Below are positions 1 to 64,000 of a DNA stretch of 64,000 nt, piece by piece. Position numbers and translations under genes: made by a program. Numbering within the stretch: the first letter of the stretch is position 1; the number at the start of each line of letters is the position of its first letter. The DNA is from Liolophura sinensis (Eukaryota; Mollusca; Polyplacophora; Chitonida; Chitonidae): assembly GCF_032854445.1 (NCBI RefSeq), contig NC_088304.1, positions 14,025,704 through 14,089,703 of the forward strand. The letters are read 5' to 3'. The notes under the pieces were generated by a model, which saw nothing but the letters and a program-made list of their open reading frames with translations, had not been told where the DNA came from and ran no database searches.

Positions 1-1560
1 ATATCAGATTCGGCAGTAAGACTTTGGCCTTTTAAATGTACATAAAAGGCCAATGTTGGAGTTAACATGAAAAAGTTTTGTCTCTAATATGTATTTTATT
101 TAGCATGCTTCAGCACGTTTGACATTTCAAACTATCCTCTTGACATACGTCCTCCCGGATACCGCTATTCTTTAACAGACAGGCGCAAAAGTTAAGTTAT
201 GCTTTTGTAAGGGTACCACTATCGGAGAGTAAAGATGAGAAACAGCAGGCTTGTTCAACTCTCACATCAGCGATAGGCCTCTCACAAGGTCAAACAAAAA
301 AAAAACACGAAGACGTTTAAATAAGTTCAGTACATATATTTGAACAAAATAGACAAATAATACAACTGACAATAATACACAAAACAATACAAATAATTAC
401 ATAAATATATAGTCTCTTACTGACGACAGCGTCCGAATCCGGATGAAATATTCCGGCTTCCACAGGCGAGTCTGTCTACCTAAATGCAGAATCTGCAGTT
501 AAGAGGAATTCTCCAATCGAAGGATGACAGTCACAATAAGTCACAATCTGCAGTGGGCACGGCACGCTGACGATGGTTGGTCCCTAAGTGCGTGCGAAGG
601 TGTAACTTCTCAGGGCGGACGGCGTCCGTGACGCAGAGCTGGCGATCTATGTTTCACTACTCGGAAATGCACACAAAGTCACTTTCAGGGCAAACGAGGA
701 TGAATTCTACGTAACCGCACAAAGAGAAAATGAGGGATACCAGCTCCAAAATAACGTCTCAGAACATCAGCCAGTGGCCAAACACAATCTCAAGAGGTGC
801 TGCGTACAGAAAATGGAGCACAAATGACGAATGTCGAATGGCGTGAAAGCCGATGTCTCCGAACCCGGTAAAACCCATCACAGTAGATGACAGTAAATAT
901 GACTGCTCTCAGGTGGATTTGTGTAAATGACTGCCCTCAAGTGGATTTAAGTAAATGACTTCGAGCTTCACAACTCCGTCGCTCATATTTATAGAGTAAA
1001 GTAAAGAGAATTCTGGATGGTTTGATCGTAAACATGTTTACAACACCGATACATATTTCGAGGATGAGTATCCTATGTACAATGACACGAAACTCACAAA
1101 CACAGAAGCCTTGAGAACGCTCGACTGAATTACAGTGCAGGTTATATAACGTACACAAACGGGGAAAATGTACGTCAGGCACCTTTCCGGTAAAACAAAT
1201 AAAAAAAAACTATAATACAATATTTAAAAACGAAACACGTGACAGCCTTTCCAAAATAAAAAGAAAACTATATGTCGATGTAAAACAGAGATCAGAAATT
1301 TTCTCAGCTATTTGGGTAAAGGTGGTGGTTTACTCAGGCCCCTTACATTTCCGCCACCCATTATCTGGCTTATTTTTTTTTATTTCTGACACATTATATG
1401 TGTCATATCAAACTTATGTACATATTTCAAACCATCAGATCTCTTAAGGCCAAGAGAGGACAACATTACTTTCAATATTCTTTGTGTGCTGTCAGCTATG
1501 ATATGGGTTAACATAGCTTTCGTTATTCTTCGGGCTATATCTCCAAAATAATTTTAGTTG
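1..1560. other. Upstream flank without a recognised gene
   Basis: No conserved coding segment was found on either strand. It holds a short A-run near 297, a two-copy 27-bp repeat near 895-955 (aggtggatttgtgtaaatga type) and AT-rich DNA. A distant 5' UTR exon of gene A cannot be excluded. Confidence 0.5.
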
Positions 1561-1574
1561 ATGTCGACCTACCT

Positions 1575-3290
1575 TTTTCATCACCTTTCCAGTCACATCC
1601 TGTCATGGGAAATGTTTCAGGTTTAACCTAACTTTCATTACCTTTCCAGCAATACTCTCTTATGGAATTTGTTTCAAGTTTAACCTTTCAGCATCCTTCC
1701 AGTCATACCCTGTCACGGGATTTGTTTGAAATTAAACGTTTCATCATCCTTCCGGTCATACCCTGTCATGGGAAATGTTTCTGGTTTAATCTAACTTTCA
1801 TCACTCTTCCAGTCATATTCTCTCATGGGATTTGTTTGAGGTTTCACCTAACTTTCATCACTCTTCCAGTCATACCCCGTCATGGGATTTGTTTGAGGTT
1901 TCACCTAACTTTCATCTTTCTTCCAGTCATACCCTGTAATGGGATTTGTTTGAGGTTTCACCTAACTTTCATCACCCTTCCAGTCACACCCTGTCATGGG
2001 ATTTGTTTGAGGTTTCACCTAACTTTCATCACCCTTCCAGTCACACTCTGTCATGGGATTTGTTTGAGGTTTTACCTAGCTTTCATCACTCTTTCAGTTA
2101 TAACCTGTCATGGGATTTGTTTGAGGTTTCATCTGGCTTTCATCACCCTTTCAGTCACACACTGTTATGGGATTTGTTTGAGTTTTTATCTAGTTTTCAT
2201 CACTCTTTCAGTCATACGCTGTCACGGGATTTGTTTGAGGTTCCACCTAGCTTTCATCACTCTTCCAGTCATACCCTATAATGGGATTTGTTTGAGGTTT
2301 CACCTAACTTTCATCCCCCTTCCAGTCACACCCTGTCATGGGATTTGTTTGAGGTTTCATCTAACTTTCATCACCCTTCCAGTCACACTCTGTCATGGGA
2401 TTTGTTTGAGGTTTCACCTAACTTTCATCACTCTTCCAGTCATACCTTGTAATGGGATTTGTTTGAGTTTTTACCTAACTTTCATCACTCTTCCAGTCAC
2501 ACCCTGTCATGGGGTTTGTTTGAAGTTTCACCTAACTTTCATCTTTCTTCCAGTCACACTCTGTCATGGGATTTGTTTGAAGTTTCACCTAACTTTCATC
2601 ACTCTTCCAGTCATACCTTGTAACGGGATTTGTTTGAAGTTTTACCTAGCTTTCATCACTCTTTCAGTCATACCCTGTCATGGGATTTGTTTGAGTTTTT
2701 ACCTAGCTTTCATCACTCTTCAAGGCATACGCTGTCATGGGATTTGTTTGAGGTTCCACCTAGCTTTCATCACTCTTCCAGTCATACCTTGTAATGGGAT
2801 TTGTTTGAGGTTTCACCTAACTTTCATCATCCTTCCAGTCACAACCTGTCATGGGATTTGTTTGAGGTTTACCTAGCTTTCATCACTCTTCCAGTCATAC
2901 CCTGTAATGGGATTTGTTTGAGGTTCCACCTAGCTTTCATCACTCTTCCAGTCATACCCTGTAATGGGATTTGTTTGAGGTTTCACCTAACTTTCATCAC
3001 TCTTCCAGTCATACCCTGTAATGGGATTTACTTGAGGTTTCACCTAACTTTCATCACTCTTCCAGTCATACCCTGTAATGGGATTTACTTGAGGTTTCAC
3101 CTAACTTTCATCACCCTTCCAGTCATACCCTGTAATGGGATTTGTTTGAGGTTTCACCTAACTTTCATCACTCTTCCAGTCATACCCTGTAATGGGATTT
3201 ACTTGAGGTTTCACCTAACTTTCATCACCCTTCCAGTCACACTCTGTCATGGGATTTGCTTGAGGTGTCACCTAACTTTTACGAAACATT
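1575..3290 (+). repeat. 57-bp minisatellite, about 30 units
   Basis: The unit contains cttccagtcataccctgtaa, then tgggatttgtttgagg and a cctaactttcatcac tail. The period of 57 is a multiple of three, so a stop-free frame spans 1662-2876 and another 2801-3319; these are by-products of the array. Units become ragged after 3250, and related words recur to about 3660. Confidence 0.95.
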
Positions 3291-3797
3291 CCACATATTG
3301 CAATGCGGGTTTTATTTGATGTCTCATTTCATGTTTAACGTAACCTTCATAACTCTTTAGACATATCTGAATGTTGGTTTTGGTTTGATTTTGCTTTTAT
3401 CAACCTTGGGATATATTACAATTTTAGTTTCAGCGCACTTGTAGTCATACCGTCATTGAGGTTTTGGTTTCAACTTCATTTAGATCATATAGCTTTTGTT
3501 GCAAAGGATATCTGAACTGTCCTCCCGTCAATGGCTCTGTTTGACATCACTTTAAACACTCTTTGTTTTGATTATTGTTAATAAACAGAATTTTTCAAGT
3601 GATCTTGCCTTCAGCGTTCATTGCAAAGGATTTCATAACATCACGTTAAACACTATTTTGGATAATATCACCACGTGTGTTTTTGCTGGGAATTTTGCTT
3701 TCAAGGTCCCCGTTCACCATACAACCAATTGTGATTTTCGTTGCTCAGGTGACCTTTTCCACACTGGACGGACGATCTGCATAGTAAACCATCAACC

Positions 3798-3905
3798 ATG
3801 AAGATCAAGAAGGTTCTGCTGACCATACTGGACATGAAGACGGTTATAATGTCCATCTTGACCCCAATTCTTCTTCTGCCCATTCTCTACGAAGTCGAGG
3901 GGGAT
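3798..3905 (+). CDS. SLC13: Gene A exon 1 (aa 1-36)
   Basis: The ATG at 3798 is chosen because it aligns with the gene B start and gives the usual short family N terminus before the first membrane segment (SILTPILLLPILYEVEGD). Donor gtaagt at 3906, phase 0. Two upstream sequences resemble the 5' flank of gene B exon 1 only weakly; no separate 5' UTR exon was identified. Confidence 0.9.
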
Positions 3906-6900
3906 GTAAGTTTAATTTCCATAAGCCTCATGGAATGGATCAAATCGATATGCTATAGCAAAGGACATACGGTATAGAGGGTAAAATCAGAACAGCGACG
4001 ACAATATGATAATTGCTAAATGGTCGCATGTAACCGGTGAAATACGGCCTCTTGTCAATTTACCTCATTTAGGGCTTTTATTCTGACTGTTTATGTACTA
4101 AATGATAAATCTATAAATGCCCCACAAAATGGCTAAAATGCTCGAATTGCATGACGACATCTCATTCAGTTCGAGTCTCTCTCGAACTAGGATATGTGAA
4201 GGTACATCCCTATTGAAACAATTACTTCAAAAGGGGTTTCAGTGGCAACCCCAAATGAAATAATATTGAAATATTTTTGGGGACCAGGGAATGGGCAAGG
4301 ATTAGAATATATGTAATACTGTCAAATATTTTTGGCCTACTTGAAGAACATAGCTCTGTGCCCAAAATTACGGGAAAAATAGCTATTTCCTATTATAATC
4401 CACCCTAGTTCTACTTGTTCAGGCAAAATATATATAAATATGAACTACCGTAAAGCAGGATTTTCAGTAATATTTAAGCCACCCCTCACCAATGCCACTA
4501 ATGCGTCGTGGAAAGGTCACCAACAGCTCAAAATATTTGTAGAAAATAAAACACTTTCTTATATTTTGAACACGTGATATTCTATCAGTTAGAGAGATAA
4601 TGCCTTTGAAATTATAATATTACAAAGGTGTGGAATATTTATATATAATTTATATATAATACCCCTGTTGAAGTAATTGTTTCAACAGGGGTAATTTATT
4701 TCAATAGGGGTTGCGACAAAGTTTGAACTGCGTGTACTGACAATAATCGGAACGCCCCAAATCCGCTTACTGCATTTTGCTGGTCTGTAATTCGAGCTTC
4801 CATTGTTTGTTGAAGTAATATTGTAAATTAAAAGAGCCATAGTCATGGTCAGAATTACAACATTATGACAGCCGAGTTACGCCCCTTTCTACCATGACAC
4901 GTGTGGCTATTTAGAAAGCAAGGAATTTTGAAATCTGTTCTTCCTTAATTCCTAAACTAGTTGGATCGATATGTAATACTTGGTATTTGAAGAATCATAG
5001 ACAAGTAACGTCTAATAAATTGAAATTAAACTCTACATTTTCCCTACCTAATTCTGCGTAAGGCATGGCGCAAGGGGACGTGTAAGTTGTTACTATTTTA
5101 CCATTCACATGAATATTTAGAATAAAATCCTAACTGAGATAATTCAGAAGAGTGCGCCTTTCACCGGTTACGTGTGACTATTTGCCAGCCATCACACTGT
5201 CGTCTCAGCTCTGGTTTTACTCTCTGTGTTGTACGTCCATCACACTGCCGTCTCAGCTCTGGTTTTACTCTCTGTGTTGTACGTCCATCACACTGCCGTC
5301 TCAGCTCTGGTTTTACTCTCTGTGTTGTACGTCCATCACACTGCCGTCTCAGCTCTGGTTTTACTCTCTGTGTTGTACGTCCATCACACTGCCGTCTCAG
5401 CTCTGGTTTTACTCTCTGTGTTGTACGTCCATCACACTGCCGTCTCAGCTCTGGTTTTACTCTCTGTGTTGTACGTCCATCACACTGCCGTCTCAGCTCT
5501 GGTTTTACTCTCTGTGTTGTACGTCCATCACACTGTCGTCTCAGCTCTGGTTTTACTCTCTGTGTTGTACGTCCATCACACTGCCGTCTCAGCTCTGGTT
5601 TTACTCTCTGTGTTGTACGTCCATCACACTGCCGTCTCAGCTCTGGTTTTACTCTCTGTGTTGTACGTCCATCACACTGCCGTCTCAGCTCTGGTTTTAC
5701 TCTCTGTGTTGTACGTCCATCACATTGTCGTCTCAGCTCTGGTTTTACTCTCTGTGTTGTACGTCCATCACACTGTCGTCTCAGCTCTGGTTTTACTTTC
5801 TGTGTTGTACGTCCATCACACTGCCGTCTCAGCTCTGGTTTTACTCTCTGTGTTGTACGTCCATCACACTGTCGTCTCAGCTCTGGTTTTACTCTCTGTG
5901 TTGTACGTCCATCACACTGCCGTCTCAGCTCTGGTTTTACTCTCTGTGTTGTACGTCCATCACACTGTCGTCTCAGCTCTGGTTTTACTCTCTGTGTTGT
6001 ACGTCCATCACACTGTCGTCTCAGCTCTGGTTTTACTCTCTATGCTGTACGTCCATCACACTGTCGTCTCAGCTCTGGTTTTACTCTCTGTGTTGTACGT
6101 CCATCACACTGTCGTCTCAGCTCTGGTTTTACTCTCTGTGTTGTACGTCCATCACACTGCCATCTCAGCTCTGGTTTTACTCTCTATGCTGTACATCCAT
6201 CACACTGTCGTCTCAGCTCTGGTTTTACTCTCCGTGTTGTACATCCATCACACTGTCGTCTCAGCTCTGGTTTTACTCTCCGTGCTGTACATCCATCACA
6301 CTGCCGTCTCAGCTCTGGTTTTACTCTCCGTGTTGTACGTCCATCACACTGTCGTCTCAGCTCTGGTTTTACTCTCTGTGTTGTACGTCCATCACACTGC
6401 CGTCTCATCTCTGGTTTTACTCTCTGTGTTGTACGTCCATCACACTGCCGTCTCAGCTTTGGCTTTACTCTCTATGCTGTACATCCATCACACTGCCGTC
6501 TCAGCTCTGGTTTTACTCTCTGTGTTGTACGTCCATCACACTGTCGTCTCAGCTCTGGTTTTACTTTCTATGCTGTACGTCCATCACACTGTCGTCTCAG
6601 CTCTGGTTGTACTCTCTATGCTGTACGTCCATCACACTGCCGTCTCAGCTCTGGTTTTACTCTCTGTATTGTACGCCCATCACACTGTCGTCTCATCTCT
6701 GGTTTTACTCTCTGTGCTGTAATCTTTCATGCTCATTTAAAAGCTTGTTTTATCACATTCATTTTTATACAGGCTTAAATCACACCAAATGTTTGTTTCC
6801 TACTGTTTTCTAATTAGCTATGATCTGGTGAATTTTTTGAGAGAGTTTGTTAACTGTATGACAATATCTCCTTCCAAAGGCCGGAAGATGTGGGTATGGC

Positions 6901-7633
6901 GTAGGTATCGTTATTGTGTTCTGGGCGTTTGAAATTTTACCTCTTGGCGTAACGGCATTGCTTCCCATCCTACTGTTTCCGGTTTTGGGTGTGCTGACAA
7001 CAGGTCAAGTTAGTGGCGAGTACATCAAGGTAAGTTAAATATTCCATATTTGTGTGGGATTGGGCTGGAGTTGGGGGCGGGGGAATAAACAGTCAGCCCT
7101 GGATCGCATAAACAATCCAGGGCATGGTGCAAAGATGCAGCAAAGAAGTGAATGTCGCAAAAATAAAAACCTACAATGTTTTAATAATTTATTCTTTATC
7201 AACATCATATTCACACAAGAGTTCCAAATAATAATAATAATAAATCAAAGTATTTAAAATGTAACGATTGTGTCTATTTGGGTAAATATCTTGTTACTTG
7301 TAACGTTCAGGATGCGGATTTTCCTCCTTTGTAACTGCCTTACCCCGAATTCTGAGTGACATACAATATCCTATATTCTTTATCAACATCATATTCACAC
7401 AAGAGTCCCAAATAATAATGATAAGTCAAAGTATTTAAAATGTAACGATTGTGTCTTTTTGGGTAAATATCCTGTTACTTGTAACGTTCAGGATGCGGAT
7501 TTTCCTCCTTTGTAACTGCCTTACCCCGAATTCTGAATGACATACAATATCCTATTTCTATAAGACATTACGGGCATCATACAAGTATAAGAGAAAAATC
7601 TATAAGTAAACAGCAACGCTTTCAATTTTTGCC

Positions 7634-7664
<31 letters not shown>

Positions 7665-10600
7665 CAACAGGCTCCTCCTGTTATTTCTTTGTGAACATAA
7701 TTTATTAAGTATTTTTTTAAATCAGGACGATTGTCCCATTTAACGTTGTGAGAAAAAATTCCATGCCTTACTTATCTTTGTTTTTAGAACGCTGTGCCGT
7801 CAGAGGTGGTGCCCTTCATTCATTGTTGTAAAAATGTAGCAATTCTTGTGACGTAGACGATCAAATTAATGAACCATACCAAGTTGACGTCACGGCGTTC
7901 TAAAATCAAAGGGGACACAACTCATGTCATGTTTAACAAATTGTAGTCTTGTCCGAGTGCATCTGTCCAAACATAATCTACAAATAGGATAGACACCTAC
8001 AAAATGAACTGAGTGAGTGAGCGCTTGGGGTTTAACGTCGAACTGAACAATTTTTCAGTCATATGACGGCGAAGGGGTCATTAGAATGTATGTAATATGC
8101 CGCCTTGTTGCAGGACGGATTTCCACCGCTCTTTTATCTTGTGCTGTTTCACTGAGACGACTTAACGCAGGCAAGTGAGGCGCCCCGCCCGAGCCATTAT
8201 ACTGATACGGGTCAACCAGTCGTTGCACTATCCTCTTAATGCTGAACGCCCAGCGAGGACGTTACAACTTCCTCTTTTTTAAGGTATTAGGTGTGACCCG
8301 ACCCAGGATTAACTCTGGATCTACCGCTCCAGAAGCTGACGCGCTACCAACTGTGCTATCGGGGCCGGTCAAACTGATACAAAATTGTAACACAATCACT
8401 ACGAACCATGTATTTACGTTGATAAGCTTCAGTTTCGTGTAAAAAATCTTTGACTTCACCTTTAAACGGCACTCACATACATGACTATTTATTTATTTGA
8501 TTGATGTTTTACGCCGTGCTCAAGAATACTTAACTTACACAACGACGGCGAGTATTGTGGTCGGAGGAAACTGGGCAAAACCCTGGGGAAACCCATGATC
8601 ATCCATAGCCTGCTAGCAGATCTTCTCACGTACCTTCGGAGAGGAAGTCAGCACGAGCTCACAGGGTGACAGACTCTTGAGTCATGGCGCCACACTGGCG
8701 CGCTAATCACATCGGTCTCGGAGGCTTCCCTCAAATATATGACAGTCTATGCTTTGTTCCATTTCCACAGAGCCCATCCGTTACGCTTATTGGGATATTT
8801 GGCATTATTGCTGCCGTTGAGCGCTGGGGTCTTCACAATCGGATAGCGCTGGGAATCCTTAAACTTTTCGGAACAAAGCCACATTGGTTTGTATCAGTTA
8901 TTTTTTTATTTTTTGTTTGTTTGTTGTTTGACGCCATAACCGAGAAGTGTCCATTTATACGACGACGGAAGCTTGCAACAAGGTACACCTGAGGCGTAAA
9001 TCCAATAGCAGTAGTGCCTTGATTCATTCGGGGGCCTCCGTGGCTCAGTTGGTTAGCGCGCTAGCACAGCGTAATGACCCAGGAGTCTCTCACCGAGGCG
9101 GTCGCTGTGAGTTCAAGTCCAGCACATGTTGGCTTCCTCTCCGGCCGTACGTGGGAAGGTCCTCCAGCAACCTGCGGATGGTCGTGGGTTTCCGCCGGAC
9201 TCTGCCCGGTTTCCTCCCACCATAATGCTGGCCGCTGTCGCATAAGTGAAATATTCTTGAACACGGCGTAAAACACCGATCACAATAATCATATAAATAC
9301 CTTGATTCATTCCTATTAGTATTCATGACGTGGGGAAGCCTGGCAGCAACCTGCAGGTTGTCGTGATTTCCTCCCACCGGTTTCCTCCCACCATAATGCT
9401 GGCCACTGTCGTATAAGTGAAATATTCTTGAGTACGGCGTAAAACACCATTAGTTTTCTTGGTGTCAGATACGTATTAACTGATCTTTACAAAGCCATTT
9501 AAATATATTTGCGCCATTTATTAAACACTAATTGAGGTAAACTGACAAAAGGTTGTATTTCATCAATTACGTGCAAGTGACCATTTACCAATTATCACAC
9601 TGTAGTTCCTGCTCTGGTTCTACTGTGTATGCTGTAAGTTTTTTTTATCATGTAGTTTGTAAACAATAAGAATGCCTTACAAATGGCAGTAGGACTTATG
9701 CCTTATACCTTATAAATGGCAGTGTTACGAATTTGAACTTTGATATGGGATTCATGCCTGGAATATCCACTGTCTGTCCGGCATCATTGAAAACTGATGA
9801 CCGCTTCTCTCTTGTGTGTTACCGGCTTTAGTTCTCATTTGTATAATTTCTTACATACCTTGGTCTTTGGGAGCTAGTGTTAAACGTTGTTTTGGAAGTG
9901 GATATTCCGATTATCGACTTGGAACGCCTTTTACGGACTACGAATGGTATATGAATGTCGGACATGACGCTTATAGTTATGCCTTTTACCATATGAATGG
10001 CAGTGGGACTTATCCCTTATGCCTTATGAATGGCAGTAAGACTTACGCCTTATGCTTTATGAATGGCAGTAAGACTTATGCCTTATGAATGGCAGTGGGA
10101 CTTACGCCTTATGCCTTATGAATGGCAGAAGGACCCCACATGATACATCTATATACAAATTTCACCTGGTTACATATGCTAGAGAGGGTACAAACATGGA
10201 CGATTGCAATCTATGTCATGAAACATTTATGCAGAGACTTCTAAATCACATGTTTTCTGTTAAGCAACTGCATTCACAATTCCTTAAACTTGCCAAACAT
10301 ACCACCAGTAACAACTTACAACAGTCGTAACGTGGAAAATCTATAGCGCTATGCTTTGCAAGTACGTACCTAATTCTCGTGGATAGGGGATGTATAAACA
10401 TAGTTGCAATAAAATCATAAAAGACATGATATTTTATGTAACAAAAATCTGAACCTGTTTTAAATATTAAATGCTGTGGATTGCATACTGGATTTGACGC
10501 ATGACTTATGACACACGTATATCTTTCCGGGCCTCCGTTATCGAGGTGGTAAGCGTGATAGCGCGGCACAATGACCTCCCACCATAATGTTTTTTGAGTG

Positions 10601-13600
10601 CAAAACAAAAATCAAATAAATAAATATTTCCCCCCTGAAATCATTAAGAATCGTTGATTAGTTCTATTTCAAGAAGCAGATTTATGAAGATTATTGTATC
10701 TTAATCACCAAGACACACGATAAATGAAAAAGAACGGTCGTCGTTTAAGTGAAATCAGTTTTCATTGATACAGGGAAGGCAGGCAGTTTTCTAGTCTTGA
10801 AATCTCGTTGTCCGTCAGTAATGTACAGGTCAAATTATTACTGTTCATAAAAGCATGTTGATGTTAAAAACATTTAATAATGATGGGGATGGTAGTTTAT
10901 CTACCACTACCGTTAATTTTCACAGTAGAAGGAGTAACAGTATCCATTTTGTTTATTTATTTGATTGATGTTTTACGCCGTACTCAAGAATATTTCCTTA
11001 TACGACAGCAGCCAGCATTTTGGTGAGACGAAACCGGGAGAAACCCACCATCCGCAGGTTACTGACAGATCTTCCCACACACTTAAACTTTACACATTGT
11101 CTTTGATGGTAAAATGTATTCTGTTATCATTGCTCATTCTGTTAAAGATAGCACACAAATTCTATTAATTTTACATAGAAATTGTATTATATTAAGATGA
11201 TATTATGTTGAATATGACATGGTGTTGTATTATACACATAATAATAGAATACATTCTCGCATTACCCAGACAACACACTTTCTGTTAAAATTAACAACTT
11301 ATTTTTTGAGAGATTCGCCAATTTTTGAATTACTCTGTAGGTTGATACTGGGCATGATGGTTTGTACTGCTGTACTGTCCATTTTCATAACGGCTGGGGT
11401 GACTGTTCTCATGATTCCAATTGTACGCAGTGTTGTTGACAGACTGGAAGGCGTCCAATCTACCAGAGGTAAGTGTCCAATTTGGACAATATCAATGATT
11501 TCTTTCATTCGTAACCTTCCATTTGTGTCCGTCCTGGTTGCATTTCAAGCCGCGATGTTGACGGGAACAAGCGGGGCATGCTAAAGGAAAGTCTTCAATC
11601 TGGACACCGAAGAATGTCTCCAATCTGCATTCAAGGAACAGTATTCATGTGGACAACAAACTTTAACGCATCCAGTGAGCAGTTCAAATGAATATTTGCA
11701 ATCTGCATTCAAAGGAAAGCGTCCGGTCTGGGGAGTATTCAGACTGGAATTTGAAAGGAAGGAGTTAAATCTTGACCCAAAAACAAGATTCCTTATCCGC
11801 ACACTAAATGGTGGCTTTTAACAAACACACGAAAAGAATCGTTCAGTCTGTAAACCAAATGATTTATTTATTTATTTGATTGGTGTTTTACGCCGTACTT
11901 AAGAATATTTCACTTATACGACGGCGGCCAGGATTATGGTGGGAGGAAACCGGGCACAGCCCGGGGGAAACCCACGGCCATCCGCAGGTTGCTGACAAAC
12001 CTTCCCACGTATGGCCGGAGAGGAAGCCAGTATGAGCTGGACTTGAACTCACAGCGACCGCATTGGTGAGAGACTCCTGGGTCATTTCGCTGCGCTAGCG
12101 CGTGTAAACCAAATGAAGATTTCCACCGTTTCAAACCGATGGAATATACTCAGATCCTTCTGTTCTGTACAAAAAATGAAATTTTCCGATTGGCTCAAAT
12201 GGAGCTCCAAACTGAATATCAAAGAAACGAGTCCAGCCCGCACACCAAAAGAAGGTATCCAGTCTAAACACCAAAGGGAAGGTATTCAAAATACAAACCT
12301 TGGAAAGGGCTTTCAGTCTGAGAATCAAAGGAAGATATCCAATCTGCAGACCAAAGGAAGGTATCCAGTCTAAACACCAAAGGGAAGGTATTAAAATACA
12401 AACCTTGGAAAGGGTTTCCAATCTGTGAATCAAAGGAAAATCTCAAATATGCACGCCAAGGAAAATCTCCAATCTGCGCACGAAAGGAATGTCTCCAGCC
12501 TGCTGGACAAAGGAAGGTTTGCAATCGGGATACTAACAGAAAACACCCGAAGGCAGAACTATGATATGTGTCACACTTAACACCTTTCCAATGTCAATAC
12601 GTATATTTATGTCTGTAGAAAGTGATACTATTTTTGACTTTCTCTCTGCCATTGGTATGGCAGGAAAGCTGTAATTTTAAACTACCGTCTGTGTTTGTTA
12701 TGTGACTTCTGGTGTCCTTTTTGACTGAATAGTAAATGAATTATCCGTAGTAGATCGACTACTTGACGTTTTATTGTCGCGATAAAACTGAAATATTGTT
12801 GAAAGCGACGTTAAAACTTTCACTCACTCACTCACGTATATTTATGTTTTATTCTTAGTATATCCCTATGCATTGTTTTAATGCTATTGTTAATGCTATG
12901 TTAAATGTGATGACAACACGCCATTTTGAGTAATCCCAGAACAGTGGCGTCTAATAAATTGCAATTAATGTCATTGCGTTTTTTTAAACCTATTTCTGCT
13001 AAAGCCATGGTGCTAGGGCTGGTGTGTGTGTGTGTGGAGTGGGGGTGGGGGGGGGGGGGGGAGGAATGAAATTTGCTTCGTTTTGTACATTTTACATGAA
13101 CAGCTTGAATAAAACCGTTACTGAGATAAACTGACAAGAGGACGTATTTAACCGGTTACGTGTGACAGTTTGCCAGCTATGACACTATCGTTGCTGTTTA
13201 TTTGTTTGTTTGATTATTTACCAACAGTCAGAATACAGATGTATGCAAAGATATAATATATTAACATAAACAATTAAGATTATAAACAAATGTTTAAATG
13301 ACTGCAAGGCGGGAATCAAGCCCGGTTTGACTTGTTCTGTCCCTTCATACACATGCATACAGTAAGTATAATTAGAGAAGAAAAGCTAGACATGCATATA
13401 AGTACGGATATGACAAGATACAAGGCTGGCTGATGGTGATACGATATAAGTTAGTTTGTCGCTAGAAATCTGATTCCATAATATTCATGAGTTGATAATT
13501 TTTGATTTATTTTTAAAAAGAAAAAAAGAGTTGATATTGGGATATTTGATGAGTTTGTTCCATTCTCAAGGGCCTTTCGCATGGATGGAATATAGCGATG

Positions 13601-15108
13601 GGATAGTTCTTGTGAATGGTCTGTGGAGATTTGGTCTTTCATTCCTTGTAGGGTAGAGGTGTACATCACACTGCATTTTGAAAATGGTTTAAAAAGTTGT
13701 TGGATTTTACTCTCTATGCTGTACGTCTTTAATTATGTTCTGTTGTTTGGATACGTGTGAGCTATTCTGAGCTTGGGAAATCCCAGATAATATGGTTTGG
13801 GGACGAATTCCAGGTACGAAAGGCCAGAATCTGTGGATTTAGATAATACTAAATTTTGCTGACATAGATCTTTGTTCAAATACATAAAGTTAAAGCTGGA
13901 ATTTTAATGTAAGTGACCTTTGCAGTGTCAGTGACCTCTGCAGTGTCAATTACATCTACGCTGTTTGTCCAGGGCTTTATAATATTCACAGCTTCAGTTT
14001 CGCAATCATCAACAACTTCACACAAAAACCACACCAACAGGAATTTTGAATGAAAAGAACTAAAAGACAAAGAACTGTGGTTATTTAGGGCAGCTAAGAG
14101 CTGTTTTTTTTTTTCATCTTCTTGCCTCTGAACTCATCATCTTACATTTGAGCAGATCAGAAGATGTTCAGGGTCTCTTTTTTAGGGCTACTTTCATATA
14201 CAAACATGCATGAAAATTGCATTCAAGGATATCTGAGCGGTAAAAATGTGAAAAATGTCTCAAGGCACTGACAAGAACCAATTTAGTTCATGTTAACAAT
14301 CTCCGGTCGTAAGTGGGAAGGTCTGGCAGCAACCTGCGGATGGTCGTGGGTTTCTCCCTCTGCCCGGTTTCCTCCCACCATAATGCTGGCCGCCGTCGTA
14401 TAAGTGAAATATTCTTGAGTACGGCGTAAAACACCAATCAAATAAATCATGTTAACAAAATGAAAAAAAAAAAAAGAGTTCCGAGAGAAGGGGGGAGACA
14501 ATCACTTTCATTACCAACTCTCCATTGTCTCCCCTGATCACATCTTAAAGGTAAAGATAACACTAAAATGAAGTATACGTCACATGAAAGACCATTAAAA
14601 ACTGTCCAGCTAGATACTTGACATTCTTAAACATGTTCAATGCGGCGAGTGCATTCATAGATCTATATGTTTATGTATTTTGAATGATAAAATGTAACAG
14701 TTTTATGTCAAGTAAGCTGAAAAAACCTTATGTGACGTCACTTGTCGCAATGTGGTCAGAATCTATCACCATAGAATAAAATGTTCAAATATATTTTACT
14801 AGGTTGAAAAAAAAAAGAAACCAAGCTATTTTCCCGGACAGTTTTTAATGGTCTTTCATCTGATACATACTTCGTTTTACCTTTTTCTTTGCCTTTAAAC
14901 ATGTTCCGGGTACTTTCATACCGAATACTTCAACAATGCCTTTTATTGCCGCCTGCTTTGTCGTTGAGCGTTGAAAGGAAACAGGACTGGTTGGCTCGGT
15001 TTCGGTATACTGTGACTGGGTGGGGTGTCATGTCTGGTGTCTTGGGCATGATACTTCAGCGGCTGGAGCACTTTGGAACTCTCATGAACTCTTCCTGCCA
15101 CTAGAAAC

Positions 15109-15197
<89 letters not shown>

Positions 15198-18100
15198 ACC
15201 ACACCAAGTGTCTCCTCGTCTCCATATGAATGGAAAATCGCTAAGTACGACATAAAAACCCAGGGATACATACATACATGCATTCTTAAACATGTTGTTG
15301 TAGAAAGGAAGACGGAGGAAAATGAAAACAGCGAAGACGAGGAGAATGATTCGGGTGCAACTATTACGGAGTAAGATTCTTCTTCAGGATTGATTGCTTT
15401 ATATGGTCTCCTGACTTAGATTAACCTAATAAAGAGCGGAAAATATAGAAAACCACGATGAAATATTACCATTATTTTTTTTAATGAGATGAAATTTTTC
15501 AATTATGTAACAATTGATGAAGCGATATCATTATTTGTGAATTGATGAGATGTTACCAATATTTTAAAAAAGTGATTACATTCTGCTAATATTTGAAAAA
15601 ATAAACATGGACAATTGGCGAATATTTAAGAAAAATGATGAAACGTTGACCATATATTTTAGAACTGATTAAAGGTGACAAATTGTCGCCAATGATTGTT
15701 CAGTACGTGATATCAAGACATGACATTATGATTAACAGGTTCGCATATGTTATCATTTTAGAATGACAATCACCTCAGACATATACAAGCAGTGGCATGC
15801 CATAATGTGTGAAATAGAAACGAAATGCTGATGTGTAAATCTCTTGCCTACGACAAATACTTAGATATTAGGGCTTAAATACTACTCCATCAATGCTTTT
15901 ATGGATGCCGATTATGAATTTTTTTCTTACGATAGAAACATTGCGTTTGGCAAATAGCATCCCTTATATAAATATAAATGTAAGATATTTTAACATAAGA
16001 TTTCACAATATATTAATTTATAATACAATTATATATATATATATATACATGTATATATATATATATAATTGTATTATAAATTAATATATTGTGAAATCTT
16101 ATGTTAAAATATATATTTGTATTATAAATTAATATATTGTGAAATCTTATGTTAAATGTGCAAGTTAAGCACGGAGTGGACTGGTTCTCAGACTATAAGG
16201 TTTTATAAAGTTAGTCTGGACATAGAATTTTTATCGATATGTGGCAATTCTTAAACGAGTTAATGCACTGAAGGCAAGTCATGACAGACAAACGGACGGA
16301 CGGACGGACGGATGGACAATAATTAATATCCTCGCTATTTATGAAAGCGTGAGGTGAAAAAAACAGCCGACCCAAGTGAACTTGGATCTTTTCTTTTTTA
16401 AAGGGTATAATGTTGCAACTTTTTGCTTTACAGCAGTGAGCATCAGGACGAGGTCAAACGGTTGTACAAGGCGTTTAGTCTCTGCATTTCTCACGGCACT
16501 TCGATTGGCTCCACAACCATATTAACGGGACACCCGTCTAACTTTGTCTCTCTGGCGCTGATCGAGCAGTAAGTGAAAGCATACAAACGAATTAACAGAA
16601 GTATATAAACTGTAGAGGGATGAATGCCACTTTCCCATTATATGATTTCCAATCATAGTAGTGCGGTGAATACTGATTAGTATAATAAAATACCAAGATG
16701 TTTATTTTTTTGCTTCCAGGATTTATGAGCCTTACGGTATTTCTTCCAAGTTGTCGTTCGTCGGATGGCTTGTATACGCTGGTCCAATTTGTGTTATTCT
16801 AATATTCCTGGCTTGGGTTTGGTACGTCATCTTATTTCTTCGAGGAAAGTAAGTATTTTACAATGTAAATTCCGTTAGTCACTCTGTCGTCTTGCATGTT
16901 TTTCGGCCCTGTTAGTCACTTTTTCTTCTTGCGTGCATTTCGACGATTTTCACATTGTCTTCTTTCATGTACTTCGACCCTATTTGTCACATTGTCATCT
17001 TAAATGCATTTCGGCCCATTAAGTCACTTTGTATTTTTGCATGTAATTTTTATCCTGTTAGTCACATTGTTGTATTACATTAATTTAGGCCTTTATACTC
17101 ATTTTTGTATCCTGGCATGTAATTTTGACTTCTTGCATATAACATATAAATTTCGGCCCTGTTAGTCACTCTGTTTTCTTGCATGTAACATATAAATTTC
17201 GGCCTTGTTAGTCACTCTGTTTTCTTACATGTAACTTATAAATTTCGGCCCTGTTAGTCACTCTGTTTTCTTGCATGTATTTAATTTCGGTCCTGTTAGT
17301 CAATTTGTCTTGTTGGGTGCATTGCAATACTATTAGTCACATTGTCTTCTTGCGTGTAATTTCTGCCTTGTTAGTCACATTGTCGACTTGCATGTCTATA
17401 TCTGCCCTGTTAGTCAGCTTTTGTTCTTGCATGCTTTTCGGCCCTATATGTATTAGTCACTGTCTTCTTGCACGTAAATTTCTGTCCTTTCAGTCACTTT
17501 TTCTCCTTAAGTGTAAATTTTCCCCGTGTTAGTCACTTTGCCTTTTTGCTTGCATTTCGAACCTGTTGGTCACTCTGTCTTTTTGCATGTAACTTTCTGT
17601 CCTGTTAGTCACTTGGCCTTTTTGCTTGCACTTCGACCCTCTTAGTCACTATCTTTTTGCGTGTATTTCGGTCATATTAGTCACTCTGTCTTTTTGCATG
17701 TAACTTTCTGTCCTGTTAGTCACTTCGCCTTTTTGCTTGCATTTCGACCCTATTAGTTACTCTGTCTTTTTGAACGCTTTTCGGTCCTGTTAGTCACTCT
17801 GTCTTCTTGCACGCTTTTCGACCCTTTTGGTCACTATCTTTTTGCGTGTATTTCGGTCCTGTTAGTCACTCTGTGTTCTTGCATGTAACTTTCTGTCCTG
17901 TTAGTCACTTCACCTTTTTGCTTGCATTTCGACCCTGTTAGTCACTCTGTCTTTTTGAGCGTTTTTCGGTCCTGTTAGTCACTCTGTCTGACTTGCGTGT
18001 TTTTCGGTCGCATGTATTTCTGCCCTATTAGTCATTTTGTCTTCTTGCTTGTACTTATAGAGGTCTTTGCCGGAGGTCCAGAATGACCGCTGAGATGGAA

Positions 18101-21100
18101 AATGCAGAAAAACGATTAAAGGAGTATCTCAGGGACGAGTATAAAAAGTTGGGTTCAGTCACGTGAGTTATTTAAAGCTTCAGATGAAAGAGTTTGAAAA
18201 GTTAGTTATAAATATGATCTTAAATATTTTTTCGATTTTTCTGGAATCAGAAAAAAGACATTTGAAAATAATTTTTGTATGATGGTTATGAGGGAATACC
18301 TCTTGGCATACATTTATATCTCTGCATGGAGATAGTCCCATTTACTCACCATACAAAGATATTTCAAATAGCCTTTCTCCTGAAAGAAAATTTAAGACTG
18401 TATTTGCAAATAGATTTACACGCTCTTTTATCCGATATTTCCATCATTTCTATGTTTTCTTGTCTGTTAAGAGGGTTTTAACCCTTATCACTCACGAGGC
18501 AGTCCTCTAAACCTTTATACAAAGCAAATCCGTCCCAATTTTCTTATTCAAGACCACGGGTCCTTTGCTATGCAATGGGCTACCAACAACTCTAAGATGA
18601 GTTCAATCCAAGTCCTACTTCTGTTACAACATTTTTCCTTCTTACGATATTGCAGTTTACATGTGGACTATTTTGTCACTGTTTAAACATTGCATAGTTC
18701 GGTAAACTAAGCACACATAATCTACCTTAGAATATTCCAGAATGCGCTCAGTTCGGTGCCTGTTTGTTTACATCAAGTGTTCAGGAATTTTCTTATTCTG
18801 GAAAATTCCACCAGGCTATATAAGACCTACGAGAGAAGGGAGAGAAAAGAGATAGGAGAAAGGAGAATTATTGAGAGTTTTGGATGCTTTCACTGTGTGT
18901 TACATTAGTAGGCCTTTTGTGCTGAATTTTGGTGTTTCTATAGCCTCTGGCTTTGTTATATCCTATCTCCACCGAGCACTTGTTCAGTCTGAACGTGTAT
19001 GTTTAATTTGTGCTCTTGTATACACGGTGCTTATTAGTACACAGACCCTGTCTGTGGAATTTTGTGTATATTTCGTCATACACTCAGTTATACTGTGGAT
19101 TTTCCATCTTGTGAATTTGCCTCTGAGCATTTATGCCTGTGTGGCATATATATTGTGGAATATATGCGTATGTTTGGACTTGACACCGTAAGTGCCTTAG
19201 TATTTGTATAGATACTGCTATCCTTTCTTGTTAAACTTAAGTACTTTAATATTTGTATAAGTCCTATTATCTGTTCTTGTTAAGCTAATAAATTGTTGTA
19301 AAATAAAATCTGCTAGTTTTGGTTACTTTTTTGTGTGGCTAAACTGTCGTGTATTTCGAACAAGCCATCTCTTTATAATACAGGCAGTTTGGGTCGTAAC
19401 ATAATGAAGTGATAGGGAAGTGATATACACTATTTTTATAATTCTGTTTTAAAATTTAAGCCTCAGCCTGTCAGTTATTCCTGTGTTTACTGTTCTTGAA
19501 TGGGATAGAAAAAGCTATGACCTTTATGTACGTTTTACTGTCATTTCTTTTAAAACTAATAATGTATTACATTTTTTTAAAAACTAATAATGTATTACAT
19601 GGTTTTTTAAACTAATAATGTATTACATTTTTTTAAACTAATAATGTATTACATGTACATACACGACTGACTGTTTTGTAATACAATGTAACTGTTTCCA
19701 CTGCATACATGCTTAAATAATAAATTAAGCAATCAATCAATCAGTTAATCGATTAAATAAGCACTCGCAAATTTGACTAAATACAGTGTACTTAGCAAAA
19801 AAGCTCTCGCATAATAGACAAAACACTTTAGCAAGCGACTTTCATTATTCACCTCAGCTGAGCATATCGAAGGATGTCATTATTAAGTGAACATCGCCAC
19901 CATGTGGCTGAAATACTGCCGATGTGGCGTTAAGCCATAATCATTCATTTTATTAAGTGAACATCAGCCTTGGTGGATAACGAGAATTGACATTGTCCGC
20001 GGGTGGATCATTGAAATGGACACAATATAATTTCACTCTTATGTTATGAATTTAGTCATATACGAATTTCTGCAAAGGCTAATCATTATACAGTAATTAT
20101 GTACATTTATTAAACTACATGCGCATTTTTTTTTTTACATAATCGAGATGTAGGCTTTGATGATGGAAATGAGCTATTTTCCCGTTATTTACAGTTATCC
20201 AGAAATCCTCGTGATGATTATGATGCTGTCCATGATGATTCTCTTCATCACAGAAGATTTGTACTTTACCAAAGGCTGGGACTCGTGGTTTAAACCTGGG
20301 TAGGAATTCCATTTTATACTTTGTTTTCGGGGCCTCCGTGGCTCAGTTGGTTAGCACGCTGGCGCAGCGTAATGACCCAGGAGTCTCTCGCCAATGCGGT
20401 CGCTGTGAGTTCAAGTCCAGCTCATGCTGGCTTCCTCTCCGGCCGTACGTGGGAAGGTCTGCCAGCAACCTGCGGATGGTCGTGGGTTTCCCCCAGGCAC
20501 AGCCCGGTTTCCTCCCATCATAATGCTGGCCGCCGTGGTATAAGTGAAATATTCTTGAGTACGGCGTAAAACACCAATCAAATAAATAAGTAACTAAATA
20601 AATACTTTGTTTTCAGTACGTGAATGGATTGAATATTAAAAATGAAACCTGAGTGATGAGAAGAAGCGGAACTATGGTAGCCCGTCCACCCTTCCACCCC
20701 TCCTCTCAAAAATGAGATAATCCATTTTCTCCTAAAGCGACACCCATGTAATCGTCTTGGGACGGATCAAAAGTTACATGAATACAGGATCGTCGCTGAT
20801 CGGCTAATGTAAGAGATAGGTCAGGCGCCTGAATTTTAGGTGTGACAAGCGTTACCAAGGCTACGAGCTTTAAGCCAGGACATCCTATCTCCGCTGTCAG
20901 ACAATCAGCGCCTATTTTTCATCCCTTTAAGATACCACCTATGAAGACCTTTCATTTCCTAGTATGCAACAGTACTTTTTGTGCTCATGCTATGAAAAGA
21001 AAGTTGTGTGTTATGACACCCTGAGTTATGCTAGGTGTTCCGGTCCACTATGACGTGTTGTAGGCGAAATTTGTTTTATATATGTGATAGGTGTTCTAGA

Positions 21101-24100
21101 GGGCAAAGCCAAGACCATCCGCAGGTTGCTGGGGACCTTCCCACCTAGGCCAGGCTTACACTCACAGCCACCGCTATGGTGGAAGCCGCCTAGTGATGTT
21201 GGCGAAGCAGATAGAGGTGCATTGCTATAGCCATGCGACGTAATGAGGCGGGCAATGGAGGCGAAGTAGATCGAGGTGCATTACTGTGAACATTCGACGT
21301 AATGAGGCGTGTGATATAGACGAAATAGATAGAGGTGCATTACTGTGACAGTACAACGTATTGAGGCGGGTGGTGTATGGGCGAAGTAGATCGAGGTGCA
21401 TTACTGTGAACATGCGACGTGATGAGGCGGGTGGTGTATGGGCGAAGTAGATCGAGGTGCATTACTGTGAACATGCGACGTGATGGGGCGGGTGGTGTAT
21501 GGGCGAAGTAGATCGAGGTTCATTACTGTGAACATGCGAAGTAATGGGGCGGGTGGTATATGGGCGAAGTAGATCGAGGTGCATTACTGTGAACATGCGA
21601 CGTAATGAGGCGTGTGATATAGACGAAATAGATAGAGGTGCATTACTGTGACAGTACAACGTATTGAGGCGGGTGGTGTATGGGCGAAGTAGATCGAGGT
21701 GCATTACTGTGAACATGCGACGTGATGAGGCGGGTGGTGTATGGGCGAAGTAGATCGAGGTGCATTACTGTGAACATGCGACGTGATGGGGCGGGTGGTG
21801 TATGGGCGAAGTAGATCGAGGTTCATTACTGTGAACATGCGACGTAATGGGGCGGGTGGTATATGGGCGAAGTAGATCGAGGTGCATTACTGTGACCATG
21901 CGACGTATTGGGGCGGGTGGTGTATGGGCGAAGTAGATCGAGGTGCATTACTGTGATTATGCGACGTAATGGGGCGGGTGGTGTATGGGCGAAATAGATC
22001 GAGGTGCATTACTGTGACCATGGGACGTGATGAGGCGGGTGGTGTATGGGCGAAATAGATCGAGGTGCATTACTGTGATTATGCGACGTGATGGGGCGGG
22101 TGGTGTATGGGCGAAGTGGATCGAGGTGCATTACTGTGATTATGCGACGTAATGGGGCGGGTGGTGTATGGGCGAAGTGGATCGAGGTGCATTACTGTGA
22201 TTATGCGACGTAATGGGGCGGGTGGTGTATGGGCGAAGTGGATCGAGGTGCATTACTGTGATTATGCGACGTAGTTGTTCGGGTCGTGTATGGGAGAAGT
22301 AGACAGAGGTGCATTACTGTGAACATGCGACGTAATGAGGTGTGAGGTGAGTGGTACGTGGTACTCTAACTTGGAAATCTACAGAAAACTTATGTTTTTT
22401 TCCATATAGGTTTGTTGGCGCGGCGGGACCAGCCATATTAATACTGACTCTGATGTTCATTATTCCCGCTAAATCGCCATTGGAACTTCTGCGACGTAAA
22501 GGCAAAGGTGCTGTACTCGAAGTGTAACCTGTCACATATGGTGGCTTATTTATTTACTTTTTTATTTGATTGGTGTTTTTCGCCATACTCAAGAATATTT
22601 CACTTATACGATGGTGTCCAGCATTGTTTTGGGAGGAAACAGGGCGGACCCGGGGTAAACCAACGATCATCCACAGGTTGCTGCAAGACTTTTCCACGTA
22701 CGACAGGAAAGGAAGCCGGAATGAGCTGGGGGCTGCTTCTCAAAACAGTCGTAACGTTACGCCAGTCGCAAATACCATGGCGTAACCATATGCCAGACTT
22801 TGCCGTACGACCGAGGGCGGAAACCATGACCTGAAACTCACAGCGGCTGCATTGGTGAGAGGCCCCTGGGTAATTGCACGTTAACCACTCAGAGTTGTTT
22901 AATAGTGGAACTCTCAGTGTACACAATTAGGTAAACATGTAATTTGTAGTACACAAAGATGTGTCTGTTATCTATTCGTCGAAACACATTAAAGCACACA
23001 TTTATGCGCCTGTGTAGATTTGCTACACTGAATGTGTACCTGTACACCTGTTATACACAGTTAGGAGCATCCGCGGCCGATGTGTTAGTGTTTTCTCACC
23101 AAAGCAAGCGCTGTGAGTTCAAGTCCACCTCATGTTGACTTCCTCTCCGGTCGCACGTAAATCTTCACAAGACACATACTGAAAAATCTGTCTGAAATAT
23201 ATTTCTTTCTAAACAATCCCCAGCGTGCAGAATGCAAAGAGGTCATATATTTGAATTCTGAAGTTGACTTTGTGGGCAGGTATTGGAATTTTTAGGTCTT
23301 ATCACATCATTGCAATTCATTTCTCTCTGTAATGTTTACCTAAATTAACAGAATTCTGTTCCGTTGGCCCTGCTCTTTACAGTCTGGTATGTACTCAAAG
23401 TACCCACACGCTTCTTGGATGCACGCTGAGACTTTACTATGACGTCATTGGTCCTGACGTCATCAAGTCCAGTCAACATAGTCCCTACAGAGCTCAAATA
23501 TTTGAGTTCGGTTAATTCTTTTACTTTTAGAAATATAAGAAAAAATCTGTGCAGAATCAGTTTTCAGTTTTTAAATTTTGGTTAGAATTAGATTGAAATT
23601 TGTCGTCAATAATTTTGACATTTTTCATCTCAGTTAAAATAGTATCATTCTAAGTAGTTCCTGAAAATTAATATATATATTTTTTTAAATTGTAGACAAG
23701 AGCAATAATCGGTTTGCACCATTACTGTCTTGGTCGGACGTTAACAAGAGTCTGCCTTGGTATATAATACTATTGATCGGGGCGGGGTTTGCTGTGACGA
23801 AAGCCTGTGAGGTAAGTTCATTGGATGTCGCATGGAGCTTTTGGCACTTTGCTTCATAAAAGTGTCTCATTTCCCTTAACCCAGTGGGTAGGGGCTGTAA
23901 ATTCATCGTGTTGAATAGATCGCCACGTTGGATGCATGAACAGTTGCAATCAAAGGGCAGCTGAAAAAATACATAAATGTATTTTGATTAACTTTGGAAG
24001 CATGGTTCACGATTTGAACACTGATTCATTCATTCACCAAGAACATTCTATGCGTCTTTCCAACATCATTGGAACGTCCATTTTGCCTGTTCATTATACT

Positions 24101-26102
24101 TTTGTGTTTTCTCCTCTCTTTTATTGCAAATCACTGTTTTTATTTAGGTCTCTGGACTCATGGACCTTGTCCAAGAAACCTTTAGTGAAATATTCAGTGG
24201 CATGGAACTCTGGGTGTTGACCCTGGTTGTGACTACTATTGTCATTTTCCTCACGGAAATCATAAGCAGTACTGCCACACTTGTTACATTGTTGCCGATA
24301 GTATCCGAATTGGTAAGTTCTGTTTGTTTTTCAGCTTGATTATAACTTTTCCCCCCAAATTTTAGTGAATTTTAAACGTCATCACAGGTAAAATTAGCAC
24401 TAGATCTAACGACCACATGTATCGTTAAAGTTTTCAAAAAATGTCACGGGAGTGACTTTATTAGTCAAAATTCTTCATTTCCGAATCACGTACTTTTCCA
24501 TGTACTCAACTAAGTAGCTCGTTATAGTCAAACAAACAGCATGGAATTAAATTCTACACTCGGTGCTGTGATTTCCTTTCTTTGATTGTTTATTTTTAAA
24601 CAGGAGGGAAAGTTTTTCAGTGAGGCAGCATTACGAGCGACCTGTTACATGAAGCCTGGCTCGGAATAGTGCTGAATGTTTAACACATGCTATATTTATC
24701 ACATATTCCAGGCTATACAAGCTGGTCATGATCCTCTAGCTCTGGCCTTCCCGATGGCAATATCGACAAACTTTGCATTCATGATGCCAATTTCGACACC
24801 ACCCAATGCAATCGCTTATTCTTTGGGATCTTTGAAGATAAAAGACATGGTAGGTATTCTGATGAAAGCTCGACCCTCTGATGTGCCGTTAAGAGGGCGT
24901 GGTATCCTTGGGCTCTGAACATATCCGAGGAATGGTATCAATTCATTGTGTTTCTGTGATAATTTATTAAATATAATGGCAACATTTTGAGTAATTCTAT
25001 AGACCAGTGACGTCTAAAAAAATGTAATTAACATGACAGCATTTTCTAAAAAGAATTCCCTAATTATTCTGATTATTTGTTATGTGATAAGGGGCTTATT
25101 AATTGCTACTTTTTAGAAAGCATTTACATGAATAGTTAGAATAAAATGCTAACTGAGGTAAATTGACAGATTGCATGTGACATGCCAACTTTAAAATTGT
25201 CATTGTTGTTGTGGTTTTACTCCCCATGCTTTCCAAGGCCCCACGGTGATACCGGGACGAAAGGAAAACATTTTTTATGATAGTTACAGATGACACACGA
25301 GGTGCGGTTTCAAACCTAGACGTGGACAGGGAAATTGTAGATTCATCAGCCTATGGGGCCATGGTGACAATAATTGGTCGAAAAAGATGACAGTTAAATA
25401 AGTAATTAAATAATATAGAAGACTACATAGTTGTTTGAAAAGTTGTTGTGAAAAGTTGTTTTGATAGCTATCACCGTTGACGCCAAACAAACAAAACAAA
25501 ACAAAAAACTGAGAAGTGTTTTTTGAACTTTAATATATTAGGCCACATATATTAAGAAAAAATCTAGCATTTTATGTCTCCTTTAAGGATGTTGTTGAAC
25601 TAGATATTTTTGTAGTATTTGCACGACTTAAAACTAACGTTAGGGGCCTCCGTGGCTCAGTTGGTTGGCACGCTAGCACAGCGTAATGACCCTGGAGTCT
25701 CTCACCAATGTGGTCGCTGTGAGTTCAAGTCCAACTCATGCTGGCTTCCTCTCCGGCCGTACGTGGGAAGGTCTTCAGCAACCTGCGGATGGTTGTGGGT
25801 TTCCCCCGGGCTGTGCCCGGTTTCCTCCCACCATAATGCTGGCCGCCGTCGTATAAGTGAAATATTCTTGAGTACGGCGTAAAACACCAATCAAATAAAT
25901 AAATAAATAAATAAATAAATAAAACTAACGTTAGTAAACCAAGTATAAATAAAACGATAACTCCATTTTTCAGGCTATAGCGGGTTTTATGCTCAATATA
26001 TTGTCACTCATATTGATCAATATTGGGGCTAGTACCTGGGGACAGGCGTACTTCCACTGGGATATCGTACCAGAAGCGATGAGGCGGAACTTTACTGCTT
26101 AG
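3798..26102 (+). CDS. SLC13: SLC13-family anion transporter, gene A (14 exons, 561 aa)
   Basis: Predicted plasma-membrane transporter of the SLC13/DASS family, whose members move di- and tricarboxylates or sulfate, usually with sodium. CDS = join(3798..3905, 6880..7029, 8771..8886, 11341..11468, 15304..15370, 16434..16568, 16720..16848, 18061..18162, 20195..20299, 22410..22507, 23696..23811, 24148..24312, 24712..24849, 25974..26102), 1686 nt with no internal stop. Family hallmarks seen: an N-terminal TPILLLP membrane segment; a PLGVTALLP segment; AVERWGLHNRIAL after TM3; PIV after the first hairpin; PWYIILLIGAGF; LTEIISSTAT; MMPISTPPNAI; WDIVPEAMRRNFT at the C terminus with a sequon at N558, where mammalian members are glycosylated. 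Length is near the family norm. Oddities: S-N-T of hairpin 1 is T-A-G (142-144), hairpin 2 is S-S-T (458-460), and the usual DTN..F.GG segment after YIK is SPSVTLIGIF. Substrate and ion coupling are therefore uncertain. Gene B is a tandem paralogue. Confidence 0.93.
3978..4110 (-). repeat. Dispersed repeat R1, partial
   Basis: R1 is a dispersed family recognised in this window by the ordered words cagtggcgtctaataaattg, gttagaataaaaccctaact, gaggtaaactgacaagaggc, tatttcaccggttacgtgtg and ttttactctctatgctgtac. This copy is in gene A intron 1. Confidence 0.75.
4205..4725. mobile_element. Possible MITE-like inverted repeat
   Basis: Related words in opposite orientation at both ends (ccctattgaaacaattactt near 4208; ttgaagtaattgtttcaaca near 4668). 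A 12-bp stem hairpin lies at about 4661-4691. Ends are not clean. Confidence 0.35.
4985..5195 (+). repeat. R1 copy into which the 48-bp array is set
   Basis: Runs from gtaacgtctaataaattgaa through accggttacgtgtgactatt to gccagccatcacactgtcgt, where the tandem array starts without a break. Confidence 0.85.
5190..6722 (+). repeat. 48-bp minisatellite, about 32 units, in gene A intron 1
   Basis: The unit reads cacactgccgtctcagctct, then ggttttactctctgtgttgt and acgtccat. The first half is almost invariant; later units vary (tatgctgtac, catcc). 48 is divisible by three, so three plus-strand frames stay open for 498-553 codons; these are not genes. The unit equals an internal R1 segment. Confidence 0.97.
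6880..7029 (+). CDS. SLC13: Gene A exon 2 (aa 37-86)
   Basis: Acceptor ccttccaaag, donor gtaagt, phase 0 to 0. Encodes GRCGYGVGIVIVFWAFE, then PLGVTALLP, and ends GQVSGEYIK, the segment that precedes the scaffold helix in SLC13 proteins. Same length (150 nt) as exon 2 of gene B. Confidence 0.95.
7191..7556 (+). repeat. 184-bp tandem duplication in gene A intron 2
   Basis: Two nearly identical copies, 7191-7374 and 7375-7556, starting attctttatcaacatcatat. A run of about 26 A follows at 7636. Confidence 0.9.
8010..8370 (-). mobile_element. tRNA-derived SINE, family 2
   Basis: The reverse complement has a tRNA-like head (gatagcacagttggtagcgc, then a B-box-like atcctgggtcg), followed by a body shared with 28475-28830 and 32382-32700 (gactggttgacccgtatcag). 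Confidence 0.75.
8486..8709 (-). mobile_element. tRNA-derived SINE, family 1
   Basis: Family 1 is the dominant SINE here: a head with an A-box-like tggctcagttggttagcgcg and a B-box-like gtgagttcaagtccagc, a conserved body (cctgcggatggtcgtgggtt), and the tail gagtacggcgtaaaacacca followed by aaataaat repeats. This copy ends 61 bases before gene A exon 3. Confidence 0.85.
8771..8886 (+). CDS. SLC13: Gene A exon 3 (aa 87-125)
   Basis: Acceptor tttccacag. Starts SPSVTLIGIF where typical family members have DTN plus a G-G pair, then AAVERWGLHNRIALGIL and GTKPHW. Donor is gtttgt, phase 2; the same unusual donor is kept in gene B. 27 of 39 residues match gene B exon 3. No array precedes this copy, unlike gene B. 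Confidence 0.92.
9030..9299 (+). mobile_element. Full-length family 1 SINE with 13-bp target duplication
   Basis: Flanked by the identical 13-mer ccttgattcattc at 9017-9029 and 9300-9312, so its limits are exact. Confidence 0.93.
9328..9450 (+). mobile_element. Family 1 SINE, 5'-truncated
   Basis: Starts in the acgtgggaagg region and has a duplicated tcctcccacc word. Confidence 0.8.
9525..9640 (+). repeat. R1 copy, diverged
   Basis: Shows gaggtaaactgacaaaaggt and atcacactgtagttcctgct, ending at tatgctgtaag. Confidence 0.7.
9650..10135 (+). repeat. Degenerate tandem repeat around tgaatggcagt
   Basis: Several units of atgaatggcagtgggactta type, clearest at 9990-10130. A related word (cggcagtaagactttggcct) occurs at window position 11. 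Confidence 0.75.
10529..10625 (+). mobile_element. Family 1 SINE with large internal deletion
   Basis: Only the head (gggcctccgttatcgaggtg) and tail remain. Confidence 0.6.
10952..11080 (-). mobile_element. Family 1 SINE, partial
   Basis: Tail and body only; the head is missing. Confidence 0.8.
11090..11318. mobile_element. MITE family M1, partial, next to gene A exon 4
   Basis: M1 elements are about 250 bp with long inverted ends (ctgttaaaattaacag and the imperfect mirror of gtctgagtgatgctagaatg). This copy ends about 22 bases before the exon 4 acceptor, so part of the acceptor context may be element-derived. Confidence 0.65.
11341..11468 (+). CDS. SLC13: Gene A exon 4 (aa 125-168): altered first SNT hairpin
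   Basis: Acceptor tactctgtag, donor gtaagt, phase 2 to 1. Encodes LGMMVCTAVLSIFITAGVTV followed by LMIPIVRSVVDRLEG. Alignment by the flanking S-x-x-I and M-x-P-I residues puts T142-A143-G144 at the canonical S-N-T. The exon end resembles the intron-4 minisatellite unit (GGAAG...TCCAATCT). Confidence 0.93.
11575..12535 (+). repeat. Degenerate about 30-bp minisatellite in gene A intron 4
   Basis: Units of the form ggaaggtatccagtctaaac with caccaaag spacers, clearest at 12235-12535. Interrupted by the SINE at 11863-12102. The unit resembles the last bases of exon 4. Confidence 0.8.
11863..12102 (-). mobile_element. Full-length family 1 SINE with 14-bp target duplication
   Basis: Flanked by tgtaaaccaaatga at 11849-11862 and 12103-12116. 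It inserted inside the intron-4 array and so is younger than it. Confidence 0.92.
12725..12835 (+). repeat. SINE-like tail with (actc)n
   Basis: gcgataaaactgaaatattg and gcgacgttaaaactttcact, ending in a short cactcactcac run. Looks like the 3' tail of another short interspersed family. Confidence 0.5.
12895..13740 (+). repeat. R1 copy split by an insertion
   Basis: The left part, 12895-13196, ends at cactatcgttgctg. The right part resumes at about 13704 with ggattttactctctatgctg. About 500 bases of unrelated AT-rich DNA lie between. A G-run at 13041-13061 lies in the left part. Confidence 0.75.
14299..14447 (+). mobile_element. 5'-truncated family 1 SINE with 10-bp target duplication
   Basis: Flanked by catgttaaca at 14289-14298 and 14448-14457. 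The truncated 5' end with flanking repeats suggests incomplete reverse transcription. Confidence 0.88.
14545..14900. mobile_element. MITE family M2 with about 60-bp inverted ends
   Basis: The left end includes catgaaagaccattaaaaac; the right end includes its mirror gtttttaatggtctttcatc. The interior holds tgacgtcac and ttttactaggttgaaaaa, shared with 54620-54990. Confidence 0.75.
15112..15198. repeat. (TA)n microsatellite
   Basis: About 85 bases of almost pure TA, 100 bases before gene A exon 5. Confidence 0.97.
15304..15370 (+). CDS. SLC13: Gene A exon 5 (aa 168-190): acidic loop
   Basis: Acceptor gttgttgtag, donor gtaaga, phase 1 to 2. Encodes a short E/D/N-rich hydrophilic stretch (TEENENSEDEENDS), matching the variable intracellular loop of the family. 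67 nt against 70 in gene B. Confidence 0.85.
15985..16156. repeat. Long AT-rich palindrome with one arm duplicated
   Basis: The arm with taacataagatttcacaata is mirrored across an (AT)n centre (tacatgta near 16049). The right arm (attgtgaaatcttatgttaa) is then repeated directly. Confidence 0.9.
16434..16568 (+). CDS. SLC13: Gene A exon 6 (aa 190-235)
   Basis: Acceptor tgctttacag, donor gtaagt, phase 2 to 2. Encodes KRLYKAFSLCISHGTSIGS, then ILTGHPSN, the counterpart of the family's GG-T-x-T-L-T-G-T-x-P-N loop. The second T of TGT is H here; the asparagine is kept. Confidence 0.95.
16720..16848 (+). CDS. SLC13: Gene A exon 7 (aa 235-278)
   Basis: Acceptor tgcttccag, donor gtaagt, phase 2 to 2. 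Encodes LSFVGWLVYAGPICVILIFL and WYVILFLRGK, a membrane helix with a basic end, as in SLC13 TM6. The following intron is a minisatellite that begins about 25 bases after the donor. Confidence 0.94.
16870..18055 (+). repeat. Degenerate about 37-bp minisatellite filling gene A intron 7
   Basis: About 30 units built on ttagtcactctgtcttcttg and catgtatttcggccctg. It begins shortly after the exon 7 donor and runs into the exon 8 acceptor; the last unit supplies the pyrimidine tract. Confidence 0.93.
18061..18162 (+). CDS. SLC13: Gene A exon 8 (aa 278-312): charged cytosolic segment
   Basis: Acceptor gtacttatag, donor gtgagt, phase 2 to 2. Hydrophilic and helical in look: MTAEMENAEKRLKEYL, then YKKLGS. 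The acceptor tract lies in the last unit of the intron-7 array. Confidence 0.92.
18622..19401 (+). mobile_element. Probable solo LTR in gene A intron 8
   Basis: Begins tgttacaac and ends gtcgtaaca, near-mirror ends as in many Ty3/Gypsy LTRs. Inside, in order, are a TATA-like ctatataag (18815) and an AATAAA (19287). No matching target duplication was found and no second LTR is present, so the call is tentative. Confidence 0.45.
19553..19655 (+). repeat. Four-copy short tandem repeat
   Basis: Unit aaactaataatgtattacat with variable T-runs. Confidence 0.9.
20195..20299 (+). CDS. SLC13: Gene A exon 9 (aa 312-347)
   Basis: Acceptor gttatttacag, donor gtagga, phase 2 to 2. Encodes YPEILVMIMMLSMMILFITE and DLYFTKGWDSWF, the membrane helix and P/K-G-W turn typical of the centre of the protein. 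A SINE starts 30 bases after the donor. Confidence 0.94.
20329..20601 (+). mobile_element. Full-length family 1 SINE just after gene A exon 9
   Basis: Flanked by atactttgttttc at 20316-20328 and 20602-20614. The insertion lies 30 bases after the donor without touching it. Confidence 0.94.
21190..22340 (+). repeat. 61-bp minisatellite with a 303-bp higher-order repeat, gene A intron 9
   Basis: Unit built on gggcgaagtagatcgaggtg, cattactgtgaacatgcgac and gtaatgaggcgggtggtgta; about 18 units. The block from about 21301 recurs at about 21604 with the same variants. Confidence 0.95.
22410..22507 (+). CDS. SLC13: Gene A exon 10 (aa 347-380)
   Basis: Acceptor tttttccatatag, phase 2 to 1. Encodes GAAGPAILILTLMFIIPAKS, then PLELLRRKGK. 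The donor is gtgctg, a weak site chosen because the exon then matches gene B in length and phase. Confidence 0.88.
22547..22890 (-). mobile_element. Family 1 SINE with an internal insertion
   Basis: Tail at the left, head at the right. About 90 unrelated bases near 22727-22815 (cgtaacgttacgccagtcgc) split the body. Confidence 0.7.
23070..23160 (+). mobile_element. Family 1 SINE head fragment
   Basis: Keeps gctgtgagttcaagtccacc and cttcctctccgg only. Confidence 0.6.
23696..23811 (+). CDS. SLC13: Gene A exon 11 (aa 380-418)
   Basis: Acceptor aaattgtag, donor gtaagt, phase 1 to 0. Encodes APLLSWSDVNKSLPWYIILL, then IGAGFAVTKACE, matching the family segment P-W-x-I-x-L-L-x-G-x-G-F-A-x-A-x-x-x-x. 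Confidence 0.95.
24148..24312 (+). CDS. SLC13: Gene A exon 12 (aa 419-473): second hairpin with S-S-T
   Basis: Acceptor tttatttag, donor gtaagt, phase 0 to 0. Encodes VSGLMDLVQ, then LTLVVTTIVIFLTEIISSTA. The T-E-x-x-S-N-x-A-T signature is recognisable, but its asparagine is serine (S459). Confidence 0.95.
24712..24849 (+). CDS. SLC13: Gene A exon 13 (aa 474-519): SLC13 signature region
   Basis: Acceptor catattccag, donor gtaggt, phase 0 to 0. Encodes DPLALAFPMAISTNFAFMMP, then ISTPPNAIAYSLG and KIKDM. It is close to the family signature around F-x-x-P-x-x-T-P-P-N-A-I; the usual serine four residues before the first F of that block is N, and the last V is A. Confidence 0.96.
24955..25240 (+). 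repeat. R1 copy in gene A intron 13
   Basis: Runs from ttaaatataatggcaacatt to ggttttactccccatgc, with diverged middle parts. Confidence 0.75.
25644..25920 (+). mobile_element. Full-length family 1 SINE with 14-bp target duplication, gene A intron 13
   Basis: Flanked by aaaactaacgttag at 25630-25643 and 25921-25934. Ends 54 bases before exon 14. Confidence 0.94.
25974..26102 (+). CDS. SLC13: Gene A exon 14 (aa 520-561) and stop
   Basis: Acceptor tttttcag, phase 0. Encodes AIAGFMLNILSLILINIG, then WGQAYFHWDIV and RRNFTA, then TAG. The N-F-T sequon (N558) sits at the usual SLC13 glycosylation position. A 40-bp tandem repeat begins at the stop codon. Confidence 0.95.
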   Translation, partial: AIAGFMLNILSLILINIGASTWGQAYFHWDIVPEAMRRNFTA

Positions 26103-26335
26103 CTAGGAACGCTACGGGCACAAACTCCTGCTTGCTGGGAGCTGAGGAACGCTACGGCCCCAAACTCCTGCTTACTGGGGACTGTGGAACACTAAGGGCA
26201 GAAACTCCTGCTTACTGAGAACTGAGGAACTCTACGGACAAAACCCCTGTTTACAGGCAACTGAGGAATTCTAGGGACAAAACACCTGTTTACCGGCAAC
26301 TGAAGAACGCTACGGACAAAACACCACTTTACTGA
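26085..26335 (+). repeat. 40-bp tandem repeat at the gene A stop codon / 3' UTR
   Basis: Units at 26106 and 26146 start ggaacgctacggg and contain actcctgcttactgggaact; about 5-6 units, decaying rightwards. A shortened unit (ctgcttagctaggaac) covers the stop codon. Confidence 0.8.
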
Positions 26336-26516
26336 CAAAGACATTGGAAGAAAGCAAAGCTAATTATATAGGCGTAAACGTCTTACACGAGTTTCCAGTA
26401 AAGAACAAACATGTGAAATAATATGTCGGGGATCAAGCAATTGTCAACTGATCACACTGATATATTATCGGTCGTCATGTTTCCAATAGTGGGAAAGTCC
26501 GGATTAGAATGAGGGT

Positions 26517-26775
26517 TTTCTTTATTTATTTATTTATTTGATTGTTCTTTTGCGCCGTACTAAAGAATATTCCACTTATACCATGGCGACAAGCATTATG
26601 CTGGGAGGAAACCGGGATGGACCCTGGGGGAAACCCACAATCATCCACAGGTTGCTGACAGACCTTCCCACGTACGGCGGAAGAAGTTGCCAGAATGCAT
26701 GATCTGGATTTGAACTCAGAGTGACCGCATTGGTGAGCGGCTCCTGGGCCATTGAGCCCTTTGGGTGCTAAGGAA
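26517..26775 (-). mobile_element. Family 1 SINE, near full length
   Basis: Tail at 26520, head near 26750; diverged B-box side. Confidence 0.8.
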
Positions 26776-27237
26776 CGTAAACTTCTCAGTGCAATAACCC
26801 ATTTTAAGGAAGTTAAGTAGGAATATTTCAGCCGTGACAACAGTATATTGCTAAGTTCATGAAAATGGAACTGAACATACATACCTTTATGAAATTAGAA
26901 AATGTGAACGCTGTCGAACTGTCAAATTGTAGATTGTAATGTACTGGACAATATTCCTTTTCGGATTTATTAATCTTTCCAACACACACGGCTGTGAACG
27001 TTGTGATAGTTAATGTACCACGGAAACACGTATTATAGAGGATGCATACGTTTGTAAACAATCCTTTTAAGAGAGTATATCGCCGTTTTGAATCTTGCCA
27101 TATTGATTATTGTTTTTATCGCATGTAAATGTATACGTGAAACTCCTGTGCTTTATTTTTGTTCTCTGCTTGTCTAGAAATTTGTGTACATGATTAATGA
27201 TTCATTCATATTAAAAGATATTCGGCTAAATTTTCTG

Positions 27238-27502
27238 TTAAAAATGATCAGTTAATCTTAACAGAAGTTCTGTTGTCTAAGTGATGCTGGGATGTATTTT
27301 ACTATTGCAACAGATTATTCTGTCAAAATTATTCTTTTAAATATGGCCCTCACATTCTATTAATTCAACATAAACATTGCCACAGACAAACAGGATGGAA
27401 AGTTGAATATGACCAGTCATGTGTTATAATAACACTATACATTCTAGCATCACTCAGACCAAAGACTGTCTGTTAAAACTAACAAGCGATTTTTTCAGAG
27501 TA
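27238..27502. mobile_element. MITE family M1
   Basis: Inverted ends aacagaagttctgttgtcta and tagcatcactcagaccaaag. Confidence 0.75.
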
Positions 27503-27834
27503 TAGTTTCTGGCTTCCTTTATTCAGGTGAATGGAGACTGCAGTAACTATCCAATCAACCAACAGAACCACAATCACCATGGCAACAAACCCACTGGCCG
27601 AGAATCACGAAGCTGTCAGACTTAAGACTGCTCTAAAATTGTGACCGATCTTCAGAATTTTTATTTTGATAAGAAGAATTTTCTTGGAATTTCATGACAA
27701 AATGGAAAATTTGCGTTAAAGTGTTAATATTTTCAGGAATAAAATCACAGGTTAGGTTTAAGTTGGCCTTAAAGACAGTTTCGTGATCTGAGGTCTAGAA
27801 CATATACATCGCGTCTTTGACATACTAGCCGATA

Positions 27835-27995
27835 CTGGCTTCCTCGCCGGCTGTAGTGGGAAGGTTTTCCAGCTACAGGCAGATGATCGTGAGTTTTCTC
27901 AGGGATTTGCCCAATTTCCTCTCACCATAATGCTGGCCGCCGTCGTATAAGTGAAATATTCTTGAGTACGGCGTAAAACTCCAAGTAAATAAATA
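27835..27995 (+). mobile_element. Family 1 SINE, 5'-truncated
   Basis: Starts at tggcttcctcgccgg and keeps the full tail. Confidence 0.8.
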
Positions 27996-28474
27996 AATAT
28001 ATCGATTCGCTGTAGTCCTCGAGGGCGTTCTCTTTGTTCTACAAGCAAAACTATACTGATGATGGTGCCATATTCATGCCCAAAAGAAAGAAAGAAAGAG
28101 TTCACCGTTCGGACTAGCTTGTTTTAATTAAACCCTCTTGATAAGATAATAGTTAACAGGTTTCTCTCTTGTAAGGGCTGAATAGAATTTTGCAATGAAA
28201 GAGATGCCATTGTTTATTCTCTGATTTAAAGAGGCTGTAAGACCTAACGGAGAATTTTGGTAAAAAAAAAAATCATATTCCGTTATGAAATCGAATTTTC
28301 TGTATTTACGGAGGATATCTCAGATTTTTGTCTTTCACTAAATATCAGACTTGTACCTGTATTACTTAAAATACTGTTAAAAGGATTCTAAAGTTTGAAA
28401 ATGATATAATGTGACCCATATTAACTTTCAACCCGCCGCAGACGAGCGCCAAATGCTCACATGTTGATCAGACG

Positions 28475-28830
28475 AGCCGTTGCCTCAGTCAAAAAGCTAG
28501 TTGGTAGAGCGTCAGCTTCGGGACTGGTAGATCCAGGATCAATCCTTGATCTAGTCACACCTAAGACTTTAAAAGAGGAATTTGTAACTTCCTCTTTTGG
28601 CGTTCAGCATGAAGGGGATAGTGCAACGACTGGTTGACCCGTATCAGTATAATGGCTCGGGCGGGGTGGCTTACTTGCCATCGGTAAGTCGTCTCAGTGA
28701 AGCTGCACTAAATAAAAGAGCGGTGGATATCCGTCCTGCAACAAGGAGGCACATTACATGCACTCTAAGGATTCCTTTGTCGTCATATGATTGTAAAATG
28801 ACCCGCGCGGGAAAAGCGGGGAAATGATTT
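28475..28830 (+). mobile_element. Family 2 SINE
   Basis: Head gctagttggtagagcgtcag, body actttaaaagaggaatttgt, end near cgtcatatgattgtaaaatg. Confidence 0.8.
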
Positions 28831-28941
28831 ATTAGCGCATTTCTATTGGCCTGTTGCTGTGTCTAGGTGAACTGGTGCCTAACGTTCCCCGCAGACGATG
28901 GATTTTGTCTCTGTGGTCTGCCTGAAAATATCAATCAGGCT

Positions 28942-29062
28942 AGATACATCACTCACGGTCTCGTGAGGCGAAAACCTCACTAAATACATCACTCACGGTC
29001 TCGCGAGGCGAAAACCTCACTAAATACATCACTCACGGTCTCGTGAGGCGAAAACCTCACTA
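28942..29062 (+). repeat. Three-copy 40-bp repeat
   Basis: atacatcactcacggtctcg occurs at exact 40-base steps, each followed by a gaggcgaaaacctcac hairpin. Confidence 0.92.
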
Positions 29063-29789
29063 AAACCTGCCCCGATACGGTAAGTTTTTAGTTACTCGTG
29101 GTTAGTAGCTGAGCACTTGGCTCTCGTTTGCGGCGGGTTTTAGGAAGTTTATTAGCGATTCTGAATTTCAACACGTACACAGACAAGGCGGATATGTTGT
29201 GAAAGATAATTATATTTGGGCCACTCTAAAATAGTAGCGAAAATGCGATTAGATTTGCACTGACTGAATTTGTTCTAAAAATTTCTTTTCTATCCGGAGA
29301 GCTATAGGCAGCTACAACTCTCGACAATTCAACATATTCTATCACGACCTACATTGTGCAAGAATCATAAAAGAAACATCAGAAAGGAGTTTTATTAGTA
29401 TTTTCCCATTACTCGGATTTGGATTTCTCTCCTCTCTATACAGTTATTCCTCGCGCAGATTTAACTGAATTTCATCACTAATTGTTTCGGTGTTTAATAT
29501 TAACCGATCATCACTACATTAATCTCAAAGACAATAAAGTCTCTTCCAGTTCAGCTACATACAAGGATTACCATTCGTGGGATGTCTCCTTATTCATTGA
29601 GTTGCTTGAATTTCTCATTAGAAACATCTATGTGAAATTCGGGAAAACCGTTTATGAACTTATAAACTATAGCTCTTCCCATGAGTACAAATTTTGCCCT
29701 TCTCCCTCATCTCCTATGAAGACAGATCTGTTGACATAAGCCAGTGTTTCATTGGTTTCGTGTGTTCATTCACCATGTATCAGAGTGTC

Positions 29790-29918
29790 GTTGTTTATTT
29801 ATTTATTTATTTGATTAGTGTTTTACACCGTACTAAAGAATATTTCATACGATGGCGGACAGCACTATGGTGAGAGGAAAGCCCGAGGAAAGCCCACGAC
29901 CATCCGCGGGTTGACACA
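29790..29918 (-). mobile_element. Family 1 SINE, partial
   Basis: Tail and part of the body (accgtactaaagaatatttc). Confidence 0.75.
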
Positions 29919-30931
29919 GTGTCTTCGCTGCTCGGGTATTACACTGTATTCTGTATTTCTTTTATTATATTCTATACCTGCCCCATCAGCAAGGTTGATA
30001 TTTGCCATAGACTTCGTTATCACTCTTACATAACCGTACAAATACAACTCTTCAGAAACCTATTCATTCCACAGCCAATGGCATTTCCCCGACCACAAGC
30101 CGGCCCGATGCAGACCTGTATGAAGAGGCCTGTATCTGTGTGATTATACTTATTTCAGCAACTCTGCTGTCTCGAAGAACCTTGGTCTGCGGTGAATCTG
30201 ATATTTAGTAAGACTTTAAAACGCAGTGCATATGTATTTAAATCTAGGTGTAGAAACAGACATTCACTACGTACCATGCGTCAACCAAAATGGACGTTCC
30301 TGGTTAATAATCGCAAGTTACGAATCGTGAAGTTCGTTCATATTAAGACAACAAAAATATTTCCCAGAAGTAGCCCTAAAGATCGTGATATACGCTTTCA
30401 TATGCGGGCAAATCTAATTTAGCTTTACTTTTGAGACAAAAAGTTTATTAAAGTTGTATTGAGCGTTGTCATACGTTGCCAAAAACAGTTGTTTTCTTTC
30501 CTTAAAAAAAAATGAAAATCACGCAATAAGAAGACGACAGTCTCTTTTCAATGAATACACATATTTCAGTTCTATCTAAAACACACACACAATTATGACA
30601 CATTTTAACTAGGTGCAAACTAACAGTGCAGAAATTTATAGTACATCATCAACCTAAAATGTCAATGTGCCAGTATTACCCAATCACTGCTCCTTTACTC
30701 TTCAGTTCGGAGGCAAATCTCACACCCAATTGCCCGAATGGCGCATGTGTAACCTCAAAGCCTGCTCTATGTAATGATACAGCTGGATCCACATCCAGCG
30801 TATAAGCGAAATATTCTCTAGTGAGGAGTGAAAAGTCAATAAAATAAAATAAATATATTAATAAATAAAACACAATAGTCACGCGAAATTTTACCGGGTT
30901 TCCTTGCTTGTGCATTCGCCAAAGGTTTACC

Positions 30932-31187
30932 CTCACAAAATAATCTGTAAAATTTAACAGAAAGTCTGTTATCTGAGTGATTCTAGAATGTATTCTGTTA
31001 TTGCAGCAGATTATTCTGTTAAATGTAACACACATATTCTATTAACTAAACATGACATTCTATTATACTAACAGTGTATTATGTTGAATACGACACAGTA
31101 TTATGTTTCAATAATAGAAGTCATTCTGGCATCACTCAAACAACAGGCTTTCTGTTAAAATCAACAGATTAATTTTTGGAGTGTAGC
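30932..31187. mobile_element. MITE family M1
   Basis: Both ends clear: aacagaaagtctgttatctg and tctgttaaaatcaacagatt. Confidence 0.8.
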
Positions 31188-31937
31188 TAAAACACCAAAA
31201 ACACGCCTTGCGGTTAAGTTTAAAGTCGGTACAGTGTTGTAACCAATGATAACCTACAACTACAAAGAGTAAAAAAGAAAAGAAAAATAGCCCCCCCCCA
31301 AAAAACCCCATCAAAGTTGTTTTAAAATCTCCATTCTTAAATGTGGTCCCTAAATTGTAATGCAAATTAAGCTCTTAAATATATGCATCAAATCATTTAA
31401 ATCCTGAGCGCTGATTCTATCCTGTGGTATGGAACAATTTCAGGCAAGCTTGAGTTCCCAGTTTCAAATACTTTGTTTTGCAAAACAGCATTATATATGT
31501 TGCCAGGCAGCCGAGCTTAGCGTTTTAGATTTATGCCCAAAATGGTTTTGTGCATGTAAGTCCCTTGGCAATTTGCATGATACGAAAGGTATACCCAATC
31601 AAATCCACGCCTACTGTGGTCGTCGTTGGAGTTCAGCCAAGGGACCTTGTGTCAATTAAACGTCCCATATGTGTTACCTATTCTAATTACCAATTTTTCA
31701 TTTTTTTCTTTGAGCTTCCATTTGCAATCTATGTTTGATCGAAACATTTGCTTTAAACTAGCAAAACAGTGCTAGACATGCTACACCAGAAAGAGGTCGA
31801 CATATGTAGACGTTTTCTCAGACTTACATGCACTCTACTAAGATGTCTGTAATATACAAATTTACAGGCAAACACTCGCACTCTTGTGACAGTTGCGAAA
31901 TGTCCCAACTCAGGCCGACTGATTCTGGGCAGGTAAG

Positions 31938-32180
31938 TGTTTATTTATTTATTTATTTATTTGATTGGTGTTTTCCGCCGTACTCAAGAATATTTCACTT
32001 ATACGACGGCGGCCAGCTTTATGGTGGGAGGAAACCGCAGGTTGCTGGAGACCTTCCCACGTACAGGAAAGGTAAGTGTTATTGTATTTATTTATTTATT
32101 TATTTGATTGGTGTTTTATGCCGAACTAAAGAATATTTCACTTATAAGACGGCCACCAGCATGATGTTGGGAGGAAACAA
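31938..32180 (-). mobile_element. Two adjacent partial family 1 SINEs
   Basis: Tails at 31938 and 32090 in the same direction, separated by ggtaagtgttattgta. The word gtaagtgtt also precedes the first copy, so the pair may share a target sequence. Confidence 0.75.
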
Positions 32181-32264
32181 AGTGTTATTGTAGGTAAGCT
32201 GTATATTATGATCTTAAAAGACTTACAGCATATAGAGTACCGGTAAAGCAAGATCAGCGACGGC

Positions 32265-32372
32265 TGTGTGATATCTGGTAAATGGTGACACATAACAGGT
32301 GAAATTCAGCCTCCTGTCAGTTTACCTGAGATTACGTTTTGATTCTAACTGCTCATGTACATGTAAATCTAT
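32265..32372 (-). repeat. R1 fragment
   Basis: Mirror of the accggttatgtgtcaccatt / ctgacaggaggctgaatttc part. Confidence 0.65.
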
Positions 32373-32381
32373 AAACAGTAA

Positions 32382-32700
32382 GAGCGACCCCGATAGCACA
32401 GTTGGTAGAGCGTCAGCTTTGGGAGGGTCAATCTCCAGGGCTGGGCAGCATGTAAGAACTTAAAAGAGGAAGTTGTAACTTCCTCGCTTGGTGTACAGCA
32501 TTAAAGTGATAGTACAATGACTGGTTGATCCGTATCAGTATAATTGTCTTCGGTAAGTCGTCTCAGTGAAACAGCACTAGATAAAAGAGCGGTGGAAATC
32601 CGTCCTGCAACAAGGAGGCACTATACATGCACTTTAAGGGCTTAGGTGTTACGCGACCCAGGATTGACCCTGGATTTACCGCTCTAGAGCGTCCGAACAA
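32382..32700 (+). mobile_element. Family 2 SINE
   Basis: Head ccgatagcacagttggtaga. It shares its body with 28475-28830 and ends in a second, reverse tRNA-like piece (acgcgacccaggattgaccc). Confidence 0.75.
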
Positions 32701-32779
32701 ATGTATTACTTTCAATACTTCCAGGATGTGTACTTTACATTCTATGGCTAGATTTTGCTATGGTTGACTTTTCAGTGGG

Positions 32780-33005
32780 GAGGTGTCCATTTCAATGACC
32801 TAACTGCGGAAAGGTGCTCAGTTCATTGATATGTCTGTGGGGAGATGCTCATTTCAGTGGCCTGTCTATACTGAGATGTTCATTTCAGTGATCTATCTGT
32901 GGGAAGATGTTCATTTCAGTGACCTGTGTGTGGGAAGATGTTCATTTCAGTGACCTGTATGTGGGAAGATGTTCATTTCAGTGACCTATCTGTAACGTGT
33001 AGTTC
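32780..33005 (+). repeat. About 31-bp minisatellite
   Basis: Units of gtgggaagatgttcatttca and gtgacctgt, 6-7 copies. Confidence 0.88.
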
Positions 33006-34124
33006 ATTTCTATCTGTTGGAGGCAAGCCCTCTCTATTCTCCAGTGAGCGGCCGCTGGCCATAGAACGTGACAGCGGACTGTAAAAAAGTGGTGTCAGTT
33101 TACATATTGACGCTACTCAGTCAACCTGTTATGTTTGCTAAAAACTATCTCTTCCGGAACAATGAATCCCACCGTCCGAATTCAGCACAACAGTAACCAT
33201 ATCATGTGGCTATTGTTACTTTAAATCTGCTCTAACTTGAGGATGACCCTTGGTTAGCTGATATGTTCAATGTCATGTCAGCTTGCTGTTACGTACGTGG
33301 AGAAAAGGAACGAAAACTGTAACATATCATTCACGTGAGTTGCCATTTTAAAATTTATTACGTGTGCGCTGATAGTAGACATGTCCTCTCTGTAGGCATA
33401 GGGCTTACATGGAGGTGTCATGACATGAGGAAGGGGGATTTGTAAGGCGTCCAGTGTATGCTTCGGTAGTTCACTCTCAAAATTAGTTGACATCTTATGT
33501 GTGCGAAGAAATCTGTTACACCTAGTATATTATCGGTCACCCAGACCTCGTTTATTTCGCAGTACTCCAGAAATTCATTATTTCGTAAATGCCTCGGATA
33601 TAATGTTAAATAGATACGTGCAAGGAAAGATGTGGACATTGACGTATATGGCATATATGACAGTGAATCCTGTACTACTGTTTGACAAGGAAGGCGCATG
33701 CGCACCATATATGTTGTTCCAAACTTTTCGTGTTGACATTCATATACTATCCTCAGCTGTGGAATGTTTTTTTCCAAACAAAAACAAAACAGAAAACAAC
33801 AAAAACAACAAGAACAAGCAAAGCACTTGTGAATATGTACGGCCTATATATGCATGCTTGGGGGTTTGCGCCGTACTTCGCTATTTTTCAGTCATTTGAC
33901 ACTGAGGAATCATTGGTTGTGTGCACATATACTGTCTTCTTGTAGATGGGCGATTCCATATGACCAAAGTTCTGACTCTACTGAAGTATCATACTGAAGA
34001 CACCTGACATGACACCACACACAGTCACATTACACTGATGCCGGGCAAGCCGATCCTGTTTCCTTGTGCTAACCTCCCAAGTGCTGCATCAACAAGTACC
34101 ATTTTAAAGTCCTTCATATGGGGA

Positions 34125-35095
34125 ACAGACAAAAGCCCCGGCGGACAACAGCCCCGGCGGACATAAGCCCTTCGATCAGTATTAAGCGTTTAATACTGAT
34201 TAAACAACATTATTATTAAATGACATGTTGTTTGCTTGTTTGAGAAAACTTGGAACATTCTCCCCGAAGTGACGTTCAGATTTCAATAGATGTTGGCAAT
34301 CGACAGAGCCTCCTCTTACGCCTTCAACCTCCATGTATTCTAACCAATTTTGACGACATCGGAAAGAGCTATATCTCTCAGCGGTATGCAGAATGCTCGA
34401 CCTCCATTCTAAGCTTATTTGAAAACTAAAGTCTACAAGTATGGTAAACAGTTGCCGTATTTCAGCTTGTGTTAGGTTTTTTTTCCTGTTCCTATATGAT
34501 ATATATATCAATTGCCCCTACCCCTGATATAACAGAAAACAAAACGTGCCCGTTTCGATCTTTGCGAGTGTAGATGTTTTTTAAGTTTTCTTTTTAAGAG
34601 TAGTCAGAAATGATATTTTTCTTGTCAACTATAACATGATTTGGTTTAAATTTCTAAATAATAAAATTTTTTAAATACCTTACGATAACTGTGAGGTGTT
34701 AGTGTGAATCGTAGTGAGCTATAACCTGTATGCCATGCCGAAATATTTCAGTCAAAGTAAGTATAGTGGTACATAGCATAAACATATGTTTGCTCGACGG
34801 AAAGCATTCGATAATAGAGAGACAGTCGTTTTGGCGATATTGTTTTGAAAACGTACGTGTCAACACCTTTGAGAGGAAAGCTGTTGAACCAGAGAGACTG
34901 GAATACGCTTTCATGACAATTTTTTAGATGGAAAACAAAGTCACACTAAACATGAATTCCCGTCAACAAATATTTGACATCATGTTTTTTAGACTGTCGT
35001 ATATGTTTTGCTGGTTAACTAAGACGACGCGGCTTTTGTCCGCCGGCGTTCTCGTCTGGGGGCTTTTGTCCGCCGAGGCTTTTGTCCTGGACTCC
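34125..35095. mobile_element. Candidate DNA transposon remnant with composite inverted ends
   Basis: The left end repeats a gacaaaagccccggcggac motif (three variants); the right end repeats its mirror gggcttttgtccgccg (three variants). About 950 bases between, with no conserved transposase seen. Confidence 0.5.
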
Positions 35096-35384
35096 ATTGG
35101 TATATGACAGGCCCAGGTTTGATCCCAGGTCTTCTGATTTGGAGGCAGACTTTCTAGCCAAATGGTCCACACAGAGTTTCGAATTAAGTGGAAATGTTTT
35201 CTTCATTGAGTAAGACAGACAATAATTATCATATTGTATAGTTTTTATTATAATAGGCAAGCTCGATATTGGCGTAATCGCCTGCGGTCAAGTTCCAAGA
35301 ATAACGAAGAAATCTGGCCTTGACACAGGAATCTCATAATATAAAATAAGCTAATGAGCATTAACTAATATTTCTGTTTCATCT

Positions 35385-35478
35385 ACGGTCGTACCTGGTC
35401 TCCAGCGGCGGCCGCCGCCGTATATAAATGGAGTATTATTTAGTGGGGCGAAAACACTAATCAGAAAAATAAATGCGC
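35385..35478 (+). mobile_element. Family 1 SINE tail fragment
   Basis: Diverged copy of the cgccgtatataaatgga / aaaacactaatca tail. Confidence 0.5.
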
Positions 35479-35729
35479 TAATATTTTAACAGGATGTACT
35501 AGTGGTGCCGCAGATTTATAACGGTAATAATTTAGATTAAAGAAACATTTAGAAGGGAACATGCTGTATATACTGATGGTGAAAATGCATAAACCACCTG
35601 TGATATACCTGCTTAATACATGTATACTGACGAGAAGAAAAAAAAAACAAAGAAAAAAAAAAAAGAAAGAAGAATATAAAAAAATATATGAGTTGAATGT
35701 GAACTCTCATGGCTCTCATGTGGCTATGA

Positions 35730-35967
35730 TTTATTTATTGATTGATTGGTGTTTTACGCCGTACTCAGAATATTTCACTTATACGACGGCGGCCAGCGTT
35801 ATGGTGGGAGGAAACCGGGCAGAGCTAGGGGGAAACCTACGACTATAAGCAGGTTTGGGACAGACCTTCCCACGTACAGCCGGAAAGGACGCCAGCATGA
35901 GCTGGACTTGAACTCACAGGCTCCTGGGAGTTCTGGGTCATTACGCTGCGCTAGCCACGGAGGGGTT
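35730..35967 (-). mobile_element. Family 1 SINE with 12-bp target duplication
   Basis: Flanked by atgtggctatga at 35718-35729 and 35968-35979. Confidence 0.92.
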
Positions 35968-36363
35968 ATGTGGCTATGACAATGCTAACCTATTAAACAA
36001 ATTGTGTTTAATTGGTAATGATGTTTCAATGTGATACTATCAATTTAAAAACGAAATGCACGGTATAATGATAGCATTTAACCTGTATGTATTATATCGC
36101 TCATCAGCTGAGATAAAAAGTCAATATTTCCAGTTTAAAAAAATGTTGTTGACTAAGATCAGAAGATAAAATCATCACTGGTATAAAATTTTTATTTATT
36201 TAACTGAGCTCATGCCATAAAATATCATTTATCTGTCGCATTGTAAGTTGAACTGTAATTAACTGTTGTAAATATAAAGACGTGTGCGAGTCTATCAGTA
36301 CGACTGTGTATATTTATATAGAATAGGGTGGGGTTAATGTTATCTGTTCGACAAATCGTAGGT

Positions 36364-36560
36364 ACACTGAAAAAAAAATCCGTTAATTTTAACCGAAAAT
36401 ATGTTGTTTGAGTGTCACTAGAATGTAATCATAATAGAATCATTATAACACTTATATAGTCAAGATAGTCTGATAGAATCGTTATGAAGAATTAATAGAA
36501 TATGTGTGTTATATTTAACAGAACAATCTTCTGCATTAACAAAATACAGTCTGGCATGTT
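36364..36560. mobile_element. MITE family M1, diverged
   Basis: Left end gttaattttaaccgaaaata, interior aatatgtgtgttatatttaa. The right end is eroded. Confidence 0.6.
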
Positions 36561-37281
36561 TAGAATAATTTTAATGTGTCAGCTAGTAGTGATATATATT
36601 TCCCACACCCTTTTGTCGTGTATACATTTTTTCGTATCAATGCGGAATCATACCAAACATAACTGTAGAGTTTTTCCTATTTTTAATCGACGAGTTCATA
36701 GGCTAAATTGCACGTGCGACCTATTATCGCTCAGCCTCTTTGCTCTGAGGCTATTGTCGTCCTCATTTCTTTTATAACATAATTCTACTTAAAAGATACG
36801 TGGAACGGTACTATAAACTAAAGAGTGTAATTTTAAGCAAAATAAAAAAAAATTTCCATAAAATGAGAAAATAACTTTCATTTTCGAAGCATATGTTATA
36901 TTTCTCAATAGCCCCTTTATTTCATGCATATTTTACATCAGTGGTCGGAAATATTCTGAAATGAAGTCATCGATGAGCACACTGGGAACGCGGAACCAGG
37001 TTACCGACCCCAATTCGAGCTCTGCCCCCAACAAAGTTGTTTTGATAGCTATCACCCTTGATGTCACAACAGCGGGCTACTTAGAAAAACTATAGTTTTC
37101 TAAGTAGCCTAGATCATAGAAATTTTTTCGCACCAAGAATAAACCTGTAAGATTGCAGGCGACAAAGTGAAATTAAGTTTTGTACAAGTGACAACGAATT
37201 CCTCATCTTTTTTAAAACTCCTGTGATTTTACTTTTAATTAGTGTTGGACAGAAACCTGCATCAGCCAAGGACATCCAATC

Positions 37282-37389
37282 ATGAAGGTCAGGACGGTTC
37301 TATTGACTCTACTGGACATGAAGACGATTTTAATGGCAGTCTTCACCCCTATTCTACTGCTGCCTATTCTGTACGAAGTCGAGGGAGAT
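37282..37389 (+). CDS. SLC13: Gene B exon 1 (aa 1-36)
   Basis: Starts at ATG 37282, with donor gtaagt, phase 0. Encodes MKVRTVLLTLLDMKTILMAV, then TPILLLPILYEVEGD, nearly the same as gene A exon 1. Confidence 0.92.
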
Positions 37390-40300
37390 GTAAGTCTTTT
37401 TGTTGGGTTTTTTTTCAGGCAATCGGCCGGTGGAAATCGGTGGAAATGACCGTCAGCAATTCTGCGGATTGTCATGAACTTCTCCTGGACTATGTCTGGT
37501 TTCCTCCCACCATAATGCTGGCCGTCCTCGTATAAGTTAAATATTCATGAGTACGGCGTAAAACACTGATGGGATAAATAAAAAAAACATTGTGCGCCAT
37601 TAGTGTTCGATTAGTTTCCGTAAGTTGTTGTTACTGGCCTTTGACATAGCTGTACTCAATTTATTTATGTATTTATTTATTTATTTATTTCACGCAGCAT
37701 TCATAGATTTATGTTTCAACACAACATTCTGAATAATTCTAATGTAATGATCATCTAATAATTATCTATTAACATGGCTGCTTTTTTTTTTTTTACATAA
37801 TCCTGCTTAGTCCTAAACTGAAGTAAACTACCAAGAGACCTGATTTCACCGGTTACGTTCGACAATTTGCTAACTATCCCACGGTCGTTGCTGCACTAGT
37901 TTTACTCTGTACGCTGTATGTCTAACTGTATTTGATGGAATGATCTTTACACACTAATTTTTACAGTACTACTCGTTTCAAAAAAGTTTCTACAAAAACA
38001 ATGCGTGTCCCAAGAGAAGGCAAGAAGGATGTTTCTTTGCGACAAGATGACACAAAACTAAGGCTTGAAGTCAAAGCCCTGTCATTCTTCTGCCATTCTT
38101 CTCTGGCAGAGCCGTCTTTGTAATGCCGCATTTTCTGCAGTTTTTGTTTAAGGCCACCAAGGTTTGCGTTAAACTGCATATATCCTTAAAAGAGTATTTC
38201 ATCAAAATATAAGATATCTGTACATCTAGGATACTTGACAGAAGCAGTGGGTTTCCGGGTGTTTTTCATAAACCGAACTGGCTTTGCAGATTTTTTGTCC
38301 TTCACACTAAATTAATTTTCTCTTGAACAATTTTATCCCATGTTTTGGATTGTTGGTGGTAACTTCAGAGTTCATATGTAGCCCTACTTCATACATTTAT
38401 TTAGAAAGGCCTCCGTGGCCGAGGTGGTTAGCGTTCCAGCGGCCGGAACCTCTCACCAATGCGGTCGCTCTGGGATTAGGCCCAGATCAGTCCTCTCAGG
38501 TCGTATGAGAGAAGATCTGCAAGGTCTGGATGGTCGCGTGTTTCATTCCAGCTCTGCCCGGTTTTCTCCCACCATAATACTGGCCGCCGCCGTATAAGGG
38601 AAACATTATTGACGGTGCGACATAAAACACCAATCAAATTAATATATAGATACATTTCTTTAGGCATACACCCACATGCTTTGTATGTCGGGGAAACTGC
38701 AACTAACCAAACTGTTTCATTTCTTATTACGTTTTTTTTTGAAGCCTGGGCGATGTGCATACGGCGTTGCCATCTTGATTGTGTTCTGGGTTTTCGAGGT
38801 TCTGCCACTTCCGGTGACGTCATTGCTTCCTGTCTTCCTGTTTCCGGCCCTGGGTGTGCTAACAACTAGCCAAGTCTGTGCAGAGTTTATTAAGGTAGAT
38901 GTATATCTGACAAGACATTAGCTGGCCTCGAACTCTCACCTTCACAATGTTAAATATTCTCTTTCTTGAACTTAGCAGGATGACCCTTGACTAAATTTTA
39001 CAATGCAAGTTGTTCGACCCAGTTACAGGTTAGTCTTAACCAGGTCAACCAGTGAAAGTTCTCAGAATATGTTCAGTCACATGCTGTTCCTACAGAAACC
39101 CACGCTGTGTGGTTGTGCGACGTACAGTATACATTAGACATGCGCAGTGGGGAACAAGGTTTGCCTCCGAGCTGAGGAGTGAAGGGGCATTTACTGGGTA
39201 ATACTTCTACAAAGACATTACAGGTTGATTGATACACCATGAAATTTTACACTGCTATTTTACATCTAGTTAAAAAATATCACAAGATTGACTGTTTTGG
39301 GTGTAACTGAACACTTTTTGCCCAATGTTACTATCCACCCAATTGGTGGTTACTAAGGTGACAAAGTGCTGTGACTTCACAGTTCAAAAAACGATGATGA
39401 TGCTAGGTTGATAGGTTGTAAAGTAAAGCTCAGGCTGCAAGTGGTGGTATACCATGGTACCACGTGAGGGGAAAGAGGCCAATAATTCCGGAATTGAAGT
39501 TGATACATTTACTACATATATAGTTTAGAAAATCAATGCGATTGTGTGACTTAAAACCGGATAATGAGGAGGCCATTCCATCTAATATTTCATTGGATAA
39601 AACATGCTACATGTATTTGAATTGAACTGTAATATTTTACAACAGCTGCTAGATTCAACCCTGATGAAATGAGTGAATGAGACCTCGGGAATAGAAGAAT
39701 GCTAAATCCCAGGTTCATGTCTGACAATACTCATTCTGCTGTGGATGGGAAGTAATCGTGACGAACTCGCATGGTGTCTTAGATGCAGACGGTTACCTCC
39801 CTTCCAGATGCATGCACTGTAATTTGCCTCAAGCACGACATGTGTGACCGTTTGTTTCGAATTGTTTCCAGCTAGATTAAATTAAAATGACCTTGATATT
39901 TGATGCTACAATTAATAAAGCCACCTTGTTTTTTGTTGATACGGCGGGAAGAAATCTGTTTATACACGTCTTGTATAGATTGGGACAGATTGGGATTTTT
40001 GACGATTTGCTTCATAGCTACCATAGCTACCAAATCTGTAGATAATCCCGCTTAACAAAGCGTTAGGGGACGGATACGCATTCGTGTTGATTACCTCAAC
40101 TTGTTGCTTTTATGAACAGTTGTAATCAAAGCGCGACTTAGATACCTGTGTTTGTATTGAAAAGTATTGACGAACTACGAGTTTGAATTTTGAATCCGAT
40201 GTCACGTCTAGAAGATCACTGATTCTCTCTTGCATATGGATCACTGATTCTGTCTTGCATGTGGATCACTGATTCTGTGTTGCATGTGGATCACTGATCT

Positions 40301-43300
40301 TTCTTACACGTGGATCAGTGATTCTCTCTAGCATGAGGATCACTGATATTCTCTTGCACGAGGATCAGTGGTTCTCTCTTGCATATGATCAGCTTTATTC
40401 ACTATTTATATCTTATTTATTATATATCTCTTTGGTAACTGGTGCTTCTGGTAGTTTAGAAATGATTTGGCTAGCAGTTATCTACTTAGGACGTCTTTAT
40501 GTTTTACGGGTAGTATACGAATGTTTGCCTTGACGCTTAGATCAGGTAGTAAGGCTTATCACTTCGTTCAGTGGTCGACATTCAACATATCTGTTTTGAT
40601 TGCAGAACTGCGGCCGATTCCACAAAACCATTTCTGACTTCAGTCAAAAACTGAAATTTTTGGCTTTGCAAATCACCCCATCGGTATTAGCTAAAGACAA
40701 AATTGTGCAAATTTTTACTTCCAGAACCAAAAAGTACGCATTGTAAAGAGGTTTTAAATTTTGGCTTAAGTTAGAAATGGCTTTGTGAAATCGGCCCCAG
40801 GTGGTAGGGGGCGTGTAATTTGCTACTATTTATACATTTACATGGACATGCAGTTAGAATAAAACCCTAACTGAGGCAACTTGACCAGAGGTCGTATTTC
40901 ACCGGTTGCGTGTGACCATTTGTCAGCCATCACGCTATCGTCGCTGCTCTGGTTTTTCTCTCTAAGGTGTACGTCTATCACACTATCGTCGCTGCTCTTG
41001 TTTTTCTCTTTAAGCTGTACGTCTTAATTATATATATCTTATGTGAAAAGATGATTCCGGCAAATCGGCCGTGACTTGTTCGCCACATGTTCGAAAGATT
41101 CGGATAACTATGTGCTGCTTTTAAGGTGCTTATTTTATGTGCGTAAATGTTTTCGATACAAGCACAAGTGCGACTATCGTTTACGCACAAAAGAACAATT
41201 TCGTACATTTCGCACAATTTTGACATTTTATGTCAATAGTACAATATTTTCAGTTCTATAAATTTAGACTACCCCGTGCGTTTGACATTGCTGTTCGACT
41301 ATTGAAAGATCATGTCTTTCATGATGTTAAGATTGTAGGTAAACCTGTACAGATTTATCTCTATAGATTTGTCTACAATGTAGGTGCCACACAAATGTCT
41401 TCAAAATATTTAGCTTTGTCTACAATAGATAAGCCTAAAACTAATGTTTCGAAGATAATTTTATATGTTTACATTGTAGCCTTCAAACAAACGTCTTCAG
41501 AAACGCTTAGCTTTGATTTTCAGCTTGAGTCCATATTTATTTCTTTCATAAGTGTTTTCCGCCGTACTGAAGAATATTTCACTTATTTGACAGCGGCCAC
41601 CTTTATTGTGGGAGGAAACCAGGGAGAGTCCTCGAGAAACCCACAACCATCTGCAGTCTACAATTTATAGGCCCCAAAATATCTGTCTAACTCTTAGATA
41701 TGCCCAGGGTTCAGAAAAATGTCTACATAGACGCTTGGATATATGTGCAATATGGTCAGACAAATGTTTACAGAACTCTTGGGTTCGCCTACAATATAAC
41801 CGTCAGACAAATGTCTACAGAACGCTTGGCATAACTTACATTCTAGGCGTCGAGTAAATGAGTACAGACCCTGAGGTTTGTCTAAAATGTATGTAGCTCT
41901 AATCGTTACGCATCTGTAATGAAAACCTGTTGCAGTCCATGAATTATAATCACTAGTATAATTAACAATTTCCTTTGCGATGTAGAGCCAATCACTCACA
42001 ATAAAGTGTTAAAGATTCTGATTCCATCAATCAAAATCATGAAAATATTTACACCTTCAGTATTCTGAGTTGCAAAGTCCATATATTGTTATCATTGGAC
42101 TATTTAGCACTTTATTCTGTGTTGTAGAGTCCATCAATCACAATTATCAGGATATTTAAGACTTTATTCTGTGTTGTAGAGCCCATCAGTCACAATGAGC
42201 AGGATGTTTAACACGTTATCCTGTGTTAAAGAGTCCATCAATCACAATCTTCGGGATGTTTAGCACTTTATCCTGGGCTGTAGAGTCCATCAGTCACAAT
42301 CTTCGGGATGTTTAGCACTTTATCCTGGACTGTAGAGTCCATCAGTCACAATCAGCAGGATGTTTAACACTTTATCCTGGGCTGTAGAGTCTATCAGTCA
42401 CAATCATCGGGATATTTAACACTTTATCCTGTGTTGTAGAGTCCATCAGTCACAATCATCGGGATATTTAGCACTTTATTCTGTGTTGTAGAGTCCATCA
42501 GTCCCAATCATCGGGATATTTAACACTTTATTCTGTGTTGTAGAGTCCATCAATCACAATCATCGGGATATTTAACACTTTATTCTGTGTTGTAGAGTCC
42601 ATCAATCACAATCATCGGGATATTTAACACTTTATTCTGTGTTGTAAATTCATCAATCACAATCATCAGGATATTTAACATTTTATTCTGTGTTGTAGAG
42701 TTTATCAATCACAATCATCGGGATATTTAACACTTTATTCTGTGTTGTAGATCCATCAATCACAATTATCAGGATATTTAAGACTTTATTCTGTGTTGTA
42801 GAGCCCATCAGTCACAATGAGCAGGATGTTTAACACTTTATCCTGTGTTAAAGAGTCCATCAATCACAACCATCGGGATATTTAACACTTTATTCTGTGT
42901 TGTAGAGTCCATCAATCACAATCATCGGGATGTTTAGCACTTTATTCTGTGTTGTAGATCCATCAATCACAATTATCAGGATATTTAAGACTTTATTCTG
43001 TGTTGTAGAGCCCATCAGTCACAATGAGCAGGATGTTTAACACTTTATCCTGTGTTAAAGAGTCCATCAATCACAACCATCGGGATATTTAACACTTTAT
43101 TCTGTGTTGTAGAGTCCACCAATCACAATCATCGGGATATTTAAAACTTTATCCTGTGTTGTAGAGTCCATCAATCACAATTATCTGGAAGTTTAGCATT
43201 TCATTTTGTGTTGTAGAGTCCATCAATCACAATCTTCGGGATGTTTAGCACTTTATCCTGTGTTGTAGAGTCCATCAGTCACAATCATCGGGATATTTAG

Positions 43301-46300
43301 TACTTTATTCTGTGTTGTAGAGTCCATCAATCACAATTATCGGGATATTTAACACTTTATTCTGTGTTGTAGAGTCCATCAATCACAATCATCGGGATAT
43401 TTAACACTTTATTCTGTGTTGTAGAGTCCATCAATCACAATCATCGGGATATTTAACACTTTATTCTGTGTTGTAAATTCATCAATCACAATCATCAGGA
43501 TATTTAACATTTTATTCTGTGTTGTAGAGTTTATCAATCACAATCATCGGGATATTTAACACTTTATTCTGTGTTGTAGATCCATCAATCACAATTATCA
43601 GGATATTTAAGACTTTATTCTGTGTTGTAGAGCCCATCAGTCACAATGAGCAGGATGTTTAACACTTTATCCTGTGTTAAAGAGTCCATCAATCACAACC
43701 ATCGGGATATTTAACACTTTATTCTGTGTTGTAGAGTCCATCAATCACAATCATCGGGATGTTTAGCACTTTATTCTGTGTTGTAGATCCATCAATCACA
43801 ATTATCAGGATATTTAAGACTTTATTCTGTGTTGTAGAGCCCATCAGTCACAATGAGCAGGATGTTTAACACTTTATCCTGTGTTAAAGAGTCCATCAAT
43901 CACAACCATCGGGATATTTAACACTTTATTCTGTGTTGTAGAGTCCACCAATCACAATCATCGGGATATTTAAAACTTTATCCTGTGTTGTAGAGTCCAT
44001 CAATCACAATTATCTGGAAGTTTAGCATTTTATTTTGTGTTGTAGAGTCCATCAATCACAATCTTCGGGATGTTTAGCACTTTATCCTGTGTTGTAGAGT
44101 CCACCAATCACAATCATCGGGATATTTAAAACTTTATCCTGTGTTGTAGAGTCCATCAATCACAATTATCTGGAAGTTTAGCATTTTATTTTGTGTTGTA
44201 GAGTCCATCAATCACAATCTTCGGGATGTTTAGCACTTTATCCTGTGTTGTAGAGTCCATCAGTCACAATCATCGGGATGTTTAGCACTTTATCCTGTGT
44301 TGTAGAGTCCATCAGTCACAATCATCGGGATATTTAGTACTTTATTCTGTGTTGTAAATTCATCAATCACAATCATCAGGATATGTAACATTTTATCCTG
44401 TGTTGTAGAGTCCATCAATCACAATCATCAGGATGTTTAACACTTTTTTTTGTGTTGTAGAGTCCATCAATCACAATCATCGGGATATTTAACACTTTAT
44501 TCCGTGTTGTAGATCCATCAATCACAATTATCAGGATATTTAAGACTTTATTCTGTGTTGTAGAGCCCATCAGTCACAATGAGCAGGATGTTTAACACTT
44601 TATCCTGTGTTAAAGAGTCCATCAATCACAACCATCGGGATATTTAACACTTTATTCTGTGTTGTAGAGTCCACCAATCACAATCATCGGGATATTTAAA
44701 ACTTTATTCTGTGTTGTAGAGTCCATCAATCACAATTATCTGGAAGTTTAGCATTTTATTTTGTGTTGTAGAGTCCATCAATCACAATCTTCGGGATGTT
44801 TAGCACTTTATCCTGTGTTGTAGAGTCCATCAGTCACAATCATCGGGATGTTTAGCACTTTATCCTGTGTTGTAGAGTCCATCAGTCACAATCATCGGGA
44901 TATTTAGTACTTTATTCTGTGTTGTAAATTCATCAATCACAATCATCAGGATATTTAACATTTTATCCTGTGTTGTAGAGTCCATCAATCACAATCATCA
45001 GGATGTTTAACACTTTATTCTGTGTTGTAGAGTCCATCAATCACAATCATCGGGATATTTAACACTTTATTCTGTGTTGTAGATCCATCATTCACAATTA
45101 TCAGGATATTTAAGACTTTATTCTGTGTTGTAGAGCCCATCAGTCACAATGAGCAGGATGTTTAACCCTTTATCCTGTGTTAAAGAGTCCATCAATCACA
45201 ACCATCGGGATATTTAACACTTTATTCTGTGTTGTAGAGTCCACCAATCACAATCATCGGGATATTTAAAACTTTATCCTGTGTTGTAGAGTCCATCAAT
45301 CACAATTATCTGGAAGTTTAGCATTTTATTTTGTGTTGTAGAGTCCATCAATCACAATCTTCGGGATGTTTAGCACTTTATCCTGTGTTGTAGAGTCCAC
45401 CAATCACAATCATCGGGATATTTAGTACTTTATTCTGTGTTGTAGAGTCCATCAATCACAATCATCAGGATATTTAACACTTTATTCCGTGTTGTAGAGT
45501 TCATCAATCACAATCATCGGGATATTTAACACTTTATTCTGTGTTGTAAATTCATCAATCACAATCATCAGGATATTTAACATTTTATTCTGTGTTGTAG
45601 AGTCCATCAATCACAATCATCGGGATATTTAACACTTTATTCTGTGTTGTAGAGTCCATCAATCACAATCATCAGGATGTTTAGCACTTTATCCTGTGTT
45701 GTAGAGTTTATCAATCACAATCATCGGGATATTTAACACTTTATTCCGTGTTGTAGAGTCCATCAATCACAACCATCGGGATATTTAACACTTTATTCCG
45801 TGTTGTAGAGTCCATCAATCACAATTATCGGGATATTTAACACTTTATTCTGTGTTGTAGAGTCCATCAATCACAATCATCGGGATATTTAACACTTTAT
45901 TCTGTGTTGTAGAGTCCATCAATCACAATCATCAGGATGTTTAACACTTTATTCTGTGTTGTAGAGTCCATCAATCACAATCATCGGGATATTTAACACT
46001 TTATTCTGTGTTGTAGAGTCCAACAATAACAATCATTGGGGTATTCAGCATCGTGTCTGCCGCTGAGCGTTGGGGTCTTCATAAACGGATGGCGTTGAGA
46101 ATACTCACCCTGTTCGGAACAAAGCCTCACTGGTTTGTACCGGTTCACGTGAAAAAGTTTCATTTCTTTAAAATGAAAGAAAACTGAAACATGACGAAAT
46201 GTCAGATTAACGGCTGAAAACCACTACTAAAAACGTGTCGAAAACCTGTCATTTATTTAAAAAAAAAAAGAGAATCGAATGCATTCAAATCCTATGGTGA

Positions 46301-49300
46301 GCTCTATGAACCTATGTTTAGTTGGTGTTTAGATACTCTGACGCCACAAGAAGGTTTTCCCACTCTAAACACATCTTTCATTTTTGGAATAGCACTTAGT
46401 TCCCACAAGATTGCAGAGAATCTTGTCACTGGCGATATGGCAATAGGCAAACTGACAAAAGGCCGTATTTCACTAATAGCCCGCTATCATACTGTCGTCG
46501 GTGATCTGGTTGTACTCTCCATGCTATGGGTCTTTTACTACTTCATTAAAGACAAGACAACGGATGTTAAAACCAAGGCGACAACACAGTGTGATCGATA
46601 GTTGGCAAATGATCACACGTAACCAAATGAAATTAGATGAATTTTCAACTTACTGTAAGAAAACATAATATGATGTTAAATGTCACATATTTGTATTTTT
46701 TAGAGTGTATGTTTTCACTTTGTGTTATGCAGGCTGATATTTGGGATGTTGGTGTGCACATCGATTCTCTCTGTATTCATAACGGCCGGTGTCGCTGTTT
46801 TGATGATACCGATTGTCCACAGCGTTGTGGACAAACTGAAGAACGTGGAACACACTAAAGGTAACAGTCCGATATTGTTATGACGTTAGATTTGACAAAA
46901 AGTTTGTTCTCCAATGCAGTGACAAATTTTCACGGCGATCACATCAGGCTTTGAAATGAAGCTCGCTCTGACGTTGGTTTGGGACCATCTTTGGCCGCGC
47001 CAAATCAAACGTCAGAGCAATCTCGGACTCTGAACGTGTTGGTTCTCTTGGTTGTTCCATGGTTATAAATTGAAAGATGGACGTTCATGCTTATAAATGA
47101 CAGTCCATTAATCTTTATATTCGTCTAATTCTGTGAGAATTGTGGTTTTGATGGTGACTTTCGAAAAGTCGCGTAACTTCAACATGTTCTTTGTATGCTA
47201 CTTTCCGTTTCAGATATAGAGATGCAAAGTGCCGAGAACAATTCTGAACATGGGACAGAAATCAGCGACGATGGGAAAATAAAGTATATTGACATTTAAC
47301 CATTCAGGCCAATACATAAAGCCATTTTACTTTCGGAAAAGGTTTAGAGTCCCAAACAGTTGAGCGCCAGTTGAGCGCCCAAACTAATCAAGCTGTATTA
47401 AAACTAACAAGTAAATTGAATAAAAGTATAATGTTATGAAGGTTTTCTTAAAGTTATTTTTCATTCACAGACTTCAAAGCTCTCAGAAAGGCCTATCATT
47501 TTTAATTACATTTTATGTCAATTCTTTATGCACTGTACCATGTCATTTTAAAATGTGGGATCGGAACGTAAAATTTTTTACTTGATATAGCCCAGCTATT
47601 TAGCCTGCACTGAATTTTTTCACCACAATTTCTCCATTTCATCTTAATAATATTCCTGAATGTGTCCTTAAAACGCCATTCAAAAAAAAAGGAAATTAAT
47701 TAAATTAATTTATTTTTCAAACTTAGAGTAAAATACAACCCATGCTTTTTTCATCCCACCCCCAGTGGGTCAAATTAAAAATCTGAAGAGTGGCCCTTAT
47801 GACGGCCTAAATTTCAGGCAAATCTCATTTTGCCACATGTTTACTTTTTAGCAGTCAGTTCATCCTTACCTAATACAATCACTTCTGATATAAGTACTAA
47901 AAAAGTAACTACGGAAAGTTTCATTTTCAAGCAGGAACGTAATATTTAAAGCGTGATCATTACTGATTATAATTTTTGAGGTGTCGTATAAGTTGCCTGT
48001 AAAGCCTTTTCACTTATCAACGTGCACCTGTCGTGTGATGAATAGTACATATAACATTGTTTCCTTGTTATTTCAGCCGGGAACATCGAGATGAGGTTAA
48101 CCGCCTGTTTAAAGCATTCAGCCTCTGCATCTGTTACGGGACGGCAATCGGCTCCTCGGTCCTACTAACAGGAGGTCCACCCAATTTGGTAACCTTCAGC
48201 TTGACAGAAGAGTAAGTGATTGTATGTTAAATATAATGGCAACACAGCAGTTTGAGTAATTCCAGATCAGTGGCGTCTAATAAATTACTATTAACGCCCT
48301 ATCTTTTTTCACAATTCTGCTTAAGATATGCATGGTGCTAGGGGGCGTGCATTTTGTTACTATTTATGCATTTACATGAAAAAGTTAGAATAAAACCCTG
48401 AGTGAGGTAAATTGAAAAACGGCTGTATTTCACCGGTTACCTGACACCATTTGCCGACTATCACACTATCATAGCTATCATTCTCTATGCTATACATCTT
48501 CAATTATAGCCTTTCTGTTTATCAAATGTAACAATAACATAGTATTTTCTATGACCAGTGATACGCAGTAACATTCCGTATCTTACTTTGCCTTGGTTTT
48601 AAATCTCTTTTTGATTTGATTTAACCATCATATTGCTTTGGTATAAATCATTCTTGTCAACGCTCTCACGTTTTGAGTCAGCACTCCTATTCAGCCTTGG
48701 ACTGACTCATTTCAATGCGCTTGAACTTACTTTACCTCAGTTTTATGTCTCATTTTACCTGTATTTTATATCTCTCTTTGCCTCTGTTTTATATCTCAAT
48801 TTGCCTCTATTTTATGTCTCAACTTGCCTCTATTTATATCTCAGTTTGCCTCTATTTAATATCTCTCTTTGCCTCTATTTTATATCTCAATTTTGCCTCT
48901 GTTTTATATCTCAGTTTGTCCCTATTTTATGTCTCAATTGGCCTCTGTTTATATCTCAATTGGCCTCTATTTTATATCTCAATTTGCCTCTGTTTTATAT
49001 CTCAGTTTGCCTCTGTTTTATATCTCAATTTGCCTCTATTTTACCTCTGTGTTATATCTCAAGTTGGTGTATCCCTCTTTCCTTCGGTTTGAATCACAGT
49101 GCTGTGGTATCACTCGTTCTCGTCTAAGCTTTCTTGTTTTGAGTTAACTCTCCCATACAGGCCTTGGTTGAACTCATTTTACTGTGCTTGAACTCGCTTT
49201 ACCTAAGTTTTATGTCTTACGTTGCCTTGAATTTATATCTCATTTTGCTCCGGTTTGTCCCCCTTTCCTTCGGTTTGAATCAATGTGCTTTGGTATAGCT

Positions 49301-52300
49301 CATAATGGTATACACTTTCTTGTTTTGGGTCAACTCGCCATAGATATGGGCCTTGCTTTGACTTCTTTTATTGTGCTGGTCTATCACTTAGCCTTTTTTC
49401 TATCTCATTTTGCTCTGCTCTATCCCTCCTTCCTTCGGTGTCGGCGCATTGTTTTAGTATACATGTAACCCATTTTTGTCTAAACTTGCTTGTTATGCGT
49501 CAACTCACCCATATACACTCCAAAAATTATTCTGTTAATTTTAGCAGAAAGTCTGTTGTCTGAGTGATGCTAAAATGTATCCTGTTATTATAACACAATA
49601 TTCTGTTATATTCAACATGGTATCCTGTTAGTCTAATAGAATAGTCTAATGTCGAATTATTTGAATATGTGTGTTGTGTTTAACAGAACAATCTGCTGCA
49701 ATAACAGAATATATTCTAGTATCACGTCATCAACAAGCTCTCTGTTAAAATTAACAGATTAATTTTTTGAGTGTACTTATAGACCCTAATGTAAGCTCTT
49801 CATTGTACTTTTCCCTCGCAGGTTTTACAGCCAGTATGGCTTACCCTCCAAGCTGACCTTTCTGGGATGGTTTATTTACGCAGCCCCAGTGTCTGTAATC
49901 GTCGTTTTACTAACCTGGGTATGGCTCGTCATATTGTTTCTGCGAGGAAGGTAAATAAATCAAAGACTTATCCAGCCATTCATAATATACGAACCAAAAT
50001 TTCCTGTGGTAAAATGTTGAATTCAAGAATGTTAGTTTTCGGTCTGAATTTATGAAAAAATATCTAAATCCTAAGATATAATTAGAAAACTATTGCGGAA
50101 GTCGACGCCTTGATAATTACTGTTTAGTAATTAATTGTAGCTTAAGGTCTTTAATGAAATTGTAACTCGTCCCTTGTTCAGTCTGAAGATATAAAATCAG
50201 TAATAAATGTAAAATTTATTTTATTTATTAAATTGACTGGTAATAAATTTTTGTGTGACCAGATATCAATAGTCTAATATCACACCTCAATTATTCCATC
50301 ATCTATGTTCACAGAGGCCTGTTTCGTCGCTCAGTGAACACAGAGGAAATGAAGCAAGCAGAAGAACGCGTTAAGGAGCATTTGAATCAAGAATACAAGA
50401 ACATAGGTCCTTGGAGGTAAATGATCTTAGCAATCTAGATAACAAGAAAGTATCTGTTATTCCTCTCTTTATCCCCATTTCTTATCTATCTATTTATTTA
50501 TTTATTTTTATAATATGGATGTTGCTTTACGCTGTGCGGGAAGAAAATGCACTCATTAAAACGACATAAAAACATTAAAACAACCATCCAACTGGCCAAA
50601 AATCTCCCACACCTTGCCAGGCTTTTAACAAATTTACTGACTTCAAAACATGACCATACCAGCGACTGCTGTATTCGAACTCTCGACGTCAGAGGCCAAT
50701 GGCTAGTGATCTGATAACATGCAAATGTAGGCCTGGTCATCGTTTCGCGGCCTCCATGGCCTATCACCAATGCTGTCGCTGTAAGTCCGAGTCCAGCATG
50801 GAAAGGTCTGCCAGCAACCTGCGGTTGGTCGTGGGTGTCCTTCGGCCTCTCCCTAACTTTCTCTCGCTAAAATGTTGGCCGCCGTCGTATTAGTCAAATC
50901 TTCTTGAGAAAAACACCAATCAAATAAATAAATATTACTCTCTGACCGTACGCGGGAAGGTCGTTCAGCAACCTTCTGCTGGTCGTGGGTTTCCCGCGAA
51001 CTCTCCTTGACTTCCACCTGCTATAATGTTGGCCGTCATCTTATAAATGAAATATTTTTGAATAGGGCGTAAACACCAATAAAATAAAATAAAATTAATA
51101 GTATTACAGTACCTAGTTAACACGTGTAGTAACAAATATGCTATACGTTTAGGACTACTCGGCCATCGAGACTCTTACACCGTATACCATGTTACCGTAT
51201 GTTCTTGTACGAAAATCTATACCGTTTTCTTTCCCTCACTGGATACAACGTAAATGTACAGGTAGATAGACAAGCTGTTTCAACAGCCAGGCCATGTTAA
51301 ATAGTGAAGAAGCCTAAGGAACATGACTGTATTACCATCCAGTAAGAGCTTCCAGTAACCTGCAGATGGTCGTGGGTTTCGCCTGGGTTCTGTAAGGTTT
51401 CCTCCCACCATAATGTTGGCCACCGCCATATAACTTAAATATTCTTGAGCACAGAGTAAAACTTAAATCTAATAGTTGAACCGTATTGCAAATTAGAACT
51501 CAGTTTTTTGTGCAGTCTCGAAGTTACTTGAAGGATGAATATTTTTGTTTTGGAACAATGTGTTTGTTAGAATGTAACTGTTGTAACGTAATTTTCTTCA
51601 CAGTTACCCTGAGAAAGTGGTCGTTATGCTAACGGTGATTTTGGTAATCTTGTTCCTGACGGAAGACCTGTACTTTGTCCCCGGATGGGATTCACTCTTC
51701 AAGAAAGGGTATTCACAATAATATATTCATTGGTATTCTTTGTTGAGTTCAATAACAACGCTGCAGTTTTACAACCATAGGTTTTCAAAGAAGGCAAAAA
51801 AAAAAAAAAAAAAAAAGCAACAGCTTTTATTGAAATCACGAACTTTTGAACAAAAGAACATTCGGCATACCCTAACCATTTTCAGTAGAAAAAACACCAA
51901 TTCTCTCTTCAATAAACACAATTCTTTGCAGTTTCGGATCAACCTGTGCAGACAGTGTTGTTGTTTCTGTTGAGGGGGATGAGGTGGTAGAGGAATTGGG
52001 TATCGAATTTTTTTCAAGTGTCGAGACGTCTATAATGAACTATACGTAAGCGAGGAAGAGGCTGTATTGTGATTTGACTACATAAAATCACGTTAAATTA
52101 ATGAAGAAAATATACTTTTAATTGATTTGCTATTATGATAAAAGATAGAACAAATTCCTATACCACAGATATGTTGGAAGTCCCGCTCCGGTTTGTTTGA
52201 TTACGGCGCTGCTGTTTATTATTCCCGCCAAATCTCCAAGACAAATTCTACGTCGCGACGATAAGGGTAAGTGGGGTGGTAAGTTAAAAGATTTTACACA

Positions 52301-55300
52301 TCTGATAAACAGTTTCATTTCATGATAAATGAATAAAAGTACTTAAAAAAATCAATAGGGAAGTTTCGAATTGGAACTGTTCTCGTCAAAGGTAAAAAGT
52401 CTTACTGTGTCATATGATTTGTGAAAAATATTTGGCAACCTTTTCTGCCTTCACCACTAAAAGAGTTCCAACTCGAAACTCCCATACTCTTGCCTTCCTT
52501 GATGGTAGTGGGAAGATTCGAAATCTTTCCCCAGGTAGGCGTGGCCTATTCATGAATATTAATGAAATACGCCATCACTGGATATATGTTTTTAAGGTTA
52601 GCTTTACACGTGTTTCGTGTTTGCCTGGAGAAAGAATCGCAATATTACCGCTACCTTCCCTGACATTGGATTGTGTTTTCCGTAAGGTTTGAATGTGTAT
52701 ATATAGTCCAGATACGCGCGTCCAGCCTGTGTCTTAGATTTAATTAAACCTTCTCTCTTGATTATTCACGAATAGCTACATTTAGCAGAGGTTGTTAACC
52801 GTTTAATTTTAAACCAAAAATAACTGGATTTGCAAAGCAGTGAGGTAATGTTAAATATAACTACTGGCAATAAATCAATGGAAGTGAAAAATAATAAATT
52901 TCACAATGTGGTTATAATTATGGTGAGTTATGGTCAGTTCATGCTGGCTTCCTTTGTGATCCTATGTGGGCTTTTTCTTTCTTTCTTTGATTGGTATTTC
53001 ACGCCGTACTCAAGAATATTTTACTTATACGACGGCGGCCAGCATTATGGTGGGTCGAAACCGGGCACAGTCCGGGGAAAACCCACGACTATCCGCAGAT
53101 TGCTGGTGGTCTTTCCCACGTACGGCTGGAGGCGAACCCAGCATGAGCTGGACTTGAACTCACAGGGACAAAATTGCTGAGAGGCTCCTGAGTCATTGCG
53201 CTGCACCAGCGCGCTAACCAACTGAGCCACGGAGGTCCCTATCCTAAGTGGGAAAGTCTTCAGCAACCTACGGGTGGTCATTGGTTTCCCCGAGTTCTGC
53301 TGGGTTTTCTCCCACAATAATGCGGGCCGCCGTCGTATAACTGGAATATTCTTGAGTGTAGGGCAATGAACTCCGGTGAACTAAATAAATGAAGCAATGT
53401 GTTTATGCAATTAGTGGCAGTAAATCGATGAGTATGACCCGAAAAACATGATGCTGGCACAATTCCAATCTTGTATACAGCCAGGTAGACACATTATGCG
53501 AAGATTCTGTTGAGCACAGAATCCAGCAAATTGTTTTTACTTCAGATGCCTGTTTTCAAGTATTCTTCTATTTCAGACTGTGAAGACTCAAAATTTGCTG
53601 CCCTGTTAACATGGAAATGCATGTTAGCTACATTTCCATGGGGTATTGTACTTATCATTGGAGCAGCGTTTTCACTTGTGAAGGCGTGCAAGGTACTTAT
53701 TATTAAGTGGCAATAAGCCAGCTGTTTAGGCTGCGCACGACCGGAAGTCCATCACTGGTAGACAAACAATCCTTCGTGGCCATGACAAAAGCATGGTAAC
53801 CGTATGCGGTCACACACAATACAGCCCATTTCGTGTATTTTATGTGTGACATGTGAGGCTGTACATGCGCTTTAGGGCTGTTTCAAGTGGAAAACCCAGA
53901 CAAAAACACACAAAAAACTAGAACCTAGCTCTATACTGAAGCCTACAATGTCAGTAGATGCACAGGAATGACCATGTACTTTTACTTATCTACGGTGTGA
54001 GGCGTTCTGATCATGCGCAGTTATGCACAACTCAAAACCGCTGTCTGACTTATACAGCCTTAATAAGTGGCAGAACAGCGTAAATCACCAATGAAATAAA
54101 TAAATACATAAATATTTAGAAGCACATTTGCAAAAATAACCGTTATTTTTTTAGCTCTGAGTGACACCATATAAAACCTACGGATTCTAATGTATTGACA
54201 GGCATTTTGCTACTTCTTTCCCATTTTAAACGTTCGCTCCATGTTTGTCTGTAGCAGCTTTATAGCCCCTAACTATCTTTCTCTTAAAATGGACATGGCT
54301 GGATTTCTTTATATTGTCTTTATTTTTATGCATGTTTTAACACTTATGGATATCATTATTTTCGACAAAAAATATATAGTTATGCAGTATTGACCTATAT
54401 GCCATCGATGACGTCACCGATGACGTGCCTCTCGTGTTTTGTGACTTTAGGTATCAGGGTTGACGGGAATGATTGCCGGGCAGTTTGAGTTGCTTGTTGA
54501 CCTTGAGCCCTGGGTGATCACCCTTGTGATAACTGTGGTGACCAGCTTATTGACGGAGTTCATCAGCAATTCGGCTACCATCATCCTGTTACTCCCCATC
54601 GTTGGTCAAATTGTAGGTATATTTAAGGGCAAAAGAAAACACTCAGATAAAGTATATATCAGATTAAAGAGCTTTAAATACTGTCCAAGAAAATAGTGGT
54701 CTGTATAGTTACAGAGTGTGTGACGTCACATCTAAACTTTCGACAAACGCATTCGTAGATTTGCATGCGTTTTGAATGATAAAATCTAGCGGTCTATGTG
54801 TGTCAAGTGGCAAAAACCAGACGCAACATCACTGGCTCCAATATTGTCAGAAAATGACTTTAAATGAATTTTACTAGGTTGAAAAAATTCTAAAAACATC
54901 GGTCGAATCTTTTACTTTTTTTTTGAACAGTGTTTATTGGTCGTTCATCATGTTCATTTGGATTGCACTTCATGTTAGTGTTTTCTTTGCTTTTAACAAT
55001 TTCGCACACGAACAGACCGACATGGATTTACAGGCACGGTAACAATGCCAGACATTAACAGATGTCATCTTATATTTATTCATTTATTTAATTGGTGTTT
55101 TATACCGTACTCAGTAAGATCTCACTTATACGACGGCAGCCAGCATTATGGGGTGAGGAAGCGGGCATAGCCCCGGGAAACCCATGACGATCCGCAGATT
55201 GCTGAGAGACCTTCCCACGTGTGGCCTGAGAGGAAGCCAGCATGGGCTGGACTTAACTCACAGCATTGGTGAGATGCTCCTGGGTCATTTGAGCGGAACT

Positions 55301-58300
55301 TTTCTCGCTTATCACCTGGCTATCACCCTTGCTATCTTATAGATCCCCCGGGCTGTGCCCGGTTTCCTCCCACCATAATGCTGGCAGCCGTCGTATAAGT
55401 GAAATATTCTTGAGTACGGCGTAAAACACCAATCAAATAAATAAATAAATAAATAAATACAATGACTGGTCGTAGGGCCTTAATACATGCAAATTCATAA
55501 ATTCATGCAACAAGCAACCTGCGGATGCTCGTGAGTTTCCCCAGGGCTCTGCCCGGTTTCATCCCACTATAACACTGGCCGCCGTCGTATAAGTGAAATA
55601 TTCTTGAGTACGGAGTAAAACGCCAATCAAATAAATAAATAAATATCTTATAGATTCATACAGTAAAGAGTAAAGTAGAAATTAGAATAAAATTATACAA
55701 AAGGCCATAATTATTGTATTCATCATGACGGTGAAATCTCGCAGGACTTTTTGTTACATTTAACTGTGGAATAAACTACAAGAGGCGGTATTTTACCGAT
55801 GATACGTGTAAGCATTTACCAAGTATCAAACTGTCGTCATTACCGTGGATTTACTCTCTATACTGTAGTGTTTTATATTAAGTGTGTATGCCAAATTTAT
55901 AGAGGTCCACCTAAATGTTTGCCAGATTGATAGAGGTCTACCTAAATGTTTGCCAGATTGATAGAGGTCCACCTAGATGTTTGCCAAATTGATAGAGGTC
56001 CTAAATGTTTGCCAAATTGATAGAGGTCCTAAATGTTTGCCAAATTGATAGAGGTCCACCTAGATGTTTGCCAAATTGATAGAGGTCCACCTAAATGTTT
56101 GCCATATCGATAGAGGTCCACCTAGATGTTTGCCAAATTGATAGAGGTCCACCTAGATGTTTGCCAAATTGATAGAGGTCCTAAATGTTTGCCAAATTCA
56201 CAGAGGCCCACCTAAATGTTTGCCAAATTCACAGAGGTCCACCTAAATGTTTGCCAAATTCACAGAGGTCCACCTAAATGTTTGCCAGATGGATAGAGGT
56301 TCACCTAAATGTTCGCCAAATTGATAGAGGTCCACCTAAATGGCCATACGAGGGCTAATGACCTATTAAAGACACCGATAACAGCGAACAAGGGAACCAC
56401 GAAATTTGCCATTATCGCTTAGCTATAATAATTAATATTACCTAAAAAAATAGTGAACAAATAACAAATAAATAAATAAAGAAAGAAAATCAAATTTTCT
56501 TCAAATTTAGCACTGTATTTATTTCAGGCGATACTCGTGAATCTCGATCCATTGGCGTTCATCTTCCCGATGGCTTTGTCAGCGAAGTGTGCCTTCATGA
56601 TGCCAATTGCCAGCCCGCCAAACGCCATTGCTTTTTCATTGGGTGCGCTACAGGTGAAAGATATGGTAAGTGTTGACAAGTTTTCAGGGTTGTACAGTGT
56701 GAGTAAGTGTTGACAAGTTTTCAGTGTGCACAGTGTGTGGTAAGTGTTGACAAGTTTTTAGTGTGCGCAGTGTGTGGTAAGTGTTGACAAGTTTTCAGCG
56801 TGCACAGTGCGTGGTAAGTATTGACAAGTTTTCAGTGTGGGTTAAGTGCAACAGATAACACGGCGCGTTGTGCCCGCACACCAGCAAATGTTATGTTAAA
56901 GCGAAATGCTCAATTCCTTCGCCGTTGTCGTGCATACCCATGGTCAATGAAATAATGACGCTGACGGTGTAATGCATGGAATAATGCCACTGATAATGTG
57001 TTAACTGATGAAATAATGCCGCTAGCGCTGACAGTGTTATAACTGATGAAATAATGTGCTAACTGATGAAATAATGCCGCTAGCGCTGACAGTGTTATAA
57101 CTGCTGAAATAATGTGGCTAATAGTGTGTTATCAGATACAATAATGCCACTGATAATGTGCTAACTGATGAAATAATGTCACTAGCTCTGATAGTGTTAT
57201 AATTGATGAAATAATGTGGCTAATAGTGTTATCTGATGAAAAAATACCACTGACAATGTGCTAACTGTTGAAATAACATCGCCGACTGTGTGTTTAAGGG
57301 TAAAATAATGCCGCTGACAGGAGACTAATTCGTGAAATAATAGCACCGACAATAGACTGAGGGATTTTTTTATTCACAATGGTCCATAGTGTTGAAAGCA
57401 AACTTGACATGAGGTTGTTCTAAAACAAGTTAAAGATGATGACAGAGTTTCCTGCAATTTCGCCTATTTTTATTACCATTTTAAGGCTCTCGGTTATTTG
57501 GACATGCTCAATGCATGTTATGTACAAAATATGTGAAGGAACACCATGGGCTGACAATGGAGTTAGTTATTATTCATGTATTGCCAAAATAGTAAATATC
57601 ACGCCTTTCCCTTTTATGATGAAAAAATAATTCACTTATCTATTTGTTTGTTTATTTATTTATATATTTATTTGATCGGTGTTTTGTGCCGTACTCAAAA
57701 TATTTAAGTTACACGACGGCGGCAGGCGTTGTGGTGGGAGGAAACCGGGCAGAGCCTTGGTGAAATCCACCACCATCTGAAGGTTTACGATGAAAGCGGT
57801 GATCTATATTTCACACCATATGTGTTTTACAACATGTCCTGTTACACTTCTCATGTTTCCTTTCTGTTATTACATTTCAGTTATTACGCCTCTGTTATTT
57901 CACGGCTGGGTAAACACTGACGTTATATTCACAATTTAATGTACTTTATTTACACAAGACTTTAATTAAATTATAAATTGTGACAGTTGAGTAACAACGA
58001 CATTTCTTTCTTGCACACTAAAAGGTATAAGCTACGCAGATGTAGAAGGGATGTGGCGGATTTCCATTTTTTAGCTGTGCGTTTTTTTTATATTTTCGCA
58101 GTCTGAGTTTTTATTTTTATTTTAAGCAGACTCACAAAAAGAATAAGAACTCCCAGAAAAAGAGATCGGGTTGGAGTTTTTCTTTTGTTTGAGACGAAGA
58201 AAAAAAGAAAAGAAAAGCTGCCATAAAATATCTCGAGAATCGCGATAATAAGCCAATCGAATTACGTTTTGCTTCGCGATTTTGTTGAAACACTCATGTA

Positions 58301-58700
58301 TGTGAAACTGTATTTGGATGATTATCTCGGGGCCCGAGATCTTTTTCTTAGAGTTTTTCTTTTTTGAAGAGGGGGGCTCTTTAAAAAAAAAAACACTCAA
58401 CTGCAAAAGTGGAAAAAGGAAAGGAACAATTTTAAAAATAGCCGTCTCCCTTTTATGACTTCGTAAAAACCAGTTAAACACTTTCCGCCTTTGTATATTT
58501 CATTCAAACAATATTAAGGGTATTCACACTTTGGTATATAGCATCCCCCTTTTTTTTTACAGGCCATGGCAGGATTCCTTCTCAACATATTGTCTCTCCT
58601 GACGATAAACCTGAGTGCACATGCGTGGGGCAAGGCCTACTTCCGGTGGGATGTCATAGCAGATGAGATGAGACAAAACATAACATCAGCCACAATTTAA
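37282..58700 (+). CDS. SLC13: SLC13-family anion transporter, gene B (14 exons, 564 aa)
   Basis: Second SLC13/DASS transporter, downstream of gene A in the same orientation. CDS = join(37282..37389, 38745..38894, 46017..46132, 46733..46860, 47214..47283, 48077..48211, 49822..49950, 50315..50416, 51604..51708, 52169..52266, 53577..53692, 54451..54612, 56528..56665, 58563..58700), 1695 nt with no internal stop. It shares all intron phases with gene A. Family marks: PLPVTSLLPVFLFPALGVL, AAERWGLHKRMALRIL, LTGGPPN, PWGIVLIIGAAF, LTEFISNSAT, MMPIASPPNAI, and a C-terminal N-I-T sequon at N558, the same residue number as gene A. The first SNT hairpin is again T-A-G (142-144); the second is S-N-S (458-460), so this copy keeps the asparagine. 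Intron 2 is expanded to 7.1 kb by a 52-bp satellite. Substrate cannot be told from sequence alone. Confidence 0.93.
37450..37585 (+). mobile_element. Family 1 SINE, 5'-truncated, gene B intron 1
   Basis: tttcctcccaccataatgct through gagtacggcgtaaaacactg. Confidence 0.8.
37715..38115 (+). repeat. R1 copy with extended 3' part
   Basis: After the ctgtacgctgtatgtctaac part it continues into aaggatgtttctttgcg, shared with 60280-60340, which shows that R1 is longer than 350 bp. Confidence 0.75.
38406..38642 (+). mobile_element. Family 1 SINE variant with diverged head, gene B intron 1
   Basis: Head cctccgtggccgaggtggtt and tail gcgacataaaacaccaatca. Confidence 0.8.
38745..38894 (+). CDS. SLC13: Gene B exon 2 (aa 37-86)
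   Basis: Acceptor gttttttttttgaag, donor gtagat, phase 0 to 0. Encodes GRCAYGVAILIVFWVFEVLP, then PVTSLLPVFLFPALGVLTT and ends EFIK. A SINE ends about 100 bases upstream of the acceptor. Confidence 0.94.
40213..40395 (+). repeat. 25-27-bp minisatellite
   Basis: About seven units of gatcactgattctgtcttgc with variable ends. Confidence 0.88.
40800..41035 (+). repeat. R1 copy with a two-unit 48-bp duplication
   Basis: The segment starting tcacgctatcgtcgctgctc at 40930 recurs at 40978, exactly 48 bases later. It is the same segment that makes up the 5190-6722 array. Confidence 0.88.
41535..41662 (-). mobile_element. Family 1 SINE, partial
   Basis: gttttccgccgtactgaaga to ctgcag. Confidence 0.75.
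41985..46016 (+). repeat. 52-bp satellite built from the exon 3 acceptor, about 77 units, gene B intron 2
   Basis: The unit starts agtccatcaatcacaatcat, continues cgggatatttaacact and ends ttattctgtgttgtag. The first 35 bases match the start of exon 3 (46017 on) at about 29 positions and would encode SPSITIIGIF; the tail is the acceptor tract. Units at the left edge are more diverged. Higher-order blocks recur with shared variants. Confidence 0.97.
46017..46132 (+). CDS. SLC13: Gene B exon 3 (aa 87-125), at the end of the 52-bp satellite
   Basis: Acceptor tctgtgttgtag, donor gtttgt, phase 0 to 2. Encodes SPTITIIGVFSIVSAAERWG, then LHKRMALRILTLFGTKPHW. The first 35 or so bases and the acceptor are the same sequence as the unit repeated upstream. 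The frame and 116-nt length match gene A exon 3, which fixes the true acceptor as the last one of the array. Confidence 0.92.
46425..46650. repeat. Two R1 fragments, one in each direction, gene B intron 3
   Basis: Plus: aaaggccgtatttcactaat, then actgtcgtcggtgatctggt. Minus: the mirror of ttggttacgtgtgatcattt at 46590-46640. Confidence 0.65.
46733..46860 (+). CDS. SLC13: Gene B exon 4 (aa 125-168): altered first SNT hairpin
   Basis: Acceptor tgttatgcag, donor gtaaca, phase 2 to 1. Encodes LIFGMLVCTSILSVFITAGV, then LMIPIVHSVVDKLKN. T142-A143-G144 replace S-N-T exactly as in gene A. Confidence 0.94.
47214..47283 (+). CDS. SLC13: Gene B exon 5 (aa 168-191): polar loop
   Basis: Acceptor ctttccgtttcag, donor gtatat, phase 1 to 2. 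Encodes DIEMQSAENNSEHGTEISDD, a variable polar loop. One codon longer than in gene A. Confidence 0.85.
48077..48211 (+). CDS. SLC13: Gene B exon 6 (aa 191-236)
   Basis: Acceptor tgttatttcag, donor gtaagt, phase 2 to 2. Encodes NRLFKAFSLCICYGTAIGSS, then LLTGGPPNLVTFSL, closer to the family loop G-x-G-P-N than gene A. Confidence 0.95.
48225..48535 (+). repeat. R1 copy, gene B intron 6
   Basis: Nearly complete, from gttaaatataatggcaacac to ctatgctatacatcttcaat. Starts 14 bases after the exon 6 donor. Confidence 0.85.
48730..49075 (+). repeat. 23-bp pyrimidine-rich minisatellite, gene B intron 6
   Basis: About 14 units of ttgcctctattttatatctc. Related, more diverged units continue to about 49450. 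Confidence 0.92.
49516..49778. mobile_element. MITE family M1, best copy
   Basis: Begins tacactccaaaaattattct and ends aattttttgagtgta; the ends mirror each other for about 100 bases. Ends 44 bases before the exon 7 acceptor. Confidence 0.88.
49822..49950 (+). CDS. SLC13: Gene B exon 7 (aa 236-279)
   Basis: Acceptor ttccctcgcag, donor gtaaat, phase 2 to 2. Encodes YGLPSKLTFLGWFIYAAPVS, then a hydrophobic helix ending LVILFLRGR. Confidence 0.95.
50315..50416 (+). CDS. SLC13: Gene B exon 8 (aa 279-313): charged segment
   Basis: Acceptor ctatgttcacag, donor gtaaat, phase 2 to 2. Encodes NTEEMKQAEERVKEHLNQEY, polar and helix-like. Same length as gene A exon 8. Confidence 0.93.
50745..51085 (+). 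mobile_element. Two diverged family 1 SINE copies, gene B intron 8
   Basis: First at 50745-50928 (gcggcctccatggc), second at 50935-51085 (ctctgaccgtacgcgggaag). Confidence 0.75.
51345..51465 (+). mobile_element. Family 1 SINE fragment
   Basis: cttccagtaacctgcagatg to gagtaaaac. Confidence 0.65.
51604..51708 (+). CDS. SLC13: Gene B exon 9 (aa 313-348)
   Basis: Acceptor tttcttcacag, phase 2 to 2. Encodes YPEKVVVMLTVILVILFLTE, then DLYFVPGWDSLF. The donor gtattc is weak but fits length and phase of gene A. Confidence 0.92.
52169..52266 (+). CDS. SLC13: Gene B exon 10 (aa 348-381)
   Basis: Acceptor ctataccacag, donor gtaagt, phase 2 to 1. Encodes GSPAPVCLITALLFIIPAKS, then PRQILRRDDK. Confidence 0.94.
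52984..53238 (-). mobile_element. Full-length family 1 SINE, gene B intron 10
   Basis: Tail ttgattggtatttcacgccg at left, head aactgagccacggaggtcc at right. Confidence 0.85.
53240..53390 (+). mobile_element. Family 1 SINE, 5'-truncated, facing the previous copy
   Basis: aagtgggaaagtcttcagca onwards. The two copies form a head-to-head inverted pair. Confidence 0.7.
53577..53692 (+). CDS. SLC13: Gene B exon 11 (aa 381-419)
   Basis: Acceptor tctatttcag, donor gtactt, phase 1 to 0. Encodes FAALLTWKCM, then PWGIVLIIGAAFSLVKACK, the P-W...G-x-x-F-x-L-x-K segment of the family. Confidence 0.95.
54451..54612 (+). CDS. SLC13: Gene B exon 12 (aa 420-473): second hairpin with S-N-S
   Basis: Acceptor tgactttag, donor gtaggt, phase 0 to 0. 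Encodes VSGLTGMIAG, then VTSLLTEFISNSATIILLLP. The conserved asparagine is kept (N459). One codon shorter than gene A before the E-x-W. Confidence 0.95.
54620..54995. mobile_element. MITE family M2, diverged, gene B intron 12
   Basis: Shares gacgtcac, ttttgaatgataaaat and ttttactaggttgaaaaa, in the same order, with 14545-14900. Confidence 0.65.
55075..55650. mobile_element. Three family 1 SINE pieces, gene B intron 12
   Basis: Minus copy at 55075-55290, plus copies at 55340-55460 and 55510-55650. The second ends in (aaat)n. Confidence 0.8.
55735..55880 (+). repeat. R1 fragment, gene B intron 12
   Basis: caagaggcggtattttaccg to ggatttactctctatactgt. Confidence 0.7.
55885..56345 (+). repeat. 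About 33-bp minisatellite, gene B intron 12
   Basis: About 14 units of tttgccaaattgatagaggt plus ccacctaaatg; some units lack the ccac. Confidence 0.95.
56528..56665 (+). CDS. SLC13: Gene B exon 13 (aa 474-519): SLC13 signature region
   Basis: Acceptor tttatttcag, donor gtaagt, phase 0 to 0. Encodes DPLAFIFPMALSAKCAFMMP, then IASPPNAIAFSLG and QVKDM. K replaces the usual serine of the signature. The donor sequence is repeated four more times downstream. Confidence 0.96.
56666..56840 (+). repeat. 37-bp repeat of the exon 13 donor, gene B intron 13
   Basis: gtaagtgttgacaagttttc starts at 56666 (the real donor) and again at 56703, 56740 and 56777, with gtaagtattgac at 56814: exact 37-base steps. 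Each unit also has ttttcag or ttttag. Confidence 0.95.
56935..57365 (+). repeat. Degenerate short repeat, gene B intron 13
   Basis: Irregular units around tgatgaaataatgccactga and taatgtgctaac. Confidence 0.85.
57651..57790 (-). mobile_element. Family 1 SINE, partial
   Basis: tttgatcggtgttttgtgcc to accatctgaaggtt. Confidence 0.75.
58563..58700 (+). CDS. SLC13: Gene B exon 14 (aa 520-564) and stop
   Basis: Acceptor ttttttttacag, phase 0. Encodes AMAGFLLNILSLLTINLS, then WGKAYFRWDVI and MRQNITSATI, then TAA. The N-I-T sequon is at N558. Confidence 0.95.
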   Translation, partial: AMAGFLLNILSLLTINLSAHAWGKAYFRWDVIADEMRQNITSATI

Positions 58701-58927
58701 CTGACATGAACTTGTGGGGTTGAGACCCTGGAGACAGTTATGCTAAATTTTTATACACTATCTTGAACTAAAATGTTCTATATGTTTGCTTTGGAGAGTG
58801 GTGTATCTTCCAATACACTTAAGAACACAACACAATTTGTTCAAAGGTGAATCGGTAGTTATGAAAGCCTTATTTAAGACCTCAATCCTAATAGTAGATT
58901 CATTCAAATATATAATTTACTTTTGTA

Positions 58928-58933
58928 AATAAA
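58928..58933 (+). terminator. Candidate polyadenylation signal of gene B
   Basis: AATAAA hexamer 228 bases after the gene B stop codon, the first one after it. No comparable hexamer was found close after the gene A stop. Confidence 0.5.
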
Positions 58934-60057
58934 AAGGTTAACACCGGATGTCCCACCTTATACAAAACTACCTCCAATATGACACCCTTTCAAACGATGT
59001 GTATTAAGAGTTTAAGAGGCTCTTAATCTCTTATCAAATTTTCTGTATTTACCAAAACTGGTTCGTATTACATACCTATCAGTAAATATCAGACTTGTAC
59101 CATCACTATTTACTGTGTTAAAGATTCAGAATGTTACAATCCGACCCACTTTAGAAATTTTGGAAACTTTATTTTTGAACGGAAACACGTGAACAAAAGA
59201 GTCTGATATTTTGTGAAAGGTAATTATTTGGGATATTCTAAAATAGCAGCAAAAGTTCGATTGGCACTGATCGACTTTCTGCCCAAAATCAGTCTTTGGA
59301 ATAGATTTCAACCTGATTGAGGTCCCGTGTGCGTATCTATGTGGTGCCACGGGACGTGCTCGTGCCTACGTTTTAAGCATTTGAATGGCATGCATAATAA
59401 ATGCAACCCCAAATGAAGAAAATTGACGAGGGGTCAGATTTCACCGGATGCGTGTGACTATTTTTGCAATCTACCACTGTCGTCATTGTCTTGAAATGAC
59501 ATTCGTATTTCATAGAGAGATCATTAATCATGTAAGATGTGAGATAATATACTTATGTAACAGAAATGAGACTTACGTCAACATGACTTAGATTTTAATC
59601 TGTGCTTTGAAACATTCGCATACCATCCTCCATCCAAAATGGACACCCTAGTTCAGTGATCGCAAGGCCAGTCCCCAAAGCAATGGTGAGCACAAATCTC
59701 TAAAGAACAAACTAAGGGCAGATTCTTACAAAGAAAAGCAGTTAACAGTTTTCAGTGATGACGAAAACTCGCAGTAAATGTACTAGGCTACTGAGGTAAA
59801 GCAGTATACAAATCGTGTACCATTGCTAGTTAATAGATCGATACTAAGACATGTATCTCAGATGCGCTTTGATCGCAACACCTCATACATTGAACGTCGC
59901 GATCTAATTCAACACGATAACCTATTGCCACTAACATCGCGTTAATCGGAATTAGACACCGTTATGAAACAGGGTGCCAGTAATTATGAATTCTCCTTCC
60001 ATGTTTACTTACAGGAGAATTACTCTCGTTGTAGAACTTGAGAAACTTACAGTGAAG

Positions 60058-60370
60058 GCGCGCGTGGCGTGTAAATTGCTGCTATTTATGCATTTACATG
60101 AACAGTTAGAATAAAACCCTGACTGAGGTAAATCGACAAGGGAGCGTATTTCACGTGTTACCATTTGCCAGCTGCTCTGCTTTTACTCTCTATACAGTAT
60201 GTTTTTAATTATATTTGTAGGAATGATCTGGACGCACTACTTTTTGCATTACTACCCTTTTAAAAACAGATTTTACAAAAACAATGTGTGTCGCAATAGA
60301 ATGCAAGAAGGATGTTTCTTTGCGCCATGACGACACAAAACTAAAGTCAAAGCTCCGTCATTCTACTCCG
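60058..60370 (+). repeat. R1 copy with extended 3' part
   Basis: cgtgtaaattgctgctattt to caaggatgtttctttgcg-type sequence, matching 37715-38115. Confidence 0.8.
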
Positions 60371-61209
60371 GAAGCTTCTTATCATGCAGCTGTCTAGGAC
60401 ATAAATCAGGCTTAACTTTAAAATAGCTTACTGCGCTTAAGTTGCGACTTATCTTAAGGATTTAGATTTTAATACTAAGGGTTTTCTTATGCCTACATTA
60501 CAAACCTGAAAATTAGCGTTTGAATTCAACTCTAAATTCAGAAATAATAGCACACGTTAAGAACGGTGTCTGATTTATGTCTAAGGCAGTTTAATTCTCT
60601 CGTGCTACACGTCATTTGGGAATAGGCCATGCGATTATTGACCCGGAACGTCCATGTTCGTTAACGTCCGGTATACGAATGTCTGTTTCGACGCATAGAG
60701 TGTTGATGAAAAATTGTAGTATTGAAGGTTTTTCTTCATGTTGGAATCTTTTTAAAAGCCTAACCCAAAACTGAAAGTGAAAATGATGGTTTTCTAGTGG
60801 TTAAAATGTCTATATACCTCGCATGCCTGAATGTCCATTACATGTGGTCACGGTGGAAATGGCATCATACTACCGTGAAGTAATGTTTGTATAGATCGTA
60901 CAGAAAGAGGGCCTCACTGGCTTTGGTGTGTAAAGCGTCAGTCTCTCTTCAGAGTATAAGGCCCAGGGCTAGTCAGGGCAGTTGGTTACTTGTTCGAATC
61001 TAATTCCAGTCTAAAGATATGGTCACGTGAGTGACATTGTCACGTGAGTTGTGGTTTCTTGTTTTTGTTGTTTGTACTGGGGAAATCCCTATTCCTTTGG
61101 AAAATTCCGCTGAATTTACTACTATTCTATTACAATGAGTAAGTAATACATTATCAGTGCGCTCATAAAACGTCTTGGTTAAACATCAACAATTGAGAAA
61201 CAGAATTGG

Positions 61210-61402
61210 ATCTGTTAGTGCAGCACAGTAACCCAGGAGGCTGTTACCAATGCACTCAGTGTGAGTTCAAGTCCAGCTGGTGTTGGCTCCCTCTCCGCTC
61301 GTACGTGGGAATGTCTGTTTCTTCCGGGTTCTGCCTAGTTTCCTCTCACCATAATGCTGGCCGTCATCGTATAAGTGAAATATTCTTGAGTACGGCGTAA
61401 GT
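61210..61402 (+). mobile_element. Family 1 SINE, diverged head
   Basis: tgtgagttcaagtccagctg to gagtacggcgtaa. Confidence 0.8.
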
Positions 61403-62156
61403 CCGAATTCCCATTGTTGGGAAAGGGTGGACACAATTGTGTACTGCCAGGTTTAGAAATATATAAAGAGAAACGGGTCATTTCCTTTGAGACAAAATGA
61501 CAAACCAAGTGATTTGATAGTTGTATATGTTGTATAATGTTTCATTGTTGTTAACGGCCATACTCAAGAATGCACTATATTGTATGTGCCGAGGAAATTG
61601 AAGTGCTCGAACATCAGCGACCTTTGGTATTTTATAATGGCGAACCGTTCCACGTATGACATATTATACTGGTTAAAGGCAGGTGGTCTCCAGCGAACCT
61701 GATGTAGGGCTACACGACAGAATACCATCAAGAGCGCCTTGTCACCAAGATACTGAGAGCTATAGAAACCGAGAAATACAGACAGCACCTTCGGCCACAA
61801 CTTAGTTGTCAACATGGTGCTCAGTGGAATGGCAGCGGAAGAGACCGCTTCTTGTCGTCAAGGTACATCAGCTAACACTCATCAGCTAACGCATGTGTGA
61901 TAGTATTTATTGTAACCTTAAACTTTTTTATTAAATATTGATGAAATTCTAAGTTCTCGTTTGAGTGACAGGTGCGTTCTATTATTTATCACAGCATTCC
62001 CTCTAGACTAATATTTCAAACTCTTCAGAGAATAATGGGTTTTTGAGACAGACTTGTTAGCTGGGAACCAAGAAAAGCAAACAGTAGTGCTGCCGTCGCC
62101 CTGATCTAAGCTTGATCATCTATAAACAAGTTACATATAGGAGTAGACACGCAGAC

Positions 62157-62517
62157 ATGCGGAACTGCGGAACCTCTCAGCGGAATGTTGGAACATTTTG
62201 GATGATTTCTCTAATCGGGGCATACGTTAATATCTTGGTGGAAGGATGGGTTTACAGGAACTCTAGTGCTTTGAGTACCACTCAGTTCATGGTTTCAGAT
62301 TTTGCTTTCTGTGTGTCCACAGATGAATTTACAGCGTCTCTGTACAAAAGCGTTATAGTTGTCTCTCTGCCCGACTGTCTAACGAGATGTGAAGAAGACA
62401 TCAGCTGTGGTCATGTCATGTTTTGTGCCAGAGAGCTCTCTTGCTATCTGGAAAGTGAACAAGGAAAGGAACCTTGCGGTGCAGAGTGCATGAAATGTCC
62501 GTGTTTCTACAATACAG
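62157..62517 (+). CDS. First coding exon of a probable secreted PAN/apple-like protein
   Basis: Open from the ATG at 62157 to a gtaaaa donor, phase 1. The N terminus has a hydrophobic run (MISLIGAYVNILV), a possible signal peptide or anchor. Residues after about 40 are cysteine-rich with the spacing of a PAN/apple-like module: LPDCLTRCEEDISCGHVMF, then CARELSCYLE and a C-x-x-C-x-C cluster. Such modules mediate protein or carbohydrate binding in secreted proteins. An upstream in-frame stretch begins with TTG, not ATG, so 62157 is preferred. Inference: extracellular protein. The full gene continues to the right. Confidence 0.6.
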
Positions 62518-62760
62518 GTAAAATTTTATATTTTTTATATATACAGATTTTAATTGTTGTAAACTTACTGGGAATGCCCATAATAAAGGTTAACTGAAGT
62601 ATTTTTAAATCCATTTGGATATAATTTAAAAATCCTAATTAAATACCATAGATGGATTTGTGGAATTCCGTCAAATATATGTTCTAATTAAGCAAAAAAA
62701 CATCAATTAAAGTCTCTCGAAAATGTTTACTACCTTCAAAAGCTGATTTCATGTTTACAG

Positions 62761-62888
62761 TGTGTTGCCCAGAAAATATTTGTCTCTGTCGTGACACAGC
62801 CAACCTATGGTGTCCCACTTCACGTAGTCTCACGCCTCAAAAAAACGAATCTCGCGTTTCATCGAAGTCGCTGTCGTGTAACAAGTGA
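62761..62888 (+). CDS. Second exon of the PAN-like gene, end uncertain
   Basis: Acceptor tcatgtttacag joins in phase to the previous exon and gives VCCPENICLCRDTANLWC, again cysteine-rich, followed by a polar S/T/K stretch. It reaches TGA at 62888. A gtgagg donor at 62885 could instead continue the transcript, but its phase gives a stop in the next candidate exon, so the end is left open. Confidence 0.45.
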
Positions 62889-63235
62889 GGTCATTCAGAG
62901 CAGGACTATTAACGGCTTATATATCTGGCAGAATTTAGGAAACTTTGAATGGTGGCACTTGAAAGTGAAACCAAGACTTGGAAATTTCAGCAGCAGTGTC
63001 TTTTTTATACTTGAATTGGAATCATCAACGTTAGTACCGGTACACGCTATAGCATACATGCAATTTGGTAAGATACGTATACACAATATGTATTAAGCTC
63101 CTCGCATTGGCTTATTTCGGCGACTTTTGCCACACATTGGCTGCTATCGTGGAAAGCCTAGGCTTGCACGACTTGTGGTCTCAGGAGTTTTATAGACAGT
63201 TTGAAAAAAACAAAACACAAACACACACACAAAAT

Positions 63236-63492
63236 TTATTTATTTTTATTTGATTGGTGTTTTACGCCGTACTCAAGAATATTTCATGCGGCCAGCATTA
63301 TGGTGGGAGGAAACCGGGCAGAGCCTGGGGGAAACCCACGACCATCCGCAAGTTGTTAGTGGACCTTCCCACTTACGACCGGAGAGGAAGCCAGCATGAG
63401 CTGGACTTGAGCTCACAGCGACCGCATTGGTGAGAGACTCCTTGGTCAGTACGCTGCGCTGGCGCGCTAACCGACAGAGCCACGGAGGGCTA
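63236..63492 (-). mobile_element. Full-length family 1 SINE with C-rich right flank
   Basis: Head at the right (gagccacggagg), directly followed by a C-rich run (63493-63540). Confidence 0.88.
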
Positions 63493-63925
63493 CCCCCCCC
63501 CCCCCCCACCCACCCCCATCCCCCACCCCCACCCCCCCCACACACAAACTTGCATTTATGAACTGTAATTTGACTGTTAACTCAGGTTGTTATTACATGT
63601 GCCCTGTTTTAAACTAAAATCGCAAAGGTAATCTCTTTCATGTAGATGGTTTATGTAAAACCTACACGCTTCCTTTGAGTTTACCGCGCTTCTCAACATC
63701 GTACATCGGTCATTGATGTTTCGGCTGGAAGCATTGGAAAGAACAGGAATGCCTCAGAACATGAACATTGTCCAGTGTCGACCAAGTTCATCTTTGGTTT
63801 CCCGGATTTTCTCCAGTTTTCTCCCGTACATAAAATTCACCATCTGCATCTTTTGGTGAAACAATAAATTCAATAAGGGTAATTGAATAAAATATATATT
63901 AATAAGTTATCTGTTTACGTTCCAG

Positions 63926-64000
63926 TTCGAAAAATCGTCTCTCGGAATGCGACTTGTGAGGCATCGTCTGAATTCTGGAGTGTTGATCACTTTCACCCGT
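63926..64000 (+). CDS. Possible partial exon at the right edge
   Basis: Follows a ctgtttacgttccag acceptor and is open to the window end in two frames. The phase-1 frame reads RKIVSRNATCEASSEFWSVD, which looks a little like the start of an F5/8C (discoidin) domain. It is too short to decide. Confidence 0.25.

What the first reader, a model, noticed from the sequence alone, without database searches (positions are those of the whole stretch)
41985..46132. A 4-kb satellite made of the gene's own exon 3 acceptor
The 52-bp unit is the exon 3 acceptor of gene B plus the first 11 or so codons. The last unit reads straight into the real exon at 46017, and the unit would encode SPSITIIGIF against SPTITIIGVF in the exon. 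About 77 near-identical decoy acceptors, each with a pyrimidine tract and AG, precede the true one. I know of no described satellite formed from a functional splice acceptor in this way, and its effect on splicing is an open question.
Basis: partly seen in the sequence, partly recalled or inferred. Interest (0 to 1): 0.87.

Follow-up and report, generated by a model that had tools for sequence, protein, structure and literature searches.

The report
Splice-acceptor minisatellite before chiton gene exon
In a chiton, the end of an intron and the start of the next exon of a transporter gene have been copied about 75 times in a row, leaving about 70 equally good false splice sites directly before the real one; this is a very large example of a rare known kind of repeat, described in amphioxus, and it recurs in sister genes.

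Summary
Window 42101-46045 is a 52-bp array (76 units; a degenerate left edge reaches about 41932). Its last unit reads into exon 3 (46017-46132) of an intact 14-exon SLC13 gene of the chiton Liolophura sinensis. The unit is gene B's own exon 3 acceptor: over 34 exonic bases it matches B best (28; paralogs A 24, C 22, D 18, E 13). The one answered genome search with the array found it only here; the other match was gene A's exon 3. Seventy of 75 decoys keep the AG, 34 of these 70 score at least as well as the true acceptor, and 17 of 75 equal it over -20..+3. Of 230 AGs tested, only the true one keeps the frame open.

New here are phylum, size (76 units against 6 in BflGb6) and recurrence: paralog E has 60 units of 60 bp at its exon 4 acceptor, the last 20 decoys in frame; paralog I has an acceptor and a donor array; gene B also a donor array.

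Likely: local minisatellite birth, tolerated because exon definition picks the acceptor next to the only donor. That step is inferred; public RNA-seq could test it.

The parts
42101..45989 (+). 75 decoy units of 51-52 bp, each about 27 bp of intron 3' end (branch-point-like TTTAAC, pyrimidine-rich tract, AG) plus about 25 bp of exon 3 start; 70 of 75 keep the AG
   Evidence: TRF, wrap-around segmentation, unit census
41932..42100 (+). degenerate left edge of the array
   Evidence: segments 41880-42020 and 41940-42101 align to the unit with scores 74 and 116 against shuffle maxima 46 and 50; further left nothing exceeds shuffles
45990..46041 (+). terminal unit: its 27 intronic bases equal the array consensus, its exonic part is the real start of exon 3
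46017..46132 (+). true exon 3 of SLC13 gene B (phase 0, 116 bp, donor GTTTGT)
   Evidence: Pfam CitMHS/Na_sulph_symp, E 1e-4 and 2e-4, spliced model, RefSeq P0001, only open acceptor of 230 AGs
38745..38894 (+). exon 2 of gene B, intact
37282..37389 (+). exon 1 of gene B, intact
8771..8886 (+). single-copy exon 3 of tandem paralog gene A; its intron end (8735-8758) aligns 18 of 24 bases with the unit's intron part
   Evidence: 5 of 5000 dinucleotide shuffles reach the score, but 22 of 2376 window segments do too
56664..56839 (+). second boundary array in gene B: 37 bp x 4.8, five consecutive GTAAGT donors starting with the true donor of exon 13 (exon 56528-56665)
   Evidence: (score 59, maximum of 300 shuffles 24)
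31900..31932 (+). first exon of the RefSeq model of gene B (MSQLRPTDSGQ), joined in that model straight to exon 3, leaving out exons 1 and 2

Best explanation
It is a giant acceptor 'mirage': a minisatellite born by tandem duplication of a 52-bp segment that straddles the intron 2 / exon 3 boundary of SLC13 gene B, then grown and homogenised by slippage, unequal exchange or conversion (an identical 692-bp block is repeated 829 bp apart). Shown: origin from this gene's own exon 3, intact gene, 70 decoy acceptors that score like real ones, no donor-like site in the array as good as the weakest real donor of genes B and C, loss of the open frame for every AG tested but the true one. Inferred: the array is tolerated because exon 3 is recognised across the exon, the acceptor nearest the only donor wins, and mis-spliced products are lost, so it is mostly a passenger with some splicing cost.
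For: Segmentation and census. Unit nearest to gene B exon 3, 28/34, against A 24, C 22, D 18, E 13, with two unit+B shared derived sites (9, 31) that hold with D and E added. Array found only here by the one answered genome search with it, and in 264 kb its exon part matches only A and C exon 3 outside the array. Gene intact over 14 exons; B against C dN 0.30, dS saturated. 70 decoys median 8.29 against 8.51 for the true acceptor; 34 of 70 at or above it, 17 equal; 1.5% of 4000 random AGs reach it. Best donor-like site in the array 4.3, weakest real donor 5.0 (donors scored by the profile they trained). Of 230 AGs only 46017 keeps the frame open. Other SLC13 paralogs show the same kind of event. 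Amphioxus mirages were reported not to disturb splicing.
Against: No RNA evidence was available. RefSeq's model of gene B omits exons 1 and 2, and its model of paralog E reads array units as coding, which could mean that decoys do disturb splicing, or only that gene prediction fails in repeats. The intron-side homology to gene A rests on 24 bases, and 22 of 2376 other window segments score as well. A short direct repeat flanking the boundary in A and C (8/10) could be the seed, but 5 of 24 other acceptor places have 8/10 matches too. A smaller acceptor profile rates the gene B exon 3 acceptor only at the lower quartile.
Confidence: 0.82

Rival explanations
1. The decoys are used often enough to matter: they lower or redirect the output of gene B (premature stops, skipping of exons 1-2, or a shift to a promoter near 31900), so the array acts as a splicing rheostat.
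For: 70 of 75 decoys keep the AG and score like real acceptors, 17 of 75 equal the true one over -20..+3. RefSeq's gene B model skips exons 1 and 2 and joins 31900-31932, which has a strong donor (11.8), to exon 3. RefSeq's model of paralog E strings array units into the coding sequence. RefSeq's gene A model skips exon 7, the exon before an array-filled intron.
Against: Gene models in repeats are unreliable and I could not see their read support; the gene A model also reads through the exon 13 donor and lacks exon 14, where no splice-site array lies. Paralog C has a complete model although an unrelated array ends 68 bp before its exon 3. Mirages in amphioxus were reported not to yield aberrant mRNA.
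Confidence: 0.25
2. The array is part of a dispersed genome-wide satellite that happens to abut exon 3.
For: A 48-bp array in gene A intron 1 (5189-6721) shares a 21-bp core with the unit (score 30; 0 of 1500 shuffles reach it, maximum 25) and belongs to a family dispersed over the genome (360 first-look candidates, 40 scored).
Against: The consensus of the 12 dispersed family pieces that I fetched scores 16 against the unit (shuffle mean 13.0) and the single pieces 16-25, so the strong core match is particular to that array. The 52-bp unit itself was found only at this locus (lower bound). The unit encodes exon 3 residues.
Confidence: 0.02
3. Gene B is a decaying pseudogene, so the array is simply under no constraint.
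For: The first SNT motif of SLC13 is replaced in this gene (ITAGVAVL); RefSeq's model is N-terminally short.
Against: All 14 exons are open with GT-AG borders; dN 0.30 with dS saturated against paralog C. The motif is also changed in paralogs A, C, D and E, so it is a property of this subfamily.
Confidence: 0.05
4. Copy number or the array itself is an assembly artefact.
For: Tandem arrays are a classic source of error; coverage is only 14x.
Against: PacBio HiFi reads of mean 8.3 kb (PMC11068029, passages) are twice the array length; 38 distinct units among 76, and a degenerate left edge, are not what a stutter would make. I could not look at reads.
Confidence: 0.03

Closest known systems
Mirages of amphioxus: globin BflGb6 and BflGb9, Adh3, troponin C, PGBD5 (PMC3087553 and PMC3902484, passages read; the original Adh paper PMC117041 is not held)
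   Same: Minisatellite-like tandem duplication of an intron-exon boundary; BflGb6 repeats the 3' end of an intron plus the 5' part of the next exon, as here; many but not all units keep the splice signal; the authentic boundary stands beside the duplicates.
   Different: Mollusc instead of cephalochordate; 76 units against 6 and 3 in the two BflGb6 haplotypes (the copy number in Adh3 I did not see); unit of 52 bp against 150-160 bp in BflGb6, but within the 10-72 bp given for Adh3; no RT-PCR evidence here; several sister genes affected, up to 60 units.
Human CBS 31-bp VNTR c.1444_1467+7 (16-21 copies) (PMC2630376, passages read)
   Same: A VNTR whose name gives a unit of 24 exonic plus 7 intronic bases, i.e. 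spanning an exon-intron border.
   Different: It repeats a donor side and is short (about 0.6 kb); the chiton array repeats an acceptor and is 4 kb.
CBS 844ins68, subject of a paper on 3' splice site choice (title seen in the reference list of PMC2630376; that it duplicates the intron 7/exon 8 boundary is recalled)
   Same: A duplicated acceptor with competition between two 3' splice sites.
   Different: One duplication, polymorphic in humans; not an array.
Internal tandem repeats at exon-intron boundaries of human segmental-duplication genes (PMC2812944, passages read), and intron gain by tandem duplication in a potato gene (PMC4974935, title and abstract start in a listing only)
   Same: Tandem repeats at boundaries that alter or create introns.
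   Different: Reported for recently duplicated human genes and one potato gene; from what I saw, not large arrays of a working acceptor.

Membership tests
mirage (minisatellite-like tandem duplication of an intron-exon boundary) | tandem repeats whose unit spans the boundary of an intron and an exon | tested here: met
   unit = about 27 bp intron end + about 25 bp exon start; terminal unit runs into exon 3; score 113 against shuffle maximum 27
mirage (minisatellite-like tandem duplication of an intron-exon boundary) | derived from the host gene's own boundary | tested here: met
   nearest to gene B exon 3 among the five paralogs compared, 28/34
mirage (minisatellite-like tandem duplication of an intron-exon boundary) | many, not all, units keep AG/GT signals | tested here: met
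   71 of 76 units with AG, the true one included
mirage (minisatellite-like tandem duplication of an intron-exon boundary) | concerted evolution inside the cluster, boundary units excluded | tested here: met
   identical 692-bp block 829 bp apart; diverged left edge; exon part of the terminal unit not homogenised (6 of 34 differ, none of 27 intronic; P 0.024 if spread at random). Against: no overall gradient of divergence along the array (Spearman P 0.11)
mirage (minisatellite-like tandem duplication of an intron-exon boundary) | regular splicing not disturbed | not testable with these tools
   no RNA-seq reads available; RefSeq models are ambiguous
mirage (minisatellite-like tandem duplication of an intron-exon boundary) | length instability between haplotypes or somatic cells | not testable with these tools
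   one assembly only, no reads
dispersed genome-wide satellite | unit present at many unrelated loci | tested here: not met
   array found only at this locus, the other match being gene A exon 3 (counts are lower bounds and very common words are skipped; the exhaustive pattern search did not complete); the dispersed 48-bp family is not close by consensus

The most novel reading that the evidence does not exclude
In this chiton, splice boundaries of the SLC13 family are repeatedly seized by expanding minisatellites, and the decoy acceptors are really used. In paralog E the unit is 60 bp, a multiple of three, and the last 20 decoys in a row keep the frame open, so decoy choice would insert a variable number of a 20-residue hydrophobic repeat into the transporter, much as the RefSeq model depicts. 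In gene B every decoy breaks the frame and would tune output down. Mirages would then be a working source of splicing and protein variation in a second animal phylum.
Probability: 0.17. Interest if true: 0.88.

Novelty: new member of a known kind. Interest (0 to 1): 0.62.

Why it matters
It gives a natural series of about 70 near-identical acceptors, 17 of them identical to the true one over -20..+3, that differ mainly in distance from one donor. It thus makes a long-standing question, how the spliceosome picks one of several equal 3' splice sites (exon definition, proximity, scanning), directly testable in public RNA-seq. It also takes mirages, seen by me in print only for amphioxus, into a mollusc, at far larger size than BflGb6 and in several sister genes, and shows contrasting cases: gene B, where any decoy breaks the protein, and paralog E, where the nearest 20 decoys would add in-frame repeats.

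Tried and rejected
Dispersed-satellite origin: the 48-bp array 5189-6721 shares a 21-bp core with the unit (0 of 1500 shuffles), but the consensus of 12 fetched family pieces does not (score 16; single pieces 16-25). The two copies at 40929-41024 look like the same family.

RNA structure: folding of 45782-46132 is no better than shuffles (z -0.33; 37 of 100 shuffles fold as well).

Enrichment of arrays at exon boundaries: not found. In genes A, B, C arrays touch 4 of 84 boundaries; for the 14 arrays with their middle inside the genes the count is 2 against 12.5 expected by random placement (P 0.005 for so few), i.e. depletion (exon coordinates there were partly approximate).

Microhomology seed: ATATTT-like direct repeats flank the boundary in A and C (8/10), but 5 of 24 other places reach 8/10; in that of 13 acceptor coordinates of A and 8 of 13 of C were not preceded by AG, i.e. 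off by some bases. Not significant.

Ancestral state frozen in the unit: with A and C as outgroups three exon B sites looked B-derived; adding D and E leaves only site 25 (Val/Ile) clean, sites 7 and 30 are ambiguous. I dropped the stronger claim.

Paralog C's 34-bp array, ending 68 bp before its exon 3, is not made of the acceptor (score 10, shuffle mean 11.7).

Acceptor strength depends on the profile: 36 acceptors of A, B and C give 8.5 for gene B exon 3 (leave-one-out median 6.9); 25 of B and C give 5.3 (median 7.5, lower quartile 5.3). 'Average to weakish' is the fair reading.

Paralogs seen but not fetched: places near C10:4.75-4.88 Mb and 36.588 Mb. A Conus gene-structure paper that held four search terms (PMC3862624, passages) speaks of intronic microsatellites, not of boundary arrays.
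Full report
WHAT IS THERE. The window lies at G000:C10:14025704-14089703 of a 609,464,459-base, 632-contig assembly. Size and scaffold number match the published Liolophura assembly (609.5 Mb, 632 scaffolds, PacBio HiFi 14x, mean read 8.3 kb; PMC11068029, passages), since renamed L. sinensis (PMC12441733, whole text). The best protein match of gene B is an L. sinensis RefSeq entry on a 36.6-Mb sequence. The 52-bp array spans 42101-46045 and was segmented into 75 units plus a terminal one; degenerate units reach left to about 41932.

THE GENE. Gene B has 14 exons, 37282-58700, all GT-AG, open over 564 aa. Exons 2 and 3 match neighbouring parts of the SLC13 Pfam profile, each weakly because they are short. 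Gene A lies upstream in the window and gene C starts about 84 kb upstream of B. B against C: dN 0.30, dS saturated, so the coding sequence has been constrained.

ORIGIN OF THE UNIT. About 27 bp of intron end and about 25 bp of exon start form the unit. Over 34 exonic bases that can be aligned, the unit matches B at 28, A at 24, C at 22, D at 18, E at 13. Unit and B share derived states at sites 9 and 31 whichever outgroup is used; site 25 is a B-only change (Val for Ile) that the unit consensus does not carry. Sites 7 and 30, which look B-derived against A and C, are shared by D and E and so prove nothing. The one answered genome search with the array end plus exon 3 as query gave 37 matches: 36 in this array (the first includes the exon) and one elsewhere, gene A's exon 3, aligned from 18 bases inside the exon onward (counts are lower bounds). 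In 264 kb around the locus the exon part matches only A and C exon 3 outside the array. Gene A's single-copy intron end aligns with the unit's intron end at 18 of 24 bases; 5 of 5000 dinucleotide shuffles, but also 22 of 2376 window segments, do as well, so this part is weak.

DECOYS. 71 of 76 units have AG at the acceptor position (70 of the 75 decoys); 16 of 75 equal the true site over all 27 intronic bases and 17 of 75 over -20..+3. With a profile from 36 acceptors of the three genes, the true site scores 8.51, the 70 AG-bearing decoys have median 8.29, 34 of 70 are at or above the true site, and all 70 exceed the lower quartile of real acceptors; 1.5% of 4000 random AGs reach the true score. 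The acceptor signal alone therefore does not single out the true one. The best donor-like site in the array (4.3) is below the weakest of 26 real donors (5.0), so decoys probably pair only with the exon 3 donor. Of 230 AGs from 41900 to 46018 only 46017 keeps the frame open from exon 1 to exon 4: decoy use would truncate the protein.

ARRAY DYNAMICS. 38 distinct units among 76; a 692-bp block at 42510 is identical to one at 43339. The terminal unit agrees with the consensus at all 27 intronic positions and differs at 6 of 34 exonic ones (P 0.024 if spread evenly), as if homogenisation runs up to the splice site and selection guards the exon. There is no significant gradient of divergence along the array.

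RECURRENCE. In 264 kb, arrays cover 12.2% of sequence (55 merged arrays), yet exon boundaries are avoided: 2 touched by the 14 arrays inside genes A, B and C against 12.5 expected. Against that background I looked at nine SLC13 paralogs (A-I; other places listed were not fetched, and D-I were annotated only by protein matches). Arrays whose unit holds a splice boundary: gene B exon 3 acceptor; gene B exon 13 donor (37 bp x 4.8, five GTAAGT in a row); paralog E exon 4 acceptor (60 bp x 60.3, running into the true exon 4; 60 units with the true one, 55 with AG); paralog I exon 4 acceptor (126 bp x 6.5) and exon 6 donor (78 bp x 4.7). Gene C has an array over its last codons and stop (32 bp). Paralogs D, F, G and H showed no array within 60 bp of an exon match. 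In paralog E the unit length is a multiple of three and the last 20 decoys all stay in frame (21 of 71 AGs, the true one included); 10 decoys are identical to its true site over -20..+3 and 26 of 54 score as well or better.

WHAT ANNOTATION SAYS. RefSeq's gene B protein starts at an exon at 31900-31932 and goes straight to exon 3, leaving out intact exons 1 and 2. RefSeq's paralog E protein (691 aa) has 155 residues between FGTKPQW and MSAGVAV, where the single-copy reading has 15; the excess includes array units. RefSeq's gene A protein skips intact exon 7, which stands before an intron filled by a 37-bp array, but it also fails at exons 13-14, where no splice-site array lies. Either arrays confuse prediction or decoys really disturb splicing; I cannot separate these without reads.

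HOW IT WORKS, AND WHAT IT IS. The best-supported account is local minisatellite birth across an acceptor followed by turnover, tolerated because exon definition prefers the acceptor next to the sole donor. This is the kind called mirage in amphioxus, where BflGb6 repeats an intron 3' end plus exon 5' part and RT-PCR suggested normal splicing (PMC3087553, passages; PMC3902484, passages). Searches for such arrays, also in molluscs or as duplicated acceptors, showed me no mollusc case; I saw mostly titles and abstract starts (15 of 52 papers), opened the one Conus paper listed (passages), and most subscription papers are not in the library. So: a new member of a known kind, in a new phylum as far as I could see, unusually large and recurrent.

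Noticed in passing
L042-L044 (G000:C10:35706900-35720000), E-local 1090-4715: Paralog E carries its own 60-bp x 60 array made of its exon 4 acceptor; the last 20 decoys are in frame and the RefSeq model P0121 reads array units as protein.
   Followed up: partly
L050 reversed, 1982-2804 and 4320-4677 (G000:C8:40054501-40064000): Paralog I has an exon 4 acceptor array (126 bp x 6.5) and an exon 6 donor array (78 bp x 4.7).
   Followed up: partly
16874-18006: A 37-bp x 30 array fills most of gene A intron 7 and resembles the pyrimidine tract before the exon 8 acceptor (score 48, maximum of 300 shuffles 25); RefSeq's gene A model skips exon 7, the exon before it.
   Followed up: partly
window coordinates -31218 to -30688 (fetched flank, L015): A 32-bp array begins inside the last coding exon of gene C and repeats the last codons and stop codon; another array starts at 26105, three bases behind gene A's stop.
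   Followed up: partly
5189-6721 and 40929-41024: 48-bp minisatellite; the first array belongs to a family dispersed over many contigs (360 first-look candidates, 40 scored), perhaps carried by a mobile element.
   Followed up: partly
46733-46860 (exon 4 of gene B): The first SNT motif of SLC13 transporters is replaced (FITAGVAVLMIPI) in gene B and also changed in paralogs A, C, D and E, while F, G, H and I keep SNT; a subfamily with a changed substrate or sodium site is possible.
   Followed up: no
L041/L045 (paralog D): Paralog D lacks nine residues in exon 3 and shows a frame change near exon 12; it may be a decaying copy.
   Followed up: no
window and 100 kb on either side: Minisatellite arrays cover 12.2% of the 264 kb, yet avoid exon boundaries of genes A, B and C.
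   Followed up: partly
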